Shown: positions 1 to 64,000 of the stretch, piece by piece
Layout: each line of letters begins with the position of its first letter
Numbering within the stretch: the first letter of the stretch is position 1
Assembly (NCBI RefSeq): GCF_031450785.1
Contig: NZ_JARTWB010000003.1
Location: forward strand, 248,001-312,000
Direction of reading: 5' to 3'
DNA: 64,000 bases
Source: Caballeronia sp. LZ062
Lineage (GTDB): Bacteria; Pseudomonadota; Gammaproteobacteria; Burkholderiales; Burkholderiaceae
Program-made: the position numbers and the translations under genes
The notes under the pieces: model-generated
Database searches by the model: none
What the model was told of the DNA's origin: nothing
The model's input: only the letters and a program-made list of their open reading frames with translations

Positions 1-67
1 AAATCTTTCCCGGCTTGAGAATCGAATCTTGCTTGGACTCTGCCTGTGGCTCGGCAACTGTGGACAT
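1..67 (-). CDS. N-terminal fragment of an unidentified protein, cut by window edge
   Basis: An ATG at 67..65 opens a frame that stays open for 22 codons to the left edge. The residues are hydrophilic (begins MSTVAEPQAESKQDS). It lies downstream of, and on the same strand as, the GntR gene and Rieske operon. A polar N-terminus like this is common before the first helix of a transporter, but nothing here identifies the family. The frame is too short to assign a function. Confidence 0.4.
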   Translation of the reverse strand, partial: MSTVAEPQAESKQDSILKPGKI

Positions 68-198
68 GTAGGCTCCTGAATTGCAATGGTTGAATGAAAC
101 GTCGCGCCAACTTAGCGCTCGCTAACTATTGGGAAGCTCTTAGTCGTAAGCTAGTCATGTAGTAGTTCTAAATGCATTACGTTCGTCGCAGCGTAGCC

Positions 199-912
199 TT
201 AGCCGGCGAAAGCCTCGTCGACAACACGCACGTCTTCGTGGCTATTGTTCGCCCCCAGCAAGAGGTCAATATCGTCAATGAAATGCGCCTGAGCCCTTTT
301 GGCGTGCGCATCGGACAAGCTCATCGCAAGGCTGGCGTCTCCTCGCTCGATAGCCTTTGCGATTGCCGCGTGCTCGTCCCATATCGACTCGCGCTGCCCG
401 GACACCTGCAAGCTCGCACCCATCACGCGTCGAAGGTGAACCCAATGCACACGGGCGGTGTCACTGATTAGCTGGTTGCCCGACGCCGCGTACACTGCGA
501 AGTGAAACTCCATATCGGCATCTATCATGGCTCGCACGTTGCCAGACGCCCAGGCCGTCCTGCCGCGGCTAAACAACTGCGGGTCCAACCTGGCCTTCTT
601 GGTGGCGGCAAGTCGCGCGGCCAAGGCATCGAGGGTAGCGCGGACTTCATAGAGGTCACTCAGCCAATCTGAGTTCAAGGGTGCGACGAGCACGCCTCTA
701 CCCGGGGCGTCTTGAACCAGGCCGTCTTTCTTCAAGAGGCGAAGCGCCTGAAGAACCGGCGAGCGTGATACCGCGAGTTGCTCGGCAATATCCTCTTGCG
801 TGAGGCGTGTGCCGGGAGCGAGCGAGCCGTCGCAGATCGCATCCGCCAGCGCTTGATAGACTTCCTCCACATAATCCGGTCGCGAGCGAATCTTGAGCAG
901 GCTGGATGTCAT
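199..912 (-). CDS. GntR family regulator, FCD (FadR/VanR) subfamily
   Basis: The 237-residue protein has an N-terminal winged helix (about residues 15-80, with the recognition segment AEQLAVSRSPVLQALRLLKK) and an all-helical FCD ligand-binding domain to about residue 225. FCD domains usually bind carboxylates or aromatic acids, often through a metal. It is very similar along its whole length to the regulator at 4217..4891, so the two are recent paralogues that bracket the oxygenase operon. The start follows a purine-rich GGGGATAAGG. It probably controls the Rieske oxygenase genes or the gene entering from the left edge; the effector is unknown. Confidence 0.9.
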   Translation of the reverse strand: MTSSLLKIRSRPDYVEEVYQALADAICDGSLAPGTRLTQEDIAEQLAVSRSPVLQALRLLKKDGLVQDAPGRGVLVAPLNSDWLSDLYEVRATLDALAARLAATKKARLDPQLFSRGRTAWASGNVRAMIDADMEFHFAVYAASGNQLISDTARVHWVHLRRVMGASLQVSGQRESIWDEHAAIAKAIERGDASLAMSLSDAHAKRAQAHFIDDIDLLLGANNSHEDVRVVDEAFAG

Positions 913-1184
913 GCCTTATCCCCATTCATTGAATCGACATAACGGTGCGCCATTTGTGGTCCTTCAACCGGTCTGCCAGTGAGTCGCTTGCGTCATGCCA
1001 ACGGCCTCTCGCAGGTGCGATGCTGTGGCCCCGCCGCGGCTTGGTGTGCGCCGCTGCGCGGCTCTCGCGATCGAAGTCTCTCGCATACTCGCTGGGTGCA
1101 AACGTCGCATAGCACGCCATGTCGTGTTCCTGAAGATGTTGAGAAAGCCCGCTGCGGCAGTGACTGGCTTGGTGACGCGTCGCT
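913..1184. other. Intergenic gap between oxygenase reductase and GntR gene
   Basis: About 270 bases separate the reductase stop from the GntR start. Open frames here are short and have no recognisable protein content. The gap is long enough to carry a separate promoter for the GntR gene, but I see no clear -35/-10 pair or terminator hairpin. Confidence 0.4.
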
Positions 1185-2195
1185 CTATAGGTCCAGGACC
1201 AACGTTTTGCTCACTGGCCGCGAGACACAGACGGTCAGGAACTCCTGGCGTTCCTCGTCGCTCAGGATGAAGTCGTTGTGCTCGACCTCGCCCTCCAGGT
1301 AGCGGACCTTGCATGTCGCGCACAGGCCAGCGCAACACGACGTCGGAACGTCAACGCCACTCTCGCTCAGCACATCGCACAGGCTCTGGTCAGGCGCTAC
1401 GTGAAGCACTTGACCCGTGCTCGCAATGGTTACTTCGCAACCTTCAGTACTTTCCGTTTCGGCCGGCGCGCGCTTGGGCTGCTCGGGCGCCTTGAAGTGC
1501 TCGAAGTGAACGGTGCCCTTCGGCCAATGACTCGCTGCCTCGGCGCATGCGGACATGAAACCCGCCGGGCCGCAGTAGTACACGTGCGTGCCCGGTGCTG
1601 GCTGGCTAAGTAGTGCACGCAAATCCAGTTGGTTGTGAGCCAGGCCGTCGTCGAAGTGGTAGCTGAGTCTTCCGGCGGCGTGCATCGCCCTGAGTTCGTC
1701 GCTGAACGCCGCAGCCGACGGGCTACGGGCGCAGTAGTGCATTTCGAAGTCGACGCCTCTCGCCTCCAGCTCGTGAGCCATCGCCTTCAACGGCGTCACA
1801 CCGATCCCGCCGGCAATCAGAATGACCTTCGTGGCGTCAGTAGCCAGAGCGAAGTGGTTACGCGGACGACTTATCTTGACGATGTCGCCTGCGCGTATCC
1901 CTTCATGCACCGCTCGCGATCCGCCGCGACCGTTCTCGTCCTTGAGTACGGCAATGACGTATCGCATACGGTCCGCCGGGGAATTGCACAGCGAATACTG
2001 GCGAATTGCGCCGCTGCTCAGGTGAATGTCGATGTGAGCACCCGCCTCGAACGGCGGCAGTTCCTGGTCCACCAAGCTCGTCAACTCATACGAGTTGATG
2101 CCACGACCCTCGTATCGAATCTGGCGTACCCGGACGTCGAGCGTTCCCGCTTCGACGTCCTGCACGGCCTCTTCTCGTTCCAATAGTGTTTCCAT
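1185..2195 (-). CDS. Ferredoxin reductase of a class IA Rieske oxygenase (PDR/VanB type)
   Basis: This flavoprotein would pass electrons from NAD(P)H through FMN and a plant-type 2Fe-2S centre to the oxygenase encoded just upstream. Domain order is that of phthalate dioxygenase reductase: an FMN-binding barrel with RQYS, a nucleotide domain with GGIGVTP and a CGP motif (YYCGPAGF), then a C-terminal ferredoxin domain with Cys-x4-Cys-x2-Cys (CAGLCATC) and a final Cys in TVCVSR. Length of about 336 residues fits the family. ATG codons lie at 2201 and 2195; the second is preferred because AAGGAA sits six bases before it. The 85-base gap to the oxygenase fits one operon. Confidence 0.92.
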   Translation of the reverse strand: METLLEREEAVQDVEAGTLDVRVRQIRYEGRGINSYELTSLVDQELPPFEAGAHIDIHLSSGAIRQYSLCNSPADRMRYVIAVLKDENGRGGSRAVHEGIRAGDIVKISRPRNHFALATDATKVILIAGGIGVTPLKAMAHELEARGVDFEMHYCARSPSAAAFSDELRAMHAAGRLSYHFDDGLAHNQLDLRALLSQPAPGTHVYYCGPAGFMSACAEAASHWPKGTVHFEHFKAPEQPKRAPAETESTEGCEVTIASTGQVLHVAPDQSLCDVLSESGVDVPTSCCAGLCATCKVRYLEGEVEHNDFILSDEERQEFLTVCVSRPVSKTLVLDL

Positions 2196-2286
2196 CGTCA
2201 TTTCCTTGCTCGCAAGTGTTAAGCGATGAGGCCGGACGGCTCACGACGCGCGTGTTAGCCGCTGCGATAAGACAGCCGGCACTCAA

Positions 2287-3831
2287 TCAGCCTTTCAGCG
2301 ACTGTTCAAGCTCCGCAAACTTGCTGCGAACGAATTGACCGCGCTCCTCGCCTTTCATGCTTTCGCTTTGATTCAGGATTTCAACGACGGACTTCAGCAC
2401 CTTGCGTCGCCGGGCGACCTCTTCTTCGACAGTCGCGCCTTCTGCGATTTCGAAGACATTGCCGGAGCAGAAGCTGTTGGGTGCGCCGCCCAACTGTCTG
2501 AACCATTCGGCGAAACCGCGAGCTGACGCAGCCGGGTTGCTGCCGCGAACCGCATCGCGCAACATCTTGCGGAACTGATACAGCCCCGCGTCGAAGCGCG
2601 TGGGGTTCTCGAGCGCATGAACCGCGATAGGACGTTGACTGATAATGGCCTCGTAGTCGCCCGGCGCGTACTGGCATTCCTTGTAGTTGTGTCGCTCACG
2701 GTGGTTCGACGGAATCGGGGGCATGTCCTCGAGCTTGTACTTGCCGAACCGCTCGGGGCGGCGCATCGCGACCTGACCTTCGAGAAAGTCGATGGTTTCA
2801 TACCCGACCATCTCCTTGTTTCCGATTCCGCGCGTATCAATGCCCGGACCCATCACCCGCCATCCGATCATCTTGCTGTTCTCATCGTCGACCGGCACGG
2901 TCCAACGAATGATGTGAAAGCGGCTGAAGTACTTCTTCTTCGAGCCGTCTTCCGACGTGTACGCATGCAGACTAAGGTTCGGCAGAACCTGGTGCTGGAC
3001 ACGAATAAACAGCTTGTCTTTATCGACCCGACGCGCACCCGCGCACGCAAGGCTGCGGCCGTTCTGCACCGGAACGAAGTTCATATCGGGGGCGACTTCC
3101 ATGGAAGCAGCGCCGACCTCATCGAACGTGGTGCCTTGATAGTTACCGCCGACGACGTTCTTGCCGGCGTGCAGCGCGGTGGGATGATAGTTGTCTGCTG
3201 CGTTGTCCTGCACTTGCAGCCAGTTGCAATGCTGGAAGTTGCTATACGGGACGAGTTCATCGCCCGGCATAACCGTGTAATCGCCCTCCCACTCGGGGAA
3301 CGGCGGCTCCTCGTCGGGCGGCCCCATATAGGCGAAGACCAGGCCATTGCGCTCAACCGCCTTGTAGGCGCCCTGACGGATGGAGCAAGCGTAACGCTCG
3401 GCTTCCTTTTCTTCTCCTTTCGGGAAGGGAACGTGCAGGCATGTGCCGTCCACGTCGAACACCATGCCGTGATAGCAGCACATGATGCCCTTTTCCTGAA
3501 TAGCGCCGTATTCCAGCGAGGCACCGCGGTGAACGCAGTGAGCATGCAAGACGCCTACACGGCCACTCTTGTCACGGAACGCGACGAGTTCCTCATTGAG
3601 GATCTTGAGAAAACGCGGCGTATCGGTCAGTTCCATGGACATGCACACCGGGTGCCAGAAACGGCGCATGAATTCGCCCATCGGCGTCCCCGGGCCAGTC
3701 TCGGTCAATTCCGGATCATGGTCCGGGACCTTGTTCGTGTAATAGCCGCCGAACGGAATCAGCTTCTTGGCCACCGGCACCGAGCCGCCCGTGCGTTTCT
3801 GGTCATCCATCTTGTCCGACTTGACGCTCAT
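2287..3831 (-). CDS. Rieske aromatic-ring-hydroxylating oxygenase, alpha subunit
   Basis: Catalytic subunit of a ring hydroxylase or O-demethylase. The Rieske cluster ligands are visible as Cys99-x-His101 and Cys118-x2-His121, and the mononuclear iron site as Asp213-x2-His216-x4-His221 in NAADNYHPTALH. The start is taken at 3831 because GGAGG lies eight bases upstream; the frame is open further upstream, to 3924, but without a ribosome site. At about 514 residues it is longer than phthalate 4,5-dioxygenase (about 430). Partnering with a PDR-type reductase and the absence of a beta subunit or separate ferredoxin point to class IA. The substrate cannot be read from sequence; an aromatic acid or aryl ether is likely. 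Confidence 0.93.
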   Translation of the reverse strand: MSVKSDKMDDQKRTGGSVPVAKKLIPFGGYYTNKVPDHDPELTETGPGTPMGEFMRRFWHPVCMSMELTDTPRFLKILNEELVAFRDKSGRVGVLHAHCVHRGASLEYGAIQEKGIMCCYHGMVFDVDGTCLHVPFPKGEEKEAERYACSIRQGAYKAVERNGLVFAYMGPPDEEPPFPEWEGDYTVMPGDELVPYSNFQHCNWLQVQDNAADNYHPTALHAGKNVVGGNYQGTTFDEVGAASMEVAPDMNFVPVQNGRSLACAGARRVDKDKLFIRVQHQVLPNLSLHAYTSEDGSKKKYFSRFHIIRWTVPVDDENSKMIGWRVMGPGIDTRGIGNKEMVGYETIDFLEGQVAMRRPERFGKYKLEDMPPIPSNHRERHNYKECQYAPGDYEAIISQRPIAVHALENPTRFDAGLYQFRKMLRDAVRGSNPAASARGFAEWFRQLGGAPNSFCSGNVFEIAEGATVEEEVARRRKVLKSVVEILNQSESMKGEERGQFVRSKFAELEQSLKG

Positions 3832-4216
3832 GTCTCTTGCCTCCGTGATTGATTTCGATCGCCGGCAACCGTACCTGCGCGCCGGCTCGTGCCTTGTCTT
3901 CTGTGTTCTGAACTCTGTATCCAAAGAGTAGGCTTACTTTGTTTCGATGTCTCTATGGGTAAACACGGGGGCAGCCGGCGTCTGGCGGGACGGACTATGG
4001 GAGTTCAGCGCGAAGTCGACTTTCGAGCATTGCTCTCGGTCGAGCAAGCGTTCGCAAAGGGACGAGATGGAAGACGATACATGCGCTCGGGCGAGCAAAG
4101 CGATGGCGGCGAGGTCATTGCCACGACAGGCGTGACGCAGAGGGACCGCGCAGACGGGCCGCAGCATTGCCGCTGCGGCCAAGACTAGCGTTCTGGTGCA
4201 GTAACGGTTCAGCAGG
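3832..4216. promoter_or_regulatory. Upstream region of the Rieske operon, with a candidate operator
   Basis: These 385 bases lie between the oxygenase start and the second GntR stop and should carry the operon promoter. The decamer TCTGTATCCA at 3914-3923 sits in an imperfect dyad (CTCT..AGAG). The same decamer recurs at 4904-4913 (minus) just upstream of the second GntR gene and at 5566-5575. No convincing gene is seen in the gap. Confidence 0.45.
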
Positions 4217-4891
4217 TCACGATGTGATGCGCATCTCTGCCTGGGTCATCGCTCGCAACAGGTTTTCACGAGCCACTTCGGTATGCCGGACGCTGAGCTT
4301 GGCGGCGAGTTCCTCATCGCCATCGGCGATTGCGGCAGCGATGGCTGCGTGCTCCTCCCACACTGTCTTACGCTGTCCCACGACCTGCAATACCGCACCC
4401 ATCACTCGCCGAAGATGCATCCAGTGCAGCCGCGCGTTTTCGACAATCAATGGATTGCCCGAAGCGGCATAGATCGCGCTGTGGAATGCCATATCGGCCT
4501 CGATCATCGCCTTGACGTCATCTCCCCTCGACACCTTGCGGCCATGGCTGATGAGGGACTTGTCCAGAACAGTCTTTTTCTTCGCAGCCAGCCGTGCAGC
4601 CAGACCGTCGAGGGCACCACGGAACTCGTACAAATGGCTCACGCGTGCGCTGTCCAGCGGCGTGACCTGCAGCCCGCGTCCCGGTGCGTCTTCAACGAGA
4701 CCGTCCTTCTTCAAGAGCCGGAATGCCTGCAGAACGGGCGAGCGCGAAACCGCGAGCTGTTCGGCGATTTCTTCCTGGACTATGCGAGTACCCGGCGCAA
4801 TCGACCCCTCGCTGATTGCGTCCAACAACACCCGATAAACCTCGTCGACGTAATCCGTTCGGGCCTGTATCTTGAGAAGTTTGGCTGGCAT
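4217..4891 (-). CDS. GntR family regulator, FCD subfamily (paralogue of the 199..912 gene)
   Basis: This 224-residue protein has the same architecture as the regulator at 199..912: N-terminal winged helix (EQLAVSRSPVLQAFRLLKKD is nearly identical) followed by an FCD domain with LHWMHLRRVMGAVLQV. The two differ mainly in the wing loop and the C-terminal tail. It is the first gene upstream of the Rieske operon on the same strand, with a 385-base gap, so it may be transcribed separately. A candidate operator lies about 13 bases upstream of its start, suggesting autoregulation. No strong ribosome site precedes the ATG. Confidence 0.9.
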   Translation of the reverse strand: MPAKLLKIQARTDYVDEVYRVLLDAISEGSIAPGTRIVQEEIAEQLAVSRSPVLQAFRLLKKDGLVEDAPGRGLQVTPLDSARVSHLYEFRGALDGLAARLAAKKKTVLDKSLISHGRKVSRGDDVKAMIEADMAFHSAIYAASGNPLIVENARLHWMHLRRVMGAVLQVVGQRKTVWEEHAAIAAAIADGDEELAAKLSVRHTEVARENLLRAMTQAEMRITS

Positions 4892-4903
4892 AGTGGCTCG
4901 GTA

Positions 4904-4913
4904 TGGATACAGA
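4904..4913 (-). promoter_or_regulatory. Candidate GntR operator upstream of the second GntR gene
   Basis: On the minus strand the sequence reads TCTGTATCCA, followed by TA. It matches exactly the decamers at 3914-3923 and 5566-5575. The 5566 copy extends to TCTGTATCCAGA, a TCTG/CAGA dyad. Position just before the start codon would suit autorepression. This is sequence pattern only. Confidence 0.35.
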
Positions 4914-4974
4914 ATACCGATAGGATATCAGCGATTGTGGCGAGACACGCAGCAGGTACCTTCCAGGCAGGCCG

Positions 4975-5517
4975 CTACTGCTCCGTCGTCAACGAAGCAC
5001 GCCATAAGCGAATGCTGGCGTCTTCGGTGCAGGCATACGGGGCGCATTCTGGCGCTGTCAATTGGAGTCGCGCCGTCGTTACCGCATCACTACTCTGACT
5101 GGTCTGGTGTGCGGCAGGCGCCTGCACGAAGACAAAGGCGAACTCTGCGCAATAACGCTTTGCCTGTTCTACCGCGAGGCGCTGATCAGCGCATAGACGC
5201 GAGTCGCTGAGTGTGCGGGCGTCGCGAACGACGATGGAGACGAGCTTTGCTCCTGAGCGGGCAAGCAACCATACGGCTTCGTAGTCGTCCGTGGCCTGTG
5301 ACTTGATCAGAACGCGCAGCAGCCCTTCGGTATCGAGATCGAGGCCACATCTCTCCATTACCGCGCGGGCGTTCGAAGGAATGTGAGAACTCGACACCCA
5401 CCGACCGAGGGATGGTGGCGGTCGTCGCAAATGAATAAAGCTGAAGGTCGAATTCGATATTTCGGGCGTCAAGACATCGCCGGTGTATGACACGCTTAGG
5501 AAGCTAGGAAGATTCAT
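4975..5517 (-). CDS. Hypothetical protein
   Basis: I do not recognise this protein. From the ATG at 5517 it is 180 residues. The middle looks like a genuine globular domain with regular hydrophobic spacing (AVWLLARSGAKLVSIVVRDA, then AVEQAKRYCAEFAFVFVQAP), which resembles an alpha/beta fold. Third-position GC is lower than in neighbouring genes. The frame is open further upstream to 5787, but the extra part looks non-coding, and no clear ribosome site precedes either start. It lies head to head with the flavin reductase gene. Confidence 0.45.
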   Translation of the reverse strand: MNLPSFLSVSYTGDVLTPEISNSTFSFIHLRRPPPSLGRWVSSSHIPSNARAVMERCGLDLDTEGLLRVLIKSQATDDYEAVWLLARSGAKLVSIVVRDARTLSDSRLCADQRLAVEQAKRYCAEFAFVFVQAPAAHQTSQSSDAVTTARLQLTAPECAPYACTEDASIRLWRASLTTEQ

Positions 5518-5975
5518 GAGTGTCTGTCGGCGTTGCCACGCGGCTCTGGCTCCGGTGGAGAGGATTCTGTATCCAGAGCGTACGCGCGCACGCCCTTCGC
5601 GCACATGCGGGGTAACGCTAGGTTCCCACGGTGACTGCGGCGCTCTAACGACGGAAGATGAATCGCAGAGCATTCGCCGCACGAAACTCCAGTTGAAGTG
5701 GATCTTCGACGCAACGCCGCATCCCCGCTGCCTCCTCCACGCAGGAGGCGCGGCCTGATCTACAAGAGTGGATGTCGGCAGAGACATTAACGGCCGGCTC
5801 CGGCCTCGGAAACAGATTCATGCAGGGCACGCCCGCATAAACGAGCCAAATCAGTTTAACGGCTGCTCTCTAGCTTCCCGAGACTCATCGATAACAATAA
5901 CAAAGCAAGTATTGGGGCGTATCGCGCGCAAGCAGTCGGCATCATGGCCACATTCACTCACGGAGCAATGAAGCC
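5518..5975. other. Intergenic region between hypothetical gene and flavin reductase
   Basis: These roughly 460 bases hold no gene I can support. The decamer TCTGTATCCA followed by GA at 5566-5577 is the best dyad copy of the motif shared with the two GntR-linked sites. The right end should hold the promoter of the flavin reductase gene. Confidence 0.35.
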
Positions 5976-6635
5976 ATGAATAGCCCTCACGTTGTTGTCG
6001 AACCCGCCATTCTTTACCTCGGAACGCCCGTTGTTCTGGTCAGCACGAACAACGAAGACGGCGGGCATAACCTTGCGCCTATATCGTCCGCTTTCTGGCT
6101 CGGCTGGCGGGGCGTCCTGGGTATTGCGTCGGCATCGCAGACCACGCGTAATCTTCTTCGCACCGGCGAATGTGTACTGAATCTTCCTTCCGTCAACGAG
6201 GTAAGCGCTGTGGACCGCATCGCGCGGACCACGGGCGCGTATCCCGTCTCCGAATTCAGGCGCGCGCTGGGATACGTGTATGAACCCGACAAGTTCGGCC
6301 GCGCGGGAATGACGAGACTGGCCTCGGACACTGTCAAGGCGGCGCGCGCGCTCGAGTGTCCGATCCAGCTGGAAGCCGTCGTTGCGGCAGTTCACGGCAT
6401 CGGCGAAGACAGTGAACAACTGCGCGGCTTCATCAGTTTGATCGAAGTGCGGATTCAGCGCGTTCACGTTCATCCTGATCTGCTGATGGAAGGTCACGCT
6501 AATCGGATCGATCCAGATAAGTGGTCGCCCCTGATTATGAACTTTCAGAAGTTCTACGGTCTGAGCGGCCAGGTACATCCGTCAAGACTCGCGGACATAC
6601 CGGAAAAGGCCTATGAAGCGCTATCGCAGGTTTGA
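5976..6635 (+). CDS. Flavin reductase-like domain protein
   Basis: The protein matches the FMN-binding split-barrel flavin reductase family: LYLGTPVVLVST near the N-terminus, then NLAPISSAFWLGW and TTRNLLRTGECVLNLPS, which form the flavin pocket in this family. At 219 residues it is longer than HpaC-type enzymes (about 160-180). Members either feed reduced FMN to a monooxygenase or bind FMN stably. GGAG precedes the ATG. No partner monooxygenase is adjacent, so its role near the Rieske operon is open. Confidence 0.82.
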   Translation: MNSPHVVVEPAILYLGTPVVLVSTNNEDGGHNLAPISSAFWLGWRGVLGIASASQTTRNLLRTGECVLNLPSVNEVSAVDRIARTTGAYPVSEFRRALGYVYEPDKFGRAGMTRLASDTVKAARALECPIQLEAVVAAVHGIGEDSEQLRGFISLIEVRIQRVHVHPDLLMEGHANRIDPDKWSPLIMNFQKFYGLSGQVHPSRLADIPEKAYEALSQV

Positions 6636-6824
6636 CGCCGAGAGACTTCTCAACATGGAACCGGAAGCTCGCCGAAGCCGGCGCGAGTCGCACCACGCCA
6701 CGTGGCAAGACGATTTCGCGAATTGTGTCGCCGCTGCTTCGCCCACCGCCTGCAGGCCGGACGACGACAGGCGCTCGTCGGTCGAAAGCGTGGCGAAGAA
6801 CACCGCTATCGACGACGAACGGTT

Positions 6825-9800
6825 TCAAGCCTCGCTTGTTTCCGGCTGTTCTTCCGGCCACGAAAAAGGCCGCTGCAATAACGCTTTCATGGCATCCGGC
6901 GTCAGCGGGCGGCTGTATCGGTAGCCCTGAATCTCCGTGCAGGCACTCTCGCGAAGGAATGCAAGCTGCTGATCGCTTTCGACGCCCTCGGCAATGACCT
7001 TGAGATCGAGCTGACGCCCGAGCGAAATCACCGCCATGACGATCGCCCGGTCGTCGGCCCTGCCCGGCAGCTCGCGCACGAATGACTGGTCTATCTTCAG
7101 GCGTGCGATCGGAAAATGCTTGAGCGCCGAGAGGCTCGAATAGCCCGTGCCGAAGTCGTCGATGGAGAGCTTCACGCCCATCGCCTGCAGATCGCACATC
7201 GTCCCGACAGCGCCGTCGAGGTCCTGCATGATGACGCTCTCGGTGATCTCCAGTTCCAGATATTCAGGCGCAAGGCCGCTTTCGTCGAGCGCATGTTGAA
7301 CCTGCTGCGCGAGCCCCTTTTGCAGGAACTGTCGCGCCGACACGTTGACGGCCACGGTCACGCGCGGCAGTCCTTCGTCCTGCCACGCCTTGTTCTGCCG
7401 GCAGGCCTCGTGCAGCACCCAGTCGCCGATGGGCAGGATCAGCCCCGTTTCTTCCGCAATCGGAATGAACGTCGAGGGCGCAATGACGCCATCGGTCGGA
7501 TGATCCCAGCGCAGCAAAGTCTCGACCCCGTTGATTGCGCGCATGTCCAGATCGACTTGCGGCTGATAGACGAGACGGAATTCGCCATTGCTGAGCGCGT
7601 GACGCAACTGTTCCTGATACCGCAGGCGCTCGTGAACCTTCTGGTTCATGTCGGCGGTGTAGGCCTGGCAGTTGTTGCGCCCCTGTTCCTTCGCGTGATA
7701 CATGGCGGCGTCCGCGTTCATCAGCAGCGTGTCGGCGTCCCGACCGTCGTTCGGGTAGCTCGCATAGCCGAGGCTGCAGCTCACCTGATAGCTCTGCCCT
7801 TGCAGCTTCGCGGGCTGAAGAATTGCCTCGCGCAGCCGCTCGACTGTCTCGACGACGCCCGTGCCGCTCTGATCGTCCTCCAGGAGGACGATCACGAACT
7901 CGTCGCCTCCCAGCCGCACGACGGTGTCCGTGCTGCGCACCGTCTTCGACATGCGCTCGGCGACCGTCTGCAGCAGTTCGTCGCCAGCGCGATGTCCGAG
8001 GCTGTCGTTGATGAGCTTGAAGTTGTCGAGGTCGATGAAGATGGTCGTCACGCCGCGCCCGTAGCGCTGCGCCTGCAATAGCGCCTGCTTCAGCCGATCC
8101 GACAGCAGCGTGCGGTTCGGCAGTCCGGTCAGCGAGTCGTGGTTCGCCATGTGGCGGATGCGCTCCTCAGCCAGGCTTCGCTGGATGGCGATGCCCGCGA
8201 TGCGCGTGGCGAGCGCAATGGCCTGCGATTCCAGTTCGCTCGGGCGATGCACGCCCTGCGTGTAGATCGTCACCTCGCCGACGGCCGCGCCGTCCGCCGA
8301 CAGCACCGGGAACGCCCAGCTCGAGCGCACGTCCGCGAGACCGGCCCTCGCCAGTTCGCTTGCCACGGCAGCGTCGCGCGCGACGTCCAGCACGCACACC
8401 GGCTGACGCGTGTAGATGGCCTTGCCGCTCAGAGTCGCCTCCGCGTTGATGCGCGTTTGCGCCACGGCGTCGTGAAACGTCTCGGGCAGACTCGGCGCCG
8501 CCCCGACGCGCAGCAGATGGCCGCCGCCCTCGCGCAGCAACACCGCGCAGCGCGCACCGGAAATCTGCGCTTCCAGCCCGCGCACGATGCGGTCCAGCAC
8601 TTCCTCGAGCGGCACGCTCTTCGCGATCATCTCCAGAATACGGCTCTGTTCGACGCGACGCGCCTCGGACGACTTGCGAGCACTGACATCGCGCACGATG
8701 GCCACCACGCCGCCGTCCACCGGCACGACCTGCCGATGCAGCCATACGGTCTGCCCGTCGGCGCGGCGTTGCTGCCACTCGTGCTCGCGCACTTCGAGCG
8801 TGCTCGCGACCGCAACGAACTCGTCCAGCACGCCATCGGCGCGCGCGCCGGCGAAGGCTTCGTCGAGCGCACTGCCGATCAGCTTCTCGCGCGGCACGCC
8901 CAGAATTTCGACGCCGCGCCGGTTGGTCGCCTGCAAGACGAAGTCGTCGATGACGCCGCCGTGACCGCGCACCGCTTTGAACACCAGGAACGCGTCGATG
9001 CTGGCCTCGGAGGCGGCGAAGTAAGTCTGCTGGGCTTGCCGTTCGCGCCGCCGGCTCAACGCCAGTTGCCAGCTCGACCGGCTGAGTGCGGCAGCGATCG
9101 CGATAACCGCGAGACTCAGTGCGCCCGTCCATAAAAAGTCTGTGCGTCGGCGTCGACCGAATTCGGCGAGTTGTTCATCCTGATCGAGCCCGACCACAGC
9201 GGTGAGCGCGTAGCCGGGCAACTCCCGCACGCTCGTGTAGCGGCGTGTGCCGCGGTCCCACGGACGCGCGATGGCACGTTGCGATGCGTCGCGCACCGTG
9301 GCAAGCGCGTCGCCGGCATAGGACCTGCCCCACGACAACGCCTCGCCGATCTGCTCCGCGCGCGCGACATCGTCCGGGCCGAGCACGGCGAGCAGCCCGC
9401 GCTTGCCCATGCGCGCCGCATCGTAGTTGCTCGTGAGATAGCCCGGATCGAACGACAGCATGACCGCGCCGGCGAAGCGGCCGCTCGCGTCACGCAGCCG
9501 GCGGCTGAACGTCACTTCGGGCGCACCGTCCTTGCCCGATTGCGCCACGCGGCTCATGAACGGCGCACGCGCGTCATAGGGGCGATCGCGCTGGGCGACG
9601 AACCACGCTTCGTCCGATGCATCGCTCGTCATACCCGGGCGATTCGTCGCGACGACCCGTCCGTCTGCATCGGCGATGGCGATGCGGAACACGATCGACG
9701 ACGGCAGCAGCCCCTGTTCTTCCAGCCGCGCGAGACTGTTCGCGCCGTTCGCGCCGTATGCGAACTGCACGATGCGCAGCGTCTGGTCGATGGTCGCGAG

Positions 9801-10085
9801 GTTGCGCACGAGCTGCGCCTCGTACGTATCGGCGAGTTCGCGGCTCAGTTCGGCTGCCGCCACTTCGGCGGCCTGATGCTGCGTGTGGACGAATTGCAGC
9901 ACCAGTGTCCAGATGATCGCGAGCAGAAAGCCTGCGAAGACCGGGATCAGCACGTGCGCTTCGAGCGCGCGGCGCGACTTGCGTTCGCCGCCACCCGTGG
10001 GACCGGGCGACGGAGCAAACGACGCGCGTCCGCCGACGCCTTCCACGAGCGATGCAACCGCGCGAATCTTGTCGAGATCGATCAT
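6825..10085 (-). CDS. Cache-PAS-GAF-GGDEF-EAL cyclic-di-GMP turnover protein
   Basis: This 1086-residue inner-membrane protein has a transmembrane segment at about 45-66, a periplasmic Cache-like domain to about 310, a second helix near 320-345, then PAS, GAF, GGDEF and EAL domains. The GGDEF motif is intact (RLGGDEFVIV) and a consensus inhibitory RxxD (RSTD) lies five residues before it, so cyclase activity under product inhibition is expected. The EAL domain has ETL in place of EAL but keeps DDFGTGYSS, LEITES and KVIAEGVE, so phosphodiesterase activity is plausible. It lies 10 bases downstream of a PstS-like periplasmic protein, so the Cache domain may read that protein. Confidence 0.93.
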   Translation of the reverse strand: MIDLDKIRAVASLVEGVGGRASFAPSPGPTGGGERKSRRALEAHVLIPVFAGFLLAIIWTLVLQFVHTQHQAAEVAAAELSRELADTYEAQLVRNLATIDQTLRIVQFAYGANGANSLARLEEQGLLPSSIVFRIAIADADGRVVATNRPGMTSDASDEAWFVAQRDRPYDARAPFMSRVAQSGKDGAPEVTFSRRLRDASGRFAGAVMLSFDPGYLTSNYDAARMGKRGLLAVLGPDDVARAEQIGEALSWGRSYAGDALATVRDASQRAIARPWDRGTRRYTSVRELPGYALTAVVGLDQDEQLAEFGRRRRTDFLWTGALSLAVIAIAAALSRSSWQLALSRRRERQAQQTYFAASEASIDAFLVFKAVRGHGGVIDDFVLQATNRRGVEILGVPREKLIGSALDEAFAGARADGVLDEFVAVASTLEVREHEWQQRRADGQTVWLHRQVVPVDGGVVAIVRDVSARKSSEARRVEQSRILEMIAKSVPLEEVLDRIVRGLEAQISGARCAVLLREGGGHLLRVGAAPSLPETFHDAVAQTRINAEATLSGKAIYTRQPVCVLDVARDAAVASELARAGLADVRSSWAFPVLSADGAAVGEVTIYTQGVHRPSELESQAIALATRIAGIAIQRSLAEERIRHMANHDSLTGLPNRTLLSDRLKQALLQAQRYGRGVTTIFIDLDNFKLINDSLGHRAGDELLQTVAERMSKTVRSTDTVVRLGGDEFVIVLLEDDQSGTGVVETVERLREAILQPAKLQGQSYQVSCSLGYASYPNDGRDADTLLMNADAAMYHAKEQGRNNCQAYTADMNQKVHERLRYQEQLRHALSNGEFRLVYQPQVDLDMRAINGVETLLRWDHPTDGVIAPSTFIPIAEETGLILPIGDWVLHEACRQNKAWQDEGLPRVTVAVNVSARQFLQKGLAQQVQHALDESGLAPEYLELEITESVIMQDLDGAVGTMCDLQAMGVKLSIDDFGTGYSSLSALKHFPIARLKIDQSFVRELPGRADDRAIVMAVISLGRQLDLKVIAEGVESDQQLAFLRESACTEIQGYRYSRPLTPDAMKALLQRPFSWPEEQPETSEA

Positions 10086-10095
10086 GAGCGGCGGC

Positions 10096-10533
10096 TCAGG
10101 GACGCGGAGCCAGCACCACTTTCACGCTCGCATCGACATCTTTCTTGTCGATGTAAGCAATGGCTTGCGGTCGGGATTGAAGGTAGCGCTTGATCGCGGC
10201 GGCATCGGCGAGTTCATGCGGTGGTTGCGCGCGGCCGGTGAAGATCAGCTTCGACCAGTAAGCGCGCAACTGCGATGCCGACTTGCCGGTGCAGTCGCGA
10301 TAGAAATCCGCGCGCAACACCGAATCTTCGGGCTGGTCGAGCGGGACGGCTTCCTCGCCCGATGGGAAGTAGCCGGTGCGCCCGAGGAAGATATCGGCGA
10401 CCTGGTTCTCGGTGAGCGACGCCACGGCATTCTTTGCCGATACGACGACGACCACATCGGCCATGGCCGCCGACGCGGACAAACCAAGCAAGAGGGCCAT
10501 CGCGGTGCACTTGACGTGTGTGAGCAGCGGCAT
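10096..10533 (-). CDS. PstS-like periplasmic phosphate-binding-fold protein
   Basis: A short exported protein of 145 residues with a clear signal peptide (hydrophobic LLLGLSASAAMA, cleavage expected after AMA). The mature part has the start of a periplasmic-binding-protein fold, including NQVADIFLGRTGYFPSGEEAVPLDQ and IAYIDKKDVD, as in the PstS-like PBP family. It has roughly half the length of PstS, so it is a single-lobe relative. GAGGAG precedes its ATG. It lies 9 bases after the porin gene and 10 before the GGDEF-EAL gene, so the three form one operon. There is no Pst permease nearby, which suggests a sensing role instead of transport. Confidence 0.85.
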   Translation of the reverse strand: MPLLTHVKCTAMALLLGLSASAAMADVVVVVSAKNAVASLTENQVADIFLGRTGYFPSGEEAVPLDQPEDSVLRADFYRDCTGKSASQLRAYWSKLIFTGRAQPPHELADAAAIKRYLQSRPQAIAYIDKKDVDASVKVVLAPRP

Positions 10534-10542
10534 GTCGGCTCC

Positions 10543-11655
10543 TCAGAACACGAAGTCGAGCGCGGCCGAGAAGACGTTACTTCCGCTTCCCAGGGTATAG
10601 CCCGGCTGCTGGTTGATGTAGGTGCCCGTCGAGTTGGACGGCAGCCAGACGTGGTCGAATTGCACCTTCAGGTCCACGTTCTTGACCACATCCCATCGCA
10701 CGCCGACGGAGACGTCGCGCTGACCGGTGTTGTAATTGGGAATGGCGACCGGATGATCGAGACTGTGCTCCTGCGCGTAGGTCGCATAGAAGGTCGCTTT
10801 CGCGTAGCGCACGCCGCCCGTCACATACCCGCTGAGATAGCCGGGAGTGACCTGCCCGGTCGTCACGCGCGCAAGTTCCGCTTGCAGGAACCATCGGCCG
10901 GGGTCGTAGCTTGCGGCGACTGTGTAGACGTTGACCGGCTCGTCCGGCAGCATCGGCAACTTGACGGTCGCGTGCTGGTAGCCCGCGTGTCCGGTGAAAT
11001 TGCCGACCTCCACGGTGTCGTCGAGGCTCAGAATGCCTTTTCCTTCGGTCCGGAAAGCGCCGGGATTCACATGCGACACGGTGTGGCCGTACGCCACGCG
11101 CACGGTATTCGACACGCCGCGCGCGCCGAAGCGGTATGAAACGTCCGCGCCGTCGCTGTTGGTGAGCGGCTGTGTGTTGTACATCTCGACCGGCGGGCGC
11201 ACCCAGGGAAAGGCATAGCCGACGTTGCGATATTCCGAGTTCAGGAAGGTCGGCAACTCGATGCGCCCCACGCGCACGCTGAAGTCCGGCGTGAATGCAT
11301 ATTTGACATTGGCCCATTCCAGGCGCGGCTTGAACGAGTTGTCGTACTCGTGCTGTGCGAGCACCTGGATGACGGCGGACAGTTTGTCGGTCAAGTGCGC
11401 GGAAAGCTGAACGCCCAGTTTCGAATCGCTTTCAAAATCGTACTTGCGCGTGGCGCCGGCGCCGTTCGGCTGAAGCGAGCTGCCGATGTAATCGGCGGTG
11501 CCGAGCGTCGAATGCGCCATGCCGAGCGTGCCGAAGCCGCTCAAGGTGAACATGCTGGGCGAGTCGTCGGCCCAAGCGGGCAGCGAGGCCAGCATGCTGC
11601 AGCCGAGGACCGCTATGCGTGCAGTGCAAGCCAGCCGGTGGTCGCTAAAAATCAT
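10543..11655 (-). CDS. Outer-membrane porin-like beta-barrel protein
   Basis: The protein has an export signal ending AWADD and then alternating short aromatic strands typical of beta-barrels, closing with a C-terminal Phe (SAALDFVF), the usual Bam recognition end. Length is about 370 residues. It begins SMFTLSGFGTLGMAHS, as porin-like proteins of this group do. A TTG at 11670 is an alternative start; ATG 11655 was chosen although neither has a strong ribosome site. First gene of the porin, PstS-like and GGDEF-EAL operon. Its substrate is unknown. Confidence 0.82.
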   Translation of the reverse strand: MIFSDHRLACTARIAVLGCSMLASLPAWADDSPSMFTLSGFGTLGMAHSTLGTADYIGSSLQPNGAGATRKYDFESDSKLGVQLSAHLTDKLSAVIQVLAQHEYDNSFKPRLEWANVKYAFTPDFSVRVGRIELPTFLNSEYRNVGYAFPWVRPPVEMYNTQPLTNSDGADVSYRFGARGVSNTVRVAYGHTVSHVNPGAFRTEGKGILSLDDTVEVGNFTGHAGYQHATVKLPMLPDEPVNVYTVAASYDPGRWFLQAELARVTTGQVTPGYLSGYVTGGVRYAKATFYATYAQEHSLDHPVAIPNYNTGQRDVSVGVRWDVVKNVDLKVQFDHVWLPSNSTGTYINQQPGYTLGSGSNVFSAALDFVF

Positions 11656-12171
11656 TGGCAAAGGACTCAATTCATGAGTAGGAAATTTCTAACCTCTCAT
11701 AACGGCACGACCGTACTCGCTCTGTAGCCGGTCCAATACGCGGCTCTTCAAAAGGTGAATAACACTTCGATTCCGAGCAACCTGGAGGTGTCTACAGCGT
11801 GCAAACGCTTGCGAAAAGAACTTTCTCCGGTCGCAGACTTACACTGCCATATCGACAAAAATAGGACGGCGCAAACGTAGAAACGTCAGTGCGCGGATCA
11901 ACACGCGTGCAAAGGGGTAATCGCGCCGATATTCAGTGAGTCTCTCCGTCGGGTTCGGATGGATGTCGATACAGAGAGTTTTGGCGAAGCGGGCCAGAGC
12001 GTCTTTCCGCCTGTGCATGTTCGTAGACTCGACACCTTGTCTCTTAGCACGCGAAATTCAGGAAGATATGCATCTACACCCGCCGCTTGCAATTTCTGCG
12101 AAAGCGCCGGCGATGAGATAATCTCAGTCGAAAGGCGGTTTAGGATCCGCTTGCCTCGCAAATCGCATTCG
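11656..12171. promoter_or_regulatory. Divergent intergenic region, porin operon and PAS histidine kinase
   Basis: About 515 bases separate the porin start from the preferred kinase start. It should hold promoters for both directions. The kinase frame is open back to 11959, so part of this may be translated if an upstream start is used. I see no RNA gene or hairpin terminator. Confidence 0.4.
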
Positions 12172-13830
12172 ATGAACGAAAACAACACTAGCATTTCTGC
12201 CGGCAGCGTTGATCCTGGCTATCTGTTTGCTCAATTGACCGACGCCTATCTTGTCTTCGACGCTGACGCTGTCGCTGTCTTCGCCAATCGGACATACCTT
12301 CGTCTGTTCGATCGCTCTGCGGAAGACACAATCGGTCAGGCAATCCACGCATTGCCTGAATTCGCGGCGCTTGCGAACGAGCCTCACGGAAGCGCCTGGC
12401 TAAGCGAGATCTTGGAAAATCTGGGCATTGATCGAACTTGCTCGACTGAGTCTTTTCGCTTCGATCTTCCGCCCGTCGAGAAAGACAAGCCGCGACGGCG
12501 CTTCTGGAAATTCAAAGCCAGTCGCATTCCTGAGCAGCCGGCCGATAGCGGATCGAATCGCACTTTCCTCATCATCCGCGTCAGCGATATGACCGCACGT
12601 GCCGAACGCGAGATAGCAACGCAACGGGAAAAGGCGAGGCTTCGCTCGCAAGCGCAGTTGCGTCAAATCGTGGCGGACGAAACGGCGGCCCGGTTGCGCG
12701 CCCAACAGGAACAGTTCGCGGTGGCGCTTGCATTCGCGAAAGTGGGCGCTTGGGAACTCGACCCGATATCCGGTGAGATTACATGCACCGACCAATGCAA
12801 GATCAACCTCGGCCTGACTACTGACGATACGCTTTCAGAAGAGCGGCTATTCACGGAGCTGATCGCGCCCGAGTTCAGAACGGAAGCACGGTCGCGCATG
12901 GAGAGCGCGCTTGCCGAGCGGCGACATTTCGAAACCGAATATCGCGTCACTTCCGTTCATCCTGTAGAGCGGTGGTTGCTTGTGCGTGGACAGGGACAGT
13001 TCGAGGCGGACGGCACGCTGAAGGCGATCCTTGGCTTCACGATCGACATTACCGCGCGCAAGCGAGCTGAACTCGAGCAGCAGCGCCAAACCGTCGTTGA
13101 ACGCGAGGCGCGTGAAGAGAGCGACCGGTACGCACTGGCGATGGATCACTTCGTGAGCGCCGTGACGCACGAACTCCGGTCACCGCTTAGCGCGATCACA
13201 TCGTGGGCGGCCCTTTTGGCCCGGACTCGCGATGTGGCGTTTCTGGACCAAGCCGCGGGCGCGCTTCAACGCAACGCCCGGCAACTTAGCTTGATGGTCG
13301 ACGACCTGCTCGACACCGGCGCCATAGTATCCGGCAAGCTATCGGTCAATCGTGTTCCCGTCGCCTTCGACGTTTTGGTCGACGAGGTCGTAGGAGATAT
13401 GAGGTGGGAGGCAGAGCGCAAGGGCATCAGTATTGTTAGCGCACTCGAACCATGCCTGTTGACAGGAGACGAGGCTCGCCTCAAGCAGGTCGTATGGAAC
13501 CTGCTGTCAAACGCAATCAAATTCACGCAAGAAGGAACCATCACGGTCGCGCTCCGGAAGCACGGCGACCATGCCGTTTTCACGGTTCAGGACACGGGAT
13601 GTGGCATCGAGGCGAGCGCGCTCCCCCGGGTCTTCGATCGTTTCCAGCAGGTTCGCAGCGACGTGGCGGGTCGCATCGGCGGACTGGGCCTCGGGCTTTG
13701 GCTCGTTAGAAACCTCGTGAACATGCATGAGGGAACGGTCGCCGTGGAAAGCGAAGGCCCGGGGCGCGGAAGCGTCTTCCAGGTGACGCTTCCGCTGCGC
13801 TTGCCCGACGAACTGGCGAACGTTGCGTAG
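12172..13830 (+). CDS. PAS-domain sensor histidine kinase
   Basis: A soluble kinase of about 552 residues. Two PAS domains come first; the second begins near FAVALAFAKVGAWELDP and ends ILGFTIDITARKRAE. The HisKA dimerisation domain carries phospho-acceptor His333 in THELRSPLSAITSW, and the HATPase domain has the N box (NLLSNAIKF), G1 (DTGCGIE) and G2 (GLGLGLWLV). No transmembrane helix is seen, so the signal is cytoplasmic. ATG 12172 was chosen over an in-frame start at 11959, whose extension looks non-coding. It converges with the Rcp1-like regulator gene, three bases apart, which may be its partner. Confidence 0.88.
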   Translation: MNENNTSISAGSVDPGYLFAQLTDAYLVFDADAVAVFANRTYLRLFDRSAEDTIGQAIHALPEFAALANEPHGSAWLSEILENLGIDRTCSTESFRFDLPPVEKDKPRRRFWKFKASRIPEQPADSGSNRTFLIIRVSDMTARAEREIATQREKARLRSQAQLRQIVADETAARLRAQQEQFAVALAFAKVGAWELDPISGEITCTDQCKINLGLTTDDTLSEERLFTELIAPEFRTEARSRMESALAERRHFETEYRVTSVHPVERWLLVRGQGQFEADGTLKAILGFTIDITARKRAELEQQRQTVVEREAREESDRYALAMDHFVSAVTHELRSPLSAITSWAALLARTRDVAFLDQAAGALQRNARQLSLMVDDLLDTGAIVSGKLSVNRVPVAFDVLVDEVVGDMRWEAERKGISIVSALEPCLLTGDEARLKQVVWNLLSNAIKFTQEGTITVALRKHGDHAVFTVQDTGCGIEASALPRVFDRFQQVRSDVAGRIGGLGLGLWLVRNLVNMHEGTVAVESEGPGRGSVFQVTLPLRLPDELANVA

Positions 13831-13833
13831 AAA

Positions 13834-14289
13834 TCATTTAACCGTCGACGCTCCTCGCGGCCGTCCTTCGTTGAGCACAGCCCAAAAGCCGCCGACATCG
13901 CGGATTGCATCCATGAAGTCGTTGAACTTCACCGGTTTCACCACATACGCGTTGACGCCCAGATCGTAGCTTCTTGTGAGATCCGTTTCCTCGCGCGATG
14001 AAGTCAACATGACGACCGGAATGTGGCGAAGTTCATCGTCGCTCTTGATGCGCTTCAAGACATCGTGGCCATCAAGTCGCGGGAGCTTCTTGTCCAGCAA
14101 AATGACGACGGGATGCTCGTCTTTGCGCGAGTTCCACTGACCTTCGCGACGAAGGTATTCCAGCGCCTCGACACCATCTCTCACCACATCGACCGGATTG
14201 GCCACTTTGGCTTTTTCCAGCGCCACGAGGGTGAGTTCGATATCGTTGTCGTTATCTTCAACGAGGAGAATCGGTCGCAGTTGCGCCAT
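13834..14289 (-). CDS. Rcp1-like single-domain response regulator
   Basis: A 151-residue stand-alone receiver domain. The acidic pair (Glu11, Asp12), the phospho-acceptor Asp66 in VVILLDKKLPRLDG, Thr in VMLTSS and the conserved Lys in YVVKPVK are all present. No output domain follows. This subtype (Rcp1) is the usual partner of bacterial phytochrome kinases. It starts four bases after the bacteriophytochrome stop, so the two are co-transcribed and phosphotransfer from that kinase is expected. The output would be through protein binding or relay to a further histidine phosphotransfer protein. Confidence 0.93.
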   Translation of the reverse strand: MAQLRPILLVEDNDNDIELTLVALEKAKVANPVDVVRDGVEALEYLRREGQWNSRKDEHPVVILLDKKLPRLDGHDVLKRIKSDDELRHIPVVMLTSSREETDLTRSYDLGVNAYVVKPVKFNDFMDAIRDVGGFWAVLNEGRPRGASTVK

Positions 14290-14293
14290 TGTC

Positions 14294-16660
14294 TTAGCCC
14301 TTCACGCTGCGATTGTCTTTCGGTATGCCCTGAACCCAAGCGCGGCCGTCGGTTGATGCGAGACGCGCGAATGCTGCTGCGGCTGTCTCCGATTTTGCGC
14401 CCGCCTCGGGCTTGAATTCGACTGGAATCATGATCGAGATCTCAGCGCCCTTGCCTACTGCACCTTCAGCGCGGACGTCTCCGCCATGGCGCTCTGCGAT
14501 ACGCTGCACAGTCGCCAAACCAATGCCCGTCCCGGGAAACTGTTTGTCGTTGTGCAGCCGCTGGAAGATGCCAAAGAGCTTGTCGACGTAGCGCATGTCG
14601 AAGCCCACACCATTGTCCCGCACAAAGTACCGGACGAATGACCGGCCTCTCTCGTGAAGCTCTTCCCCACCGATCTCGATGGTCGGAGCCGGCTGCTTCG
14701 CGCTGAATTTCACTGCATTCTCAATCAGGCTGCGAAGCGCCAATTGGAAAAATACCGGGTCGGCTTGCACCGAGGGCAGAGTGCCGATTTTCCAGTCGAT
14801 CTGAGCGTTGCCTGAATTGGCTTGTTGCTCGCCCACCAGCGCGATGACCAAAGAATGAACGTCGACTTCCTGAGGTCTCAGCGACGCGCGTCCCAACTGG
14901 GAAAAAGCCAGAAGATCATCCACCAGTTCGCCGCCGAAGCTCGCGGCCGTCTTTATTCGCCCCACGTACTCCTTGATTCGCGGCGGAAGCTGCTCCCCGC
15001 CGATGTCCGCAATCAACTCGGCAAAGCCCGAAATATGGCGCAAGGGGGCGCGCAGGTCGTGCGACACCGTATAGGAGAAGCCCTCCAATTCCTTGTTGGC
15101 GCGCCCCAGTTCGAGCGCCAGTTGAGCGAGTTCTTCGGCTCGCCGCAAGACGATCCCCAATATCGCGGTGCGAAATTCAGTGGCGATCTCAATCTCCGCT
15201 CGCCGCCACGGCAACGTGCGATCCCGGACCGTCTCCGTCCAGCTTTCGAAACTCTTGCGCGGCGAATGAGCGCTAGGAAGCACGACCAGTTTGGCGCGAG
15301 GATCCCCAGCCCAGTCGATCGTGCGGACGACCTCCTTGCGGAACCAGATCACATAGTTGCGAAACACCTTGGAGATCGATACCGCCAGGAAGCCCGCATA
15401 GTCAGGGGTCGGCTCTAACACATCGCAATCAGCCACCAGATGATCTGTTGCAAAGACTTCAGCCGGGCGAGCGTCGAGCCAACTCACTAGGCGATCGACT
15501 TCATCTTCGGATGGCGTGATGCCGATCAATCGCGTCTGACCTTCGAATACGATCGCGGCGCCCGAAGACGCAGTGAAATCAAGCAAAGAGGCATCTTCAG
15601 CGAGTGCGTCCACGAAGCTGTCGCGATCAGCCATCGAAGCCAGAAGACGGCTCAACGTGTGACGCAACTGAAGTCGATAGGTCGACTCCGCTTGCGCTTC
15701 GCGCGCGACCACTTGCAGCGAGAGAATCTGCGCAATGTGCTCGCAAGCCGTTCGAACCTCGAAGGGCGGAAGCCTCGGCGTCGCGTGATGACATGAAATC
15801 AAGCCCCAAAGCGCTCCGTTCACCACAATGGACATCGACATGGACGCCAAAGTGCCCATGTTCTTCATGTATTGAACGTGCACGGGCGAGACGCTTCGCA
15901 GCGACGCGTACGTCAAGTCTGTCGGCTGCCCACTTTGCGGATTGCGTTCCGGGACGAGGCGAGCCGCTACGTAATTCGCGTCGGCAATCAGGCGTATTCG
16001 ATTCAGTCGATACAGGTCGCGTGCTTGCGACGGAATATCGGACGCCGGAAAGCGCTGTCCGAGATACGACTGATACCCCGATTCGAGTGCTTCGGCGAGA
16101 ACGTGACCGTGACCTTGCTCGTCGAACCGATACACCAGTGTCCGGCCGAAACCGGTAATGCGCTGAATCTCGTCGCACGCCAACTGGCATAACTCGGCAA
16201 TCGACTCCTGCGCTTGAAGGTCGTTGACGAAGCCTCGCACGAGCGGGTACATCGAGGCGAAAACATCGACGGTACCGCCCGCAGGTTCAAGCTCAACGAT
16301 GGTCACGCCCTTGTGCTCATGGACAACGACCGCAAGCGGACCTTCGGTCAAGGAGACGTTGCCGATGCGATCGATCGCGCCTGCGTAGGATGGCGCACCT
16401 TCGACCGACCGTTGCCGCCGGGCCGCGCGGATCATCGCCGCAGCGTCCTCGCCGATGACCTCAGCGAGACTACTCCCGAGCACCGTCTGCACGGGCGCGC
16501 CCAGCCAGCGTTCGGCGTTATCGCTGACTTGCACGACCTGATCGGCCGCGTCGAGACACAGCAACACCCCATGAGGCTGGATACCGCCCGGAATGTGAAT
16601 AGGCTCAGAAGCGCACGCCTCGTTTGGTAACGCAGTAAAGTTTGAGACAACGTCTGACAT
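14294..16660 (-). CDS. bphP: Bacteriophytochrome histidine kinase (first of two)
   Basis: Red/far-red photoreceptor kinase with PAS2-GAF-PHY-HisKA-HATPase order. Cys16 in ACASEPIHIPGG is the expected biliverdin attachment residue. The GAF chromophore pocket shows PASDIPSQAR and LRSVSPVHVQYMKNMG. The PHY domain follows, then the kinase with His in TVSHDLRAPLRHISGF, N box (SLIENAVKF), DNGVGF and GTGIGLATV. The frame is open to a GTG at 16672, but ATG 16660 has GTGGAAA upstream. It is followed after four bases by an Rcp1-like regulator. Length of about 788 residues fits the family. Confidence 0.95.
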   Translation of the reverse strand: MSDVVSNFTALPNEACASEPIHIPGGIQPHGVLLCLDAADQVVQVSDNAERWLGAPVQTVLGSSLAEVIGEDAAAMIRAARRQRSVEGAPSYAGAIDRIGNVSLTEGPLAVVVHEHKGVTIVELEPAGGTVDVFASMYPLVRGFVNDLQAQESIAELCQLACDEIQRITGFGRTLVYRFDEQGHGHVLAEALESGYQSYLGQRFPASDIPSQARDLYRLNRIRLIADANYVAARLVPERNPQSGQPTDLTYASLRSVSPVHVQYMKNMGTLASMSMSIVVNGALWGLISCHHATPRLPPFEVRTACEHIAQILSLQVVAREAQAESTYRLQLRHTLSRLLASMADRDSFVDALAEDASLLDFTASSGAAIVFEGQTRLIGITPSEDEVDRLVSWLDARPAEVFATDHLVADCDVLEPTPDYAGFLAVSISKVFRNYVIWFRKEVVRTIDWAGDPRAKLVVLPSAHSPRKSFESWTETVRDRTLPWRRAEIEIATEFRTAILGIVLRRAEELAQLALELGRANKELEGFSYTVSHDLRAPLRHISGFAELIADIGGEQLPPRIKEYVGRIKTAASFGGELVDDLLAFSQLGRASLRPQEVDVHSLVIALVGEQQANSGNAQIDWKIGTLPSVQADPVFFQLALRSLIENAVKFSAKQPAPTIEIGGEELHERGRSFVRYFVRDNGVGFDMRYVDKLFGIFQRLHNDKQFPGTGIGLATVQRIAERHGGDVRAEGAVGKGAEISIMIPVEFKPEAGAKSETAAAAFARLASTDGRAWVQGIPKDNRSVKG

Positions 16661-17020
16661 GGCAGTTTCCACTTGCGGTAGCGAAATTCTGCCACACTAC
16701 GTGGACAAAAAATTTCGACGAGTCGAGCATTCTTCTTCGCAAGCTGTTTATCCTCGTGACCTTACCGATACATGCCGATAAGCCGGTCTGCCGCCGACCT
16801 CAAAAAAAACGACGCTTCCGCGGCTAACACCGACGTTCGAAAAACCTTTCAAGACTGAGGCGTTGACGCTCTAATCCCTCACCGTCAACTGTCACGACGT
16901 AGACGCTCTTATAAAGATCGGCGGATGCGGAACAGAAGTTGCGGGGCCGGTTTCTTTGGACACGCGCTCAGCTGAGTGGGGACGAACGAATGGCCATTCG
17001 CTCGCCTCTTTCAATCTCTA
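16661..17020. promoter_or_regulatory. Divergent promoter region between two bacteriophytochromes
   Basis: About 360 bases between the two start codons. It must hold promoters for both photoreceptor genes unless the second begins at the GTG at 16976. It is less GC-rich than the flanking genes around 16690-16830, including an A run near 16802-16809. No palindrome stands out as an operator. Confidence 0.45.
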
Positions 17021-19252
17021 ATGACTACACAAATCCCGTCGGACAACGCGACGCTTCCAGAGAACGTTGCGAACTGCGATCAAGAACCTATACACGCCCT
17101 AGGACACATTCAGCCGCACGGCGCCCTTCTATGTTTCGCCAACGACGGGAAGCTTGTCGCCCTGAGTGAGAACGCACCGTCACTTCTCGGTCCGCTTCCA
17201 GCTGTCGGACGCTCTCTGAACGCATCTCATCTGGACGAATGCGCGAGGAAAGCCATTCGAAATGCACTCGAGCACCCGCCTCCTGCGGCAGAGAGTTCAG
17301 AATGGCTTTCTCCGGGCGGCGATTGCTTCGACCTTGTCATTCACTGCTCCGGCGGCGTTCTGGTAGTCGAGTTCGAGCGGGTGCCGCCGAATACCCCGCA
17401 CGCCTCGCAGTTCGCGCTCTATTGTCAAAGAGCGATCCAGCGCCTGCAGGCAAAGCAGCACGACGATGTCGCCGACCTGCTGCAAGAGACTGCGCAGGCA
17501 ATCCGAGCCATGACCGGCTTCGACCGCGTCATGGGCTACCGCTTCATGGATGACGGAAGCGGCGAAGTGATTGCGGAGGCCAAGCGCGACGACCTGACGC
17601 CTTACTTGCATCAACGCTATCCGGCGAGCGACATTCCGGCACAAGCTCGTCGTCTCTACACGCTCAATCCGATCCGCCAGATCGCTTCCGTCACGGCAAA
17701 GCCCGTCCCTATCGTTCCCGCTGTCAATCCCGACACCAACGCACCGTTCGACTTGAGCCATTCCGTGCTCAGAAGCGTGTCGACGATTCATATCGAGTAC
17801 CTGCGCAACATGGGCGTATGCGCGTCCATGAGCGTCTCCATCATTGTCGACGGCAAGCTTTGGGGACTGTTTGCTTGTCACCATATGCAACCGTATCGAG
17901 CATCGCACGCAGTGCGGCTCTCGTGCACGGTCCTGACGCAGGTCGTGTCGATCCTTGTCTCGCAGACGCAAGCGCGCTTGCGCCTTTCGCAAGATCATCA
18001 GACGCAGGAGTTCGGGCAGCGTGTCGCCTTCGATCTCACGCGAGCCGACGATCTCATCGCGGGTCTGAGCGCGGCTGCGCCGGCGATTGTCGCGCTCGTG
18101 GATTGTGACGACGCCTTTGCCGTAGTCGATCAAGAGGTGGTGCCTCTCAAAGGGACGGAAGTAGCGCATCGCGAGTCGATCGTCTCGCTCGTGACGCGCG
18201 TCGTCGACGCTCGACAGGACATGCTCGCAACAGCGTCGTGGACGCGCGATCTGAGCGACCTGGAACCCATTCGCACCGAGGGCGGGGCAGCCGCCGGATG
18301 CCTCGTCATTCACGTCGGAGGCGACGTGCCCGTTGCGATCGTTTGGGTTCGCAACGAACTCGTCGAGACCATCAACTGGGCCGGCCCCACCGAGAAGGTC
18401 GTAGCGCAGGGCCCTAACGGGCCGAGGCTGACGCCTCGCGGTTCCTTCGAAGTGTGGAAGCAGGTCGTCACAGGCTCCTGCCGTCCCTGGAATGAATCGA
18501 ATCTTCGTGCTGCGCGTGAATTGCGGGCGATCCTTCAGGACGTCGCACTGCAGCGTATGCGGGAAGCCGAACGTGCCAAGACCACGTTGCTCGCCACGCT
18601 CGGCCACGATTTGCGCAATCCCCTGCAAGCAATCAACATGGCCATGTTGCTGATGGGCCGTGGCCTGGCGTCATCAGTCGATACGGCTCGGCGTGTCGAA
18701 GGCTCGACACAACGGATGCAATCGCTCATCAACTACATCTTGGATGTGAGCCGCATCCGCTCGGGCCTCGGACTGGGCCTTAAACGAGAGTTCGTCTCCT
18801 TGCGACAAGTGATCGAGAGCACCGTAGAGCAGAATCAACTGGCTCATCCGGGCGTGACGATATCGACTCGCCTGACCGACGATATCGGCGATGCATTTAT
18901 CGATCCGGACAGGTTCAGCCAGGCCCTGACCAACTTGATCAGCAATGCGCGCCAGCACGGGGACATCTCACAGCCGATCGAAGTGACCACGTCGGTGGAC
19001 GGGACCACTCACGTCGTTGAGGTGAGCAATTGTCTCCGCGAGCGCCCAGGCGTCTCATTCGAAAGGCTGCTCGATCCTTTCAAGAGCGGGTCCATCGATA
19101 AATCCAACAATCGGGGCGGGCTGGGCCTTGGTCTTTATATCGCCAATGCAATCGTCAAAGGGCATGACGCTGCATTAGACGGGCGATTCGACGAGACCCG
19201 CGCGCGAGTGTTCATTCGGCTCGACCCGGATTCGAGAGCCAGAACGCATTGA
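17021..19252 (+). CDS. bphP: Bacteriophytochrome histidine kinase (second of two)
   Basis: A second red/far-red photoreceptor kinase, about 743 residues from ATG 17021 (a GTG at 16976 is in frame). Cys19 in ANCDQEPIHALG is the biliverdin-binding position. GAF motifs PASDIPAQARRLYTLNPIR and LRSVSTIHIEYLRNMG are intact, and a PHY domain precedes the kinase. The HisKA His lies in LATLGHDLRNPLQAINM and the ATPase domain has NLISNARQHGD and GGLGLGLYIANAIV. The kinase part is of a different subtype from the first phytochrome (HDLRNPL, PhyR-type neighbours absent). No response regulator is adjacent on its strand. Confidence 0.94.
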   Translation: MTTQIPSDNATLPENVANCDQEPIHALGHIQPHGALLCFANDGKLVALSENAPSLLGPLPAVGRSLNASHLDECARKAIRNALEHPPPAAESSEWLSPGGDCFDLVIHCSGGVLVVEFERVPPNTPHASQFALYCQRAIQRLQAKQHDDVADLLQETAQAIRAMTGFDRVMGYRFMDDGSGEVIAEAKRDDLTPYLHQRYPASDIPAQARRLYTLNPIRQIASVTAKPVPIVPAVNPDTNAPFDLSHSVLRSVSTIHIEYLRNMGVCASMSVSIIVDGKLWGLFACHHMQPYRASHAVRLSCTVLTQVVSILVSQTQARLRLSQDHQTQEFGQRVAFDLTRADDLIAGLSAAAPAIVALVDCDDAFAVVDQEVVPLKGTEVAHRESIVSLVTRVVDARQDMLATASWTRDLSDLEPIRTEGGAAAGCLVIHVGGDVPVAIVWVRNELVETINWAGPTEKVVAQGPNGPRLTPRGSFEVWKQVVTGSCRPWNESNLRAARELRAILQDVALQRMREAERAKTTLLATLGHDLRNPLQAINMAMLLMGRGLASSVDTARRVEGSTQRMQSLINYILDVSRIRSGLGLGLKREFVSLRQVIESTVEQNQLAHPGVTISTRLTDDIGDAFIDPDRFSQALTNLISNARQHGDISQPIEVTTSVDGTTHVVEVSNCLRERPGVSFERLLDPFKSGSIDKSNNRGGLGLGLYIANAIVKGHDAALDGRFDETRARVFIRLDPDSRARTH

Positions 19253-19335
19253 CTTCGTGATGGCGCCTTCGCGACAGCCCGGCCATGCGCAACGGTTCGA
19301 TCCGACGAGGGACGAGCGCCGGTAATGCGCACGCG

Positions 19336-20280
19336 TTAGGAAGCATGATCCCGGACCAGAACGTCCCAAGGCGCGGGAGACGGACAGATGTCCTGCAAGA
19401 AGCCGACGAACGCTTTTACCGCCGGATTGCTGCGGCGGCTCTCGGGCCACACGGCATGTAGATGAAATCGGTCGTAGGCGAACTCATGCAGCACCGGTAC
19501 GAGCTCCCGCCGTCGAACGTAAGGCGCCGCGATATACGTCGTGGAAATTCCGATGCCGGCGCCGGCAGCCAACGTCGCGGCAATCGCATCGCTGACGTCG
19601 ATGATCAAAGCCGACGCAGGCGTGAACTCGACGAGCTTGCCTCCCACGCTGAATGGCCACGCGGCCTCCTGCCCCGTCGACTGATATCTGAAGTTCACGC
19701 ACTCGTGCTGCAAGAGATCGTTCGGGTGCTGCGGCACGCCTCGCTCTTGCACATAGCCGGGCGACGCGAACGCGCAGATCCGATGCGGTGCAAGACGACG
19801 CGCGATCAACCGCGTGTCGCCGGGATCGCCGACTCGAATGGCAACATCCACGCCCTCCTCGACCAGATCGACGTAGCGGTCGCTCAGGCGCACATCGACG
19901 GTCACTCTCGGATGCTGTCGGCGAAACGCGGGCAACGCCGGCGCGAGAATATTCACGCCGACGGGCAACGGCGCCGTCACCTTGAGCGTTCCCGCTGGCT
20001 CCGCGCGCGCAGCCGCGACGCCTTGTTCGATGCCTTCCGCCTCGCGCAACAAGCGTTGCGTGCGCTCCAGAAGATCTCGCCCCTCCGGCGTCAGCGTGAG
20101 CGAACGCGTGGTCCGGCTGAACAGCCTGAGGCCGAAATGCTGCTCCAGACGCTGGATGCTCTTGCTGATCGCCGATGGCGAAACGGACAGCGAACGCGCG
20201 GCGGCCGTGTAACTGCCCAGCGACGCGGCCCGCGCGAAAGCAATCAGCCCTGTCAGTCTTTCGATGGCGATTTGTTCCAT
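19336..20280 (-). CDS. LysR family regulator (DHCW/CrgA-like group)
   Basis: A 314-residue LTTR with N-terminal winged helix (residues 5-65; ARSLSVSPSAISKSIQRLEQHFG) and a periplasmic-binding-fold effector domain. SRTTRSLTLTPEG is typical of the CrgA-like subgroup that often represses a neighbouring oxidoreductase. The ATG at 20280 is used; a much longer open frame upstream runs antisense to the SDR gene and is not coding. It is divergent from the SDR at 20386, with 105 bases between, so it most likely controls that gene. Confidence 0.92.
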   Translation of the reverse strand: MEQIAIERLTGLIAFARAASLGSYTAAARSLSVSPSAISKSIQRLEQHFGLRLFSRTTRSLTLTPEGRDLLERTQRLLREAEGIEQGVAAARAEPAGTLKVTAPLPVGVNILAPALPAFRRQHPRVTVDVRLSDRYVDLVEEGVDVAIRVGDPGDTRLIARRLAPHRICAFASPGYVQERGVPQHPNDLLQHECVNFRYQSTGQEAAWPFSVGGKLVEFTPASALIIDVSDAIAATLAAGAGIGISTTYIAAPYVRRRELVPVLHEFAYDRFHLHAVWPESRRSNPAVKAFVGFLQDICPSPAPWDVLVRDHAS

Positions 20281-20385
20281 GATGGCATCATTAAAGCGAA
20301 GGACGGCGGGATTATCAAGCCAGGTTTCGCGAATTAACCTTCTTCCATCGACGCCGAAACCGGCGAAGTCAAACAGGAGAAGGGA

Positions 20386-21153
20386 ATGAACGCGAATACG
20401 AAAGCGCAAGACGCACAGGCCGAAGCAGTCGCTCACCGCGCGCTGGCAGGCAAGACGGCACTGATCTTTGGCGGAACATCGGGCATCGGGCTCGACGCGG
20501 CGATCCAGGCCAAGCGGGCGGGCGCGGACGTCATCGTCGTCGGGCGATCTGCCGACACGGCGCAACGCGTCGCCGCAGAACATGGCTTCGCCGGATGGCG
20601 CGCGGCGGACGTGACCGACGCGAACGCTCTGCAGGAGGCCGTTCGCGACATTCCCAAGGTCGATCATCTGGTGCTGCTGGCGGGCACCTTTGTGGCAGGG
20701 ACGGTGCGCGAGGCCGACGTAGCGCATCTGCGAAACGCATTCGAGGAACGCATCTGGGCGGCCGTGCACGTCATTCGCGCCCTCGGAGACCGGTTGAGCG
20801 CAGATGGCTCGATCACGTTCATCTCGGGCAGTCTCGCCGACCGGCCGAACGCCTGCGGCACCGCAGTGCTCGCCGCCGCATCCGCCGCGATGGAAGCGCT
20901 CGCGCGCGGCCTCGCACTCGAACTGGCGCCGGTGCGAGTCAACACGCTGTCGCCCGGTCCGATCGACACGCCGATTCTGCGTAAAGCGCTCGGTGACGCG
21001 CGCGATGCGGTCGTGGCGAACATAGAGAAGACGTTGCCGCTGCATCGTCTCGGCACCGCGAGCGAAGCCGGAGCGGGCGTGGTGTTCCTGATGACCAATG
21101 GCTTCATGAACGCAGCGACGCTGAACGTCGATGGCGGCGCGCGCCTCGTCTAG
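20386..21153 (+). CDS. Short-chain dehydrogenase/reductase-like protein lacking Tyr/Lys
   Basis: A 255-residue Rossmann-fold SDR. The cofactor motif is FGGTSGIGLDAA and the C-terminal segment NTLSPGPIDTPIL is typical. The usual catalytic YxxxK is not there: in GTAVLAAASAAMEALARG the Tyr position is Leu162 and the Lys position is Ser166, and the NNAG motif is LLAG. It may bind NAD(P) without classical dehydrogenase chemistry or use other residues. AGGAGAAGGGA precedes the ATG. Divergent LysR regulator upstream. Confidence 0.87.
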   Translation: MNANTKAQDAQAEAVAHRALAGKTALIFGGTSGIGLDAAIQAKRAGADVIVVGRSADTAQRVAAEHGFAGWRAADVTDANALQEAVRDIPKVDHLVLLAGTFVAGTVREADVAHLRNAFEERIWAAVHVIRALGDRLSADGSITFISGSLADRPNACGTAVLAAASAAMEALARGLALELAPVRVNTLSPGPIDTPILRKALGDARDAVVANIEKTLPLHRLGTASEAGAGVVFLMTNGFMNAATLNVDGGARLV

Positions 21154-21344
21154 CCCCAAAGGCAGTCGAGGAAGACACTGCACCCGGCTTAAGCGACATC
21201 GATCATGGCGCCGTACTACGCGAAACGCGCGAGCGCCGGACTCACCGCGAGTGAAGCGAGCCGCATCTCGCAGGCAAGCGAAGATGCTTCCTGTCAACAT
21301 GAGGCCCACGCGCGGGCAGCTATGTCCGGCGGGCTGACCGGCTC

Positions 21345-22430
21345 TTACGCCATGCGCTGCAAATAGCCGGGAAGGTTAGGTTCCGGCAGTACGGCCAGCA
21401 CCTTCAACCGCTGACGCGTGCGTTTCTCGCCCCGGCGCAGATGGTCTTCCAGCGCCCGCGAAGCCGCGCGCACGTCCCCGGCCACGAGATGTTCCAGGAC
21501 GGCGCGATGTTCCATCAACGTGCCCATCTCGGGGTGCAGCCGGAAGGCATCGTAGAAGGCGTGATTCACGATGAGCGGCATGTGCGCGTGGCTCACGGCC
21601 GCCAGCAGCTTCCGGTTCGGCGCGTGAGACAGGAACTTGTCGTGCAGCGTCTTTTCGAGTTCGTAGAGGACCGCTGCATCGATCGAATCGGGATCTCCGA
21701 TGGCGCGTTCGATATCGGCAAGCGCCGCTTGTATTTCCTCCGTCGGCAGCAGCGGCGCGCTCATGCGCAGCGCGGCCGGCTCGAGCAAGACGCGCAACTC
21801 GTAGTCCTCGCGCACCGCCCGCGCGGTCAGCGGCCCGCAGAGCCAGTGGGAGTACGCCGACTTCTCAACCAGCCCCCGGTCGCGCAGCCGGTTCAACGCT
21901 TCGCGCACCGTCCCGCGGCTGACGCCGAAGGTCGCGGCGGCATCGCTTTCATCGATGCGAAAGTGCCCGAAGACGATGCCGAGCGAAATCGCCGCTTCCA
22001 TCGAATCGTAGATGCGCTCGCTGTTCGATGGAATGTCGAGCGGCTCGGGCAAGTTGTCGAATCCGAGAGCGTCTCCCGAAAGCGGCTCGCGCATCGGCTC
22101 GGGCACGCTGCCGTCCGCGCCTGCGACCAGATACCCGCGCCCCTCGAACGTATGCAGCAGGCCGCCTGCGTGAAGCATCTCGAAGGCCTTGCGCACCGGC
22201 ACGCGGCTCGTGCCGAAGATGCGGGCGACGGGCCCTTCCAGCAGCACGAGGCCCGGTTTCACGCGGCCGAGTGCGATGGCGGCTCTCAGACGATCGTAGA
22301 TCACGCGATACCGGAGCCGGCTATCGGTTTCGACGAGGTTGTCGCCCACCGTCGTATTCGTCGATACATCCGGCGTGATCGATTCTGCCCTGGCGCGTGG
22401 AGTTCGTGCAGCGGTTGTCCGTCTTGTCAT
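21345..22430 (-). CDS. GntR-type regulator with two winged-helix domains plus FCD
   Basis: About 361 residues from ATG 22430. Two separate GntR winged helices are visible: about residues 40-103 (ARIFGTSRVPVRKAFEMLH) and 138-199 (ATFGVSRGTVREALNRLRD). An FCD ligand domain follows to the C-terminus. Ordinary FCD regulators have one winged helix and about 230 residues. It is the last gene of the nine-gene operon, 19 bases after the solute-binding-like gene, so it probably regulates that operon. The frame is open further upstream into the previous gene, but that part is not needed for any domain. Confidence 0.87.
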   Translation of the reverse strand: MTRRTTAARTPRARAESITPDVSTNTTVGDNLVETDSRLRYRVIYDRLRAAIALGRVKPGLVLLEGPVARIFGTSRVPVRKAFEMLHAGGLLHTFEGRGYLVAGADGSVPEPMREPLSGDALGFDNLPEPLDIPSNSERIYDSMEAAISLGIVFGHFRIDESDAAATFGVSRGTVREALNRLRDRGLVEKSAYSHWLCGPLTARAVREDYELRVLLEPAALRMSAPLLPTEEIQAALADIERAIGDPDSIDAAVLYELEKTLHDKFLSHAPNRKLLAAVSHAHMPLIVNHAFYDAFRLHPEMGTLMEHRAVLEHLVAGDVRAASRALEDHLRRGEKRTRQRLKVLAVLPEPNLPGYLQRMA

Positions 22431-22449
22431 CGTGGAACGAACGGCGCCA

Positions 22450-23673
22450 TCAGGACCGCATGAACTCGGTCCAGCGGCGCACGAGGTAGTTATGCTCATC
22501 CATGACCGAATCCCAGACCGCGATCCGGCTCATGCGTGCGACGTAATCGCCGCCGTCGCGCACCTGGCCCGCCTGGACCAGATGCTGGCTGGTCGGGCCC
22601 GGCAAGTCCGTCGACGCCGGCGCACCATCGTACCAGTACGCCCATTCCGCGTCGTTCATGTGCCCGCGCGAGCGCTCGGGATTGGAGATGTAGAAGCCCT
22701 GCCGCGCCATCGTCGCCCCGGCCCAGCCTTCGAGCCACCAGTTCAGGTACTCGTAGGCGGCATCGAGCACCCGGCCATGCGCGAGCCTCGAGATGCCGAG
22801 CCCGCCGAACCACGCGCGATACCCTTCTCGCGGCCGCGCGAGGCGAAAGCGCAAGCCGGCACGCTCCAGTTCGATGGTCGCCGGAGACCATATGCTCTGA
22901 ATTACCACCTTGTTCGCGATCATGAGTTGCGCCGCTTCGGCGAAGCTCGACCAGAAACCCGCGAAATGGCCGCGGCGCTTGAAGTCGATAAGCGTCGCGA
23001 TCAGTTGGTCGATCTCCTCGATCTCCAGATTGCCGATGTCCTTGAAGCGCATGAGTCCGCTCGCTTCGACTGCGAGCGCCGCGTCTATGGCACCGATCGC
23101 GGCATCCGCCTGCAATGCGACGCGGCCCGCGAGTTCCGGCGCAAGCAGCCAGGCCCAGCTTTCCTCGCCCGCGGTGAGCGTGGCCGGCAGCGCGTCGTCG
23201 AGATAGACGAAGCTGTCCGCGTTGTGAGTGAGCGGCAGCATGCTGATGCGCCCGCTCGGCGTGCGCCCGAGCGACCCGTCGCTCTGCACGAAAAGGCGAT
23301 CCGCCGGCACGCTGCCCGCCGCCCGGCGTACAGCAGAGCGGCCGATGCGCCCGGTGCGTGGCAACGCATTGATCTCTTCCCAGCGCCGGACGCGCGAGCA
23401 GTCGATTGGCTGCAGTGCGTGCGTCGGCCATAGACAGTCGAGGCTGTGGAACCACTGATCGTAAAGCTCGTAGCGTTCCGGATGCATTGCACCTTCGCGC
23501 TGCACGCTGGAGCCGTCGTCGACAATGAAACGCAGGCGAATTCCGAGGTCCTGTTCGGCGCGCTCGCGAATGTGCTCCTGAAGCGTGACGGACGTACCGA
23601 GCACGCGCAGTTCGACCTTCGACGGGTGAATGGCTGGCGCGGACGCGGGCGACTTCGGGCGGACGGATTTCAA
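22450..23673 (-). CDS. Solute-binding-protein-like protein (PotD/PotF type) without signal peptide
   Basis: About 407 residues with the fold of extracellular solute-binding family proteins: N-terminal VELRVLGTSVTLQEHIRERA, middle VVIQSIWSPATIELERAG and C-terminal AAYEYLNWWLEGWAGATMARQGFY, as in polyamine-type binding proteins. The start is inferred as TTG 23673, whose last two bases overlap the GTPase stop (TTGA), so translation is probably coupled. No export signal is seen from this start, and no permease or ATPase gene is in the operon. It may act in the cytoplasm as a ligand-binding partner, or the start may be wrong. Confidence 0.72.
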   Translation of the reverse strand: MKSVRPKSPASAPAIHPSKVELRVLGTSVTLQEHIRERAEQDLGIRLRFIVDDGSSVQREGAMHPERYELYDQWFHSLDCLWPTHALQPIDCSRVRRWEEINALPRTGRIGRSAVRRAAGSVPADRLFVQSDGSLGRTPSGRISMLPLTHNADSFVYLDDALPATLTAGEESWAWLLAPELAGRVALQADAAIGAIDAALAVEASGLMRFKDIGNLEIEEIDQLIATLIDFKRRGHFAGFWSSFAEAAQLMIANKVVIQSIWSPATIELERAGLRFRLARPREGYRAWFGGLGISRLAHGRVLDAAYEYLNWWLEGWAGATMARQGFYISNPERSRGHMNDAEWAYWYDGAPASTDLPGPTSQHLVQAGQVRDGGDYVARMSRIAVWDSVMDEHNYLVRRWTEFMRS

Positions 23674-24731
23674 TCTACGGTTTCGACTGTCTGGAGATGC
23701 CGGCAGAAGCGGCGATACGACTGCTCGACGGCATCGCGCGCAAGCCCTTCTGCGATGAAGACGAGCCGCGAGCGCGGCGTGGCGTCCGGCCACGCATCGA
23801 GATGCAGGACCGGATGCACGAGATGGTGCACGGCGTGCAGGACGACCGGCTGCGCGACGCCGGCAAGCGCGAGCAGTCCCTTGACCCGCAGGATGGTATC
23901 ACCGTGCCGGTTCAGCAGCATCGTGAGCCAGAGCGTGAAAACAGGCCAGTCGATGGGTTCGTCGAATTCGATTGCGAACGCGGAAAGCGAGCCCAGAGCC
24001 TCGCGATGCGCAGGCAGCGCGTTGAGCCGCGCGAGCGGATTCTCATCATTGCGCTCGGCAGATGACGGCGGGCGCGCGCGCTGCACGAACGCCGTGAAGT
24101 CGTGCGCATTCGCTGCGGCATCGAGCACGATCGATGCATCGTCCTCGCGCGTGCGCCGCGCCACGCGCGCTGCGGGATTCAGAGCCGCCAACATGAGTTC
24201 GAGCGCATCGAGCGCTTCTGCGTCGGCGAGATCGGCCTTGCTGATGACGATGCGGTCGGCAGCGGCCACCTGACCCATCCACTCGGGATGATGTTCGCGC
24301 TGATGCGTGGCGTTGAGCGCATCGACGACGGTGACGATCGCCGAGATCGAGTAATGACTGGACACGATACGGTCGCCGAGCAAGGTCGCGACGATGGGCG
24401 CGGGCGTGGCGAGTCCGGTTGTCTCCAGCACCACGCGCGTGAACGGCGGCACTTCGCCGCGCGCCCTCTGCGAGAAGAGATGCGCGAGCGCGTCCTTCAG
24501 TTCGCCGCGAATCGCGCAGCAGACGCAGCCGTTATCGAGCAGGACCGTCTGCGCCTGCTCGACTTCGCCCATCAGCAAATGGTCCAGTCCGACTTCGCCG
24601 AACTCGTTGACGAGCACGGCCGTGTCACGGGCCGCGTCGCCCTTGAGGACATCCGCGAGCAGCGTCGACTTGCCGCTGCCGAGAAAGCCGGTGACGATCG
24701 TCACCGGAATAACGTCGTAGGCGAGGCTCAT
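23670..24731 (-). CDS. COG0523 family GTPase (CobW-like putative metallochaperone)
   Basis: A 353-residue G3E GTPase. Walker A is GFLGSGKST (residues 15-23), the metal motif CxCC is at Cys69-Val70-Cys71-Cys72, and the guanine motif is SKAD. A C-terminal CobW_C domain follows (ending near residue 345). Family members deliver Zn, Co or Fe to specific enzymes using GTP. It overlaps the preceding small CGMCG gene by four bases (ATGA). Operon position suggests it loads metal into an operon enzyme, for which the PgdA/imidase-like hydrolase is the obvious candidate. It is not near cobalamin genes, so the name cobW is not applied. Confidence 0.9.
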   Translation of the reverse strand: MSLAYDVIPVTIVTGFLGSGKSTLLADVLKGDAARDTAVLVNEFGEVGLDHLLMGEVEQAQTVLLDNGCVCCAIRGELKDALAHLFSQRARGEVPPFTRVVLETTGLATPAPIVATLLGDRIVSSHYSISAIVTVVDALNATHQREHHPEWMGQVAAADRIVISKADLADAEALDALELMLAALNPAARVARRTREDDASIVLDAAANAHDFTAFVQRARPPSSAERNDENPLARLNALPAHREALGSLSAFAIEFDEPIDWPVFTLWLTMLLNRHGDTILRVKGLLALAGVAQPVVLHAVHHLVHPVLHLDAWPDATPRSRLVFIAEGLARDAVEQSYRRFCRHLQTVETVD

Positions 24732-25027
24732 GGCAAGACTTCATCCTCCGAGAACAGCGTCAGCGGATCGAGCGGGCGGCCGAGCATGGTTTCGGCGGCT
24801 TTCCAGACCTGCATGAAGTCGTCGACGATGACCTGCGCCCCGGTCGGCGACGCGAGCACGAATGACTGCCCGTGGAAATCGGCGAGCCTGAGACGGTAAC
24901 TTTGCAGCAGGCGGTTCGCGTGTGCGATCTGCACGTAGCGCTGCCGCCGCGCATTCACGCCCTCACCCGCCGCGACGGTGTTCGACCAGTGACGCCCGCC
25001 ACCCAATAATCCGCACATGCCGCACAT
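24728..25027 (-). CDS. Small conserved-looking protein with N-terminal CGMCG
   Basis: A 99-residue protein of unknown function starting MCGMCGLLGGGRHW, so a Cys-x2-Cys pair lies at the extreme N-terminus. The rest has RYVQIAHANRLLQSYRL and GQSFVLASPTGAQVIVDDF, which suggests a small alpha/beta fold. A strong AAGGAGG site precedes the ATG. Its stop overlaps the GTPase start by four bases, so the two are probably made in matched amounts. A metal-binding or chaperone-partner role is an inference from that coupling and the Cys pair. Confidence 0.78.
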   Translation of the reverse strand: MCGMCGLLGGGRHWSNTVAAGEGVNARRQRYVQIAHANRLLQSYRLRLADFHGQSFVLASPTGAQVIVDDFMQVWKAAETMLGRPLDPLTLFSEDEVLP

Positions 25028-25041
25028 TGCGTCGTCCTCCT

Positions 25042-25800
25042 TTAGGGCATCACGTCGCCCGAGTTCGGCCCGAGCGTCTGGCCGACGAACAGGTTGCCGC
25101 CGGGATCGGATGCGAGCAGTACGGCCGCCGGCGCGACTTCTTCCGGGCGTCCGAAGCGCCTGAGCGGCAGTTCCTTCGACTTCGACTCCTTCCAGGCCGC
25201 GCTGATGCCATCGACGAGCGGCGTTTCGATAGGCCCGGGCGCGATGGCGTTGACGAGCACGTTGTCCGGCGCGGCCTCGATGGCAAGCGACTTTGTGAAT
25301 CCGATCACGCCGGCCTTGGCCGCCGAATAGTGCGTCAATTCAGCGCCGCCCTTGATCCCGAGTTGCGACGCCACATTGATGATGCGCCCCCAGCGCTGCG
25401 CCGTCATGGACGGTAGCGCGCGCCGGGAGCACAGAAAGACGCTGCGCAGATCGACGCGCATCATCTCGTCCCACATCTGCGTGGTGAGGTCGGTGCAGCG
25501 CGCCTGCGTGAGCATCCCCGCATTGTTCACCAGAATGTCGATGCCGCCGTACACGTCGATACATCGATCGACGATGCCGTGCGCGCCCGCCTCGTCGCCG
25601 ACGTCGGCGGTGACCGTCTCGACTTGCACGCCGAGCGCCCGGCACGCGTCGGCTTGCGCTCTGAGACGCGATTCGTTGAGATCGGCGAGCACGAGTCGCG
25701 CGCCCGCTTCGGCAAAGGCGAGCGCGATGGCCGCGCCGATGCCGCTTGCCGAACCGGTGACGACGGCGCGGCGGCCGTCGAGTGAGAAAGTCGAAGCCAT
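25042..25800 (-). CDS. SDR family oxidoreductase (FabG-like)
   Basis: A 252-residue classical SDR: TGSASGIGAA cofactor loop, NNAG, catalytic Ser in NVASQLGIKG and YSAAK (Tyr and Lys present), then NAIAPGPIETPL. Domain length is standard. It is 14 bases before the small CGMCG gene and 25 after a second SDR. The two SDRs differ clearly in sequence, so they may act on successive hydroxy or keto intermediates. Exact substrate unknown. Confidence 0.92.
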   Translation of the reverse strand: MASTFSLDGRRAVVTGSASGIGAAIALAFAEAGARLVLADLNESRLRAQADACRALGVQVETVTADVGDEAGAHGIVDRCIDVYGGIDILVNNAGMLTQARCTDLTTQMWDEMMRVDLRSVFLCSRRALPSMTAQRWGRIINVASQLGIKGGAELTHYSAAKAGVIGFTKSLAIEAAPDNVLVNAIAPGPIETPLVDGISAAWKESKSKELPLRRFGRPEEVAPAAVLLASDPGGNLFVGQTLGPNSGDVMP

Positions 25801-25825
25801 GTGAGAGCGTCCTGTATGCAGTGAA

Positions 25826-26581
25826 TCAGCCCGGCCAGCGCACGGTCAGCCCGCCGTCCGCGATGATCGACTGACCGGTGATGTACGAAGCGTCGTCGCT
25901 CGTCAGATAGCGGATCAGCGCAGCGATTTCGTGCGGTCTGCCGACGCGTCCGAGCGGAATGCCCTTCGCCGCTTCGCGCAAGCCTTCGGGCCCGAGCGAG
26001 TTGACGGCATCGAGCGACTGCGGTGTCTCGATCAGGCCGGGAATGACCGCGTTGCAGCGGATGCCGCGCGGCGCGAGTTCCATCGCGACGGCGCGGCACA
26101 GGCCGGGCACGCCCGACTTTGCCGCCGAATAATGCGTGTGGTTTTCCCAACCGTAGACGCCGCCCGCAATCGACGACACGGCGACCATCGCGCCGCCGTC
26201 GCTCATGTGGCGCGCCGCCGCGCGGAACGTGCGCATCACGCCGGACAAATCGACATCGAGCATCTGGTGCCACTGCTCGTCGGTCATCTCCGTCAGCGGC
26301 GACGCGCGCAAGAGGCCGGCGTTGGCGACCGCGTAGTCGATGCGACCGAAGCGTTCCATCGCAACCGTCGCGAAGGCTTCGACCTGTTCGGCGGATGTCA
26401 CGTCCACGGCATGCATCACGCATTGCCCGCCCGCCTCTTCGACGGCGCGCGCGGTGGATTGCGGATCATGCGGATCGCCGGGGAAATAGCCGCCGACCAC
26501 CGCGACGCCGATCTGCGCGTAAGCCACGGCAAGCGCCTGCCCGATGCCGCTCGCCGCGCCCGTTACCAAAGCTGCTTTCAC
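25826..26581 (-). CDS. SDR family oxidoreductase
   Basis: A 251-residue classical SDR with TGAASGIGQAL, NAG (VANAGLL), catalytic Ser in VAVSSIAGG and YSAAKSG, followed by NAVIPGLIETPQ. It starts at a GTG (26581) with AGGAG eight bases upstream. It lies 18 bases after the MFS gene. Part of the nine-gene operon; probably an NAD(P)-dependent alcohol dehydrogenase for an intermediate of the pathway. Confidence 0.91.
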   Translation of the reverse strand: MKAALVTGAASGIGQALAVAYAQIGVAVVGGYFPGDPHDPQSTARAVEEAGGQCVMHAVDVTSAEQVEAFATVAMERFGRIDYAVANAGLLRASPLTEMTDEQWHQMLDVDLSGVMRTFRAAARHMSDGGAMVAVSSIAGGVYGWENHTHYSAAKSGVPGLCRAVAMELAPRGIRCNAVIPGLIETPQSLDAVNSLGPEGLREAAKGIPLGRVGRPHEIAALIRYLTSDDASYITGQSIIADGGLTVRWPG

Positions 26582-26599
26582 GAGAACTCTCCTGTCGGA

Positions 26600-27937
26600 T
26601 TACTTGGTGTCGGCGGGATTCACATGCCGCGCGAAGAAAATCAGCACGCCCGACAGGAAGCACGGCACCGCGCCGAACCAGAGCGCTGCGTGCAGCCAGT
26701 CGCCGCCGTGATTGAGCATCGACGTCACGCCGACGCCGGCGAGAATCGCGCCGATCGGGCCCATTGCGTGAACGATCGAGCTACCCGTGCCGCGGATCGC
26801 CGTCGGATAGCTTTCGCCGATGAAAAACAGCGCCGCCGAATACGGTCCGATCAGGAAGAACAGTCCGAGGCTATACAGCGCGACGACCACGCCCGCGCTG
26901 CTCGGGCCGAACAGCATGCCCGCGAACGACAGCCCGCCGAGCATCCAGCCGATGGCAAGCGTGTTGCGCCGGCCGATCTTGTCGCCGATAAAGCCGTGGC
27001 TCAGATAGCCGCAATAGCCGATCACGTTGGACAGCACCAGAATCAGCAGCGAGTTCTCAAAGGACACGTTGTGCACGCGCGTGAGCACCGTCGTGCCGAG
27101 CACGCTGAAGACCTGAATCGCCGACCAGTTCAGCAGAATGCCGCCGCCGAGCACGAGCGTCGCGCGCAACGCGCTGCCGCGAAACGCCTCGGCGAGACCC
27201 GCGCGGCTGTGCTCTTCGTAGTCCACGGAATGGGCGCTCGCCAGCGTGCGCGCTTCGCTGTCCTGCCCTGCTTCGCGCAGATGCTTGATGCGCTTGTGCA
27301 GGACGAACTGGGGGCTTTCCTTCAGGCGCCGCGTCATGAAGAAGATGACGATGGCGGGAAACGTCGCGAAGATGAAGCAGCCCTGCCAACCGATGCGCGG
27401 CAGCAACAGCGCGGTCAGGCCCGACGCGATGAGCGCGCCGATCGGCCAGCCGCCCTGCACGAGGCTATAGATGAAGCCTTTGTTGCGATTGAGCTTCGGA
27501 TCGTTGGCGGCCGAATACAGTTCGTTGAGATAGGTCGCGTTGACGGTTTCCTCGGCGTAGCCGAGCCCGGACAGCGAGCGGATCAACACGAGCGGCACTT
27601 GTCCCATTGCGCCGCCGACGACCGTGAGCCCCGAACACAAGGCGGCGCCCGCGACCGTCCACAACAGGCCGGCTTTTCGTCCGAGCCTGTCGAGTAACGG
27701 CCCGATGGCGAAAGCGATCACCGCCGTGCCGATCGCGACGAGCGTGGCGATCTCCGCCTGCGCCGCCGCATCCCAGTTGTAGTGTTTGCCGATCTCCGGC
27801 AGCAGCGTGCCGAACAGAATGAAGTCGTACACGGCGAACACCCACGCGAAGAACGCGACGATGGTCGCCCGCTTCACGTCGGACGGCAAAATCTGCTCCA
27901 GCCGGAAGCCGGAGGCGGACAACGGGTTTTCTTTCAT
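26600..27937 (-). CDS. MFS transporter, sugar/organic-acid type
   Basis: About 445 residues with twelve predicted membrane segments. The loop between helices 2 and 3 has GPLLDRLGRKAGLL, and helix 8-9 loop has GDKIGRRNTLAIG, both MFS signatures. Start at ATG 27937 is supported by AAGGAG seven bases upstream; ATG 27970 is also in frame. It is 61 bases after the deacetylase gene. It would import the amide or imide substrate or a product, and is the only transport gene in this operon. Confidence 0.9.
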   Translation of the reverse strand: MKENPLSASGFRLEQILPSDVKRATIVAFFAWVFAVYDFILFGTLLPEIGKHYNWDAAAQAEIATLVAIGTAVIAFAIGPLLDRLGRKAGLLWTVAGAALCSGLTVVGGAMGQVPLVLIRSLSGLGYAEETVNATYLNELYSAANDPKLNRNKGFIYSLVQGGWPIGALIASGLTALLLPRIGWQGCFIFATFPAIVIFFMTRRLKESPQFVLHKRIKHLREAGQDSEARTLASAHSVDYEEHSRAGLAEAFRGSALRATLVLGGGILLNWSAIQVFSVLGTTVLTRVHNVSFENSLLILVLSNVIGYCGYLSHGFIGDKIGRRNTLAIGWMLGGLSFAGMLFGPSSAGVVVALYSLGLFFLIGPYSAALFFIGESYPTAIRGTGSSIVHAMGPIGAILAGVGVTSMLNHGGDWLHAALWFGAVPCFLSGVLIFFARHVNPADTK

Positions 27938-27998
27938 CGTGGCGCTCCTTTGGAGCTCGGGTGTTGACATGATCGGGGCTCTTGTCGCTGAGGTCGTG

Positions 27999-28880
27999 TC
28001 AGGATTTGCGCGGCTGGCGGCGCAGGAAGTCGTCGGCGATTTCGCCACAGGTGCAAAAGCGCACGCCTTCGTGCTTGCGGAAATGCGCGATCAGGCGCTC
28101 GAGCATCATGAGCACCTGCGCGCGGCCGGAAACGTCCGGATGGATCGTGATGGGGAAGACCGCATAGTCGTGTTCGCGGTACACCCAGTCGAACTGGTCA
28201 CGCCACATTTCTTCGATATCGCGCGGATTGACGAAGCCGTGACTGTTCGGCGCCTTCTTGATGAACATCATCGGCGGGAGATCGTCGAGGTACCAGTTCG
28301 CCGGGATCTCGACGAGATCGGTCTCCTGTCCGCGCACGAGCGGCTTCATCCACGTGTCGGGATGTTTGCTGTAGTCGATCTTCGTCCACGAGTCGCCGAC
28401 GCGCACGTAGTACGGGTGGTAGTCGTTGTGCATCAGGCTGTGGTCATACTTGATGCCCTTCTTCACCAGCAGTTCGTTGGTCACGTTGCTGAATTCCCAC
28501 CACGGCGCCACATAGCCGGTCGGCCGGCGGCCCGACAGTTTCGTCACGAGTTCGATGCTGCGGTCGAGCACGGCTTCTTCCTGCTCGGGCGTCATCGCGA
28601 TCGGGTTTTCGTGGCTGTAGCCGTGGATGCCGATTTCATGTCCCGCATCGGCGACGGCTTTCATCTGCTCGGGAAAGGTCTCGATGGAATGACCGGGGAT
28701 GAACCACGTCGTCCTGATCTTCTCGCGCTCGAAGAGCCTCAGCAGGCGCATCGAGCCGACTTCGCCCGCGAACAGGCCGCGCGAGATGTCGTCGGGCGAG
28801 TCCTCGCCGCCGTAAGAGCCGAGCCAGCCGGCGACCGCATCCACGTCGATGCCGAATGCGACCAGAATTTCCTTAGCCAT
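27999..28880 (-). CDS. Polysaccharide deacetylase family hydrolase, PgdA/cyclic-imidase-like
   Basis: A 293-residue metal hydrolase very similar from memory to Helicobacter pylori PgdA (HP0310), including [18 protein letters not shown] and the C-terminal region. Metal ligands Asp14, His86 and His90 are in place (IDVDA and HGYSHE). There is no signal peptide or membrane anchor, so it acts in the cytoplasm. The H. pylori protein's fold resembles cyclic imidases and allantoinase PuuE. With an amidase beside it and catabolic genes around, ring opening of a cyclic imide is more likely here than peptidoglycan deacetylation. Substrate is inferred. Confidence 0.88.
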
Positions 28881-28907
28881 GCGATGTTCTCCTTGAAGCG
28901 GTTGAAG

Positions 28908-30284
28908 TCAGTTCACAGCGACCGTCTGCTCGACGGTCTGCGCAACGGCGATGAGCGCGTCGTCGTCGTTCTGGACGCGCATCAGTTGCACGCTGGTGGG
29001 AAGGCCCGCCGCGTCTGCCCCCGTGGGCATCGCGATGGCGGGTGTATCGAGAAAGCTGCCGGGCATCGTCATCGAGAGCGTCGCGAGGTTCACGCGGGCG
29101 AACAGTTCGGGGTCGGCTTCGAGTGGCGCGCATTCGGGCGCGACGTGCGGCACGGTCGGCAGAACCAGCGTGTCGCCGCGGAGTTCGTCGTCGAATTGCG
29201 CGATGAGCCGCGCGCGCTCCGCGAGCAATTCGGCAAGACGCGGCGCCGGCACGTTCCGGCTCAGTTCGAGCCGCGTGCGCACGCGCTGGTCGATGCGCTC
29301 GGCATCGTCGGAATCAAGCACGCTGCGGTAGGCCTCGAACGCCTCCAGCGAGCCGAACCAGCCGCGTTCGCGAATGAGGTCGCAGGCGGCGTCGAACGCG
29401 GCCACAGGCACTTCGTCGACGCGCGCGCCCGCTTTCGCCAGCCGCGCCAGGAAGCGCATGAAGTTGTCGGCGACGGCGTCGGTCACGGCAAAGCGCGCGT
29501 GCCAGCCGGATGGCACGACGAAGCGGGCGCCGCGCAGATCGGGCAGCGCCGCCATTGCTTCGCGGCCGCGCACCACGGCGTCGAAAGCGGCGCAGTCGGC
29601 CACGGTCCGGGCGAGCGGCCCGACGGTGTCGGCGGATCTCGAGAGGCCCGCCATGCCTTCCTGCGGATAACGCGCCCGGCTCGCGCGATAGCCGACGACC
29701 CCGTTCAGCGCGGCGGGCACGCGAATGGAGCCGGCGGTATCGGTGCCGACGGCAATCGGCACGACGCCCGTCGCGACCGCGATCGCCGCCCCGGACGACG
29801 ATCCGCCCGGCGCGCGATGCCCGCCGGCCTCGACGGTTGCATCGAACGCCGCGTTGAAGGGCGTGCCGAAGTGCGGATTCAGCCCGAGACCCGAGTAGGC
29901 GAACTCGCTGAGGTTCGTCTTGCCGATGCCGACAAGTCCTGCGTGAACGGCCGTCGCGACGAGCGGCGCGTCGGCGCTTGCCGGGGCGCGGTTGCGAAAC
30001 AGCGCCGAACCGGCCGTCGTGACGCTGCCGGCGATGTCGAACAGGTCTTTCCAGGCCACCGGCACGCCGTCGAGCGCGCTCGACGGGCGTCCGTCGCGCC
30101 GGCGCGCCGCTGCGGCGCGGGCCTCGTCGAGGGCTCGCGATTCATCGATTGAAATGAACGCGGTATTCGCCTGACGCGCCGCCGCCAGGGAGGCTCGCAC
30201 GACCTCTTCGACATCGGCGCTGCCGTCCGCATAGGCCGCGGCGAGCGCGACGGCGGATGCGGCGTGAGCAGGATGAGCTGGCAC
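28908..30284 (-). CDS. Amidase, amidase-signature family
   Basis: About 458 residues with the Ser-cisSer-Lys machinery: Lys79 in PVAWKDLFD, the GGSSSG loop near Ser163, and nucleophile Ser186 in GTDTAGSIRVP. GTG 30284 is preferred as start because GGGAG lies six bases upstream; an upstream in-frame start at 30359 gives a Lys/Arg-rich extension with no support. It is the first gene of the operon and would hydrolyse an amide, for example the half-amide formed by an imidase. The deacetylase follows after 27 bases. Confidence 0.91.
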   Translation of the reverse strand: MPAHPAHAASAVALAAAYADGSADVEEVVRASLAAARQANTAFISIDESRALDEARAAAARRRDGRPSSALDGVPVAWKDLFDIAGSVTTAGSALFRNRAPASADAPLVATAVHAGLVGIGKTNLSEFAYSGLGLNPHFGTPFNAAFDATVEAGGHRAPGGSSSGAAIAVATGVVPIAVGTDTAGSIRVPAALNGVVGYRASRARYPQEGMAGLSRSADTVGPLARTVADCAAFDAVVRGREAMAALPDLRGARFVVPSGWHARFAVTDAVADNFMRFLARLAKAGARVDEVPVAAFDAACDLIRERGWFGSLEAFEAYRSVLDSDDAERIDQRVRTRLELSRNVPAPRLAELLAERARLIAQFDDELRGDTLVLPTVPHVAPECAPLEADPELFARVNLATLSMTMPGSFLDTPAIAMPTGADAAGLPTSVQLMRVQNDDDALIAVAQTVEQTVAVN

Positions 30285-30321
30285 TCGAAACTCCCTATTA
30301 ATGTACTTCGTCAACAACATA

Positions 30322-30338
30322 CGTTTACGATGCAAACG
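30322..30338. promoter_or_regulatory. Candidate operator for the amidase operon
   Basis: CGTTTACGATGCAAACG is a near-perfect inverted repeat (arms CGTTTAC and GCAAACG, one mismatch, three-base centre) about 38 bases before the GTG of the first operon gene. Position and size would suit a GntR dimer such as the tandem winged-helix regulator at the operon end. Confidence 0.35.
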
Positions 30339-31309
30339 CCAAAAAAAAACGGCAACCACGGGATAACCCTAGGTCGCCGTCGCTGCGCCGCCAGCGGACG
30401 GATTGCCGGGGCGTGCTTGTATGGGGCGCTTCGGTCTAGTCGTCGGCTGCACGCGCTGGGCGATGCCCGCGGGCGCGACGCATCCGGTGCTGCAATGGCA
30501 AGTCGTCAAGCAGTGATGCGCGGGGCGCACGACGACGGACGAGCCTGGCGTCGAAGATGATTTCGCGTGAGATGCGACGCGCGTTCTTCGCACGGTTGGG
30601 CAGAAACCCGGTGCGCGACGGCAAGCGGAAGTTCATCGGCCAGGTGGCTGCTCGTCACGCCGACTGCCCAACGGTGTGACTCTTTCGTTCGCCAATAACG
30701 ATGTCCTTGCGGATGCGGGGGCCGCCGGCCGATTCCATTTCGCTCCGAATACACAGATGCGGAAGGCGGCCGCCGCTGGCGGCTGGGCTAACGGCCGAAA
30801 TCGTTCAATACGGCAAACTTCGGGAACGTCCGCAAGATTCTGTGCAGCGACTCGTACCCTACGACCTGGCGGGATTCGGGCGCGGCTCGTTTCTCGTCGG
30901 CATCGGGCCAGCCGGCGTCGGGCGGATTGTCATCGAGGGAAGTGGCCCTTACGCCACGGCAGTTGCCTGAACATCCATTAACGGCTGTGCAATCCAGCTA
31001 GACGGTTGAGGTCAGCAAACAGCCGGACAGCGGCGGACCGAAGTAGAGAGGACCCACGGCCTTGGCGCGATTGCGATCCGCGAACCGGTAGCGCAAGTTC
31101 AGAATCACGGCGCGAAACAAGCCCGCTACGCACACGCCCACAGCGAAACGCAACGCGTAGAGAAACAAAACGGGCGATGCCGGTCTCGCGCCCCGCGCAG
31201 TCCGGAAAGGTCCGCGTGTGCATTGACTTCCTGAAGCAGGAACTCGCGCACGGCGAATCTGCGTCAAGAAAGGAGCGATGATGCCCGACGCCTAATCGCT
31301 TGATGTCTC
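30339..31309. other. Gene-poor region between amidase operon and LysR gene
   Basis: About 970 bases with no supported gene. Several short open frames run in both directions, without domain content or ribosome sites. One minus-strand frame at 30998-31267 encodes a hydrophobic stretch (VLFLYALRFAVGVCVAGLF) that could be a remnant of a membrane protein. The left end holds the amidase promoter. It may be decayed coding sequence. Confidence 0.4.
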
Positions 31310-32215
31310 TCAGCGCAAGCTGCTGAAAAGCGTCGCCATTACATCGCGCAACCAGCGATTACCCGCTTCATGGTGGTATCGCGCGTGCCAGTGCTGCCGC
31401 ACCGCGAATCCTTCCACCGGGATCGGGCACGGATGCAACGACAGCCCATTGACCTTTGCAAGCGTCTGCCCGATATGCCGCGGCAGCGTCGCGATGAGAT
31501 CCGTCGTCTGAATAATGGCCCCGAGTCCCAGAAAGCCGGGCAATTCCAGCACGACATCCCGCTCGATCTGCTCGCGCACGAGCGCCTGTTCCAGCAATTG
31601 CGCGCCAGTTCCGGCCGCGATTGCGACGTGCCCTTCCGCACGGTATTGCTTCGCGCTCAGCTTCGCGCGCACACGCGGATGATGCGGATTCAACAGACAC
31701 ACCCAGTCCTGCATATAGAGCTGTTGCTGGTAGATGCCGCCGCCCAGCCAGGGCACGTGGCCGACAGCCAGATCGGCCTCGCCCGATTCCAAAGCACGCT
31801 CTGTGTTGCCGTCGATTCGAGCCGCTTCCAGACGGATGCCCGGCGCCTGCGCACGGACATGCGCGAGCAAGCGGGGCAACAGCGTGATGTGACTCGCATC
31901 CGTCATGCAAATGCGAAACCTTCGCTTCGCCGTGGCAGGATCAAAGGCGATTCCCCACGCTGTGAAGCGCCGCAACGATTCGAGGATTTCGCGGCACGGC
32001 CCGATGAGCGCGTCGGCCTGCGGTGTCGGCGCCATGCCGCCGGGCGTGCGAATGAATAACGGGTCTTGCAGATACTCTCGCAACCGTCCGAGCCAGATGC
32101 TGATGGTCGGCTGACTCTGGCCGAGCTTCTCGGCCACGCGCGTGACGTTGCGCGCGTCGTACAGCAGGTCGAAAAGCTGAAGCAGCTTCAGGTCGGGCAG
32201 TTCGGTCGGAGTCAT
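31310..32215 (-). CDS. LysR family regulator
   Basis: A 301-residue LTTR. The winged helix (about residues 8-65) has DARNVTRVAEKLGQSQPTISIWLGRLRE, as in the NodD/NahR-like group that begins with LLQLFDLLYDARNVT. The effector domain follows, with GTGAQLLEQALVREQ. It is divergent from the PanE-like gene and the pathway operon at 32323-36638; the 107-base gap holds two dyads. It most likely activates that operon with a pathway compound. Confidence 0.92.
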   Translation of the reverse strand: MTPTELPDLKLLQLFDLLYDARNVTRVAEKLGQSQPTISIWLGRLREYLQDPLFIRTPGGMAPTPQADALIGPCREILESLRRFTAWGIAFDPATAKRRFRICMTDASHITLLPRLLAHVRAQAPGIRLEAARIDGNTERALESGEADLAVGHVPWLGGGIYQQQLYMQDWVCLLNPHHPRVRAKLSAKQYRAEGHVAIAAGTGAQLLEQALVREQIERDVVLELPGFLGLGAIIQTTDLIATLPRHIGQTLAKVNGLSLHPCPIPVEGFAVRQHWHARYHHEAGNRWLRDVMATLFSSLR

Positions 32216-32220
32216 CGCAC

Positions 32221-32257
32221 TAATACCGCGTTATTACGGGAAGCAATGACGTCATTG
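32221..32257. promoter_or_regulatory. Two dyads in the LysR/PanE divergent promoter
   Basis: TAATACCGCGTTATTA at 32221-32236 is a 16-base dyad with 14 matching positions. CAATGACGTCATTG at 32244-32257 is a perfect 14-base palindrome. They lie directly upstream of the LysR start and about 65-100 bases before the operon start, where LTTR recognition and activation sites normally sit. Confidence 0.5.
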
Positions 32258-32322
32258 TAGCCATTGCATTGCCATGATGAGCAGCACCTCCTATCGTTGC
32301 ATCCAGACATCAGGAGACGCCA

Positions 32323-33273
32323 TTGAAGATCGCAATTCTCGGAGCCGGTGCGCTGGGCTGCGCCATCGGTTCGACACTGACTGAGGGTGGCCACGACGTC
32401 TGGCTGATCGACCGCTCGCCGGCACACGTCGATGCAATGCGCCGCGACGGCCTGCAGGTCGACGATGCCGAAGGTTCCCGACGCGTCAAAGTGCGCGCGG
32501 CCACGAAAGCCGCCGAAGTCGGTGCAGTGGATTTGGTCGTCGTGCTGGTCAAGTCGTTCCATACCGATTCGGCCATGCGCGGCGCGCTCGATCTCATCGG
32601 GCCCGAAACGGTCGTGCTTTCGTTGCAGAATGGACTCGGCCATGAAGACGTGCTCGCCGACGTCGTGGGCCGCGAGCGCGTGCTGGCAGGCAAGACGTAT
32701 GTCGGCGGCGTACTGCGCGGTCCGGGACATATCCAGTCCGGCGTCAGGGGCAAGCTCACCTACATCGGCGAACTCGATGGCCAGCTCACCGCACGGGTGC
32801 AGGCTATTGCCGAAGCCTTCAACGCATCGGGCCTCACGACGACGGTGAGCGACAACATCCTCGGCACGATGTGGGACAAGCTGCTGATCAACGTCGCAAC
32901 GGGCGCGATAACCGGCATCACCCGCCTCACGTACGGACAGCTCTACGACGAACCGGTGTTGAAGGCAACCGCGCTCGCAGCGGTCTCCGAGGCGATGGCC
33001 GCAGCGCAGGCGGCCGGCGTGACGCTGTCCATCACAGACGCAGAGAAAGCGTGGACGCTCGCCGCCGAAGGGCTGCCCTTCGCCTTCAAGACCTCGATGC
33101 TGCAAAGCCTGGAGAAAGGCTCGATCACCGAAATCGACTTCATCAACGGCGCGGTCGTGCGCTGGGGCGAACGCCTCGGGGTACCGACGCCTGTGAATTC
33201 GACGCTGGTCGCATGCATCAAGGGCATCGAGCGCGCCATGACGGACCATCAGCGCGAAGGAGCAGCGGCATGA
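32323..33273 (+). CDS. 2-dehydropantoate 2-reductase family protein (PanE/ApbA fold)
   Basis: A 316-residue ketoreductase with N-terminal NAD(P) motif GAGALGCAIG and the family segment KSFHTDSA, QNGLGHED, and C-terminal Lys/Asn region (TMWDKLLINVATG). The start is TTG 32323 with AGGAG six bases upstream. Because it sits in a catabolic operon beside a divergent LysR gene, it is likely a 2-keto/2-hydroxy acid dehydrogenase instead of the pantothenate enzyme. The VOC gene starts in its stop (ATGA). Confidence 0.9.
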   Translation: MKIAILGAGALGCAIGSTLTEGGHDVWLIDRSPAHVDAMRRDGLQVDDAEGSRRVKVRAATKAAEVGAVDLVVVLVKSFHTDSAMRGALDLIGPETVVLSLQNGLGHEDVLADVVGRERVLAGKTYVGGVLRGPGHIQSGVRGKLTYIGELDGQLTARVQAIAEAFNASGLTTTVSDNILGTMWDKLLINVATGAITGITRLTYGQLYDEPVLKATALAAVSEAMAAAQAAGVTLSITDAEKAWTLAAEGLPFAFKTSMLQSLEKGSITEIDFINGAVVRWGERLGVPTPVNSTLVACIKGIERAMTDHQREGAAA

Positions 33274-33662
33274 ACGGATCTAAAGCCTATCTGGAGCACG
33301 TCGCCATTTTGGTGAAGGACATTCACTGGCATATTCGCTTCTTCGAAGATGTGCTCGGCATGACGATGCGCGAAGTCGACGGCACCGTCGATGCACCCCG
33401 CCAGTACTGGACGCTCGGCGGCCTGCAATTCATCCACGACCCGAAGCACGACGCGCCGGAAGGCCGGCTCGCGCATCTCGGCGTGATGTGCGAAGACCTC
33501 GAAGCCGCGCTGGCTGCCGCGCAGTCCTACGACGTCAAGGCAATGCCGCAAGGCCGCAACTGGCTACGCCTGCCCGACGGCCTCGCCGTCGAGCTGATCC
33601 AGGCGAAACCGGCCTCGTGCGTCGCACGGGCGCTCGAAATCGATCCGCGTACCGAGGCATGA
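33270..33662 (+). CDS. VOC (glyoxalase/bleomycin resistance) family protein
   Basis: A 130-residue single VOC module. It begins YLEHVAILVKDIHWHIRFFEDVLGM, as glyoxalase-fold proteins do, with candidate metal ligands His9, a His in LAHLGVMCED and Glu near VELIQA. Start ATG 33270 overlaps the PanE stop by four bases, so it is in the operon. Members do isomerisation, dioxygenation or epimerisation of CoA or keto compounds; the present activity is unknown. Confidence 0.85.
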   Translation: MNGSKAYLEHVAILVKDIHWHIRFFEDVLGMTMREVDGTVDAPRQYWTLGGLQFIHDPKHDAPEGRLAHLGVMCEDLEAALAAAQSYDVKAMPQGRNWLRLPDGLAVELIQAKPASCVARALEIDPRTEA

Positions 33663-33665
33663 AAC

Positions 33666-34124
33666 ATGACCATCACCGATAAATACTGGGACGACGCCCG
33701 CGAAGGCGACGAGTGCGTGAGTCCGACTTACACCGTCACGAAGGAACGCATTCTCGCGTATGCGGATCTAACCGGCGACCATACGCCCGTGCATGTCGAC
33801 GAGGACTACGCGAACGCGAGCCACTTCGGTTCTATCGTCGCGCATGGCCTGTTCGGACTGTCGATCGCCGATGGTCTCAAGACGCAAAGCGAATACCGCT
33901 TCCTGCCGGGCATGTCGCTAGGCTGGACGTGGGACTTCAACGCGCCGATCAAGGTCAACGACGTGCTGCACGTCAAGTTCCGCGTGGGCGCGATGCGCGC
34001 AAGCAAGAGCCGGCCGGACTGGGGCATCGTCGTGCTGCCGTCCGAACTGATCAATCAGCGCGGCGAGGTCGTGCAGCATGGCGAGCATCGTCTGATGGTG
34101 CCGCGCCGTCCGGGAGCGTTCTGA
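33666..34124 (+). CDS. MaoC-like dehydratase/hydratase
   Basis: A 152-residue hot-dog fold protein with the hydratase 2 motif (LTGDHTPVHVDEDYANASHFGSIVAHG), where the Asp/His pair is catalytic. It acts on enoyl-CoA thioesters. It is three bases after the VOC gene and its stop overlaps the CoA-transferase start (TGATG). A hydratase beside a CoA-transferase points to activation of an acid to its CoA ester followed by hydration of a double bond. Confidence 0.9.
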   Translation: MTITDKYWDDAREGDECVSPTYTVTKERILAYADLTGDHTPVHVDEDYANASHFGSIVAHGLFGLSIADGLKTQSEYRFLPGMSLGWTWDFNAPIKVNDVLHVKFRVGAMRASKSRPDWGIVVLPSELINQRGEVVQHGEHRLMVPRRPGAF

Positions 34125-35335
34125 TGCAGGCCCGTCCTCTCGAAGGTATTCGCGTCGTCGATTACAGTCATTTTCTCGCCGGTCCCTATGTCGGACGCTG
34201 CCTTGCGGCACTCGGCGCCGAAGTCATCAAGGTGGAACGTCCCGGCAGCGGCGACGCCGGGCGACAGCACGCCACCGTGCTCGACGATCAGCAAAGCGCC
34301 TACTTCCTGCAGCTCAACATGGGCAAGCGAGGCGTGAGCGTCAACATGAAGGACCCGCGCGGCAAGGCATTCATGCAGCGTCTGTGCGATTCCGCGGACG
34401 TGTTCATCGAGAACTACCGGCCCAGTGCGCTCGACAAGCTCGGGCTCGGCTATGAAGCATTGTCGGAACGCAACCCGAAGCTCGTGTACTGCTCGATCTC
34501 GGCCTACGGTCATACGGGACCGGACGCGCATCGCGCCGGCTTCGGTCTGATCGCGGAAGCGAAGAGCGGCATCATGCAGATGATCGGCAATCCCGGCGAG
34601 CCGCCGCCCTTGATGCGCATTTCGCTGGGCGACATGTACACCGGTATTCACGCGGTGGCCGCGATCAACGCCGCGCTGCTCGGCCGCGTGAAGAGCGGCC
34701 GTGGGCAGCATATCGACATGGCGCTGTACGACACGCTCGTGTCGATGCACGAATACGCCGTGCAGTGCTACACGACGCAAGGCGTGCTGCCGGAACAGAC
34801 CGGCCACGACATGCCGACCTCGACGCTCTACGGTGTGTTCCGCGCCGCCGATGGCGACCTGGTAATCGCCGCTCAGGTCGACGATTCGTGGAAGCGCTTC
34901 GCGGCGCTGGTCGAGGCGCACGGCGGTCCGGCCGGCTTCGGCACCGACACGCGGTTCCATACGCTCAGTGGGCGCAATGCGCATCGCGTGGAAATTCTCG
35001 ACGTGGTGAAGCCCTGGGTGGCCGCGCGGCCGGTTGCGCAAGTACTGGCGTTGCTCGACAGCGTCGATGTTCCTTGCGCGAAGGTGCAGCGCATAGACGA
35101 AGTACTGGCCGATCCGCAGATCGTCGCGCGCGGCATGGTCGTCGAGCAGCAGCACCCGCGCTTTGGCACGCTGCGTCTGCCGAACCTGCCCTTCCGTTTC
35201 TCCGATTGCGACACGACGATTCGGGAAGTCGGGCCGGACCTTGGTCAGCACAATGCGGAAGTCGCGGCGTCCCTCGGGTTCAGCGCAGCCGAAATCGACG
35301 CCATGCAGACCGAAGGCGTTCTCTTCTCGAAGTGA
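34124..35335 (+). CDS. Family III CoA-transferase (CaiB/BaiF)
   Basis: About 403 residues. It begins RPLEGIRVVDYSHFLAGPYVGRCLAALGAEVIKVE, the family hallmark, and the catalytic Asp lies in LGDMYTGIHAVAAINAAL. These enzymes move CoA between carboxylates in the cytoplasm without ATP. It overlaps the hydratase stop by one base. The donor and acceptor are unknown; the hydratase and AroE/AroQ-like genes around it suggest an alicyclic or branched carboxylic acid. Confidence 0.93.
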   Translation: MQARPLEGIRVVDYSHFLAGPYVGRCLAALGAEVIKVERPGSGDAGRQHATVLDDQQSAYFLQLNMGKRGVSVNMKDPRGKAFMQRLCDSADVFIENYRPSALDKLGLGYEALSERNPKLVYCSISAYGHTGPDAHRAGFGLIAEAKSGIMQMIGNPGEPPPLMRISLGDMYTGIHAVAAINAALLGRVKSGRGQHIDMALYDTLVSMHEYAVQCYTTQGVLPEQTGHDMPTSTLYGVFRAADGDLVIAAQVDDSWKRFAALVEAHGGPAGFGTDTRFHTLSGRNAHRVEILDVVKPWVAARPVAQVLALLDSVDVPCAKVQRIDEVLADPQIVARGMVVEQQHPRFGTLRLPNLPFRFSDCDTTIREVGPDLGQHNAEVAASLGFSAAEIDAMQTEGVLFSK

Positions 35336-35342
35336 GGCGATG

Positions 35343-36176
35343 ATGACGGATCGATACGCGGTGATCGGTAATCCGATCGCGCACACCAAATCCCCCCTGA
35401 TTCACGGCCTCTTCGGCGAGGAAACGCAACAGGACATGGCCTACACGGCCATTGAAGGACCGCTCGAACCGGAGCGCGCTTTCGCCGACACCGTTCGTGC
35501 GTTCGCGGCGGCGGGCGGCAAGGGCATGAACGTCACTGCGCCCTTCAAGCTGAAGGCCTTCGCAATGGCCGACGAACGCAGCGAGCGCGCAGAACTCGCG
35601 GGCGCGGTCAACGCGATGAAGTTCGAGAACGGGCGGATCATCGCCGAGAATTTCGATGGCATCGGGCTCGTGCGGGACATCGAAGCCAATCTCGGACTCT
35701 CGATGGCGGGCAAGCGCGTGCTGCTGCTTGGCGCGGGCGGCGCCGCGCGCGGCGCCTTGCTGCCTTTTCTGGCAGCGGAACCGGCTGAACTCGTGATCGC
35801 CAATCGTCACGTGGATAAGGCGCAGGCGCTTGCGGCGCAAGTAGCCGCACGCGGTCCAATCATTGCACGCGGTTACGGCGAACTCGAAGCAATGGGACGC
35901 TTCGATCTCGTGGTCAACGCGACATCGGCGAGTCTCACGGGCGACTTGCCGCCCGTTCCGCCGGGCGTGTTCAGCCACCAAGGCGCGGCTTATGAACTGG
36001 CGTATGGAAAGCGGCTGACGCCCTTTTTGCGGCTCGCGCGAAACGCGGGCGTGCACACGGTCGCCGATGGCGTCGGCATGCTGGTCGAACAGGCTGCGGA
36101 AGCCTTCGACTGGTGGCGCGGCGTGCGCCCGCATACCCGCAACGTCATCGACCGGCTCACGGTCCCGCTCGACTGA
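35343..36176 (+). CDS. Shikimate dehydrogenase-like protein (AroE family)
   Basis: A 277-residue AroE paralogue: substrate motif GNPIAHTKSPLIH, catalytic Lys in NVTAPFKLK, Asp in ENFDGIG (usually NTDG, here Phe replaces Thr), NADP loop GAGGAARGAL and YELAYG in place of YDMVY. ATG 35343 has GAGG upstream; an adjacent ATG at 35340 is also in frame. Being inside a catabolic operon it is unlikely to be the housekeeping AroE; it may oxidise quinate, shikimate or an analogue. Confidence 0.87.
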   Translation: MTDRYAVIGNPIAHTKSPLIHGLFGEETQQDMAYTAIEGPLEPERAFADTVRAFAAAGGKGMNVTAPFKLKAFAMADERSERAELAGAVNAMKFENGRIIAENFDGIGLVRDIEANLGLSMAGKRVLLLGAGGAARGALLPFLAAEPAELVIANRHVDKAQALAAQVAARGPIIARGYGELEAMGRFDLVVNATSASLTGDLPPVPPGVFSHQGAAYELAYGKRLTPFLRLARNAGVHTVADGVGMLVEQAAEAFDWWRGVRPHTRNVIDRLTVPLD

Positions 36177-36200
36177 CGCCCACAAAATATGGAGCAGCGA

Positions 36201-36638
36201 ATGAAGAACGTCCTGATGCTTCACGGCATCAACCACAACATGTTCGGCAAGCGCGACCCGGTGCAATACGGCACCATCACGCTCGCCGAAATCGATGCGA
36301 GGCTGCAAGCGCTCGGGACCGAACTGGGCGCGCAGGTCGAATCGTTCCAGACGAATAGCGAAGGGGCCATGTGCGAACGCATTCATCAAGCGTTCGAAGA
36401 GCGCTGCGACGCCGTGCTAATCAACGCCGGCGCGTGGACGCATTACAGCTACGGCATTCGCGATGCGCTCGCCATTCTCACGTGCCCGGTCGTGGAACTG
36501 CATATGTCCAACATCCACGCGCGCGAGCCCTTTCGGCATCACTCCGTGTTCGCTGAGGTAGTCGATGGGCAGATTTGCGGCTTCGGGGTCGAGAGTTATC
36601 TGCTGGCCTTGCGGGCAGCGCTCGCTCGAACGAAGTAA
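36201..36638 (+). CDS. Type II 3-dehydroquinate dehydratase-like protein (AroQ family)
   Basis: A 145-residue AroQ relative. Family motifs are altered: LHGINHNMFGKRDPVQYG instead of the usual LHGPNLNLLGxREPxxYG, FQTNSEG instead of QSNHEG, and NAGAWTHYSYGIRDAL. HMSNIHAREPFRHHS is well kept and the Arg and Tyr of the flap are present. ATG 36201 has TGGAG upstream. The shifted motifs suggest a related substrate. Last gene of the operon, 24 bases after the AroE-like gene. Confidence 0.87.
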   Translation: MKNVLMLHGINHNMFGKRDPVQYGTITLAEIDARLQALGTELGAQVESFQTNSEGAMCERIHQAFEERCDAVLINAGAWTHYSYGIRDALAILTCPVVELHMSNIHAREPFRHHSVFAEVVDGQICGFGVESYLLALRAALARTK

Positions 36639-36736
36639 CGGAGGCGCCGGCGCCGGTAGTCGCCGCACGACCCGGCGGCAGGCGACGACGAATGCCGTTT
36701 CGCATCGATTGAGCCGGTGCAGCGACCGCCGTAGAA

Positions 36737-37663
36737 CTAATCATCGGTTGATGCGTCGACTGAGACATGCGTGCCCCGCATCAACGCCGCCATCTGCTCA
36801 TCTACGAGTTCGAGGAACGCTCCGACCACCGGATTACCTCGCGGCGTCTGCGGATGAAGCGTAAAACCGCGGAACCAGATCTCCGGCGTGAACGGCCGGA
36901 ACACGATGCGCGTCGGATCGGCATCCACGGTCGCGAGCGGATTGACGATGCCCACGCCCGCGCCGCGCGTCACGAGTGCGCAGATGGTCGCGCCATACGG
37001 CGTCTCGATTGCGGGCACTTGATCCACGCCTGCCGGACGCAGCGCGCGATCGAGCGCCGCACGCGTGTCGTCCGCATAGGAAGGCAGAATAAGCCGTTCG
37101 CCATGCAAGTCGGCCGCGCGAATCCGCGCACGCGCAGCAAGCGCATGACGCGCCGGCAACGCGCATAACCCCGCCAGTTCATAGAGTTCCACGCTCATCA
37201 CGCCGAACGCGTCCGGCGTGGTGGTCGCGAAGCCCACGTCGCAGTGTCCCGACGACACCCAGCGCTGAATCGTGCTCTCGCTGCGCATTTCGAGCGACAC
37301 CGCGACGCGCGGATGCGCGTCCGCGAAACGCGCGATCACGGCAGGCAGAAACGACAGCGCCAGCACCGGCGCCGCCACGATACGCAGCCGCCCGCTGCCG
37401 AGTTCCAGAATCTCTCGCGCCGAATGCTGCAGTTTCTCCAGGCCGACGAAGCTGCGATCCACCTCGCGATAGAACGCACTGCCCGCGTCGGTGGCATGAA
37501 TGCGTCCGCCATTTCGCATGAAGAGCGTCAGTCCCGTCGCGGCTTCCAGTTCCGCGATCAACCGGCTGATGCTCGGTTGCGATGTGCCGAGCTCTTCGGC
37601 GGCGGCCGTCATCGAACCGCGCAGCATGACCAGCCGAAACGCCTCGACCTGCCTGAGATTCAT
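36737..37663 (-). CDS. LysR family regulator, NocR/OccR-like
   Basis: A 308-residue LTTR. The winged helix has MNLRQVEAFRLVMLRGSMTAAAEELGTSQPSISRLIAELE, which resembles opine regulators OccR and NocR. The effector domain follows, with VGFATTTPD and RGAGVGIVNPLA. It is divergent from the FAD oxidase and amino-acid ABC operon at 37814, with 150 bases between, so it probably activates that operon with the imported substrate. It converges with the AroQ-like gene. Confidence 0.92.
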   Translation of the reverse strand: MNLRQVEAFRLVMLRGSMTAAAEELGTSQPSISRLIAELEAATGLTLFMRNGGRIHATDAGSAFYREVDRSFVGLEKLQHSAREILELGSGRLRIVAAPVLALSFLPAVIARFADAHPRVAVSLEMRSESTIQRWVSSGHCDVGFATTTPDAFGVMSVELYELAGLCALPARHALAARARIRAADLHGERLILPSYADDTRAALDRALRPAGVDQVPAIETPYGATICALVTRGAGVGIVNPLATVDADPTRIVFRPFTPEIWFRGFTLHPQTPRGNPVVGAFLELVDEQMAALMRGTHVSVDASTDD

Positions 37664-37721
37664 CGTTTTCTCCGGGCGTGGGCCGCAAACGCATCGGCCG
37701 GATGTCGTCAGCTTGCCATAT

Positions 37722-37746
37722 CAAAAATGAATGGAAGCCGTTTTTG
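37722..37746. promoter_or_regulatory. Inverted repeat in the LysR/FAD-oxidase divergent promoter
   Basis: CAAAAA and TTTTTG are perfect six-base arms 13 bases apart. The site lies between the two divergent starts, as LTTR binding sites do. No experimental support. Confidence 0.35.
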
Positions 37747-37813
37747 GCGCTATTTGACCGGATGATTTGCGAGGGCGACACTAGACTCGAGTCAAGCGAA
37801 CAGGGTGGACTTC

Positions 37814-39139
37814 ATGCGTCCCGATGCGTTGCTGTTTCACGAAACTTTTCGCTGCACCCCGTATTGGTGGGATGCCGCACCGCCCGAAGTATCGCCGGAA
37901 CCTCTGCCGGCGAACGTAGACGTGGCGATTGTCGGCAGTGGATATTGCGGCCTGTCGGCGGCGGCGGAAGCCGCGAAGCATGGCGCGCGCGTCGCGGTAT
38001 TGGATGCCGCCGAGATCGGCGCGGGCGGCAGCACGCGCAGCGGCGGCATGGTGTCGAGCGGCCAGAAGCTCGCGCTCACCAACGCCATTCGCGGCGTGTC
38101 CGCCGAACGTCTCACGCGTCTGATGCGGGAGTCGATGGCGAGCTTCGACTATCTCAAGAGCATCATCGCCGAAGAATCGCTCGATGCAGACTTGCGCATC
38201 ACAGGCCGCTTCTTTGGCGCTTATACGCCCGCGCATTTCAATGTGCTGCGCCGCCAGGGCGAGTTGTTGCGCGATAAGACGGGCGTCACCGTGCACGTGA
38301 TCGAGCGCGATGCACAGCGCGGCATCATCGGCTCCGACTATTACTACGGCGGCATGCTCGTCGACGAATACGGCGGACTGCATACCGCCAAATATCATCG
38401 GGCGCTGCGCGATCTCGCGCGACGGCGCGGCGCGACGCTGCATTCGCACGCAGCGGTGCAGCGCATCGAACGAACAGGAAACGCGCGCTTTCGCGTGCAT
38501 ACCGCGCGCGGCGCGTTCGATGCGCGGCAGGTGCTGGTCGCCACCAACGGCTATACCGGGCCGCTGCTGCCGTTCTTCTCGCGCCGCGTGCTGCCGGTCG
38601 CGAGTTATCAGATCGCCACGGAGCCGCTGCCCGAAGGCCTCATGAACGTGCTCAATCCGGGCCGCCGCATGATCAGCGATTCGAAGCGCAATCTCTTCTA
38701 CACGCGGCCGTCGCCGGATGGAACGCGCATGATCTTCGGATCGCGCCCCGCCATCCGCGAAATCGACGAACGTGAGGCCGCGCGCCGGCTGTACGCGAAG
38801 CTCGTGCAGTTGTGGCCCGCGTTGAGAGACGTGCGCGTCACCCATGCGTGGAAAGGCTTCGTCGCGATGACGGGGGACAGGCTCGCGCACATCGGCCAGC
38901 ACGACGGCGTGCATTACGTGCTCGGCTGCAACGGCAACGGCGTCGCGCTGATGAGCTATCTCGGACATCGCATCGGCAAACACATGGTCGGCGTCGAGCA
39001 GGATGTCGGCGCGTTCGGCGAAGGCGCCTTTCCCCTCTCAGGCGCAGGAATGGCCAGCACGCTTTCCGTGCCCGTCGGCAGTGCGCTGTACCGCATCAGC
39101 GATATGTGGCATGGCCGCGTGCGCGCAGCGCTCTCTTGA
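37814..39139 (+). CDS. FAD-dependent oxidoreductase, DadA/glycine-oxidase type (first)
   Basis: About 441 residues with the dinucleotide motif VAIVGSGYCGLSAAAEAAKHG after about 38 residues and a second FAD-contact region at QVLVATNGYTG and YVLGCNGNGVALMSYLGHRIG. This family oxidises the C-N bond of amino acids, amines or opines. ATG 37814 has AGGGTGG upstream; GTG 37805 is an alternative. It leads the operon with an amino-acid importer. The N-terminal start CTPYWWDAAPPE is typical of gamma-glutamylputrescine-oxidase-like members. Confidence 0.9.
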   Translation: MRPDALLFHETFRCTPYWWDAAPPEVSPEPLPANVDVAIVGSGYCGLSAAAEAAKHGARVAVLDAAEIGAGGSTRSGGMVSSGQKLALTNAIRGVSAERLTRLMRESMASFDYLKSIIAEESLDADLRITGRFFGAYTPAHFNVLRRQGELLRDKTGVTVHVIERDAQRGIIGSDYYYGGMLVDEYGGLHTAKYHRALRDLARRRGATLHSHAAVQRIERTGNARFRVHTARGAFDARQVLVATNGYTGPLLPFFSRRVLPVASYQIATEPLPEGLMNVLNPGRRMISDSKRNLFYTRPSPDGTRMIFGSRPAIREIDEREAARRLYAKLVQLWPALRDVRVTHAWKGFVAMTGDRLAHIGQHDGVHYVLGCNGNGVALMSYLGHRIGKHMVGVEQDVGAFGEGAFPLSGAGMASTLSVPVGSALYRISDMWHGRVRAALS

Positions 39140-39190
39140 AGCGAAGACAAGCGTATGCAATCAGGACGCGAATCATCGAAGGGAACCGCA

Positions 39191-39916
39191 ATGATCGATC
39201 TGAACCAGGTTTCGAAGTGGTATGGCGGCAATCGCGTATTGAACGACTGCACGGCGAGCATCGCGCGCGGCGAAGTCGTCGTGATCTGCGGGCCGTCCGG
39301 CTCCGGCAAGTCCACGCTCATCAAATCCGTCAACGGGCTCGAAGCGGTGCAGAGCGGGCATATCGTCGTGGACGGCATCGACGTCACGGCCAAGCGCGCG
39401 AATCTTGCGCGGCTGCGGGCGCGCGTCGGCATGGTATTTCAGCATTTCGAACTCTTCCCGCATCTCTCGGTGCAGCGCAATCTGATGCTCGCGCAGATGA
39501 ACGTGCTCGGCCGCGCGCGGGACGAAGCCGCCGAACGCGCGCGCTCGCTGTTGCGCCGCGTGGGCTTGAGCGGTCATGAGGACAAGTATCCGGGGCAATT
39601 GTCGGGCGGGCAGCAGCAGCGCGTGGCGATTGCGCGAGCGCTTTCGATGGACCCCGTCGCCATGCTGTTCGACGAACCGACTTCCGCGCTCGATCCCGAG
39701 ATGGTCAACGAAGTGCTCGACGTGATGACCACGCTCGCGCAGGACGGCATGACCATGCTGTGCGTCACGCACGAGATGGGCTTCGCGAAGCGCGTGGCCG
39801 ACCGCGTGTTGTTCATGGACCGCGGCGTCATCGTGGAAGACGAGACGCGTGAAGCCTTCTTCGAGCGTCCGCGCTCGGAACGCGCAAGAGACTTTCTCTC
39901 GCGCATCCTGCATTGA
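39191..39916 (+). CDS. ATP-binding protein of a polar amino-acid ABC importer
   Basis: A 241-residue ABC ATPase: Walker [11 protein letters not shown]-loop FQHFELFPH, signature [15 protein letters not shown], Walker [10 protein letters not shown] and switch His in CVTHEMGF. The EMGFAK segment is characteristic of the GlnQ/HisP group. AAGGGA precedes the ATG. It couples ATP to import through the permease at 40815. Confidence 0.93.
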
Positions 39917-39948
39917 TCAACCGCTGTGCAATCCAAGGGAGCCTAACC

Positions 39949-40761
39949 ATGCGATTACTTCGTCTCGCACGCCATCTCGCCGTGGCCGCATCGTTCCTGA
40001 TCGGCGCGACGACCGCCGCCCGCGCCGCCGACGATGTCGGCACATTGACGCCGGGCAAGATCGTCGCCGGTGTCGATGCGAACAACAAGCCGTACTCGTA
40101 CATCGACAACGGCAAGATGACGGGCTTCGACGTGGAACTGGTGCGCGCCATCGCCGCGAAGCTCGGGCTCACGGCCGACTTTCGCGCGCAGGACTTCGCG
40201 GGTCTCTTGCCGAGCGTGGCGAATCAGCAGGTCGATCTTGCCGCGGGCTCGATTTCGATCACCAAGGAACGCTTGAAGATGGTCGATTTCTCGGAAGGCT
40301 ATCTGACGGGTCTGTTGAGCGTCGGCACGCTGCCGGACAGCACGATCGGCGCGGACGTGGCCTCGGTGAAGGACAAGCGCATCGGCGTGGTGCAAGGGAC
40401 CATCGAGGACACGTATTCGCAGAGCTATCTGCCGGGGGCGCAGATCGTCCGCTTTCCGAACATCAACGCGGGCTTTCTCGCGCTGCGCAACAAGTACGTC
40501 GACGGATACTTCATCGACAAGACGCTGCTCGAAGGGCTGCAAGGGAAGTATCCGGACCTGAAGCTCGCCGACAAGCTCGATATCTCCGCTTCGAATCTTC
40601 CCGCCGGGTTCCCTATCCGCAAGGGCAACGCGAAGCTCGAAGCGGCCGTGAACAAGGCCATCGGCGAACTGGTGGCGGACGGCACGTGGCTCAGGCTCTA
40701 TCAGCAGTTCAATCCCGGCTATCCGAAGCCTGATCCGATGCCGCCGTATGCGATGAAGTAA
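39949..40761 (+). CDS. Polar amino-acid-type periplasmic solute-binding protein
   Basis: A 270-residue protein with a signal peptide (AVAASFLIGATTAARA, cleavage before ADD). The mature part follows the SBP family 3 pattern: KIVAGVDANNKPYSYIDNGKMTGFDVELVRAIAAKLG, then DLAAGSISITKERLKMVDFS. It delivers substrate to the permease at 40815. AAGGGAG precedes the ATG. The ligand is unknown; opines and basic amino acids are common for this group. Confidence 0.93.
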   Translation: MRLLRLARHLAVAASFLIGATTAARAADDVGTLTPGKIVAGVDANNKPYSYIDNGKMTGFDVELVRAIAAKLGLTADFRAQDFAGLLPSVANQQVDLAAGSISITKERLKMVDFSEGYLTGLLSVGTLPDSTIGADVASVKDKRIGVVQGTIEDTYSQSYLPGAQIVRFPNINAGFLALRNKYVDGYFIDKTLLEGLQGKYPDLKLADKLDISASNLPAGFPIRKGNAKLEAAVNKAIGELVADGTWLRLYQQFNPGYPKPDPMPPYAMK

Positions 40762-40814
40762 TCGCCCGGCAACGTTGCTTCGTCACGCCTCGTCAAGCGC
40801 AAGGAGAGAGCCTC

Positions 40815-41612
40815 ATGAATGCGTTCCTGCAGAACTTCCTGGATTGGCCGCTGCTCGTCGAATCCCTGCCGTCGTTGATCGGCACGGGTCTCGTCAACAC
40901 GCTGATCCTGTCGGTGATCTCGACTGCGCTCGGCATCGCGGCGGGCATGGCGCTCGCGCTCTGCGCCGTATCGCACACGCGCTGGCTGACCTGGCCCGTG
41001 CGTGTCTTCGTCGATATCTTCCGCGGTCTGCCCGCCGCGCTCGTCATTCTCGTGGTCGGCCAGGGACTCGCGCCGGTCGGGCTCTCGCTGTTCGGGCCGA
41101 ATCCGTATCCGCTTGCCATCGTCGCGCTGGCGCTGGTGTCGTCGGCGTATATCGCGGAGATTTTCCGCTCGGGTATCCAGAGCGTCGGACGCGGACAGAT
41201 GTCGGCGTGTCAGGCGCTCGGCATGACCTACTGGAGCGGCATGCGTCATGTGATCGTGCCGCAGGGCGTGCGGCGCATTCTGCCCGCGCTCGCCAATCAG
41301 TTCATCTCCATCGTCAAGGATTCGAGCCTCGTGTACTTCCTCGGGCTGCTTACTTCGCAGCGCGATCTCTTCACCATCGGTCAGAACGCGGCGGTGAACA
41401 CGGCCAACCTGTCGCCGCTCGTTGCGGCAGGCGCCGTGTATCTGCTCATCACGGTGCCGCTCACGCACGCCATCAATCATCTGGACCGCTGGACCAACCG
41501 CTTCATCAATCCCGCTGCGCGCCGGCAGAAGGCGTCACGCGCTACGCGCAACGTGCGCGCCGAAGAAGCGCTGCAATCGCAGACGGCGGCCGTGGCCGAG
41601 CGTCGTCCGTAA
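40815..41612 (+). CDS. Permease of the polar amino-acid ABC importer
   Basis: A 265-residue inner-membrane protein with about five helices and the HisMQ-type motif (FRGLPAALVILVVGQG; the EAA loop is ACQALGMTYWSGMRHVIVPQG). It follows the binding protein by 53 bases. Only one permease gene is present, so it would act as a homodimer. A 50-residue charged tail at the C-terminus is longer than usual. Confidence 0.92.
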   Translation: MNAFLQNFLDWPLLVESLPSLIGTGLVNTLILSVISTALGIAAGMALALCAVSHTRWLTWPVRVFVDIFRGLPAALVILVVGQGLAPVGLSLFGPNPYPLAIVALALVSSAYIAEIFRSGIQSVGRGQMSACQALGMTYWSGMRHVIVPQGVRRILPALANQFISIVKDSSLVYFLGLLTSQRDLFTIGQNAAVNTANLSPLVAAGAVYLLITVPLTHAINHLDRWTNRFINPAARRQKASRATRNVRAEEALQSQTAAVAERRP

Positions 41613-41635
41613 CTCTCACTCCGACAAAAGAAACC

Positions 41636-42976
41636 ATGGGTCCTAAAGTCGACACCGTCGCCGACGATATCAAGCTGCCTGAGCGCGCCGATGTGGTCGT
41701 GATCGGCGGCGGCATCATCGGCGTATCGACGGCGCTTGCGCTGCACGAAAAAGGGCTGTCCGTCGCGCTGTGCGAGAAGGGGCACATCGCGGGCGAGCAG
41801 TCCAGCCGCAACTGGGGCTGGGTGCGCGTGACAAGGCGCGATCCGCGCGAATTCCTGCTCAGCATCGAAAGCCTCAAGATCTGGCGCACGCTCGACAAGA
41901 AGCTCGGCATCGACACGGGCTTCAACCAGTGCGGCATCCTTTACGTATCGAACGATGACGCCGTACTCGAACGTCACCGTGACTGGCTCAGGCGCGCGCG
42001 CGAGATAGCCGGCGTCGATGCCTTCGACACGCGCGAAGTGGACACGCATGACATCTCACGCCTGCTGCCCGGCGCGACGCAGACCTTCAAGGGCGGCATC
42101 TTCACACCGGGCGATGCGCGCGCCGAACCGCAAAAGGCGGCGCCCGCCATCGCCAACGCGCTGCGACGCAAGGGCGTCAGCATTCTCACGCCATGCGCGG
42201 TGCGCGGCATCGAAACGAGCGGCGGCCGCGCAAGTGCGGTCGTCACCGAACATGGGACGATCCGTTGCGATGCGGTCGTCGTGGCGGGCGGCGCGTGGAC
42301 GCGCTATTTCTGCGGCAATCTCGGCGTGGAACTGCCGCAGTTGCTCACGCGTGCGTCGGTGTTGCGCACCGAACCGCTCGAAGGCGGTCCGACGTGCAGC
42401 GCCAATAACGAGGAGTTCGCGTTTCGCAAACGTGCGGACGGCGGCTACACGGTCGCATACGGCTTGCGCACGCACGCCGATCTCACGCCCGATTCGTTTC
42501 GCCTCTTCTTCAAATACATCGAAGCATTGAAGAGTCAGATGGGCGCGCTGCAACTCCACATCGGCAAGCGTTTCTTCGACGAACTCAAGCGGCCACGCCG
42601 CTGGGCGCTGAACGAATCGACGGTTTTCGAGCATGTTCGAACGCTCGATCCGGACCCCGTGGTGCCTTACGTCGACAAGGGTCTCAAGGCCTTCACGGAG
42701 GCGTTTCCGCAGTTGTCGGGAGCGCGCATTGCGCAGCGTTGGGCCGGCTATATCGACGTGACGCCGGACGCGATTCCCGTCATATCGGAAGTGGCGCGCG
42801 TGCCGGGAATGTTCATCGGCACCGGGTTCTCAGGACACGGCTTCGGCATTGGCCCGGGCGCGGGCAGGCTGATGGCGGACCTCGTCAACGGCGACGCACC
42901 GCTCGTCGATCCCCACGCGTTCCGTCTGGAGCGCTTCAGCGACGGTTCGAAGATCACGATTGACGCAGGATTCTGA
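41636..42976 (+). CDS. FAD-dependent oxidoreductase, DadA-like (second)
   Basis: A 446-residue flavoenzyme with ADVVVIGGGIIGVSTALALHEKG near the N-terminus, EQSSRNWGWVRVTRRDPRE, and a C-terminal FIGTGFSGHGFGIGPGAG FAD motif. It differs strongly from the first FAD oxidase of this operon, so the pair are not simple duplicates; opine oxidases are two-subunit FAD enzymes, which this pair could resemble. It is 23 bases after the permease. Confidence 0.91.
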   Translation: MGPKVDTVADDIKLPERADVVVIGGGIIGVSTALALHEKGLSVALCEKGHIAGEQSSRNWGWVRVTRRDPREFLLSIESLKIWRTLDKKLGIDTGFNQCGILYVSNDDAVLERHRDWLRRAREIAGVDAFDTREVDTHDISRLLPGATQTFKGGIFTPGDARAEPQKAAPAIANALRRKGVSILTPCAVRGIETSGGRASAVVTEHGTIRCDAVVVAGGAWTRYFCGNLGVELPQLLTRASVLRTEPLEGGPTCSANNEEFAFRKRADGGYTVAYGLRTHADLTPDSFRLFFKYIEALKSQMGALQLHIGKRFFDELKRPRRWALNESTVFEHVRTLDPDPVVPYVDKGLKAFTEAFPQLSGARIAQRWAGYIDVTPDAIPVISEVARVPGMFIGTGFSGHGFGIGPGAGRLMADLVNGDAPLVDPHAFRLERFSDGSKITIDAGF

Positions 42977-42997
42977 ACGCGGGCACAGACACAGCAC

Positions 42998-43693
42998 ATG
43001 AGATCGAACATGGACAAAGTGGCGATGGTGTCGGGCGCGAGCCGCGGCATCGGACGAGAAATCGCGCTCGAACTGGCGCGGCGCGGTTATAGACTGTCGC
43101 TCGGCCTGCGCGATACGCAAGCCTACGACGGCGTGCCGGATGCGTTCCTGCATCCCTACGAGGCGCGCGATCCTGAAGCCGCGCGCGCCTGGGTGGATGC
43201 GACGATCGCGCGGTTCGGCCGCATCGACGTGCTGGTGAGCAATGCGGGCATCTGCCGCATGATCGACTTCGATACCGGCACCGACGCGCTTTTGACCGAG
43301 ACCTTTCAGATCAACGTGAACGCGCCTTTCCGGCTCGTGCAGGCGGCACTGCCGCACTTGCGCCGCGCGGGAGCCGGACGCTTCGTGCAGCTGGCGTCGC
43401 TTTCGGGAAAGCGCGTGAAGAACCTGAACGTGGGCTACCAGATGTCGAAGCACGCGATGGTGGCGCTCACTCATGCGGTGCGCCGGGCGGGTTGGGACGA
43501 CGGCGTGCGGGCGACCGCCGTATGTCCCGGCTTCGTCAATACGGACATGGCCGCCGGCATCGCGGATATCGAACCGATGGCGATGACGCAGCCGCAAGAC
43601 CTGGCGCTTCTGGTGGTCAATACGATCGAGTTGCCGAATACGACGAGTGTGGCGGAACTGCTCGTCAATTGCCGCTATGAAGAGACGCTTTAG
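42998..43693 (+). CDS. SDR family oxidoreductase
   Basis: A 231-residue SDR: SGASRGIGREIALELARRG, NAGIC, catalytic Ser in LASLSGKR and YQMSK (Tyr and Lys present), then CPGFVNTDM. ATG codons lie at 42998 and 43010. It is the last gene of the importer and oxidase operon, 21 bases after the second FAD gene, and may reduce or oxidise a product of amine oxidation. Confidence 0.89.
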   Translation: MRSNMDKVAMVSGASRGIGREIALELARRGYRLSLGLRDTQAYDGVPDAFLHPYEARDPEAARAWVDATIARFGRIDVLVSNAGICRMIDFDTGTDALLTETFQINVNAPFRLVQAALPHLRRAGAGRFVQLASLSGKRVKNLNVGYQMSKHAMVALTHAVRRAGWDDGVRATAVCPGFVNTDMAAGIADIEPMAMTQPQDLALLVVNTIELPNTTSVAELLVNCRYEETL

Positions 43694-43872
43694 CGGCCGT
43701 CTGTGCATTCTCGAGCGAAAGCAAGATCAGTCGTTCGGTGTCGAAGGCGGCATCGGCTGCGCCTCGACGCGGAGCGAGTTATACATAACGATCGAGTTCG
43801 AATGCTAGGGCCAGTGCTTTTCCACGCGACCGAGTCGTCTCGTTAAGCCGCAGCGTAACGGAGATAAGAAGA

Positions 43873-43904
43873 CAGGGGCCGCGTCGAACAAACCGCGGCC
43901 CCTG
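43873..43904 (-). terminator. Strong hairpin between convergent genes
   Basis: CAGGGGCCGCG (43873-43883) pairs perfectly with CGCGGCCCCTG (43894-43904) over a ten-base loop. On the minus strand it comes just after the phosphoesterase stop and is followed by a pyrimidine-rich TCTTCTTATC, so it most likely ends that transcript. It could also help end the plus-strand operon. Confidence 0.65.
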
Positions 43905-43927
43905 CCTTCACGCGCACTCGCTGGCGC

Positions 43928-45490
43928 TTACTGATTGAAGTCCAGCGCGTTGGTGAGATCGCCCATCTTCTGAGCGCCGTTGGCGACCAGCGCGGCGTCA
44001 CGCGAGGTCAGGCCCGGCAGCGACGGCAGCGAGAAACGCTTCGTGATGAAGCGCAGGATCGACGTCGTATCGTATTGCGTGTGATCGACGAAGCCCTTCT
44101 TCGCGTACGGGGAGATGATGAGCGCCGGAACGCGCGAGCCCGGACCGAAGCGGTCGCCCTTCGGCGGCGCGACGTGGTCCCAGAAGCCGCCGTTTTCGTC
44201 GTAGGTGACGATCACGACCATGTTCTTCCACTGCGGGCTCTTCTGCAGATGGGCAATGACATCGGCGATGTGCTGGTCGCCCGATGCGACGTCCGTATAA
44301 CCGGCGTGCTCGTTCAAGTTCCCCTGCGGCTTATAGAACGCGACTTGCGGCAGCGTGCCCGCGTCGATCGCCTTGATGAACTCCGAGCCGTCCGTCCCGC
44401 CGTCGAGCAGATGCTGCGCGCGTGCAGGCGTACCCGGTGCGAGATCCGCGAAGTAGTTGAACGGCTGATGGTGCGTCTGGAAGTTCGGCACGTAATTCAC
44501 GCCGTACTTGATCGCGTTCGCCCGGTCGTTGAGCGCCGCGCCCCACGCACCGCCGTACCATGCCCAGCTCACGTTGGCCGCGTTCAGCAGATCGCCGATG
44601 TGCTGCTGCGTCTGCGGCGGCAGCGTCGTTGCGACGGACGGATCGGCGAGGTTCGTATCGCCACCCGATGCCGGCGCGTTGCCCGACGGCTGATACGGCG
44701 GCTGCATCGTATTGACGGCGTAGAAGTCAGGCGTCAGATTGCCCGAATTCACGTACTTGGGTGCGCCGCTCAGCGCCGAAGCGGGCGAATTCGATGCGCG
44801 CGTGAGCGTCACGCCATCCGCATCGACGACGGAGATGGAACCCTTCGCGACGCTCTTGTCCGCGTTCGGATACACCGGCGTACACGCGCAAACCAGCCAT
44901 TGGTGGTTCAGGAACGACCCGCCGAACGCGCCCATGAAGAAGTTGTCCGCCAGCGTGTATTGCTGCGCGATCTTATAGAGCGGCAGCTTGTCGGGTGTGG
45001 TGTTGTAGTGCCCCATGACAAGGCCGCCGGAATCGGCCCATGCGGCGAACTTGTCGTTCTTGCCGCCGTCGATCTGCATCTGGTTCTCGTAGAAGCGATG
45101 GTACAGGTCGCGCGTCGTGACGTTCATCGCCGTGTTGAAACCGTTCGGATCGTCGATTGCGAACGGCGCGTTCGGCAGATTCGCCGTCATCGCTTCGGTC
45201 ACGGCCGGCGTCACGCCCGTGGCGGTCAGACCGCCCCAGATGCTCGGCAGCGTCGCGAGCACGGAGCCGTCGCGATCGAGCTGCCGCGCGCTCGCGGCCG
45301 TCACGTTCTGAAGGCCGTTGGCGCCGGGGAAATTCCCGTACAGGTTGTCGAAGCTGCGGTTCTCGGCGTACACGACGACGACATTCTTCACTTCGTTGAT
45401 GTCGTGATGGTCGTCGCTGCTGCCGCAGGCGTACAGGCCGAATGCGGCAGTCGCCGCGAGCGGCACCGCGCAAACGAATTTCTTGTTCAT
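43928..45490 (-). CDS. Alkaline-phosphatase-superfamily phosphoesterase (AcpA/phospholipase C-like)
   Basis: About 520 residues from ATG 45490. The N-terminus is an export signal ending LYACGSSDD, which looks like a lipoprotein box. The phosphoesterase domain has VVVYAENRSFDNLYGNFPGANG near the start, with the metal-site residues near NEHAGYTD and IVTYDENGGFWDHVAPP. Similar proteins are AcpA acid phosphatases and non-haemolytic phospholipase C. It is divergent from the di-haem peroxidase and followed by a strong hairpin. Confidence 0.9.
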   Translation of the reverse strand: MNKKFVCAVPLAATAAFGLYACGSSDDHHDINEVKNVVVVYAENRSFDNLYGNFPGANGLQNVTAASARQLDRDGSVLATLPSIWGGLTATGVTPAVTEAMTANLPNAPFAIDDPNGFNTAMNVTTRDLYHRFYENQMQIDGGKNDKFAAWADSGGLVMGHYNTTPDKLPLYKIAQQYTLADNFFMGAFGGSFLNHQWLVCACTPVYPNADKSVAKGSISVVDADGVTLTRASNSPASALSGAPKYVNSGNLTPDFYAVNTMQPPYQPSGNAPASGGDTNLADPSVATTLPPQTQQHIGDLLNAANVSWAWYGGAWGAALNDRANAIKYGVNYVPNFQTHHQPFNYFADLAPGTPARAQHLLDGGTDGSEFIKAIDAGTLPQVAFYKPQGNLNEHAGYTDVASGDQHIADVIAHLQKSPQWKNMVVIVTYDENGGFWDHVAPPKGDRFGPGSRVPALIISPYAKKGFVDHTQYDTTSILRFITKRFSLPSLPGLTSRDAALVANGAQKMGDLTNALDFNQ

Positions 45491-45742
45491 GAGATCTCTC
45501 TTGTGTTGGGGGCCGGCTCGTGAGTCGAGGCTTGTACGGGAAAGGAAAGCCCCGGACCGCCGACGTGCGCAGTGTCGCAACGAACGTTTACGGGCGCGTG
45601 TAATTCCGCTTTCTATTTCGAAAGGTTCATCGAAATTAAGTGGCTGCTGTGGTCGGACAGTCGCGCCGGCAAAGGCTGTCACGTGGAAGTCACATGCCTG
45701 ACATACCCTTCGGCATCTTTACAAACAGCGATTACCGCCTTG
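45491..45742. promoter_or_regulatory. Divergent intergenic region, phosphoesterase and peroxidase
   Basis: These 252 bases should hold promoters for both genes. The peroxidase frame is open back to 45572 without an apparent signal peptide, so the lipoprotein start at 45743 is preferred. No clear operator palindrome was seen. Confidence 0.4.
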
Positions 45743-47068
45743 ATGTCTTCGATGCGTTTGCCTTTCGTTTTCTGTTCGATCGCGCTCGCCGCGTTGTCCG
45801 TGACCGCTACGTTGAGCGGCTGCGATTCCCGTGCGGCCGATGCGCACGCGGCGACCACGCAGACAGCAGCCGGCGCGGGGCAGTCCCGCGCGGAAGTCTT
45901 CGCGCATGTGAGAAACATGCAGGCGGTAGGCGAAAAGCTGTTTCTCGATCCGTCGCTGTCGGGTTCCGGCAAGCTCGCGTGCGCCTCGTGCCATAGCCCG
46001 CAGCACGCGTTCGGTCCGCCGAACGGCCTGTCGGTGCAACTGGGCGGCAGCGACCTGCATCGCCCGGGCTTTCGCGCGGTACCATCGCTCCGGTATTTGC
46101 AGTCCGTGCCGCAGTTCGCCGAGCATTTCCACGATTCCGACGACGAAGGCGACGAAAGCGTCGATGCCGGTCCAACGGGCGGCCTGACATGGGACGGCCG
46201 CGTCGATCACGGCAGAGATCAGGCACGCATTCCGTTGCTGTCGTCGTTCGAAATGGGCAGCACGCCGGCCAAGGTTGCGGCAGCGGTGCGAAAGGCGCCG
46301 TATGCCGGCGACTTCCGGAAGACGTTCGGCGCGAACGTGTTCGACAGCGACGACAAGCTGTTCGCCGCGGTCCTCGAATCGCTCGAGGCGTTCGAGCAGA
46401 CACCGCAGAACTTCTTCCCCTACACGAGCAAGTTCGACGCGGTTCTTGCCGGACGCGCGACGTTCACCGAAGCCGAACTGCGCGGCCTGCAACTCTTCAA
46501 CGACGAGAAGAAAGGCAACTGCGCAGCGTGCCACATCAGTCAGCGCGCGAAGGACGGCTCGCCGCCGCAGTTCAGCGACTTCGGTCTGATCGCTCTCGGT
46601 GTGCCGCGTAACAACGCATTGCCCGTCAACCGCGATCAGAAGTTCCACGATCTGGGCGCGTGCGGGCCAGAGCGCACGGACCTGAAGGGCCGCGCCGAGT
46701 TCTGCGGCATCTTCCGTACGCCGTCGCTGCGCAACGTGGCGACGCGCAAGACGTTCTTCCACAACGGCATTTATCACACGCTGGAAGACGTGGTCCGCTT
46801 TTACGCGCAGCGCGACACCAATCCCGAGAAGTTCTATCCGGTCGCGAAGAACGGCGTCGTACGAAAGTTCGACGACCTGCCGAAGCAGTACTGGGAGAAC
46901 GTCAACACCGAAGCGCCGTTCGACCGCAAGAAAGGCGAGCAGCCCGCGCTCGATGAAGCCGAGATCAAGGATGTCGTCGCGTTCCTCAACACACTGACCG
47001 ACGGCTACGACCCCGCGAAAGACGCGAGTCATACGGCTCGTGCGCCGATGAAGTCCGCTGCCGATTGA
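45743..47068 (+). CDS. Di-haem cytochrome c peroxidase-like lipoprotein (MauG/CcpA family)
   Basis: About 441 residues. The signal ends TATLSGC, a lipoprotein box, so it is anchored in the periplasm. Haem motifs are CASCH and CAACH, one per domain, with His and Met ligand candidates downstream. Peroxidases of this family reduce H2O2 with electrons from cytochrome c; some MauG-like members instead modify proteins. ATG codons lie at 45743 and 45752. It faces the phosphoesterase gene. Confidence 0.9.
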   Translation: MSSMRLPFVFCSIALAALSVTATLSGCDSRAADAHAATTQTAAGAGQSRAEVFAHVRNMQAVGEKLFLDPSLSGSGKLACASCHSPQHAFGPPNGLSVQLGGSDLHRPGFRAVPSLRYLQSVPQFAEHFHDSDDEGDESVDAGPTGGLTWDGRVDHGRDQARIPLLSSFEMGSTPAKVAAAVRKAPYAGDFRKTFGANVFDSDDKLFAAVLESLEAFEQTPQNFFPYTSKFDAVLAGRATFTEAELRGLQLFNDEKKGNCAACHISQRAKDGSPPQFSDFGLIALGVPRNNALPVNRDQKFHDLGACGPERTDLKGRAEFCGIFRTPSLRNVATRKTFFHNGIYHTLEDVVRFYAQRDTNPEKFYPVAKNGVVRKFDDLPKQYWENVNTEAPFDRKKGEQPALDEAEIKDVVAFLNTLTDGYDPAKDASHTARAPMKSAAD

Positions 47069-47128
47069 CTTCAGCGTCGCCGGGTGCGTTGCGCCGCCGC
47101 GCACGAATCCGACTATCGCAATCGATCA

Positions 47129-48361
47129 CTAGACGCTCGCCTGCCCTTCCAGGTATCGCAAGAGCTTGCCCACCATCCACACGACGGTGACGCCCACGAG
47201 CACGAAGAACGCGGCAAGCGGGGCCAGCACGTGCACCGAGACGAAACCCGCGAGTCCCATCATCGCCGAAGACACGAGCAACAGCGCGCAGCCGAGGATC
47301 GCGCTCGTCAGACCCGCGATGTGCGGAAACAGCGAATTGCCCTTCGCCATCAGCGTCGGATACATCGCGCCCGCGCAGAAGCCCATCACGAGTACGGGCA
47401 ATGCGAGTGTCCAGATTCGAAGGCCGACGCTCAACGCGAGTACCAGCATGACGACCGACGATGCCGCCATCGTCCATGAGCCGATACGCAGCCGCGCTTC
47501 CGCGCTCGGCAGACGCGCGCCATGCACGCGGTTCGACAGCCCGCCGAGAAAGTACATCATGCCGATGCCGAGCGCGAGATAGCCGAAATACGTGGGCGGC
47601 TTGTGCAGCGTGTTCTGCACCATGAACGGCCCGACGATGTTGAACACGAGCAGGATGCTGTAGCACAGACCCTGCGCGAGAAAGCAACTCTGGAACACCG
47701 GACTTGCCAGCACCTTGCCGGCGTTGGCCATCAGCGTGCGCGGCTCGAGCCGCACGGGCCGCCGCAAGGTCTCGCGATACCGCCAGACGAGCACCCACAT
47801 CACGATGGAATAGACGAGCAGGAAAACGAGGCACGCCTTCCAGCCGAACAGGGTCTGCAAATGCGCACCGATCACGGGCGCGACAATCGGCGCGAGTCCC
47901 CACGCAATCGACATATACGTGAACGCGTGCATCAACGCATGGCCCGAGAACGAATCGGTGATGATGGCCTTCGCCAGCAGATTCGTCGCCGCGATGCCGA
48001 AGCCTTGCAGACAGCGCGCGATGAGGAACGTTTCAAGGTTCGTCGCCGCGAGCGACAGCAGACAGCCGAGCGTGAAGACGACTAGCCCGAAAGCCAGCAC
48101 GCGCTTGCGCCCATACGCATCGGCCACGGGTCCGAGCGTCAGTTGCCCGAGCGCGTAGGCCGCCATGTAGCCGGAAACGCTCGACTGAATTGCTTGAGGC
48201 GACGTCGCGAAATAGCGCGCCATCGCGGGCAGCGCAGGCACGTAGATGTCGATAGCAAGCTGCCCGGCCGATGCGAAAAGGCACACGAGAAACAGCAGGA
48301 AGCGCGGCGAGTTCGCCGGGCGGGCGGCAACGAAGGTGCCGTCGGGGTGAGCAGGCATCAT
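47129..48361 (-). CDS. MFS drug exporter, Bcr/CflA type
   Basis: A 410-residue twelve-helix MFS protein. The DHA1 motif is GPVADAYGRKRVLAFG in loop 2-3 and the helix 1 segment is IDIYVPALPAMARYF, as in bicyclomycin-resistance exporters. Adjacent ATG codons at 48361 and 48358 are possible starts; neither has a clear ribosome site. It follows the symporter gene by 92 bases on the same strand. Confidence 0.9.
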   Translation of the reverse strand: MMPAHPDGTFVAARPANSPRFLLFLVCLFASAGQLAIDIYVPALPAMARYFATSPQAIQSSVSGYMAAYALGQLTLGPVADAYGRKRVLAFGLVVFTLGCLLSLAATNLETFLIARCLQGFGIAATNLLAKAIITDSFSGHALMHAFTYMSIAWGLAPIVAPVIGAHLQTLFGWKACLVFLLVYSIVMWVLVWRYRETLRRPVRLEPRTLMANAGKVLASPVFQSCFLAQGLCYSILLVFNIVGPFMVQNTLHKPPTYFGYLALGIGMMYFLGGLSNRVHGARLPSAEARLRIGSWTMAASSVVMLVLALSVGLRIWTLALPVLVMGFCAGAMYPTLMAKGNSLFPHIAGLTSAILGCALLLVSSAMMGLAGFVSVHVLAPLAAFFVLVGVTVVWMVGKLLRYLEGQASV

Positions 48362-48453
48362 GAAGGCAACGAAGGGGCGGGTGCCACGACGAGGCACCCG
48401 CCGGTTGAAGTGGAGTGAGGCGGGAAGTGAAGAAGCCGAGGCGGTCAGCGCCG

Positions 48454-49419
48454 TCACGCACCGCTGCGGTTCGCGGCGGCGCGTCCTGCGTCCGCATCGC
48501 GGGTCGATCCTTTCGCCGGGCGCCCCGCCCAGTGGCCCGCGAGCATCGAGCCCGAGAGGTTGTGCCACACGGAAAACAGCGCGCCGGGCAGCGCGGCGAT
48601 CGGCGTGAAATAGAGCTTGCCGAGCGTCGCGGCGAGGCCCGAGTTCTGCATGCCGACTTCGATGGCAAGCGTCCGGCAAACGGCTTCGTCGAAGCCGAGC
48701 AGACGCCCGCCCCAGTAGCCGCCCAGCAAGCCGATGCCGTTATGCAGCACCACGCCGAGCGCGACGACCACGCCGACCGACGCAATGCTTTTCTGCGTGC
48801 CGCCGACGACAGCCGCGATGATCAGCAGGATCGACACCATCGAGACGAGCGGAAGCAGCCATTCGATCTTTCGCACGAACTTGCCGAACAGATGATTCAC
48901 GATCAACCCGACGACAATCGGCAGCGCGACGATCTGCAAGATGCTCATCAGCATGCCGTGAACATCGACCGCGATGGACGCATCGACATAAAGACGCGTG
49001 AGCAGCGGCGTCGCGAATACGCCGACGAGCGTCGAAAGCGCGCTGATCGTGACCGAGAGCGCGACGTCGCCGCGCGCCAGATAGATCATCACGTTCGACG
49101 CCGTGCCGCTTGCCACGCTGCCGACGAGCACCATGCCCGCGGTGAGATCTGGCGGCATGCGCAACGCCTTGGCGATCACCCATGCGGCGAGCGGCATCAC
49201 GAGATAATGCAGGACAATGCCGGCGACGACCGGCGCGGGACGCGTGAAGACGCGCCGGAAATCGTCGATGGAGAGCGTCACGCCCATCGACAGCATGATG
49301 ATGGTGAGCAGCGTCGTCACGTGCGGCGCAATGCCGGTGACCGATGCTGGCGAGCAGTAAGCGGCGATGGAAGCGAGCACAGCCCAAAGCGGAAAGAGAC
49401 GGGTAATGCGGGCAAGCAT
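48454..49419 (-). CDS. Bile acid:sodium symporter family (BASS) transporter
   Basis: A 321-residue membrane protein with about ten helices. Family segments are seen: [35 protein letters not shown], and [13 protein letters not shown]. Members carry organic anions such as pantoate, pyruvate or bile acids with sodium. GAGGA precedes ATG 49419. The C-terminus is unusually charged and Arg/Ala-rich. It may share a transcript with the MFS exporter. Confidence 0.9.
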
Positions 49420-49717
49420 GTGATGCGGTCCTCGAATGTCGTGGCGTGGGTGTTCGGAGCGAACGTCGAGCGCGGCAAGCGGTGCGTGACATGCAAAAGC
49501 ACGCAGAAGCGTCACGGCTTGCGGGCCTCGAACGGGGACTGCGCGCGGCATGGGTCGCGGGCCGCGTGTGGGACGAAATGCTGGCCTTCGTGGGGCGAAT
49601 GCCCGATGGCGATGCCGCGCCGCGCGGGTCACGCGCGACACGGCCAGATGGCGGGCAAGGCTCGTATTTTACCGGCGCGTGGCCAGTTGTTCCGAACCAC
49701 CCGTTAGGTGATGCGCT
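49420..49717. other. Intergenic region before the BASS symporter
   Basis: About 298 bases. A plus-strand open frame from 49446 runs into the GlcG-like gene in antisense and has no domain content. The left end should hold the symporter promoter. No hairpin terminator stood out. Confidence 0.35.
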
Positions 49718-50446
49718 TCAGGGCGCGGACTCGATGGCGGCGGGGCTCAGATCGGTCGGGAAGCAATGGGGATGCTCGAATCCCATCGGCGAGGCGCCCG
49801 TCGAGTAAATGATGTTGTCGGTGTTGTTCGGGCCTTGTCCTCGCGGCACGCTGCCGAGCCCGGCGAGCTTGCGCATACGGTACGCGATGGCGTGATCCGC
49901 GCAGGCGCTGTCGCCGCTCACGCCTAGACCGCCGATCACCTTTCCGCCCGCGTAGAGCGCCACGCCGCCGCCGAACGTGATCACGCCGCCGAGCGTCCGG
50001 CCGATGCCGCTGCCTTGTTCCAGGAAGCGCGCATCGAACGGATTCGAGTTGTTGAGGCCGTACAGCGAGCCGCCCGGCTGCGTGGCCGCATAGAGATTCG
50101 CGGTGGAAAGCGCGAGGGCATCGTTGGAAAAGCCGTTCGCCGTGTATGCCTTGGCGATTGCGATAGCGCGGCTGCCGGGCCAGGCATCGCCCGTCTTGAT
50201 GACAGAACACAGATGCCCTTCCCGATCCACGACGGCGGCCCACATCCGGTTCGGGCTGAAGATGCCGCCGTTGCCGTCGCGCAGGTTCACGACTCTGGCG
50301 AGCTGATTCTCGACCAGGGAGACGGTTCCTTGCGGAAGCAGGCAGCGTCCGGAAGGATAGTCGTCGTTGCCGTATGCGTGAGCGAGCGGCGACACGAGTG
50401 CAATGGAAATTCCGGCGGCCAACGAGTAAGACGCGATCATGCGCAT
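49718..50446 (-). CDS. Secreted GlcG/HbpS-like haem-binding domain protein
   Basis: A 242-residue protein with a signal peptide ending SPLAHAYGND. The mature part has the GlcG/HbpS pattern: MWAAVVDREGHLCSVIKTGDAWPGSRAIAIAKAYTA, GGVALYAGGKVIGGLGVSGDSACADHAIA. Related domains bind haem or sense oxidative stress. It is periplasmic. A Cys pair may form a disulfide. Neighbours give no clear pathway. Confidence 0.86.
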   Translation of the reverse strand: MRMIASYSLAAGISIALVSPLAHAYGNDDYPSGRCLLPQGTVSLVENQLARVVNLRDGNGGIFSPNRMWAAVVDREGHLCSVIKTGDAWPGSRAIAIAKAYTANGFSNDALALSTANLYAATQPGGSLYGLNNSNPFDARFLEQGSGIGRTLGGVITFGGGVALYAGGKVIGGLGVSGDSACADHAIAYRMRKLAGLGSVPRGQGPNNTDNIIYSTGASPMGFEHPHCFPTDLSPAAIESAP

Positions 50447-50630
50447 GGCGATTCTCCCGACCTATTCACGATTTAACGACACGAGTGAAGCACTGGAACC
50501 GATCGCTGCCTACAAGATAGGATGCCTTAGTGAATAGGACGAGCGTTGTTTGTTCGTCGTAAACCCTGAACGAATGCCGACAGCGTGCTCGCGAAAAGCG
50601 CACTGAAAGCGCGCTGAAATACGAAGATTG

Positions 50631-51284
50631 TCAGCCCGACACGGACGCCTCGACCACTGCAAGATAGGCCGCTAGCGCCCGCTTGACCTCGCGCAGATAG
50701 CGTTTCGCGAGTTGCACGTCGCCCATGGCGGGCCGCAGCTTGATGGCGAGCGCGCCGCTTGCCAGTGCGCGCAACATGTCGACGTAAAGCGCGCGTTCCG
50801 CGGGCTTCACGTTTGCCATGCGCACGTCGAGTACTTTCCTGAGCGTGCCCGGCTCGCGCTTCGTCTTGTCGTCATGCGGCATGACGGACATCAGGATGAG
50901 GCAGTCCGGGTTCTGCTCCAGATACGTGATGTAAGGCGTCATGATCCGGTCGATGACCGCCTCCGACGACAGCGTGCGCCATGTTTCGTTATCGATCTGA
51001 TCGAGCGCGTCGTCGATCTCGCCCATGGCCGCTTTATGACGGTCCCACAGCGCGCTCAAGAGGCTTTCACGGTCCGGAAAGAAGTGATACATCGAGCCGA
51101 TCGGCGTCTGCGCACTGCGTGCCACGCCGTGCATGGTCACGCCGGCAAGACCTTTTTCCACGATCAGCGCGGCCGTCGCGTCGAGCACCGTTTCGATGCG
51201 CGCGCGACCGCGCGCCTGCAACGGCGAACGGGCGCTGCTGGCGCGTTCGTGCGCGTCCGGTTCGTGTTCGTGGGGCTTCGTCAT
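50631..51284 (-). CDS. TetR family regulator of the efflux operon
   Basis: A 217-residue TetR protein: N-terminal helix-turn-helix (about 28-75; VEKGLAGVTMHGVARSAQTPIGSMYHFFPDRESLL) and a C-terminal effector domain. It is divergent from the EmrA-EmrB-NodT operon. Two identical-arm operators lie between the start codons, so it very likely represses both itself and the pump. The inducing compound is unknown. Confidence 0.93.
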   Translation of the reverse strand: MTKPHEHEPDAHERASSARSPLQARGRARIETVLDATAALIVEKGLAGVTMHGVARSAQTPIGSMYHFFPDRESLLSALWDRHKAAMGEIDDALDQIDNETWRTLSSEAVIDRIMTPYITYLEQNPDCLILMSVMPHDDKTKREPGTLRKVLDVRMANVKPAERALYVDMLRALASGALAIKLRPAMGDVQLAKRYLREVKRALAAYLAVVEASVSG

Positions 51285-51309
51285 CGTGTCTCCTATCGTC
51301 GAATGAAAC

Positions 51310-51325
51310 TAGACGCCTTCGTCTA
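51310..51325. promoter_or_regulatory. TetR-type operator, copy 1
   Basis: TAGACG-CCTT-CGTCTA, a perfect inverted repeat with a four-base centre. It lies 25 bases upstream of the TetR start codon. Confidence 0.7.
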
Positions 51326-51338
51326 TATTCGTGCATAC

Positions 51339-51354
51339 TAGACGATGCCGTCTA
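51339..51354. promoter_or_regulatory. TetR-type operator, copy 2
   Basis: TAGACG-ATGC-CGTCTA, extending to CTAGACG..CGTCTAG. The arms equal those of the first copy, and the two are 29 bases apart, close to three helical turns, so two dimers could bind on one face. Confidence 0.7.
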
Positions 51355-51460
51355 GTTTGGCGAGCGCGCCGCGCCCGATTGCATCGAGTCGCTGCGCGCC
51401 CTTCTGCTTCGCAATCATTACGGCCGCCTCGCGCGCGGCCACACCGAGGTTGGAGAAATC

Positions 51461-52606
51461 ATGGCAGTTACAGCGCCTGCGCCTAGTCAAGGCGGCGAGT
51501 CGAACGGGGCTACTGAAGAAGCGGCCAAGCGCAAACCGTCGCGTCGACGCCTGCTGATCATCGTCGGCATCGTGGCGGTCATCGCGGGTCTGGTTTGGGG
51601 ACTGCGCTGGTGGACCGTCGGCCGCTTCATCGAAAGCACGGACGACGCCTATCTTCAGGCGGACAGCGTGACCATCGCGCCGAAGGTGGCGGGTTACGTG
51701 ACCGATGTGCTCGTCGCGGACAATCAGGCGGTCGCCGCCGGCGCACCGCTCGCGCGGCTCGATACGCGGCAATATCAGGCATCGCTCGATCAAGCCAAGG
51801 CCACGCTCGATGCCCGCGCCGCCGACATCCAGCGCGCCGAAGCGGAACTGAAGCAGCAGCAGGCCAACGCGGATCAGGCGAAGGCGCAAGCCGAGGTATC
51901 GCGCGTGAGCTTGGCGCATGCGGAAGACGACGTGCGCCGCTACCAGCCGCTCGTCGCCACCGGCGCGGAAACGGCGGAGCGGCTCGCGAGCCTCGTGAGC
52001 ACGCGCGATCAGGCGCGCGCCACGCTTGCCGCGAATCTCGCCGCGGCGCGCTCGGCGGCCACGCAGATCGGCGCGACGCAAGCGCAGATCGTGCAGGCGC
52101 GCGCGCAGATGGAAGCCGCACAGGCACAGTTGAATCAGTCGAAGCTGGATCTCAACGACACCACGCTTTACAGCCCGCTCGCCGGGCGCGTCGGCGACCG
52201 CACCGTGCGTGTAGGCCAGTACGTGCAGCCGGGTACGCGGCTGATGACGGTCGTGCCGGTCCAGAGCGTGTATCTCGAAGCCAACTTCAAGGAAACGCAG
52301 GTTGGGCGCATGCGCATCGGGCAGCCGGCGACGCTGCATGTCGATGCGCTCAAAGGCACTGATCTGCACGGCGTCGTCGAGAGCTTCTCGCCCGGCACCG
52401 GCGCGCAGTTCGCGCTCCTGCCGCCGGAGAACGCCACCGGCAACTTCACGAAGATCGTGCAGCGCGTGCCGGTGCGCATTCGCATCGACACGGGGCCGCA
52501 GACGCGTCAGGTGCTGCTGCCGGGGCTGTCCGTGACCGTCGACGTCGATACGAAATCGGCCACCGATGACAGCAAGCGCATCGCAGCCGAGAATCGACAT
52601 GACTGA
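51461..52606 (+). CDS. emrA: Efflux membrane-fusion protein (EmrA/HlyD family)
   Basis: A 381-residue periplasmic adaptor. One N-terminal transmembrane helix (about 30-48), then a barrel-sandwich hybrid beginning STDDAYLQADSVTIAPKVAGYVTDVLV, a long coiled-coil hairpin rich in Ala/Gln (about 105-215) and a beta barrel with VYLEANFKETQVGRM. TTGGAG precedes the ATG. It would bridge the EmrB-like pump to the NodT-like channel encoded just downstream. Confidence 0.93.
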   Translation: MAVTAPAPSQGGESNGATEEAAKRKPSRRRLLIIVGIVAVIAGLVWGLRWWTVGRFIESTDDAYLQADSVTIAPKVAGYVTDVLVADNQAVAAGAPLARLDTRQYQASLDQAKATLDARAADIQRAEAELKQQQANADQAKAQAEVSRVSLAHAEDDVRRYQPLVATGAETAERLASLVSTRDQARATLAANLAAARSAATQIGATQAQIVQARAQMEAAQAQLNQSKLDLNDTTLYSPLAGRVGDRTVRVGQYVQPGTRLMTVVPVQSVYLEANFKETQVGRMRIGQPATLHVDALKGTDLHGVVESFSPGTGAQFALLPPENATGNFTKIVQRVPVRIRIDTGPQTRQVLLPGLSVTVDVDTKSATDDSKRIAAENRHD

Positions 52607-54176
52607 CGCAAGCGCGAACACGCCGGCACGCGCGAGCGCGACCGACTGGATCGCCGTGACCGCCGGCGCGCTCGGCGCGCTGATGGCCACGCTCGACATC
52701 TCCATCACGAACTCCGCGCTGCCGCAGATCCAGGGCGAAATCGGCGCGACCGGCACCGAAGGCACGTGGATTTCCACCGGCTACCTGATGTCGGAAATCG
52801 TGATGATTCCGCTCGCCGCGTGGCTCACGCGCGTCTTCGGCTTGCGCAACTTCCTCCTCGGTAACGCGGTGCTGTTCACGCTGTTCTCCGCCATGTGCGG
52901 CCTCTCGCATTCGCTGCCGATGATGGTCGCCGGCCGCATCGGCCAAGGCTTCACCGGCGGCGCGATGATTCCCACGGCGCAGACCATCATCCGCACGCGG
53001 CTGCCGCGCGAGCAGATGCCGGTGGGCATGACCATCTTCGGTCTTATCGTGCTGCTCGGGCCACTCATGGGTCCGGTGGTCGGCGGCTGGCTCGCGGAGA
53101 ACATCTCGTGGTCGTGGTGTTTCTTTCTCAACTTGCCGGTGGGCGTTGCGCTGGTCGCGCTCTTGCTTTCCGGCTTGCCCTCCGAGCAGCCTCAGTGGGA
53201 CGCGTTCTTCAAGGCCGACTGGATCGGCATTGCGGGACTCGCCATCGGTCTCAGTTCGCTTACCGTGGTGCTCGAAGAAGGCCAGCGCAACCAGTGGTTC
53301 GAATCGAGCGAGATCGTGATGCTCTCGTGCGTCGCCGCATTCGGCATGGTGCTCATCGCCGTGTCGCAAGTGGTCGCGAAGCGCCCGATTGTGCGGCTCT
53401 CGCTGCTGCGCAATGTGCGCTACGCGAGCGTCATTCTGATCGTCTTCGCCGTCGGCGCGGGCCTCTATTGCGTGTCGTTTCTGCTGCCGCAGTTCCTGAG
53501 CATCGTCGCGGGTTACAACGCGCTGCAATCCGGTTCCATCATGCTCATTTCGGGCGTGCCCGCTTTTCTCATCATGCCCGTGCTGCCGCGTCTGCTCGGC
53601 AAGGTGGACTCGCGCGTGCTCGTGATTTCGGGGCTGCTCTGCTTCGCCGGCAGTTGCCTGCTTGACATTTCGCTGACCGCGCAAAGCGTCGGACATGACT
53701 TCTTCTGGTCGCAGATTCTGCGCGGCTTCGGCCAGATGCTCGCGATGATGCCGCTCAATCAGGCGTCGATGGCCGCCGTGTCGCGCGAAGAATCGGGCGA
53801 TGCCGCCGGGCTCTACAACATGGCGCGCAATCTCGGCGGCTCGGTCGGGCTCGCCATTCTCGGCACGGTGATCGACCGGCGTAACGATTTCCACTCGGCC
53901 GCCATCCGCGAATCCGTGACGGCGAATTCGGTTATCGGCCAGGAGCGCATGGCCGGCAGCGCGGCGAGCTTCTTCGCGCAGACCGGCGATATGGCACATG
54001 CGAAGTTGCAGGCGCTCGGGCAACTGTCGATGCAGATCGGCCAGCAAGCGGTCGTCATGACGTACTCCGAAACGTTCTATGTGCTCGCTATTGCGCTGCT
54101 CGCGTGCCTGCCGCTCGCCATGCTGCTGAAGACGCCGTCGCTCAAACCCGGCGAAGCGCCGTCTGCCGGACACTGA
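52599..54176 (+). CDS. emrB: MFS drug exporter, DHA2 type (EmrB family)
   Basis: About 525 residues with fourteen predicted helices and DHA2 motifs: ALMATLDISITNSALPQIQ in helix 1, GRIGQGFTGGAMIPTAQTII and the motif C region GPLMGPVVGGWL. It overlaps the adaptor gene by eight bases, so translation is probably coupled. It drives the proton-coupled export of toxic compounds through the adaptor and outer channel. Confidence 0.94.
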   Translation: MTDASANTPARASATDWIAVTAGALGALMATLDISITNSALPQIQGEIGATGTEGTWISTGYLMSEIVMIPLAAWLTRVFGLRNFLLGNAVLFTLFSAMCGLSHSLPMMVAGRIGQGFTGGAMIPTAQTIIRTRLPREQMPVGMTIFGLIVLLGPLMGPVVGGWLAENISWSWCFFLNLPVGVALVALLLSGLPSEQPQWDAFFKADWIGIAGLAIGLSSLTVVLEEGQRNQWFESSEIVMLSCVAAFGMVLIAVSQVVAKRPIVRLSLLRNVRYASVILIVFAVGAGLYCVSFLLPQFLSIVAGYNALQSGSIMLISGVPAFLIMPVLPRLLGKVDSRVLVISGLLCFAGSCLLDISLTAQSVGHDFFWSQILRGFGQMLAMMPLNQASMAAVSREESGDAAGLYNMARNLGGSVGLAILGTVIDRRNDFHSAAIRESVTANSVIGQERMAGSAASFFAQTGDMAHAKLQALGQLSMQIGQQAVVMTYSETFYVLAIALLACLPLAMLLKTPSLKPGEAPSAGH

Positions 54177-54180
54177 AGCA

Positions 54181-55653
54181 ATGAACTCTCACACGATGTC
54201 CCGTTCTCACATTCGTTTCACTCGCCTGCTGCCGCTCGCGGCGCTCGCGCTCGCGGCCTGCACCGTCGGACCCGACTATCACGGCGCGCCGGATGTCGCC
54301 ACGCAATCGGTGCAAAGCGGCACGTTCGTGCGCGCGCCCTCGCAAGGCGTGCTCGCCACCCATGCGCCTGCGTCATGGTGGCGCTCGCTGAACGACCCGC
54401 AGCTCGACGCGTTGATCGACGCCGCGCTCGCCGGCAATCTCGACCTGAAAATGGCGCAGGCGCGTTTGCGCCAGGCGCGCTCGCAATTGCGCGGGGAACG
54501 CGCCAACGCATTGCCGAAGGCTTCGGCGTCGGCAGCGGCGTTGCGCATGCGCTCGCCTGACACGGCCATCCTCGGCGGATCGGAAAGCTCGGGCGGCCGT
54601 GGCCCGCTCGACTTCTACACCGTCGGCTTCGATGCATCGTGGGAAATCGACCTCTTCGGCGGCACGCGCCGGGCAATCGAGGCGGCATCGGGCGAAGCGG
54701 AAGCCGTGCAGGCCGATCTCGCCGATACGCAGGTCTCGCTGGCCGCCGAAGTCGCCTCCGCCTATATCGACTTGCGCGACGAGCAGGAGCGCCTCGCGCT
54801 CGCGCAGCGCACCGCCGACTATCAGCAGCAGATGCTCACATTGACCGAGCAGCGCCGCGCACGCGGCACGGCGGCCGAAGTCGATGTCGAGCGCCTCAAC
54901 ACGCAGGTCAATACGACGCGCGCGACGCTCGTGCCGCTGCAAGTGCAGATCACCGATTCGCTCGATCAACTCGCGGTACTGACGGGCCGCGCGCCCGGCG
55001 CACTCGATGCCGAACTCGCGCAGCCCGCGCCGCTGCCCGCGCTGCCCGCATCGGTGTCTATCGGCGACCCGGCGACGATGCTGCAGCAGCGTCCGGACAT
55101 TCGCGCGGCGGAGCGGCGGCTCGCATCGAGCAACGCGCAGATCGGCGAGCATATCGCGGACTATTTTCCGAAGGTCTCGCTGCTGGGCGACATCGGCTTC
55201 TCGGCGTCAGAACCGAGCCATCTGATCCGCAAAGAGAATTTCTCGTGGGTCGGCGTACCGTATCTGCAATGGAACGTGCTCGATTTCGGCCGCACGGCCG
55301 CGAGCGTCGATGCAGCGAAGGCATCGCGTGACGAAGCCGAAGCGCGCTACGGCAAGACCGTGCTCGCCGCGCTGAAGGACGCGAATTCGGCGCTTTCGCG
55401 CTACGGCAATCAGCGCGAGCATGTCGTGCGGTTGCAGGAGGTGCAGGCGTCGTCCGAGCGGTCGGCTACGCTCGTGCGTCAGCGCTACACGGCGGGTGTT
55501 TCGACGTTGATCGACCTGCTCGACGCGCAGCGCACGCAATTCGCCGCGCAGCAGGACGTGGTCGCGGCCCGCGCCGAGTTGCTGAAGGATTTCGTCTCGC
55601 TGCAGAAGAGTCTCGGCCTCGGCTGGCAACAGGCGTCGAGCACGACTTCCTGA
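54181..55653 (+). CDS. Outer-membrane efflux lipoprotein (NodT/OprM family)
   Basis: A 490-residue TolC-like channel with a lipoprotein signal (LPLAALALAAC, then TVGPDYHG). The two OEP repeats follow, each with long Ala/Leu-rich helices. It is four bases after the EmrB stop, completing a tripartite pump. ATG at 54181 and 54196 are both in frame before the signal peptide. Confidence 0.93.
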   Translation: MNSHTMSRSHIRFTRLLPLAALALAACTVGPDYHGAPDVATQSVQSGTFVRAPSQGVLATHAPASWWRSLNDPQLDALIDAALAGNLDLKMAQARLRQARSQLRGERANALPKASASAAALRMRSPDTAILGGSESSGGRGPLDFYTVGFDASWEIDLFGGTRRAIEAASGEAEAVQADLADTQVSLAAEVASAYIDLRDEQERLALAQRTADYQQQMLTLTEQRRARGTAAEVDVERLNTQVNTTRATLVPLQVQITDSLDQLAVLTGRAPGALDAELAQPAPLPALPASVSIGDPATMLQQRPDIRAAERRLASSNAQIGEHIADYFPKVSLLGDIGFSASEPSHLIRKENFSWVGVPYLQWNVLDFGRTAASVDAAKASRDEAEARYGKTVLAALKDANSALSRYGNQREHVVRLQEVQASSERSATLVRQRYTAGVSTLIDLLDAQRTQFAAQQDVVAARAELLKDFVSLQKSLGLGWQQASSTTS

Positions 55654-55740
55654 CAACGCATTCGATTGCTCTGCGGAATGCATCTTGCGACAGCGGTTCG
55701 GTCTTGAACCCTGTGCTTTCGGCATTACGCGGAGAATCGA

Positions 55741-57537
55741 ATGTATCGAGCGCATCATCCTTCAACACGCTTTAACGCGCTTACACGCGCATTGCTGATC
55801 GCGGCCAGCGCCGCCGCCTTTGCGACGGCGACGCAAGCTCAAACGCAGGTTCAATCCGACCCGCAAGCTGCTTCTGCGCCGGTTGCGGCAAGCGCGCAGG
55901 CCTCATCGCCGCTGCCGCCGTCCGAGCTTTACGGCGAGCTGTATCGCGAGGTGCAGCTCGCGCATCTCTACCCCGACAGCAAGACGTTCGCCGATATGAC
56001 GCCGAACGTTTCGCCGCAGCAGGTCATGATCGACTATGCGAACCGCACACAGCCGCTCGATCTGGCGCGCTTCGTCGGTTCGCACTTCACGCTGCCGCAG
56101 CGCGAAACCAAGGGCTACACGTCCGACCCCAACGAAAGCGTGACGCAGCATATCGACACGCTGTGGACCGTTCTGCGCCGCAATCCGGATGCGAACGCGA
56201 GCCCGTGGTCATCTCTGTTGCCGCTGCCGTATGCGTATGTCGTGCCGGGAGATCGCTTCGACGAAATCTACTACTGGGATTCGTACTTCATCATGCTCGG
56301 ACTGCGGCAAAGCGGCCAGCGCGAGTTGATGAAGAACGAACTCGACAACTTCGCGACGCTCATCGACCGGTACGGCCACATTCCGAACGGCAACCGTAGC
56401 TATTACCTGAGCCGCTCGCAGCCGCCGTTTTTCGCGCAGATGGTGCAGCTCGCCGCCGAAACCGATGGTGACAGCGCGTACCTGCGCTATCTGCCCGAAC
56501 TCGCGCGCGAATACGCGTACTGGATGGACGGCGAGGACAAGGTCGCGCCGGGCGAAGCGTACCGGCATGTCGTGCGTCTTTCGGACGGCACGTTGCTGAA
56601 TCGCTATTGGGACGACCGTGCCACGCCGCGCGACGAGTCATATCGCGAAGACGTGGAAACGGCGAAGCAAATGCCGCAACGCAATTCGGAAGACCTGTGG
56701 CGCAATCTGCGTGCGGGCGGTGAAACCGGCTGGGACTTCAGTTCCCGCTGGTTCTCGGACGGCAAGTCGCTCGCGACGATCGAAGTCACGTCGCTCGCGC
56801 CGGTCGATCTCAACGCCCTGCTCTACGATCTCGAACGGACGCTCGCGCGCGCGTATCGCGTGAAGGGCGACGCCACGCACGCCGAGGACTTCGAGCGACG
56901 CGCGCGCGTGCGGGCGCAGGCGATCCGCGGCCATCTCTGGGACCCGCAACTGCACGCGTTCGGCGACTACGATTTCGTCGCGCATACGCTCACGCATCGC
57001 TTGAGCGCGGCGACGGTGTATCCGCTTTACGCGGGCATCGCGACGAAAGCACAGGCGAGCGCGGTGGCATCGACGATTCGCGGAAAGCTCTTACGCGCAG
57101 GCGGCCTCGCGACCACGACCGTGCGCTCCGGCCAGCAATGGGACGAACCGAACGGCTGGGCGCCGCTGCAATATCTCGCGATCATGGGCCTGCGTCGCTA
57201 TGGCGAATCGACGCTCGCGCGGCAGATCGCCGAACGCTGGATTCAGACCAACGTCGCGTACTATCAGCACACCGGCAAGCTCGTCGAGAAATACGATGTC
57301 GACGCAAAAGCGGGATCGAGCGCGGCGGGCGGCGGCGAATATCCGCTGCAGGACGGCTTCGGCTGGACCAACGGCGTGCTGCGCACGCTGATGGTCATGT
57401 ATCCGTCGGCGGCGGGCGTCACGACGCGTCCGGTGGATGTCCCTTCGGGCGCGGCCGGCGTGGCGGACGCGGCGGCATCGGCGGCGAAGGCGTCGAAGAA
57501 TACGCATCGGCTGACACCCACTCCGAGCAGCCAGTAA
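55741..57537 (+). CDS. treA: Periplasmic trehalase (GH37)
   Basis: A 598-residue exported glycosidase splitting trehalose to two glucose units. Signal peptide ends TATQAQ. Trehalase signature 1 is visible as [15 protein letters not shown] and signature 2 as [10 protein letters not shown]. The C-terminal tail (about 45 residues after the domain) is Ala/Ser-rich and unlike the usual trehalase end. The gene stands alone after the efflux operon. Confidence 0.95.
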
Positions 57538-57622
57538 GCGCACGTGGGATCTTAGGAATCCGGGACCGTGCGCGGCGCTATACTCGCGCGCTTTTGCGCC
57601 ATGCACGGCTGAAGGACACCCG

Positions 57623-57964
57623 ATGAACGCATTTCCCCCTTGCCCGCAATGCCATTCCGAATTGACCTACGCGGATTGCGACGCCTACGTCTGCCCGGAG
57701 TGCGCGCACGAATGGACCGCAAACGCAGACGCGACCGCCGAAGCATCCGCGAAGGTCTATCGCGATGCAGCGGGCAACGTGCTGAACGACGGCGATACCG
57801 TCACGGTCATCAAGGACCTGAAGCTGAAAGGGTCCGGCGGCGTCATCAAGATGGGCACGAAGGTCAAGAACATTCGCCTCGTGGACAGCGACCACGATAT
57901 CGACTGCAAGATCGACGGCTTCGGCGCGATGAGCCTGAAATCGGAATTCGTGCGCAAAGCCTGA
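57623..57964 (+). CDS. PhnA/YjdM family zinc-ribbon protein
   Basis: A 113-residue protein of the PhnA (YjdM) family: N-terminal zinc ribbon with CPQCHSEL and CPECAHEW, then the conserved [26 protein letters not shown] and the C-terminal domain. Despite the name it is not the phosphonoacetate hydrolase. A TATACT that could be a -10 box lies about 40 bases upstream. Function unknown. Confidence 0.93.
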
Positions 57965-58077
57965 GCGTTCGAACGGCGGCAAGCGCATTGTAAAGATGCG
58001 TTACGATTCGTCTTTTCCACGCCGCGCCCCGCCGTTCCGTCTTGATTGCGTCCGAATTCAACGTCATCGCCCGCGCG

Positions 58078-60402
58078 ATGCTCACCCGTCTCGCGGCCCG
58101 GCTGCGTCCGCATGTCCGGCCGCGCACGCTTCTGCTGCTGCCGGCGCTTTTCATCCTGTATGTGCTCGTGCTGATTCCGTTCACGCCCGGCATCAGCGAT
58201 ATTCGCAAGGCGAAGGTGGATCAGCCCGCGCAGATTCTTTCCGCCGATGGCAAACTGCTCGCCGAATTCAAGCCGACGCATCGCGAATGGGTGAGCGTGA
58301 AGCAGGTTTCGCCGTACGTCATCGACGCGCTCATCTCGACAGAAGACCGGCGCTTTTACGCCCATCACGGCATCGACTGGCGGCGCACGGCATCGGCGGC
58401 GCTGCACACGTTCTCCGGCAATCGGCAAGGCGGATCGACGCTCACGCAGCAACTCGCGCGGAATCTGTACCCCGATGATATCGGCCGGTCGCAGACGCTC
58501 ACGCGCAAGCTCAAGGAAGCGATCACCGCGTTCAAGATCGAAGCCGTCTATTCGAAGGACGAGATTCTCGAAACGTATCTGAACACCGTGCCGTTTCTCT
58601 ACAACGCTTACGGCATCGAAATGGCCGCGCGCACGTACTTCGGCAAGTCGGCGGGTCAGCTCGACGTGCTCGAAAGCGCGACACTCATCGGCATGCTGAA
58701 GGGCAACAGCTATTACAACCCGGTGATCAATCCCGAGCGCGCGCTGGACCGCCGCAATATCGTGCTCGGGCAAATGGTGCGCTTCGGGCATCTTCCGCCC
58801 GCGAAGCTCGACGCGCTCACGAAGCGGCCGCTGCGCATCGACTTCGAGCGGCAGACGGAAGAGCCGGGACGCGCGCCGCATTTCGCGCAGCAATTGCGCA
58901 AGTGGCTGATCGCATGGGCGGACGACCACGACTTCAATATCTATTCCGATGGGCTCGTCGTGCGCACGACCATCGATTCGCGTCTTCAGTCGATGGCCAC
59001 GCAGGCGCTCACGTGGCAGGGCAATCAGTTGCAGTCGATTGCCAACACCGCATGGGGCGCACACGGCGGCTGCGCGAATACGGACGCGGACTTGGCGCGC
59101 GCGTTCGTGCGCGAGACGAGCGAATACCGCGCTGCCCGCGATACCGGCGCGACCGACGCGGACGCCCTCAAGCGTCTGATGGCGGATCGCGCGTTCATGC
59201 GCAATGTCTGCGAGAACAAGACGCGCGTGCAGGCCGCGTTCCTCGCGCTCGATCCGCGCAACGGCCAGATCAAGGCGTGGGTCGGCAGCCGCGACTTCGC
59301 GCAGGACCCGTTCGATCACGTGCAACAGGCGCGCCGTCAGCCGGGCTCCACGTTCAAGCCCTTCGTCTATGGCGCGGCGTTCGAGCGCGGCGCGATGCCG
59401 ACAGACACGTTCATCGACCAGGACGTGACTATACCGGTGAAGGGCAACGAGACGTGGCATCCCACCGACGAAGCCCCGCCGAGCGGCCGTCCGGTTAGCC
59501 TGCGCGACGGCATCGCGTTCTCAAAGAACCGCATCACCGCGCAACTGATGCAGTCGGTCGGCCCCGCGCGCGTCGCCCGGCTCGCCCGGGACATGGGCGT
59601 GCGTGAGAGTCATCTGGACGTGGTGCCGTCGCTCGCGCTCGGCACGAGTCCGGTGACGCTGAAGGAGATGGTCTCGGCGTACGGCACCATCGCCGATAAC
59701 GGGAATTACATCGAGCCGCTGCTTGTCACACGCATCGAGAACCGCAAAGGCGATGTGCTCGCGCAGTTCGAAAGCAAACCTGAGCGCGCGGTGTCGGTCG
59801 ATGCGACGCACAAGCTCGTCGACGTCATGCGTGATGTGGTGAATCGCGGCACGGGCACGGCTATTCGCACGCGCTTCGGCATTCGCGGCGATGTCGCCGG
59901 AAAGACGGGCACGACGCAGGACAATGCGGACGGCTGGTTCATTCTGATGCATCCGCAACTCGTGGCGGGCGCGTGGGTCGGCTTCAACGACAGCCGCGTG
60001 ACGCTGCGCAGCGACTACTGGGGCCAGGGCGCGCATAGCGCCTTGCCGATGGTCGGCGACTTCGTGCAGCGCGCGCTGCGCTCGCATTTGATCGACTCGC
60101 GCGCGCGCTTCGACACGCAGGCGCCGCCGAGCGCGTGGCAGACCTTCGTCACGCGGCTGCGCGTGTGGATCGACGAAACGTTCACGAAGAAGCCTGCGCC
60201 GGGTGCCGCGAGGCCCGCGCAGACGGCTGCGCAAAAGCCCGCTCGCGTGAAGCGCGCGCCTCCCGAACCGGTGGCCGAGGTGACGGAAGAGCCGCCGCAG
60301 CCGCCGATCTTCCCTGCCGTACCGCCGCTGCTTCCCGCGTCGCCTGTCGTGGCCGCGAGCGAAGCGCCTGCTCCGGCTTCGGCTTCGGCCACGGAGCCGT
60401 AA
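58078..60402 (+). CDS. Class A penicillin-binding protein (glycosyltransferase-transpeptidase)
   Basis: About 774 residues from ATG 58078 (a TTG at 58042 is also in frame). One N-terminal helix (about 17-37), then glycosyltransferase 51 with Glu89 in TEDRRFYAHHGID and GGSTLTQQLARNL. The transpeptidase has STFK in QPGSTFKPFVYGA, SKN and KTGTT. The C-terminal 60 residues are Pro/Ala-rich. It polymerises and crosslinks peptidoglycan at the inner membrane. Family is MrcA/PBP1a-like, but the exact subtype is not certain. Confidence 0.93.
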   Translation: MLTRLAARLRPHVRPRTLLLLPALFILYVLVLIPFTPGISDIRKAKVDQPAQILSADGKLLAEFKPTHREWVSVKQVSPYVIDALISTEDRRFYAHHGIDWRRTASAALHTFSGNRQGGSTLTQQLARNLYPDDIGRSQTLTRKLKEAITAFKIEAVYSKDEILETYLNTVPFLYNAYGIEMAARTYFGKSAGQLDVLESATLIGMLKGNSYYNPVINPERALDRRNIVLGQMVRFGHLPPAKLDALTKRPLRIDFERQTEEPGRAPHFAQQLRKWLIAWADDHDFNIYSDGLVVRTTIDSRLQSMATQALTWQGNQLQSIANTAWGAHGGCANTDADLARAFVRETSEYRAARDTGATDADALKRLMADRAFMRNVCENKTRVQAAFLALDPRNGQIKAWVGSRDFAQDPFDHVQQARRQPGSTFKPFVYGAAFERGAMPTDTFIDQDVTIPVKGNETWHPTDEAPPSGRPVSLRDGIAFSKNRITAQLMQSVGPARVARLARDMGVRESHLDVVPSLALGTSPVTLKEMVSAYGTIADNGNYIEPLLVTRIENRKGDVLAQFESKPERAVSVDATHKLVDVMRDVVNRGTGTAIRTRFGIRGDVAGKTGTTQDNADGWFILMHPQLVAGAWVGFNDSRVTLRSDYWGQGAHSALPMVGDFVQRALRSHLIDSRARFDTQAPPSAWQTFVTRLRVWIDETFTKKPAPGAARPAQTAAQKPARVKRAPPEPVAEVTEEPPQPPIFPAVPPLLPASPVVAASEAPAPASASATEP

Positions 60403-60404
60403 GC

Positions 60405-61172
60405 TCAGGCTTCGGAAAAGAACCCGGCAACGATATCGTCCTTCAGCCGCGCGAGCCGCGCATCGGTGCGCGGGCGCGGACGCGGCACATTCACGTCGAT
60501 GACGTCGGCCATACGCCCCGGACGCGCCTGCATCACGACGACGCGATCCGCGAGCAGCACCGCTTCCTCGACATCGTGCGTGACGAGGACCATGGTGATG
60601 CGCTCGGCGGCCCAGATGCGCTGAAGCTCGTCCTGCATGCGCGCACGCGTGAGCGCATCGAGCGCGCCGAAGGGTTCGTCGAGCAGCAAGAGGCGCGGCC
60701 GGTTGACGAGGCCGCGCGCAATGGCCACGCGCTGCGCCATGCCGCCCGACAATTGATGCGGATAGTGCCGCTCATACCCGGAAAGTCCGACGAGCGCAAT
60801 GTGCTCGGCCACCGCCCGCGCCTTCTCGCCCTTCGACAAGCGCGCATTGCGCAGCGCCACCGCCACGTTCTGTTCGACATCGAGCCACGGGAACAGCCGA
60901 TGGTCCTGAAACACGATGCCGCGCGAAAGGTCCGTCGATACGACGCGTGCGCCGTCGAAGTCGATCTCGCCTTCGAATGCACTGTCGAGGCCCGCGACGA
61001 GCCGCAAGAGCGTCGATTTTCCGCATCCGCTGGCGCCTACGATGCTCACGAACTCGCCGCTTCGCACGCTCAGGTCGACGCGGTCGAGCACGGGCGCGGT
61101 ATCGTCGCCTGCGAAACGCTTGCTCACGTGCCGCAAGGCGAGGCTGCCGTCGTGCGTAGTTATCGTTGACAT
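60405..61172 (-). CDS. ATP-binding protein of a sulfonate-type ABC importer
   Basis: About 255 residues: Walker A GASGCGKST, signature LSGGMAQRVAIARGL, Walker B LLLLDEPFGALDALTR and His switch VTHDVEEA, the SsuB/TauB group pattern. Start ATG 61172 has GAGGAG upstream. It ends two bases after the convergent PBP stop. It serves the two permeases encoded upstream. Confidence 0.92.
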   Translation of the reverse strand: MSTITTHDGSLALRHVSKRFAGDDTAPVLDRVDLSVRSGEFVSIVGASGCGKSTLLRLVAGLDSAFEGEIDFDGARVVSTDLSRGIVFQDHRLFPWLDVEQNVAVALRNARLSKGEKARAVAEHIALVGLSGYERHYPHQLSGGMAQRVAIARGLVNRPRLLLLDEPFGALDALTRARMQDELQRIWAAERITMVLVTHDVEEAVLLADRVVVMQARPGRMADVIDVNVPRPRPRTDARLARLKDDIVAGFFSEA

Positions 61173-61185
61173 GGGGTTGTTCTCC

Positions 61186-61989
61186 TCAGACGTAGCGCGA
61201 TGCATCGAACCATCGGCGCTGAATCGCGCGTGCGAGCGCATTGAGCGCCCACCCCGTTATCCCGACCACGATCACGCCGAACACGACGAGATCCATGCGG
61301 AACTGCTCGCTGCCGTCCACGAGCGTATTGCCGATGCCGCTGCCCGCCACCAGCAAATACTCCGCGCCGAGCGTGGCGAGCCACGAATAGATGAGCGCGA
61401 GATAAACGCCCGTGAAAATGGACGGCAACGCGGCGGGCAACACCACATGCACGAGCATTTGCAGCCGGCTGTAGCCGAACGTGCGCGCGACTTCTGCCCA
61501 TTGCGACGGCACTGCGCGAATGCCGTCGCTCGTATGCACGACGACCGGCACCAGCGCGGCGAGCGAGAGAAACACGACTTTCGCGACGTCGCCTAAGCCG
61601 AACCACACGGAAATCAGCGGAATCCACGCGAACAACGACACTTGCTTGAACGTGTCGAAGCTCGGCGCAATCGCGCGATTCGCAAGCCGTGAGATGCCGA
61701 GCAGCGCGCCCAAAGCGAGGCCGAGCGTGGTGCCGATGGCAAAGCCCGTCAATTCGCGTGCAAGCGATGCCGACAAGGCCCGCGCTAGCGCGCCGCTGCG
61801 CGCCTGCTCAAGCGCGGTATGAAGCACCTGCGCAGGCGAGACCATCACGCCGTGGCCCGGCACTGCATGACGCGACGCGAGCCACCAGAGCGCGAGCGCC
61901 GCGAGAGGCAGCACGAAGCCGCGCCAGCGTTGCGGCCCCGTTGCGCGCCGCTTGTTTAGACGTCCGGCTTCGAGTTCCAGTGTCGACAT
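61186..61989 (-). CDS. Permease of the sulfonate-type ABC importer (second)
   Basis: A 267-residue SsuC-like permease with about six helices. The EAA loop is AEVARTFGYSRLQMLVHVVLPAALPSIFTGV. It is 13 bases before the ATPase and nine after the other permease. The two permeases are distinct in sequence, suggesting a heterodimeric channel. Confidence 0.92.
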   Translation of the reverse strand: MSTLELEAGRLNKRRATGPQRWRGFVLPLAALALWWLASRHAVPGHGVMVSPAQVLHTALEQARSGALARALSASLARELTGFAIGTTLGLALGALLGISRLANRAIAPSFDTFKQVSLFAWIPLISVWFGLGDVAKVVFLSLAALVPVVVHTSDGIRAVPSQWAEVARTFGYSRLQMLVHVVLPAALPSIFTGVYLALIYSWLATLGAEYLLVAGSGIGNTLVDGSEQFRMDLVVFGVIVVGITGWALNALARAIQRRWFDASRYV

Positions 61990-61998
61990 GTCGGCTCC

Positions 61999-62826
61999 TC
62001 AAGCTGCCTTCGCGCGATCGAGCTTGCGCTCCAGCGCGCCGAGCGAACGGTCCGCGATGAAACCGATCGCGCCCACGATCAGCACCGAAGCCAGCACGAG
62101 ATCGAGCTGGAAGAGCTGGCGGCCGTACACGATCAGATAACCAAGCCCTTCCGACGACGCCACGAGTTCCACCACGACGAGCGTGAGCCAGGCCTTGGTG
62201 AACGCGAGGCGCAGGCCGGTGCAGATCATCGGAATGGCGGCGGGCAGCGTGACGTGAAGAATGGTCTGCCAGCGCGAGTAGCGATACACGGACGCCACTT
62301 CGCGCAACGCGGGCGGCGTATTGCGAAAGCCCTGCAACGTGCTGAGCGTGACCGGCACGAGCGCCGCATGGCCGATCAGCAGATACTTCAACGGCTCGCC
62401 GATGCCGACCACGATCATCAGAAACGGCAGCCATCCGAGCACGGGCACCTGCACGATCGCATTGAAGCTCGGCAGCACATACGCTTCGAGCGAACGCGAC
62501 AGCCCGAGCGCCGCGCCCAGCAACACGCCCAGCGCCACGCCGCCGAAGAACCCGACGGCCACGCGCGAGAGGCTCGCGGCCAGATGCGTCCACAATTCGC
62601 CGCTTGTCGCCAGCGCGCCGAGCGTTTCGAAGACCAGCGCGGGCGGCGGCAAGACTTGCGCGGAAATCCATCCGTAGCGCGAACCGACCACCCATAGCAA
62701 CGCGCAGAGAACGGGCAAAAGCCAGGGAAGCGCGGTCCAACCGACCGCGTGCAACGCCTGCATGCCGGACGCACGCGTGCGGGCGCGGTCAGTCGTTGGC
62801 AGCGCGCGAGACAGTGTGTTCGCCAT
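61999..62826 (-). CDS. Permease of the sulfonate-type ABC importer (first)
   Basis: A 275-residue SsuC-like permease. Its loop reads REVASVYRYSRWQTILHVTLPAAIPMICTG. The combination of binding protein, two permease halves and ATPase resembles AtsRBC of sulfate-ester users, where AtsB is a double-length permease; here the halves are separate genes. The substrate is a sulfonate, sulfate ester or similar. Confidence 0.92.
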   Translation of the reverse strand: MANTLSRALPTTDRARTRASGMQALHAVGWTALPWLLPVLCALLWVVGSRYGWISAQVLPPPALVFETLGALATSGELWTHLAASLSRVAVGFFGGVALGVLLGAALGLSRSLEAYVLPSFNAIVQVPVLGWLPFLMIVVGIGEPLKYLLIGHAALVPVTLSTLQGFRNTPPALREVASVYRYSRWQTILHVTLPAAIPMICTGLRLAFTKAWLTLVVVELVASSEGLGYLIVYGRQLFQLDLVLASVLIVGAIGFIADRSLGALERKLDRAKAA

Positions 62827-62856
62827 TCGCCGATTCTCCGTGATGAGTTGAGCGCG

Positions 62857-63933
62857 TCACGCCTGCGGCTTGCCGGACGCGTCGAAGCGCGGCCAGTAGC
62901 CATCGAGTTTCAGCGACTTGATGGCCTGATCCAGATATTTCGGCTCGAACCATCCGTTGACGCTGACGGGCTGACGAATCAGATTCAGGCGAAGCGCATC
63001 GTCGGCAACAGCCTGATAGCGCGCGACGAGAAACGGATCGATGAGCGGCGACATGCGGTCCTTCAACGGCTGGCTCGCATACTCCGCTTGCCACGATTCG
63101 GCCGGCACGCCGCTTTTCGCCCACAGCGCGAACAGCGCGCTTCGGTTCGCTTCATCCGACGACCATTGCGCCGCCTGCACCACCGACGTCACCACTTTCT
63201 GCACCGTATCGGGATGCGCGCGCTCGAAGTCGTCGAGCACCAGCAAATGCGCCTGCCGCGTGAGCTGCAAACCGCCGTCGCGCGATGCATAGACGATCTT
63301 CGCCAGCCCCTGACGTTGCAGCTTGAACAGCGAATAGTCGAGGAACACCGCATCCACACCCTTCGATGCGAGCGCCGCTTGCGCCGCCGCCGTATCGAGG
63401 TTGATGACGCGAAGATCGCGCTCGGTCAGTCCGTTTTCCTTGAGCACGTTGTCGGCCACGAGCTGTAGATTCGTACCCCGAAATATTCCAACGCGCTTTC
63501 CTTTGAGGTCTTTCACGCCCTTGATGTCCGAATCCGGCGGCACCGCCAGATAGACGCCGGCGCGCACGTTTGATGCCAACAACAAGTGCGTCTTGAGCCC
63601 GTTGGCGCGTCCGAGCACGGAAGGCAGATCGCCCTGATACGCGAAGTCGATCTGCTTGTTCGCGAGCGCTTCGTTCACGGCGGGGCCCGCGCCCTTGAAG
63701 AAGATCCACTGCACATTGACATGCTCGGGCTTCAGCGCACCTTCCACGCGATGCTGCAATTGCGCGGTCGCGGCAGGCGATCCGCCGAATGTCGGCGGAT
63801 CGCCTGCGCCTTGTTGCGCGACGCCGATGCGCACCACGTCCGGCTCCGCCGCGTGCGCGGAGCACAGAAGCGCCGCGCCGAACAACGCGATCAGATTGCG
63901 TGTGATGAGGCAAAAGGTTCTGCTCGATTTCAT
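62857..63933 (-). CDS. Sulfonate/sulfate-ester periplasmic binding protein (SsuA/AtsR-like)
   Basis: About 358 residues with a signal peptide (NLIALFGAALLCSAHA, cleavage before AEPD). The mature protein follows the SsuA/TauA pattern: VRIGVAQQGAGDPPTFGG, FFKGAGPAVNEALANKQIDFAYQGDLP, and LKGKRVGIFRGTNLQLVADNVL. ATG 63933 was chosen; a TTG at 63966 is in frame. It lies 30 bases before the first permease. Confidence 0.91.
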   Translation of the reverse strand: MKSSRTFCLITRNLIALFGAALLCSAHAAEPDVVRIGVAQQGAGDPPTFGGSPAATAQLQHRVEGALKPEHVNVQWIFFKGAGPAVNEALANKQIDFAYQGDLPSVLGRANGLKTHLLLASNVRAGVYLAVPPDSDIKGVKDLKGKRVGIFRGTNLQLVADNVLKENGLTERDLRVINLDTAAAQAALASKGVDAVFLDYSLFKLQRQGLAKIVYASRDGGLQLTRQAHLLVLDDFERAHPDTVQKVVTSVVQAAQWSSDEANRSALFALWAKSGVPAESWQAEYASQPLKDRMSPLIDPFLVARYQAVADDALRLNLIRQPVSVNGWFEPKYLDQAIKSLKLDGYWPRFDASGKPQA

Positions 63934-63969
63934 CGCTTGATTGCTGGAGTGAAGGGGCGTCGGCAAAGA

Positions 63970-64000
63970 TCAGTGCGTGCGGGTTTCCCGCTTGACGATG
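63970..64000 (-). CDS. Possible C-terminus of the gene upstream of the sulfonate importer
   Basis: A frame entering from the right edge on the minus strand reads IVKRETRTH and stops at 63970-63972. It would be the gene before the binding protein in the same operon, perhaps an alpha-ketoglutarate or flavin sulfonate enzyme, but nine residues cannot show that. Confidence 0.35.
   Translation of the reverse strand, partial: IVKRETRTH

Follow-up and report, generated by a model that had tools for sequence, protein, structure and literature searches.

What is broken down by the products of nine co-oriented minus-strand genes in the window (the whole 64,000-nucleotide stretch of DNA analysed here), and why should a GTPase and a 99-residue protein be encoded next to their hydrolase? 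We consider it fairly probable that the operon, controlled by its GntR regulator, serves the uptake and breakdown of a small cyclic imide-type compound with release of nitrogen. In the proposed order of steps the MFS protein would import the compound, one or both short-chain dehydrogenases (SDRs) would oxidise a ring hydroxyl, as HxnW does when it makes the imide in fungi, the HpPgdA-like hydrolase would open the imide ring, and the amidase would cleave the half-amide to a dicarboxylate plus ammonia. Delivery of the catalytic metal to the hydrolase would fall to a dedicated pair, the CGMCG protein and the COG0523 GTPase, and the leaderless PotD-like protein would bind a ligand in the cytosol.

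Layout, gene content and distribution of the operon

The genes lie between positions 21345 and 30284 (Table 1). They are tightly packed, and the two four-base overlaps mentioned in a preliminary description of this DNA were confirmed. One joins the CGMCG and COG0523 genes, the other the COG0523 gene and the gene for the solute-binding-type (SBP-like) protein, whose TTG start codon at 23673 overlaps the TGA that ends the GTPase gene. At the comparable junction TTGA or GTGA was found in 21 of 23 relatives. A start of the SBP-like gene at 23616 was ruled out, the codon there being GTC. The remaining intergenic gaps measure 14 to 61 bases.

Table 1. Features of the operon and of its upstream region, in window coordinates
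Feature	Position	Strand	Matches and remarks
Amidase-signature amidase, candidate half-amide hydrolase	28908..30284	-	PF01425, catalytic-residue motifs
HpPgdA-like CE4 hydrolase, predicted metal-dependent cyclic imidase, 293 aa	27999..28880	-	PF01522, match to 3qbu
MFS importer	26600..27937	-	PF07690; nearest model aromatic acid/H+ symport, score under cut-off
Short-chain dehydrogenase B	25826..26581	-	PF13561; TGxxxGxG and YxxxK
Short-chain dehydrogenase A	25042..25800	-	PF13561; TGxxxGxG and YxxxK
CGMCG protein, 99 aa, unnamed family, candidate metal-delivery partner	24728..25027	-	
COG0523 (G3E) GTPase, candidate metal insertase	23670..24731	-	PF02492, PF07683
PotD/PotF-fold solute-binding-type protein without signal peptide, 407 aa from TTG	22450..23673	-	
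GntR/FCD regulator with two winged-helix domains	21345..22499	-	PF00392 twice, PF07729
Candidate 30-base imperfect palindrome, possible regulator site	30298..30327	-	just upstream of the amidase gene

The SBP-like protein has a PotD-type fold; it carries no signal peptide, and ABC genes are absent from the operon's nine. The scoring of SBP leaders excluded four matches (the second copy in locus L061 and those in L134, L135 and L136) and left five short leaders without a hydrophobicity value. The SBP-like frame ends at 22450, which gives a 50-base overlap with the GntR gene if the latter starts at 22499. Four annotated GntR relatives are 331-339 aa long and their best helix-turn-helix match begins between residues 3 and 20; on this comparison the real GntR start may lie nearer to the GTG at 22349. 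The tandem winged-helix architecture was borne out by two PF00392 stretches; all five operon GntR proteins scanned from other loci also have two. The second winged helix departs from the usual GntR/FCD arrangement. As to a possible binding site, 17 of 18 upstream regions scored at least 20 of 30 against a palindrome template (shuffled sequences: mean 14.3, maximum 20); the template was the L036 site, chosen by eye, and kinship among the 18 regions was not controlled. The window's own palindrome, self-complementary at only 18 of 30 positions, is a candidate regulator site.

Conservation of the operon can be seen directly. All nine genes were matched in 17 of 28 named loci that had been found through the CGMCG protein (gene order was not demanded, and in L042 the amidase and the GTPase were each matched in two pieces), thus the operon is more than a chance arrangement, and its occurrence in this strain only is excluded. 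Six of the 28 loci had no same-strand amidase at the identity used, and the SDRs, the MFS protein, the SBP-like gene or the GntR gene were missing in five or six; some of these loci are on short contigs. Related forms of the operon occur on Alpha- and Gammaproteobacterial plasmids (records opened: 9 of the 61 with CGMCG matches, and L062, where the ORF is unannotated).

The hydrolase and the CGMCG protein were found in the same 10 of 398 sampled Pseudomonadota genomes, which belong to 7 genera and include the window's genome, and always on the same strand. Among 250 Burkholderiales all six genomes with the hydrolase had the CGMCG protein; a seventh CGMCG gene sits at a contig end. In both samples together the COG0523 gene follows the CGMCG gene in 15 of 15 CGMCG genomes, in one of them after an intervening 190-aa ORF. 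The hydrolase is the one predicted metalloenzyme that accompanies the CGMCG/COG0523 pair throughout the examined loci uncut by a contig end. The core of the operon consists of these three genes.

The hydrolase and the ring that it may open

The hydrolase matches the HpPgdA structure 3qbu over its full length (E 5.4e-159; 221 of 292 residues identical, 76%). When it was compared with the active-site residues named in excerpts of the HpPgdA structure paper (PMC3084791), the Asp/His/His metal site that had been noticed in the window proved to be kept (D14, H86 and H90), together with D12, H247, W127 and W128. The enzyme belongs to the family (cd10938) that includes the fungal cyclic imidase HxnM, and cyclic imide hydrolysis is predicted for it; both its substrate and its metal are inferred.

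The same protein matches the Pfam polysaccharide deacetylase family, and native HP0310 (HpPgdA) was reported to be active on chitin, acetylated xylan and pNP-acetate in a paper that also cites peptidoglycan phenotypes (PMC3688963). The preliminary description had set action on peptidoglycan or N-acetyl sugars only against its own proposal, and here the two sources disagree: in the excerpted structure paper HpPgdA has a buried site, no polysaccharide groove, no signal peptide and no activity on the sugars tested (PMC3084791). The window's hydrolase, judged by eye, has no leader either, and its neighbourhood of importers, dehydrogenases and amidase is catabolic. That the enzyme deacetylates peptidoglycan or other acetylated compounds is therefore very improbable; a slight chance is left to acetylated polymers because one paper reports such activity for HP0310.

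The amidase, a candidate half-amide hydrolase, is recognised by PF01425 (E 5.6e-69) and by the WKD motif at residue 78, GGSSSG at 160 and GSIR at 185, which we take to hold the Lys, cis-Ser and Ser residues of the amidase signature family; against NF004766 the protein scored 544 bits (cut-off 559). The MFS protein reached 146.7 bits with TIGR00895, the aromatic acid/H+ symport model, whose cut-off is 418.55.

At other loci some of these partners are exchanged. The transporter can be of the MFS, ABC or NCS1 type, the last in L060 (PF02133) and, by similarity, in L069. The second hydrolase is an amidase in most full loci and an asparaginase in L061, and similarity suggests an asparaginase in L029 and L137 too. 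An M20 carbamoylase-family protein directly follows the COG0523 gene in L029 (TIGR01879, hydantoinase/carbamoylase, 434.5 against a cut-off of 204); a 95% relative comes after COG0523 in L137, which is of the same genus group as L029, and a 78% relative lies farther downstream in L135. In L092 the COG0523 gene is followed by an Asp/Glu/hydantoin racemase family protein.

These neighbours fit ring opening, whether of an imide or of a ureide. If the ring were a cyclic ureide of the hydantoin or dihydropyrimidine type, its opening would yield a carbamoyl compound as the substrate of the second hydrolase. The carbamoylase-family proteins, the racemase-family protein and the NCS1 permeases would suit such a substrate, as would the PuuE allantoinases, the nearest solved folds to HpPgdA according to the excerpts of PMC3084791. 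Against this, HpPgdA was inactive on allantoin in the same excerpts, HxnM works on an imide in the portions consulted of the fungal papers cited below, and the window's operon has a plain amidase without carbamoylase or racemase. We regard the ureide as unlikely for the window, and the substrate may differ from lineage to lineage. The ring-opening imidase and the half-amide amidase of the preliminary description are supported, by analogy, by the HxnM/HxnN precedent and by the exchanged neighbours. The SDRs, which had been assigned to the processing of the product, may by analogy with HxnW act before ring opening.

The CGMCG protein and the COG0523 GTPase

Neither Pfam nor NCBIfam gave a match to the CGMCG protein at E 0.001; at the same threshold it had 1047 homologues. 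In 67 chosen sequences Cys5, Gly6 and Trp14 are invariant and Cys2 is nearly so; the homologue P0067, outside this set, has Arg at position 5. Fold comparison gave no confident match, and the Cys-containing N-terminus has a pLDDT below 50 in the predicted model.

The GTPase scored over cut-off with PF02492 (E 2e-45) and PF07683 (CobW_C), matches YjiA (1nij, E 6.8e-41), and has the motifs GFLGSGKST (Walker A) and GCVCC (GCxCC). In the COG0523 tree a branch (97/88), present in 98% of bootstrap trees, separates 31 operon proteins from 23 paralogues. Operon rows for this tree were picked by hand, eight duplicate rows and L042 were taken out and one row received the operon label; no ORF was obtained for L100 and L111, two of the 34 loci, 13 of 43 matches of one search had no locus, and L094, on a very long branch, is placed unsurely.

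Co-occurrence and the separate clade suggest that the two proteins are a dedicated pair delivering metal to the hydrolase, which lends inferential support to the metal loading proposed earlier. Alternatively, the pair could regulate the hydrolase or serve zinc homeostasis during induction. The GTPase reads SKAD (by eye) where NKxD is expected, although its Pfam scores stay over cut-off, and the CGMCG protein resembles no known fold with confidence; both points would be compatible with a role other than metallation. The pairing with one metalloenzyme and the distinct clade make such a role rather improbable. The P. putida imidase shows activity after recombinant production in E. coli, which counts against a strict need for maturation partners of the hydrolase.

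COG0523 proteins are found in most genomes, and a client is known for few of them. The tight and mobile three-gene pairing offers a testable COG0523 client and perhaps a new partner for it.

Comparison with known systems

PotD/PotF polyamine-binding proteins share the fold of the SBP-like protein, which differs in having neither signal peptide nor ABC genes in its operon. PuuE of the allantoinase/hydantoinase systems is likewise a CE4-type ring hydrolase, and carbamoylase-, racemase-family and NCS1 neighbours occur in some of the loci studied here; according to the excerpts consulted, HpPgdA binds metal whereas PuuE does not. With the PuuE allantoinase model TIGR03212 the window's hydrolase scored 82.7 bits (cut-off 424.6). 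Nha3, the activator of Fe-type nitrile hydratase (PMC2770081), is also a GCxCC GTPase in an operon with its presumed client. Here, in contrast, the client would be a CE4 hydrolase, CGMCG stands alongside, and the GTPases form a clade apart from the compared paralogues (Nha3 was outside the tree).

HpPgdA of H. pylori (HP0310; 3qbu, 4ly4), 76% identical, with the same active-site residues and also without signal peptide, is annotated as a peptidoglycan deacetylase, unlike the imidase reading given here. HP0312 has been assigned to the COG0523 family (PMC2770081), HP0311 is listed as hypothetical and HP0309 as an N-carbamoyl-D-amino acid amidohydrolase (PMC3866246). The operon bears on the real function of HpPgdA. 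A bolder generalisation, which we offer tentatively and hold to be doubtful, is that CGMCG is a new metallochaperone subunit needed, with the dedicated COG0523 protein, by HpPgdA-type cyclic imidases across Proteobacteria; HP0310-HP0311-HP0312 would then be the same triad, and the 'peptidoglycan deacetylase' a cyclic imidase assayed without its maturation partners.

Literature searches brought up no account of an operon of this kind with the proposed maturation pair, the leaderless PotD-like protein or the tandem-GntR regulator. The imide-opening chemistry itself is already known, and the earlier statement that no such pathway was known goes too far where the enzymes are concerned, since the fungal nicotinate pathway pairs a dehydrogenase and an amidase with an imidase of the hydrolase's family. 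In the consulted portions of the fungal papers an HxnM deletion strain accumulates 3-hydroxypiperidine-2,6-dione, HxnM works with the amidase HxnN and the dehydrogenase HxnW, and CGMCG, COG0523, SBP-like or GntR partners are not mentioned for it (PMC9304392, PMC8478523). The earlier hydroxylation and ring-reduction steps of the fungal hxn pathway have no counterpart among the operon's nine genes. What is shared with its lower part, at the family level and as far as those portions go, is the hydrolase family, the PF01425 amidase and a dehydrogenase, which makes the imide in fungi, and the operon would be a bacterial equivalent of imide breakdown in fungi.

Anatomy of the operon

The nine minus-strand genes with two four-base overlaps reported in the preliminary description were borne out when the gene of the SBP-like (solute-binding-type) protein was read from the TTG at 23673: one overlap then lies at its start, the other between CGMCG, a 99-residue protein, and the G3E GTPase COG0523. 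Other gaps measure 27, 61, 18, 25 and 14 bases. At the SBP-like/GntR junction a GntR start at 22499 would give a 50-base overlap with the SBP-like frame; the alternative starts at 22430 and 22349 would leave gaps of 19 and 100 bases after it.

Coordinates of features in the window and in two compared loci
Feature	Position	Strand	Remark
Operon, nine co-oriented genes	21345-30284	minus	
Imperfect palindrome, 30 bases	30298-30327		candidate site only
Inverted repeat, then T-run	30351-30378		upstream of amidase; common to close relatives (by eye), whose DNA farther upstream differs
LysR gene and divergent forward genes	31310-35335		by eye; forward genes read as ketopantoate-reductase-like, glyoxalase-like, MaoC-like, CaiB-type CoA-transferase
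758-aa ORF	16976-19252	forward	resembles, by eye and in a motif, a bacteriophytochrome histidine kinase
SDR (PF13561)	20386-21153	forward	just past GntR end
LysR-type frame	19336-21309	opposite to SDR	just past GntR end (by eye)
Unannotated CGMCG ORF	L062 (Acidiphilium) 9880-10206		between hydrolase and COG0523
Second polysaccharide deacetylase, amidase, ABC gene	L060 16450-20273		beside urea-carboxylase-associated protein; CGMCG not recognised there

Conservation and the core triad

Gene matches were counted at set identity cut-offs in 28 named loci found with CGMCG as bait, which are CGMCG-positive by construction. The anticipated conservation beyond one strain held, all nine genes being matched in 17 of the 28. 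COG0523 was matched in every locus and the hydrolase in 27, the exception being a 5.3-kb contig (L039); SDR-A, the SBP-like protein and GntR were matched in 23 each, amidase, MFS and SDR-B in 22 each. Among the named organisms are Paraburkholderia, Caballeronia, Burkholderia, Robbsia, Pararobbsia, Delftia and Lautropia. Plasmids carry the cluster or its core in Paraburkholderia, Klebsiella, Pantoea, Halomonas, Rhizobium, Agrobacterium, Mesorhizobium, Thioclava, Leisingera and Acidiphilium. Its distribution is patchy (CGMCG in 14/101 relatives searched).

Hydrolase and CGMCG were searched independently of each other in two genome draws, which share two genomes, the window's among them. Among 398 Pseudomonadota (hydrolase E <= 1e-80, CGMCG E <= 0.001) both occurred in the same 10 genomes of 7 genera, on the same strand and at spacings from 25 bases to about 3.2 kb; four of the ten belong to one genus, and because relatives are not independent no p-value is given. 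Among 250 Burkholderiales (hydrolase E <= 1e-60) the hydrolase was found in six genomes, all with CGMCG, and CGMCG in seven, the seventh copy beginning at position 307 of a contig of 4,691 bases. The draws combined hold the pair in 14 genomes, and in each of the 15 genomes with CGMCG this is followed by COG0523, in one (G195) with a 190-aa ORF between them. In the COG0523 tree a branch with support 97/88, present in 98% of bootstrap trees, separates 31 operon proteins from 23 paralogues, of which L105, L120 and L131 are nearest to the operon proteins; L094 has a very long branch.

Exchanged neighbours and accessory proteins

The transporter is MFS, ABC or NCS1 depending on the locus: L060 has NCS1 (PF02133), Halomonas L069 by similarity both NCS1 and MFS, and Leisingera NCS1 and, within the stretch viewed, no SDR. 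In most full loci the second-hydrolase slot holds amidase; in L061 it holds asparaginase (PF00710), and similarity points to one in L029 and in L137, both from one genus group. An M20 hydantoinase/carbamoylase-family protein also occupies it in L029, and L135 and L137 carry one by similarity. An Asp/Glu/hydantoin racemase family protein is encoded in L092, and L040 and L045 each encode an AMDase-like protein with GAF; local comparison recognised no gene of these second-hydrolase, racemase or AMDase-like kinds adjoining the triad in L054 and L093. These exchanges are compatible with ring opening, of imide or ureide alike. 5-Oxoprolinase-type (Pxp) genes were seen near the cluster in L062 (annotated pxpA), L059 ('allophanate hydrolase' genes) and L095 (similar genes).

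The SBP-like protein has the PotD/PotF fold. Leaders were scored as a 15-residue hydropathy mean in a set of 39 copies, of which 38 lie downstream of COG0523 and one, in L062, nearby on the other strand; five leaders were too short to score. Only L098 exceeded 1.0, and then only when its start was placed far upstream; five relatives that were scored from outside this slot, with twin-arginine leaders, gave 1.13-1.47. Two GntR stretches were present in all six operon GntR proteins scanned, the window's included; in that of L059, FCD fell just below the cut-off.

Proposed course and related hydrolases

Direct evidence from this analysis comprises anatomy and co-occurrence only; substrate, metal and CGMCG function we infer. 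In the likeliest course the substrate would be imported first and then oxidized, ring opening would follow and half-amide hydrolysis would come last, the hydrolase being metallated by CGMCG and COG0523. From locus tags in papers we predict a tie of the triad to H. pylori HP0311/HP0312.

The hydrolase is identical to H. pylori HpPgdA (HP0310) at 221 of 292 positions and retains its residues D12, D14, H86, H90, W127, W128 and H247. Excerpts of the HpPgdA structure paper describe a tetramer without signal peptide, with a poorly accessible metal site, inactive on the sugars, acetylated polyamines, dipeptides and allantoin tested; a contrary report, in the portion consulted, found HP0310 active on chitin, acetylated xylan and pNP-acetate (PMC3688963). 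Fungal HxnM belongs to the same family, and in the consulted parts of its descriptions is assigned cyclic imide opening, preceded by the dehydrogenase HxnW and followed by the amidase HxnN (PMC9304392, PMC8478523).
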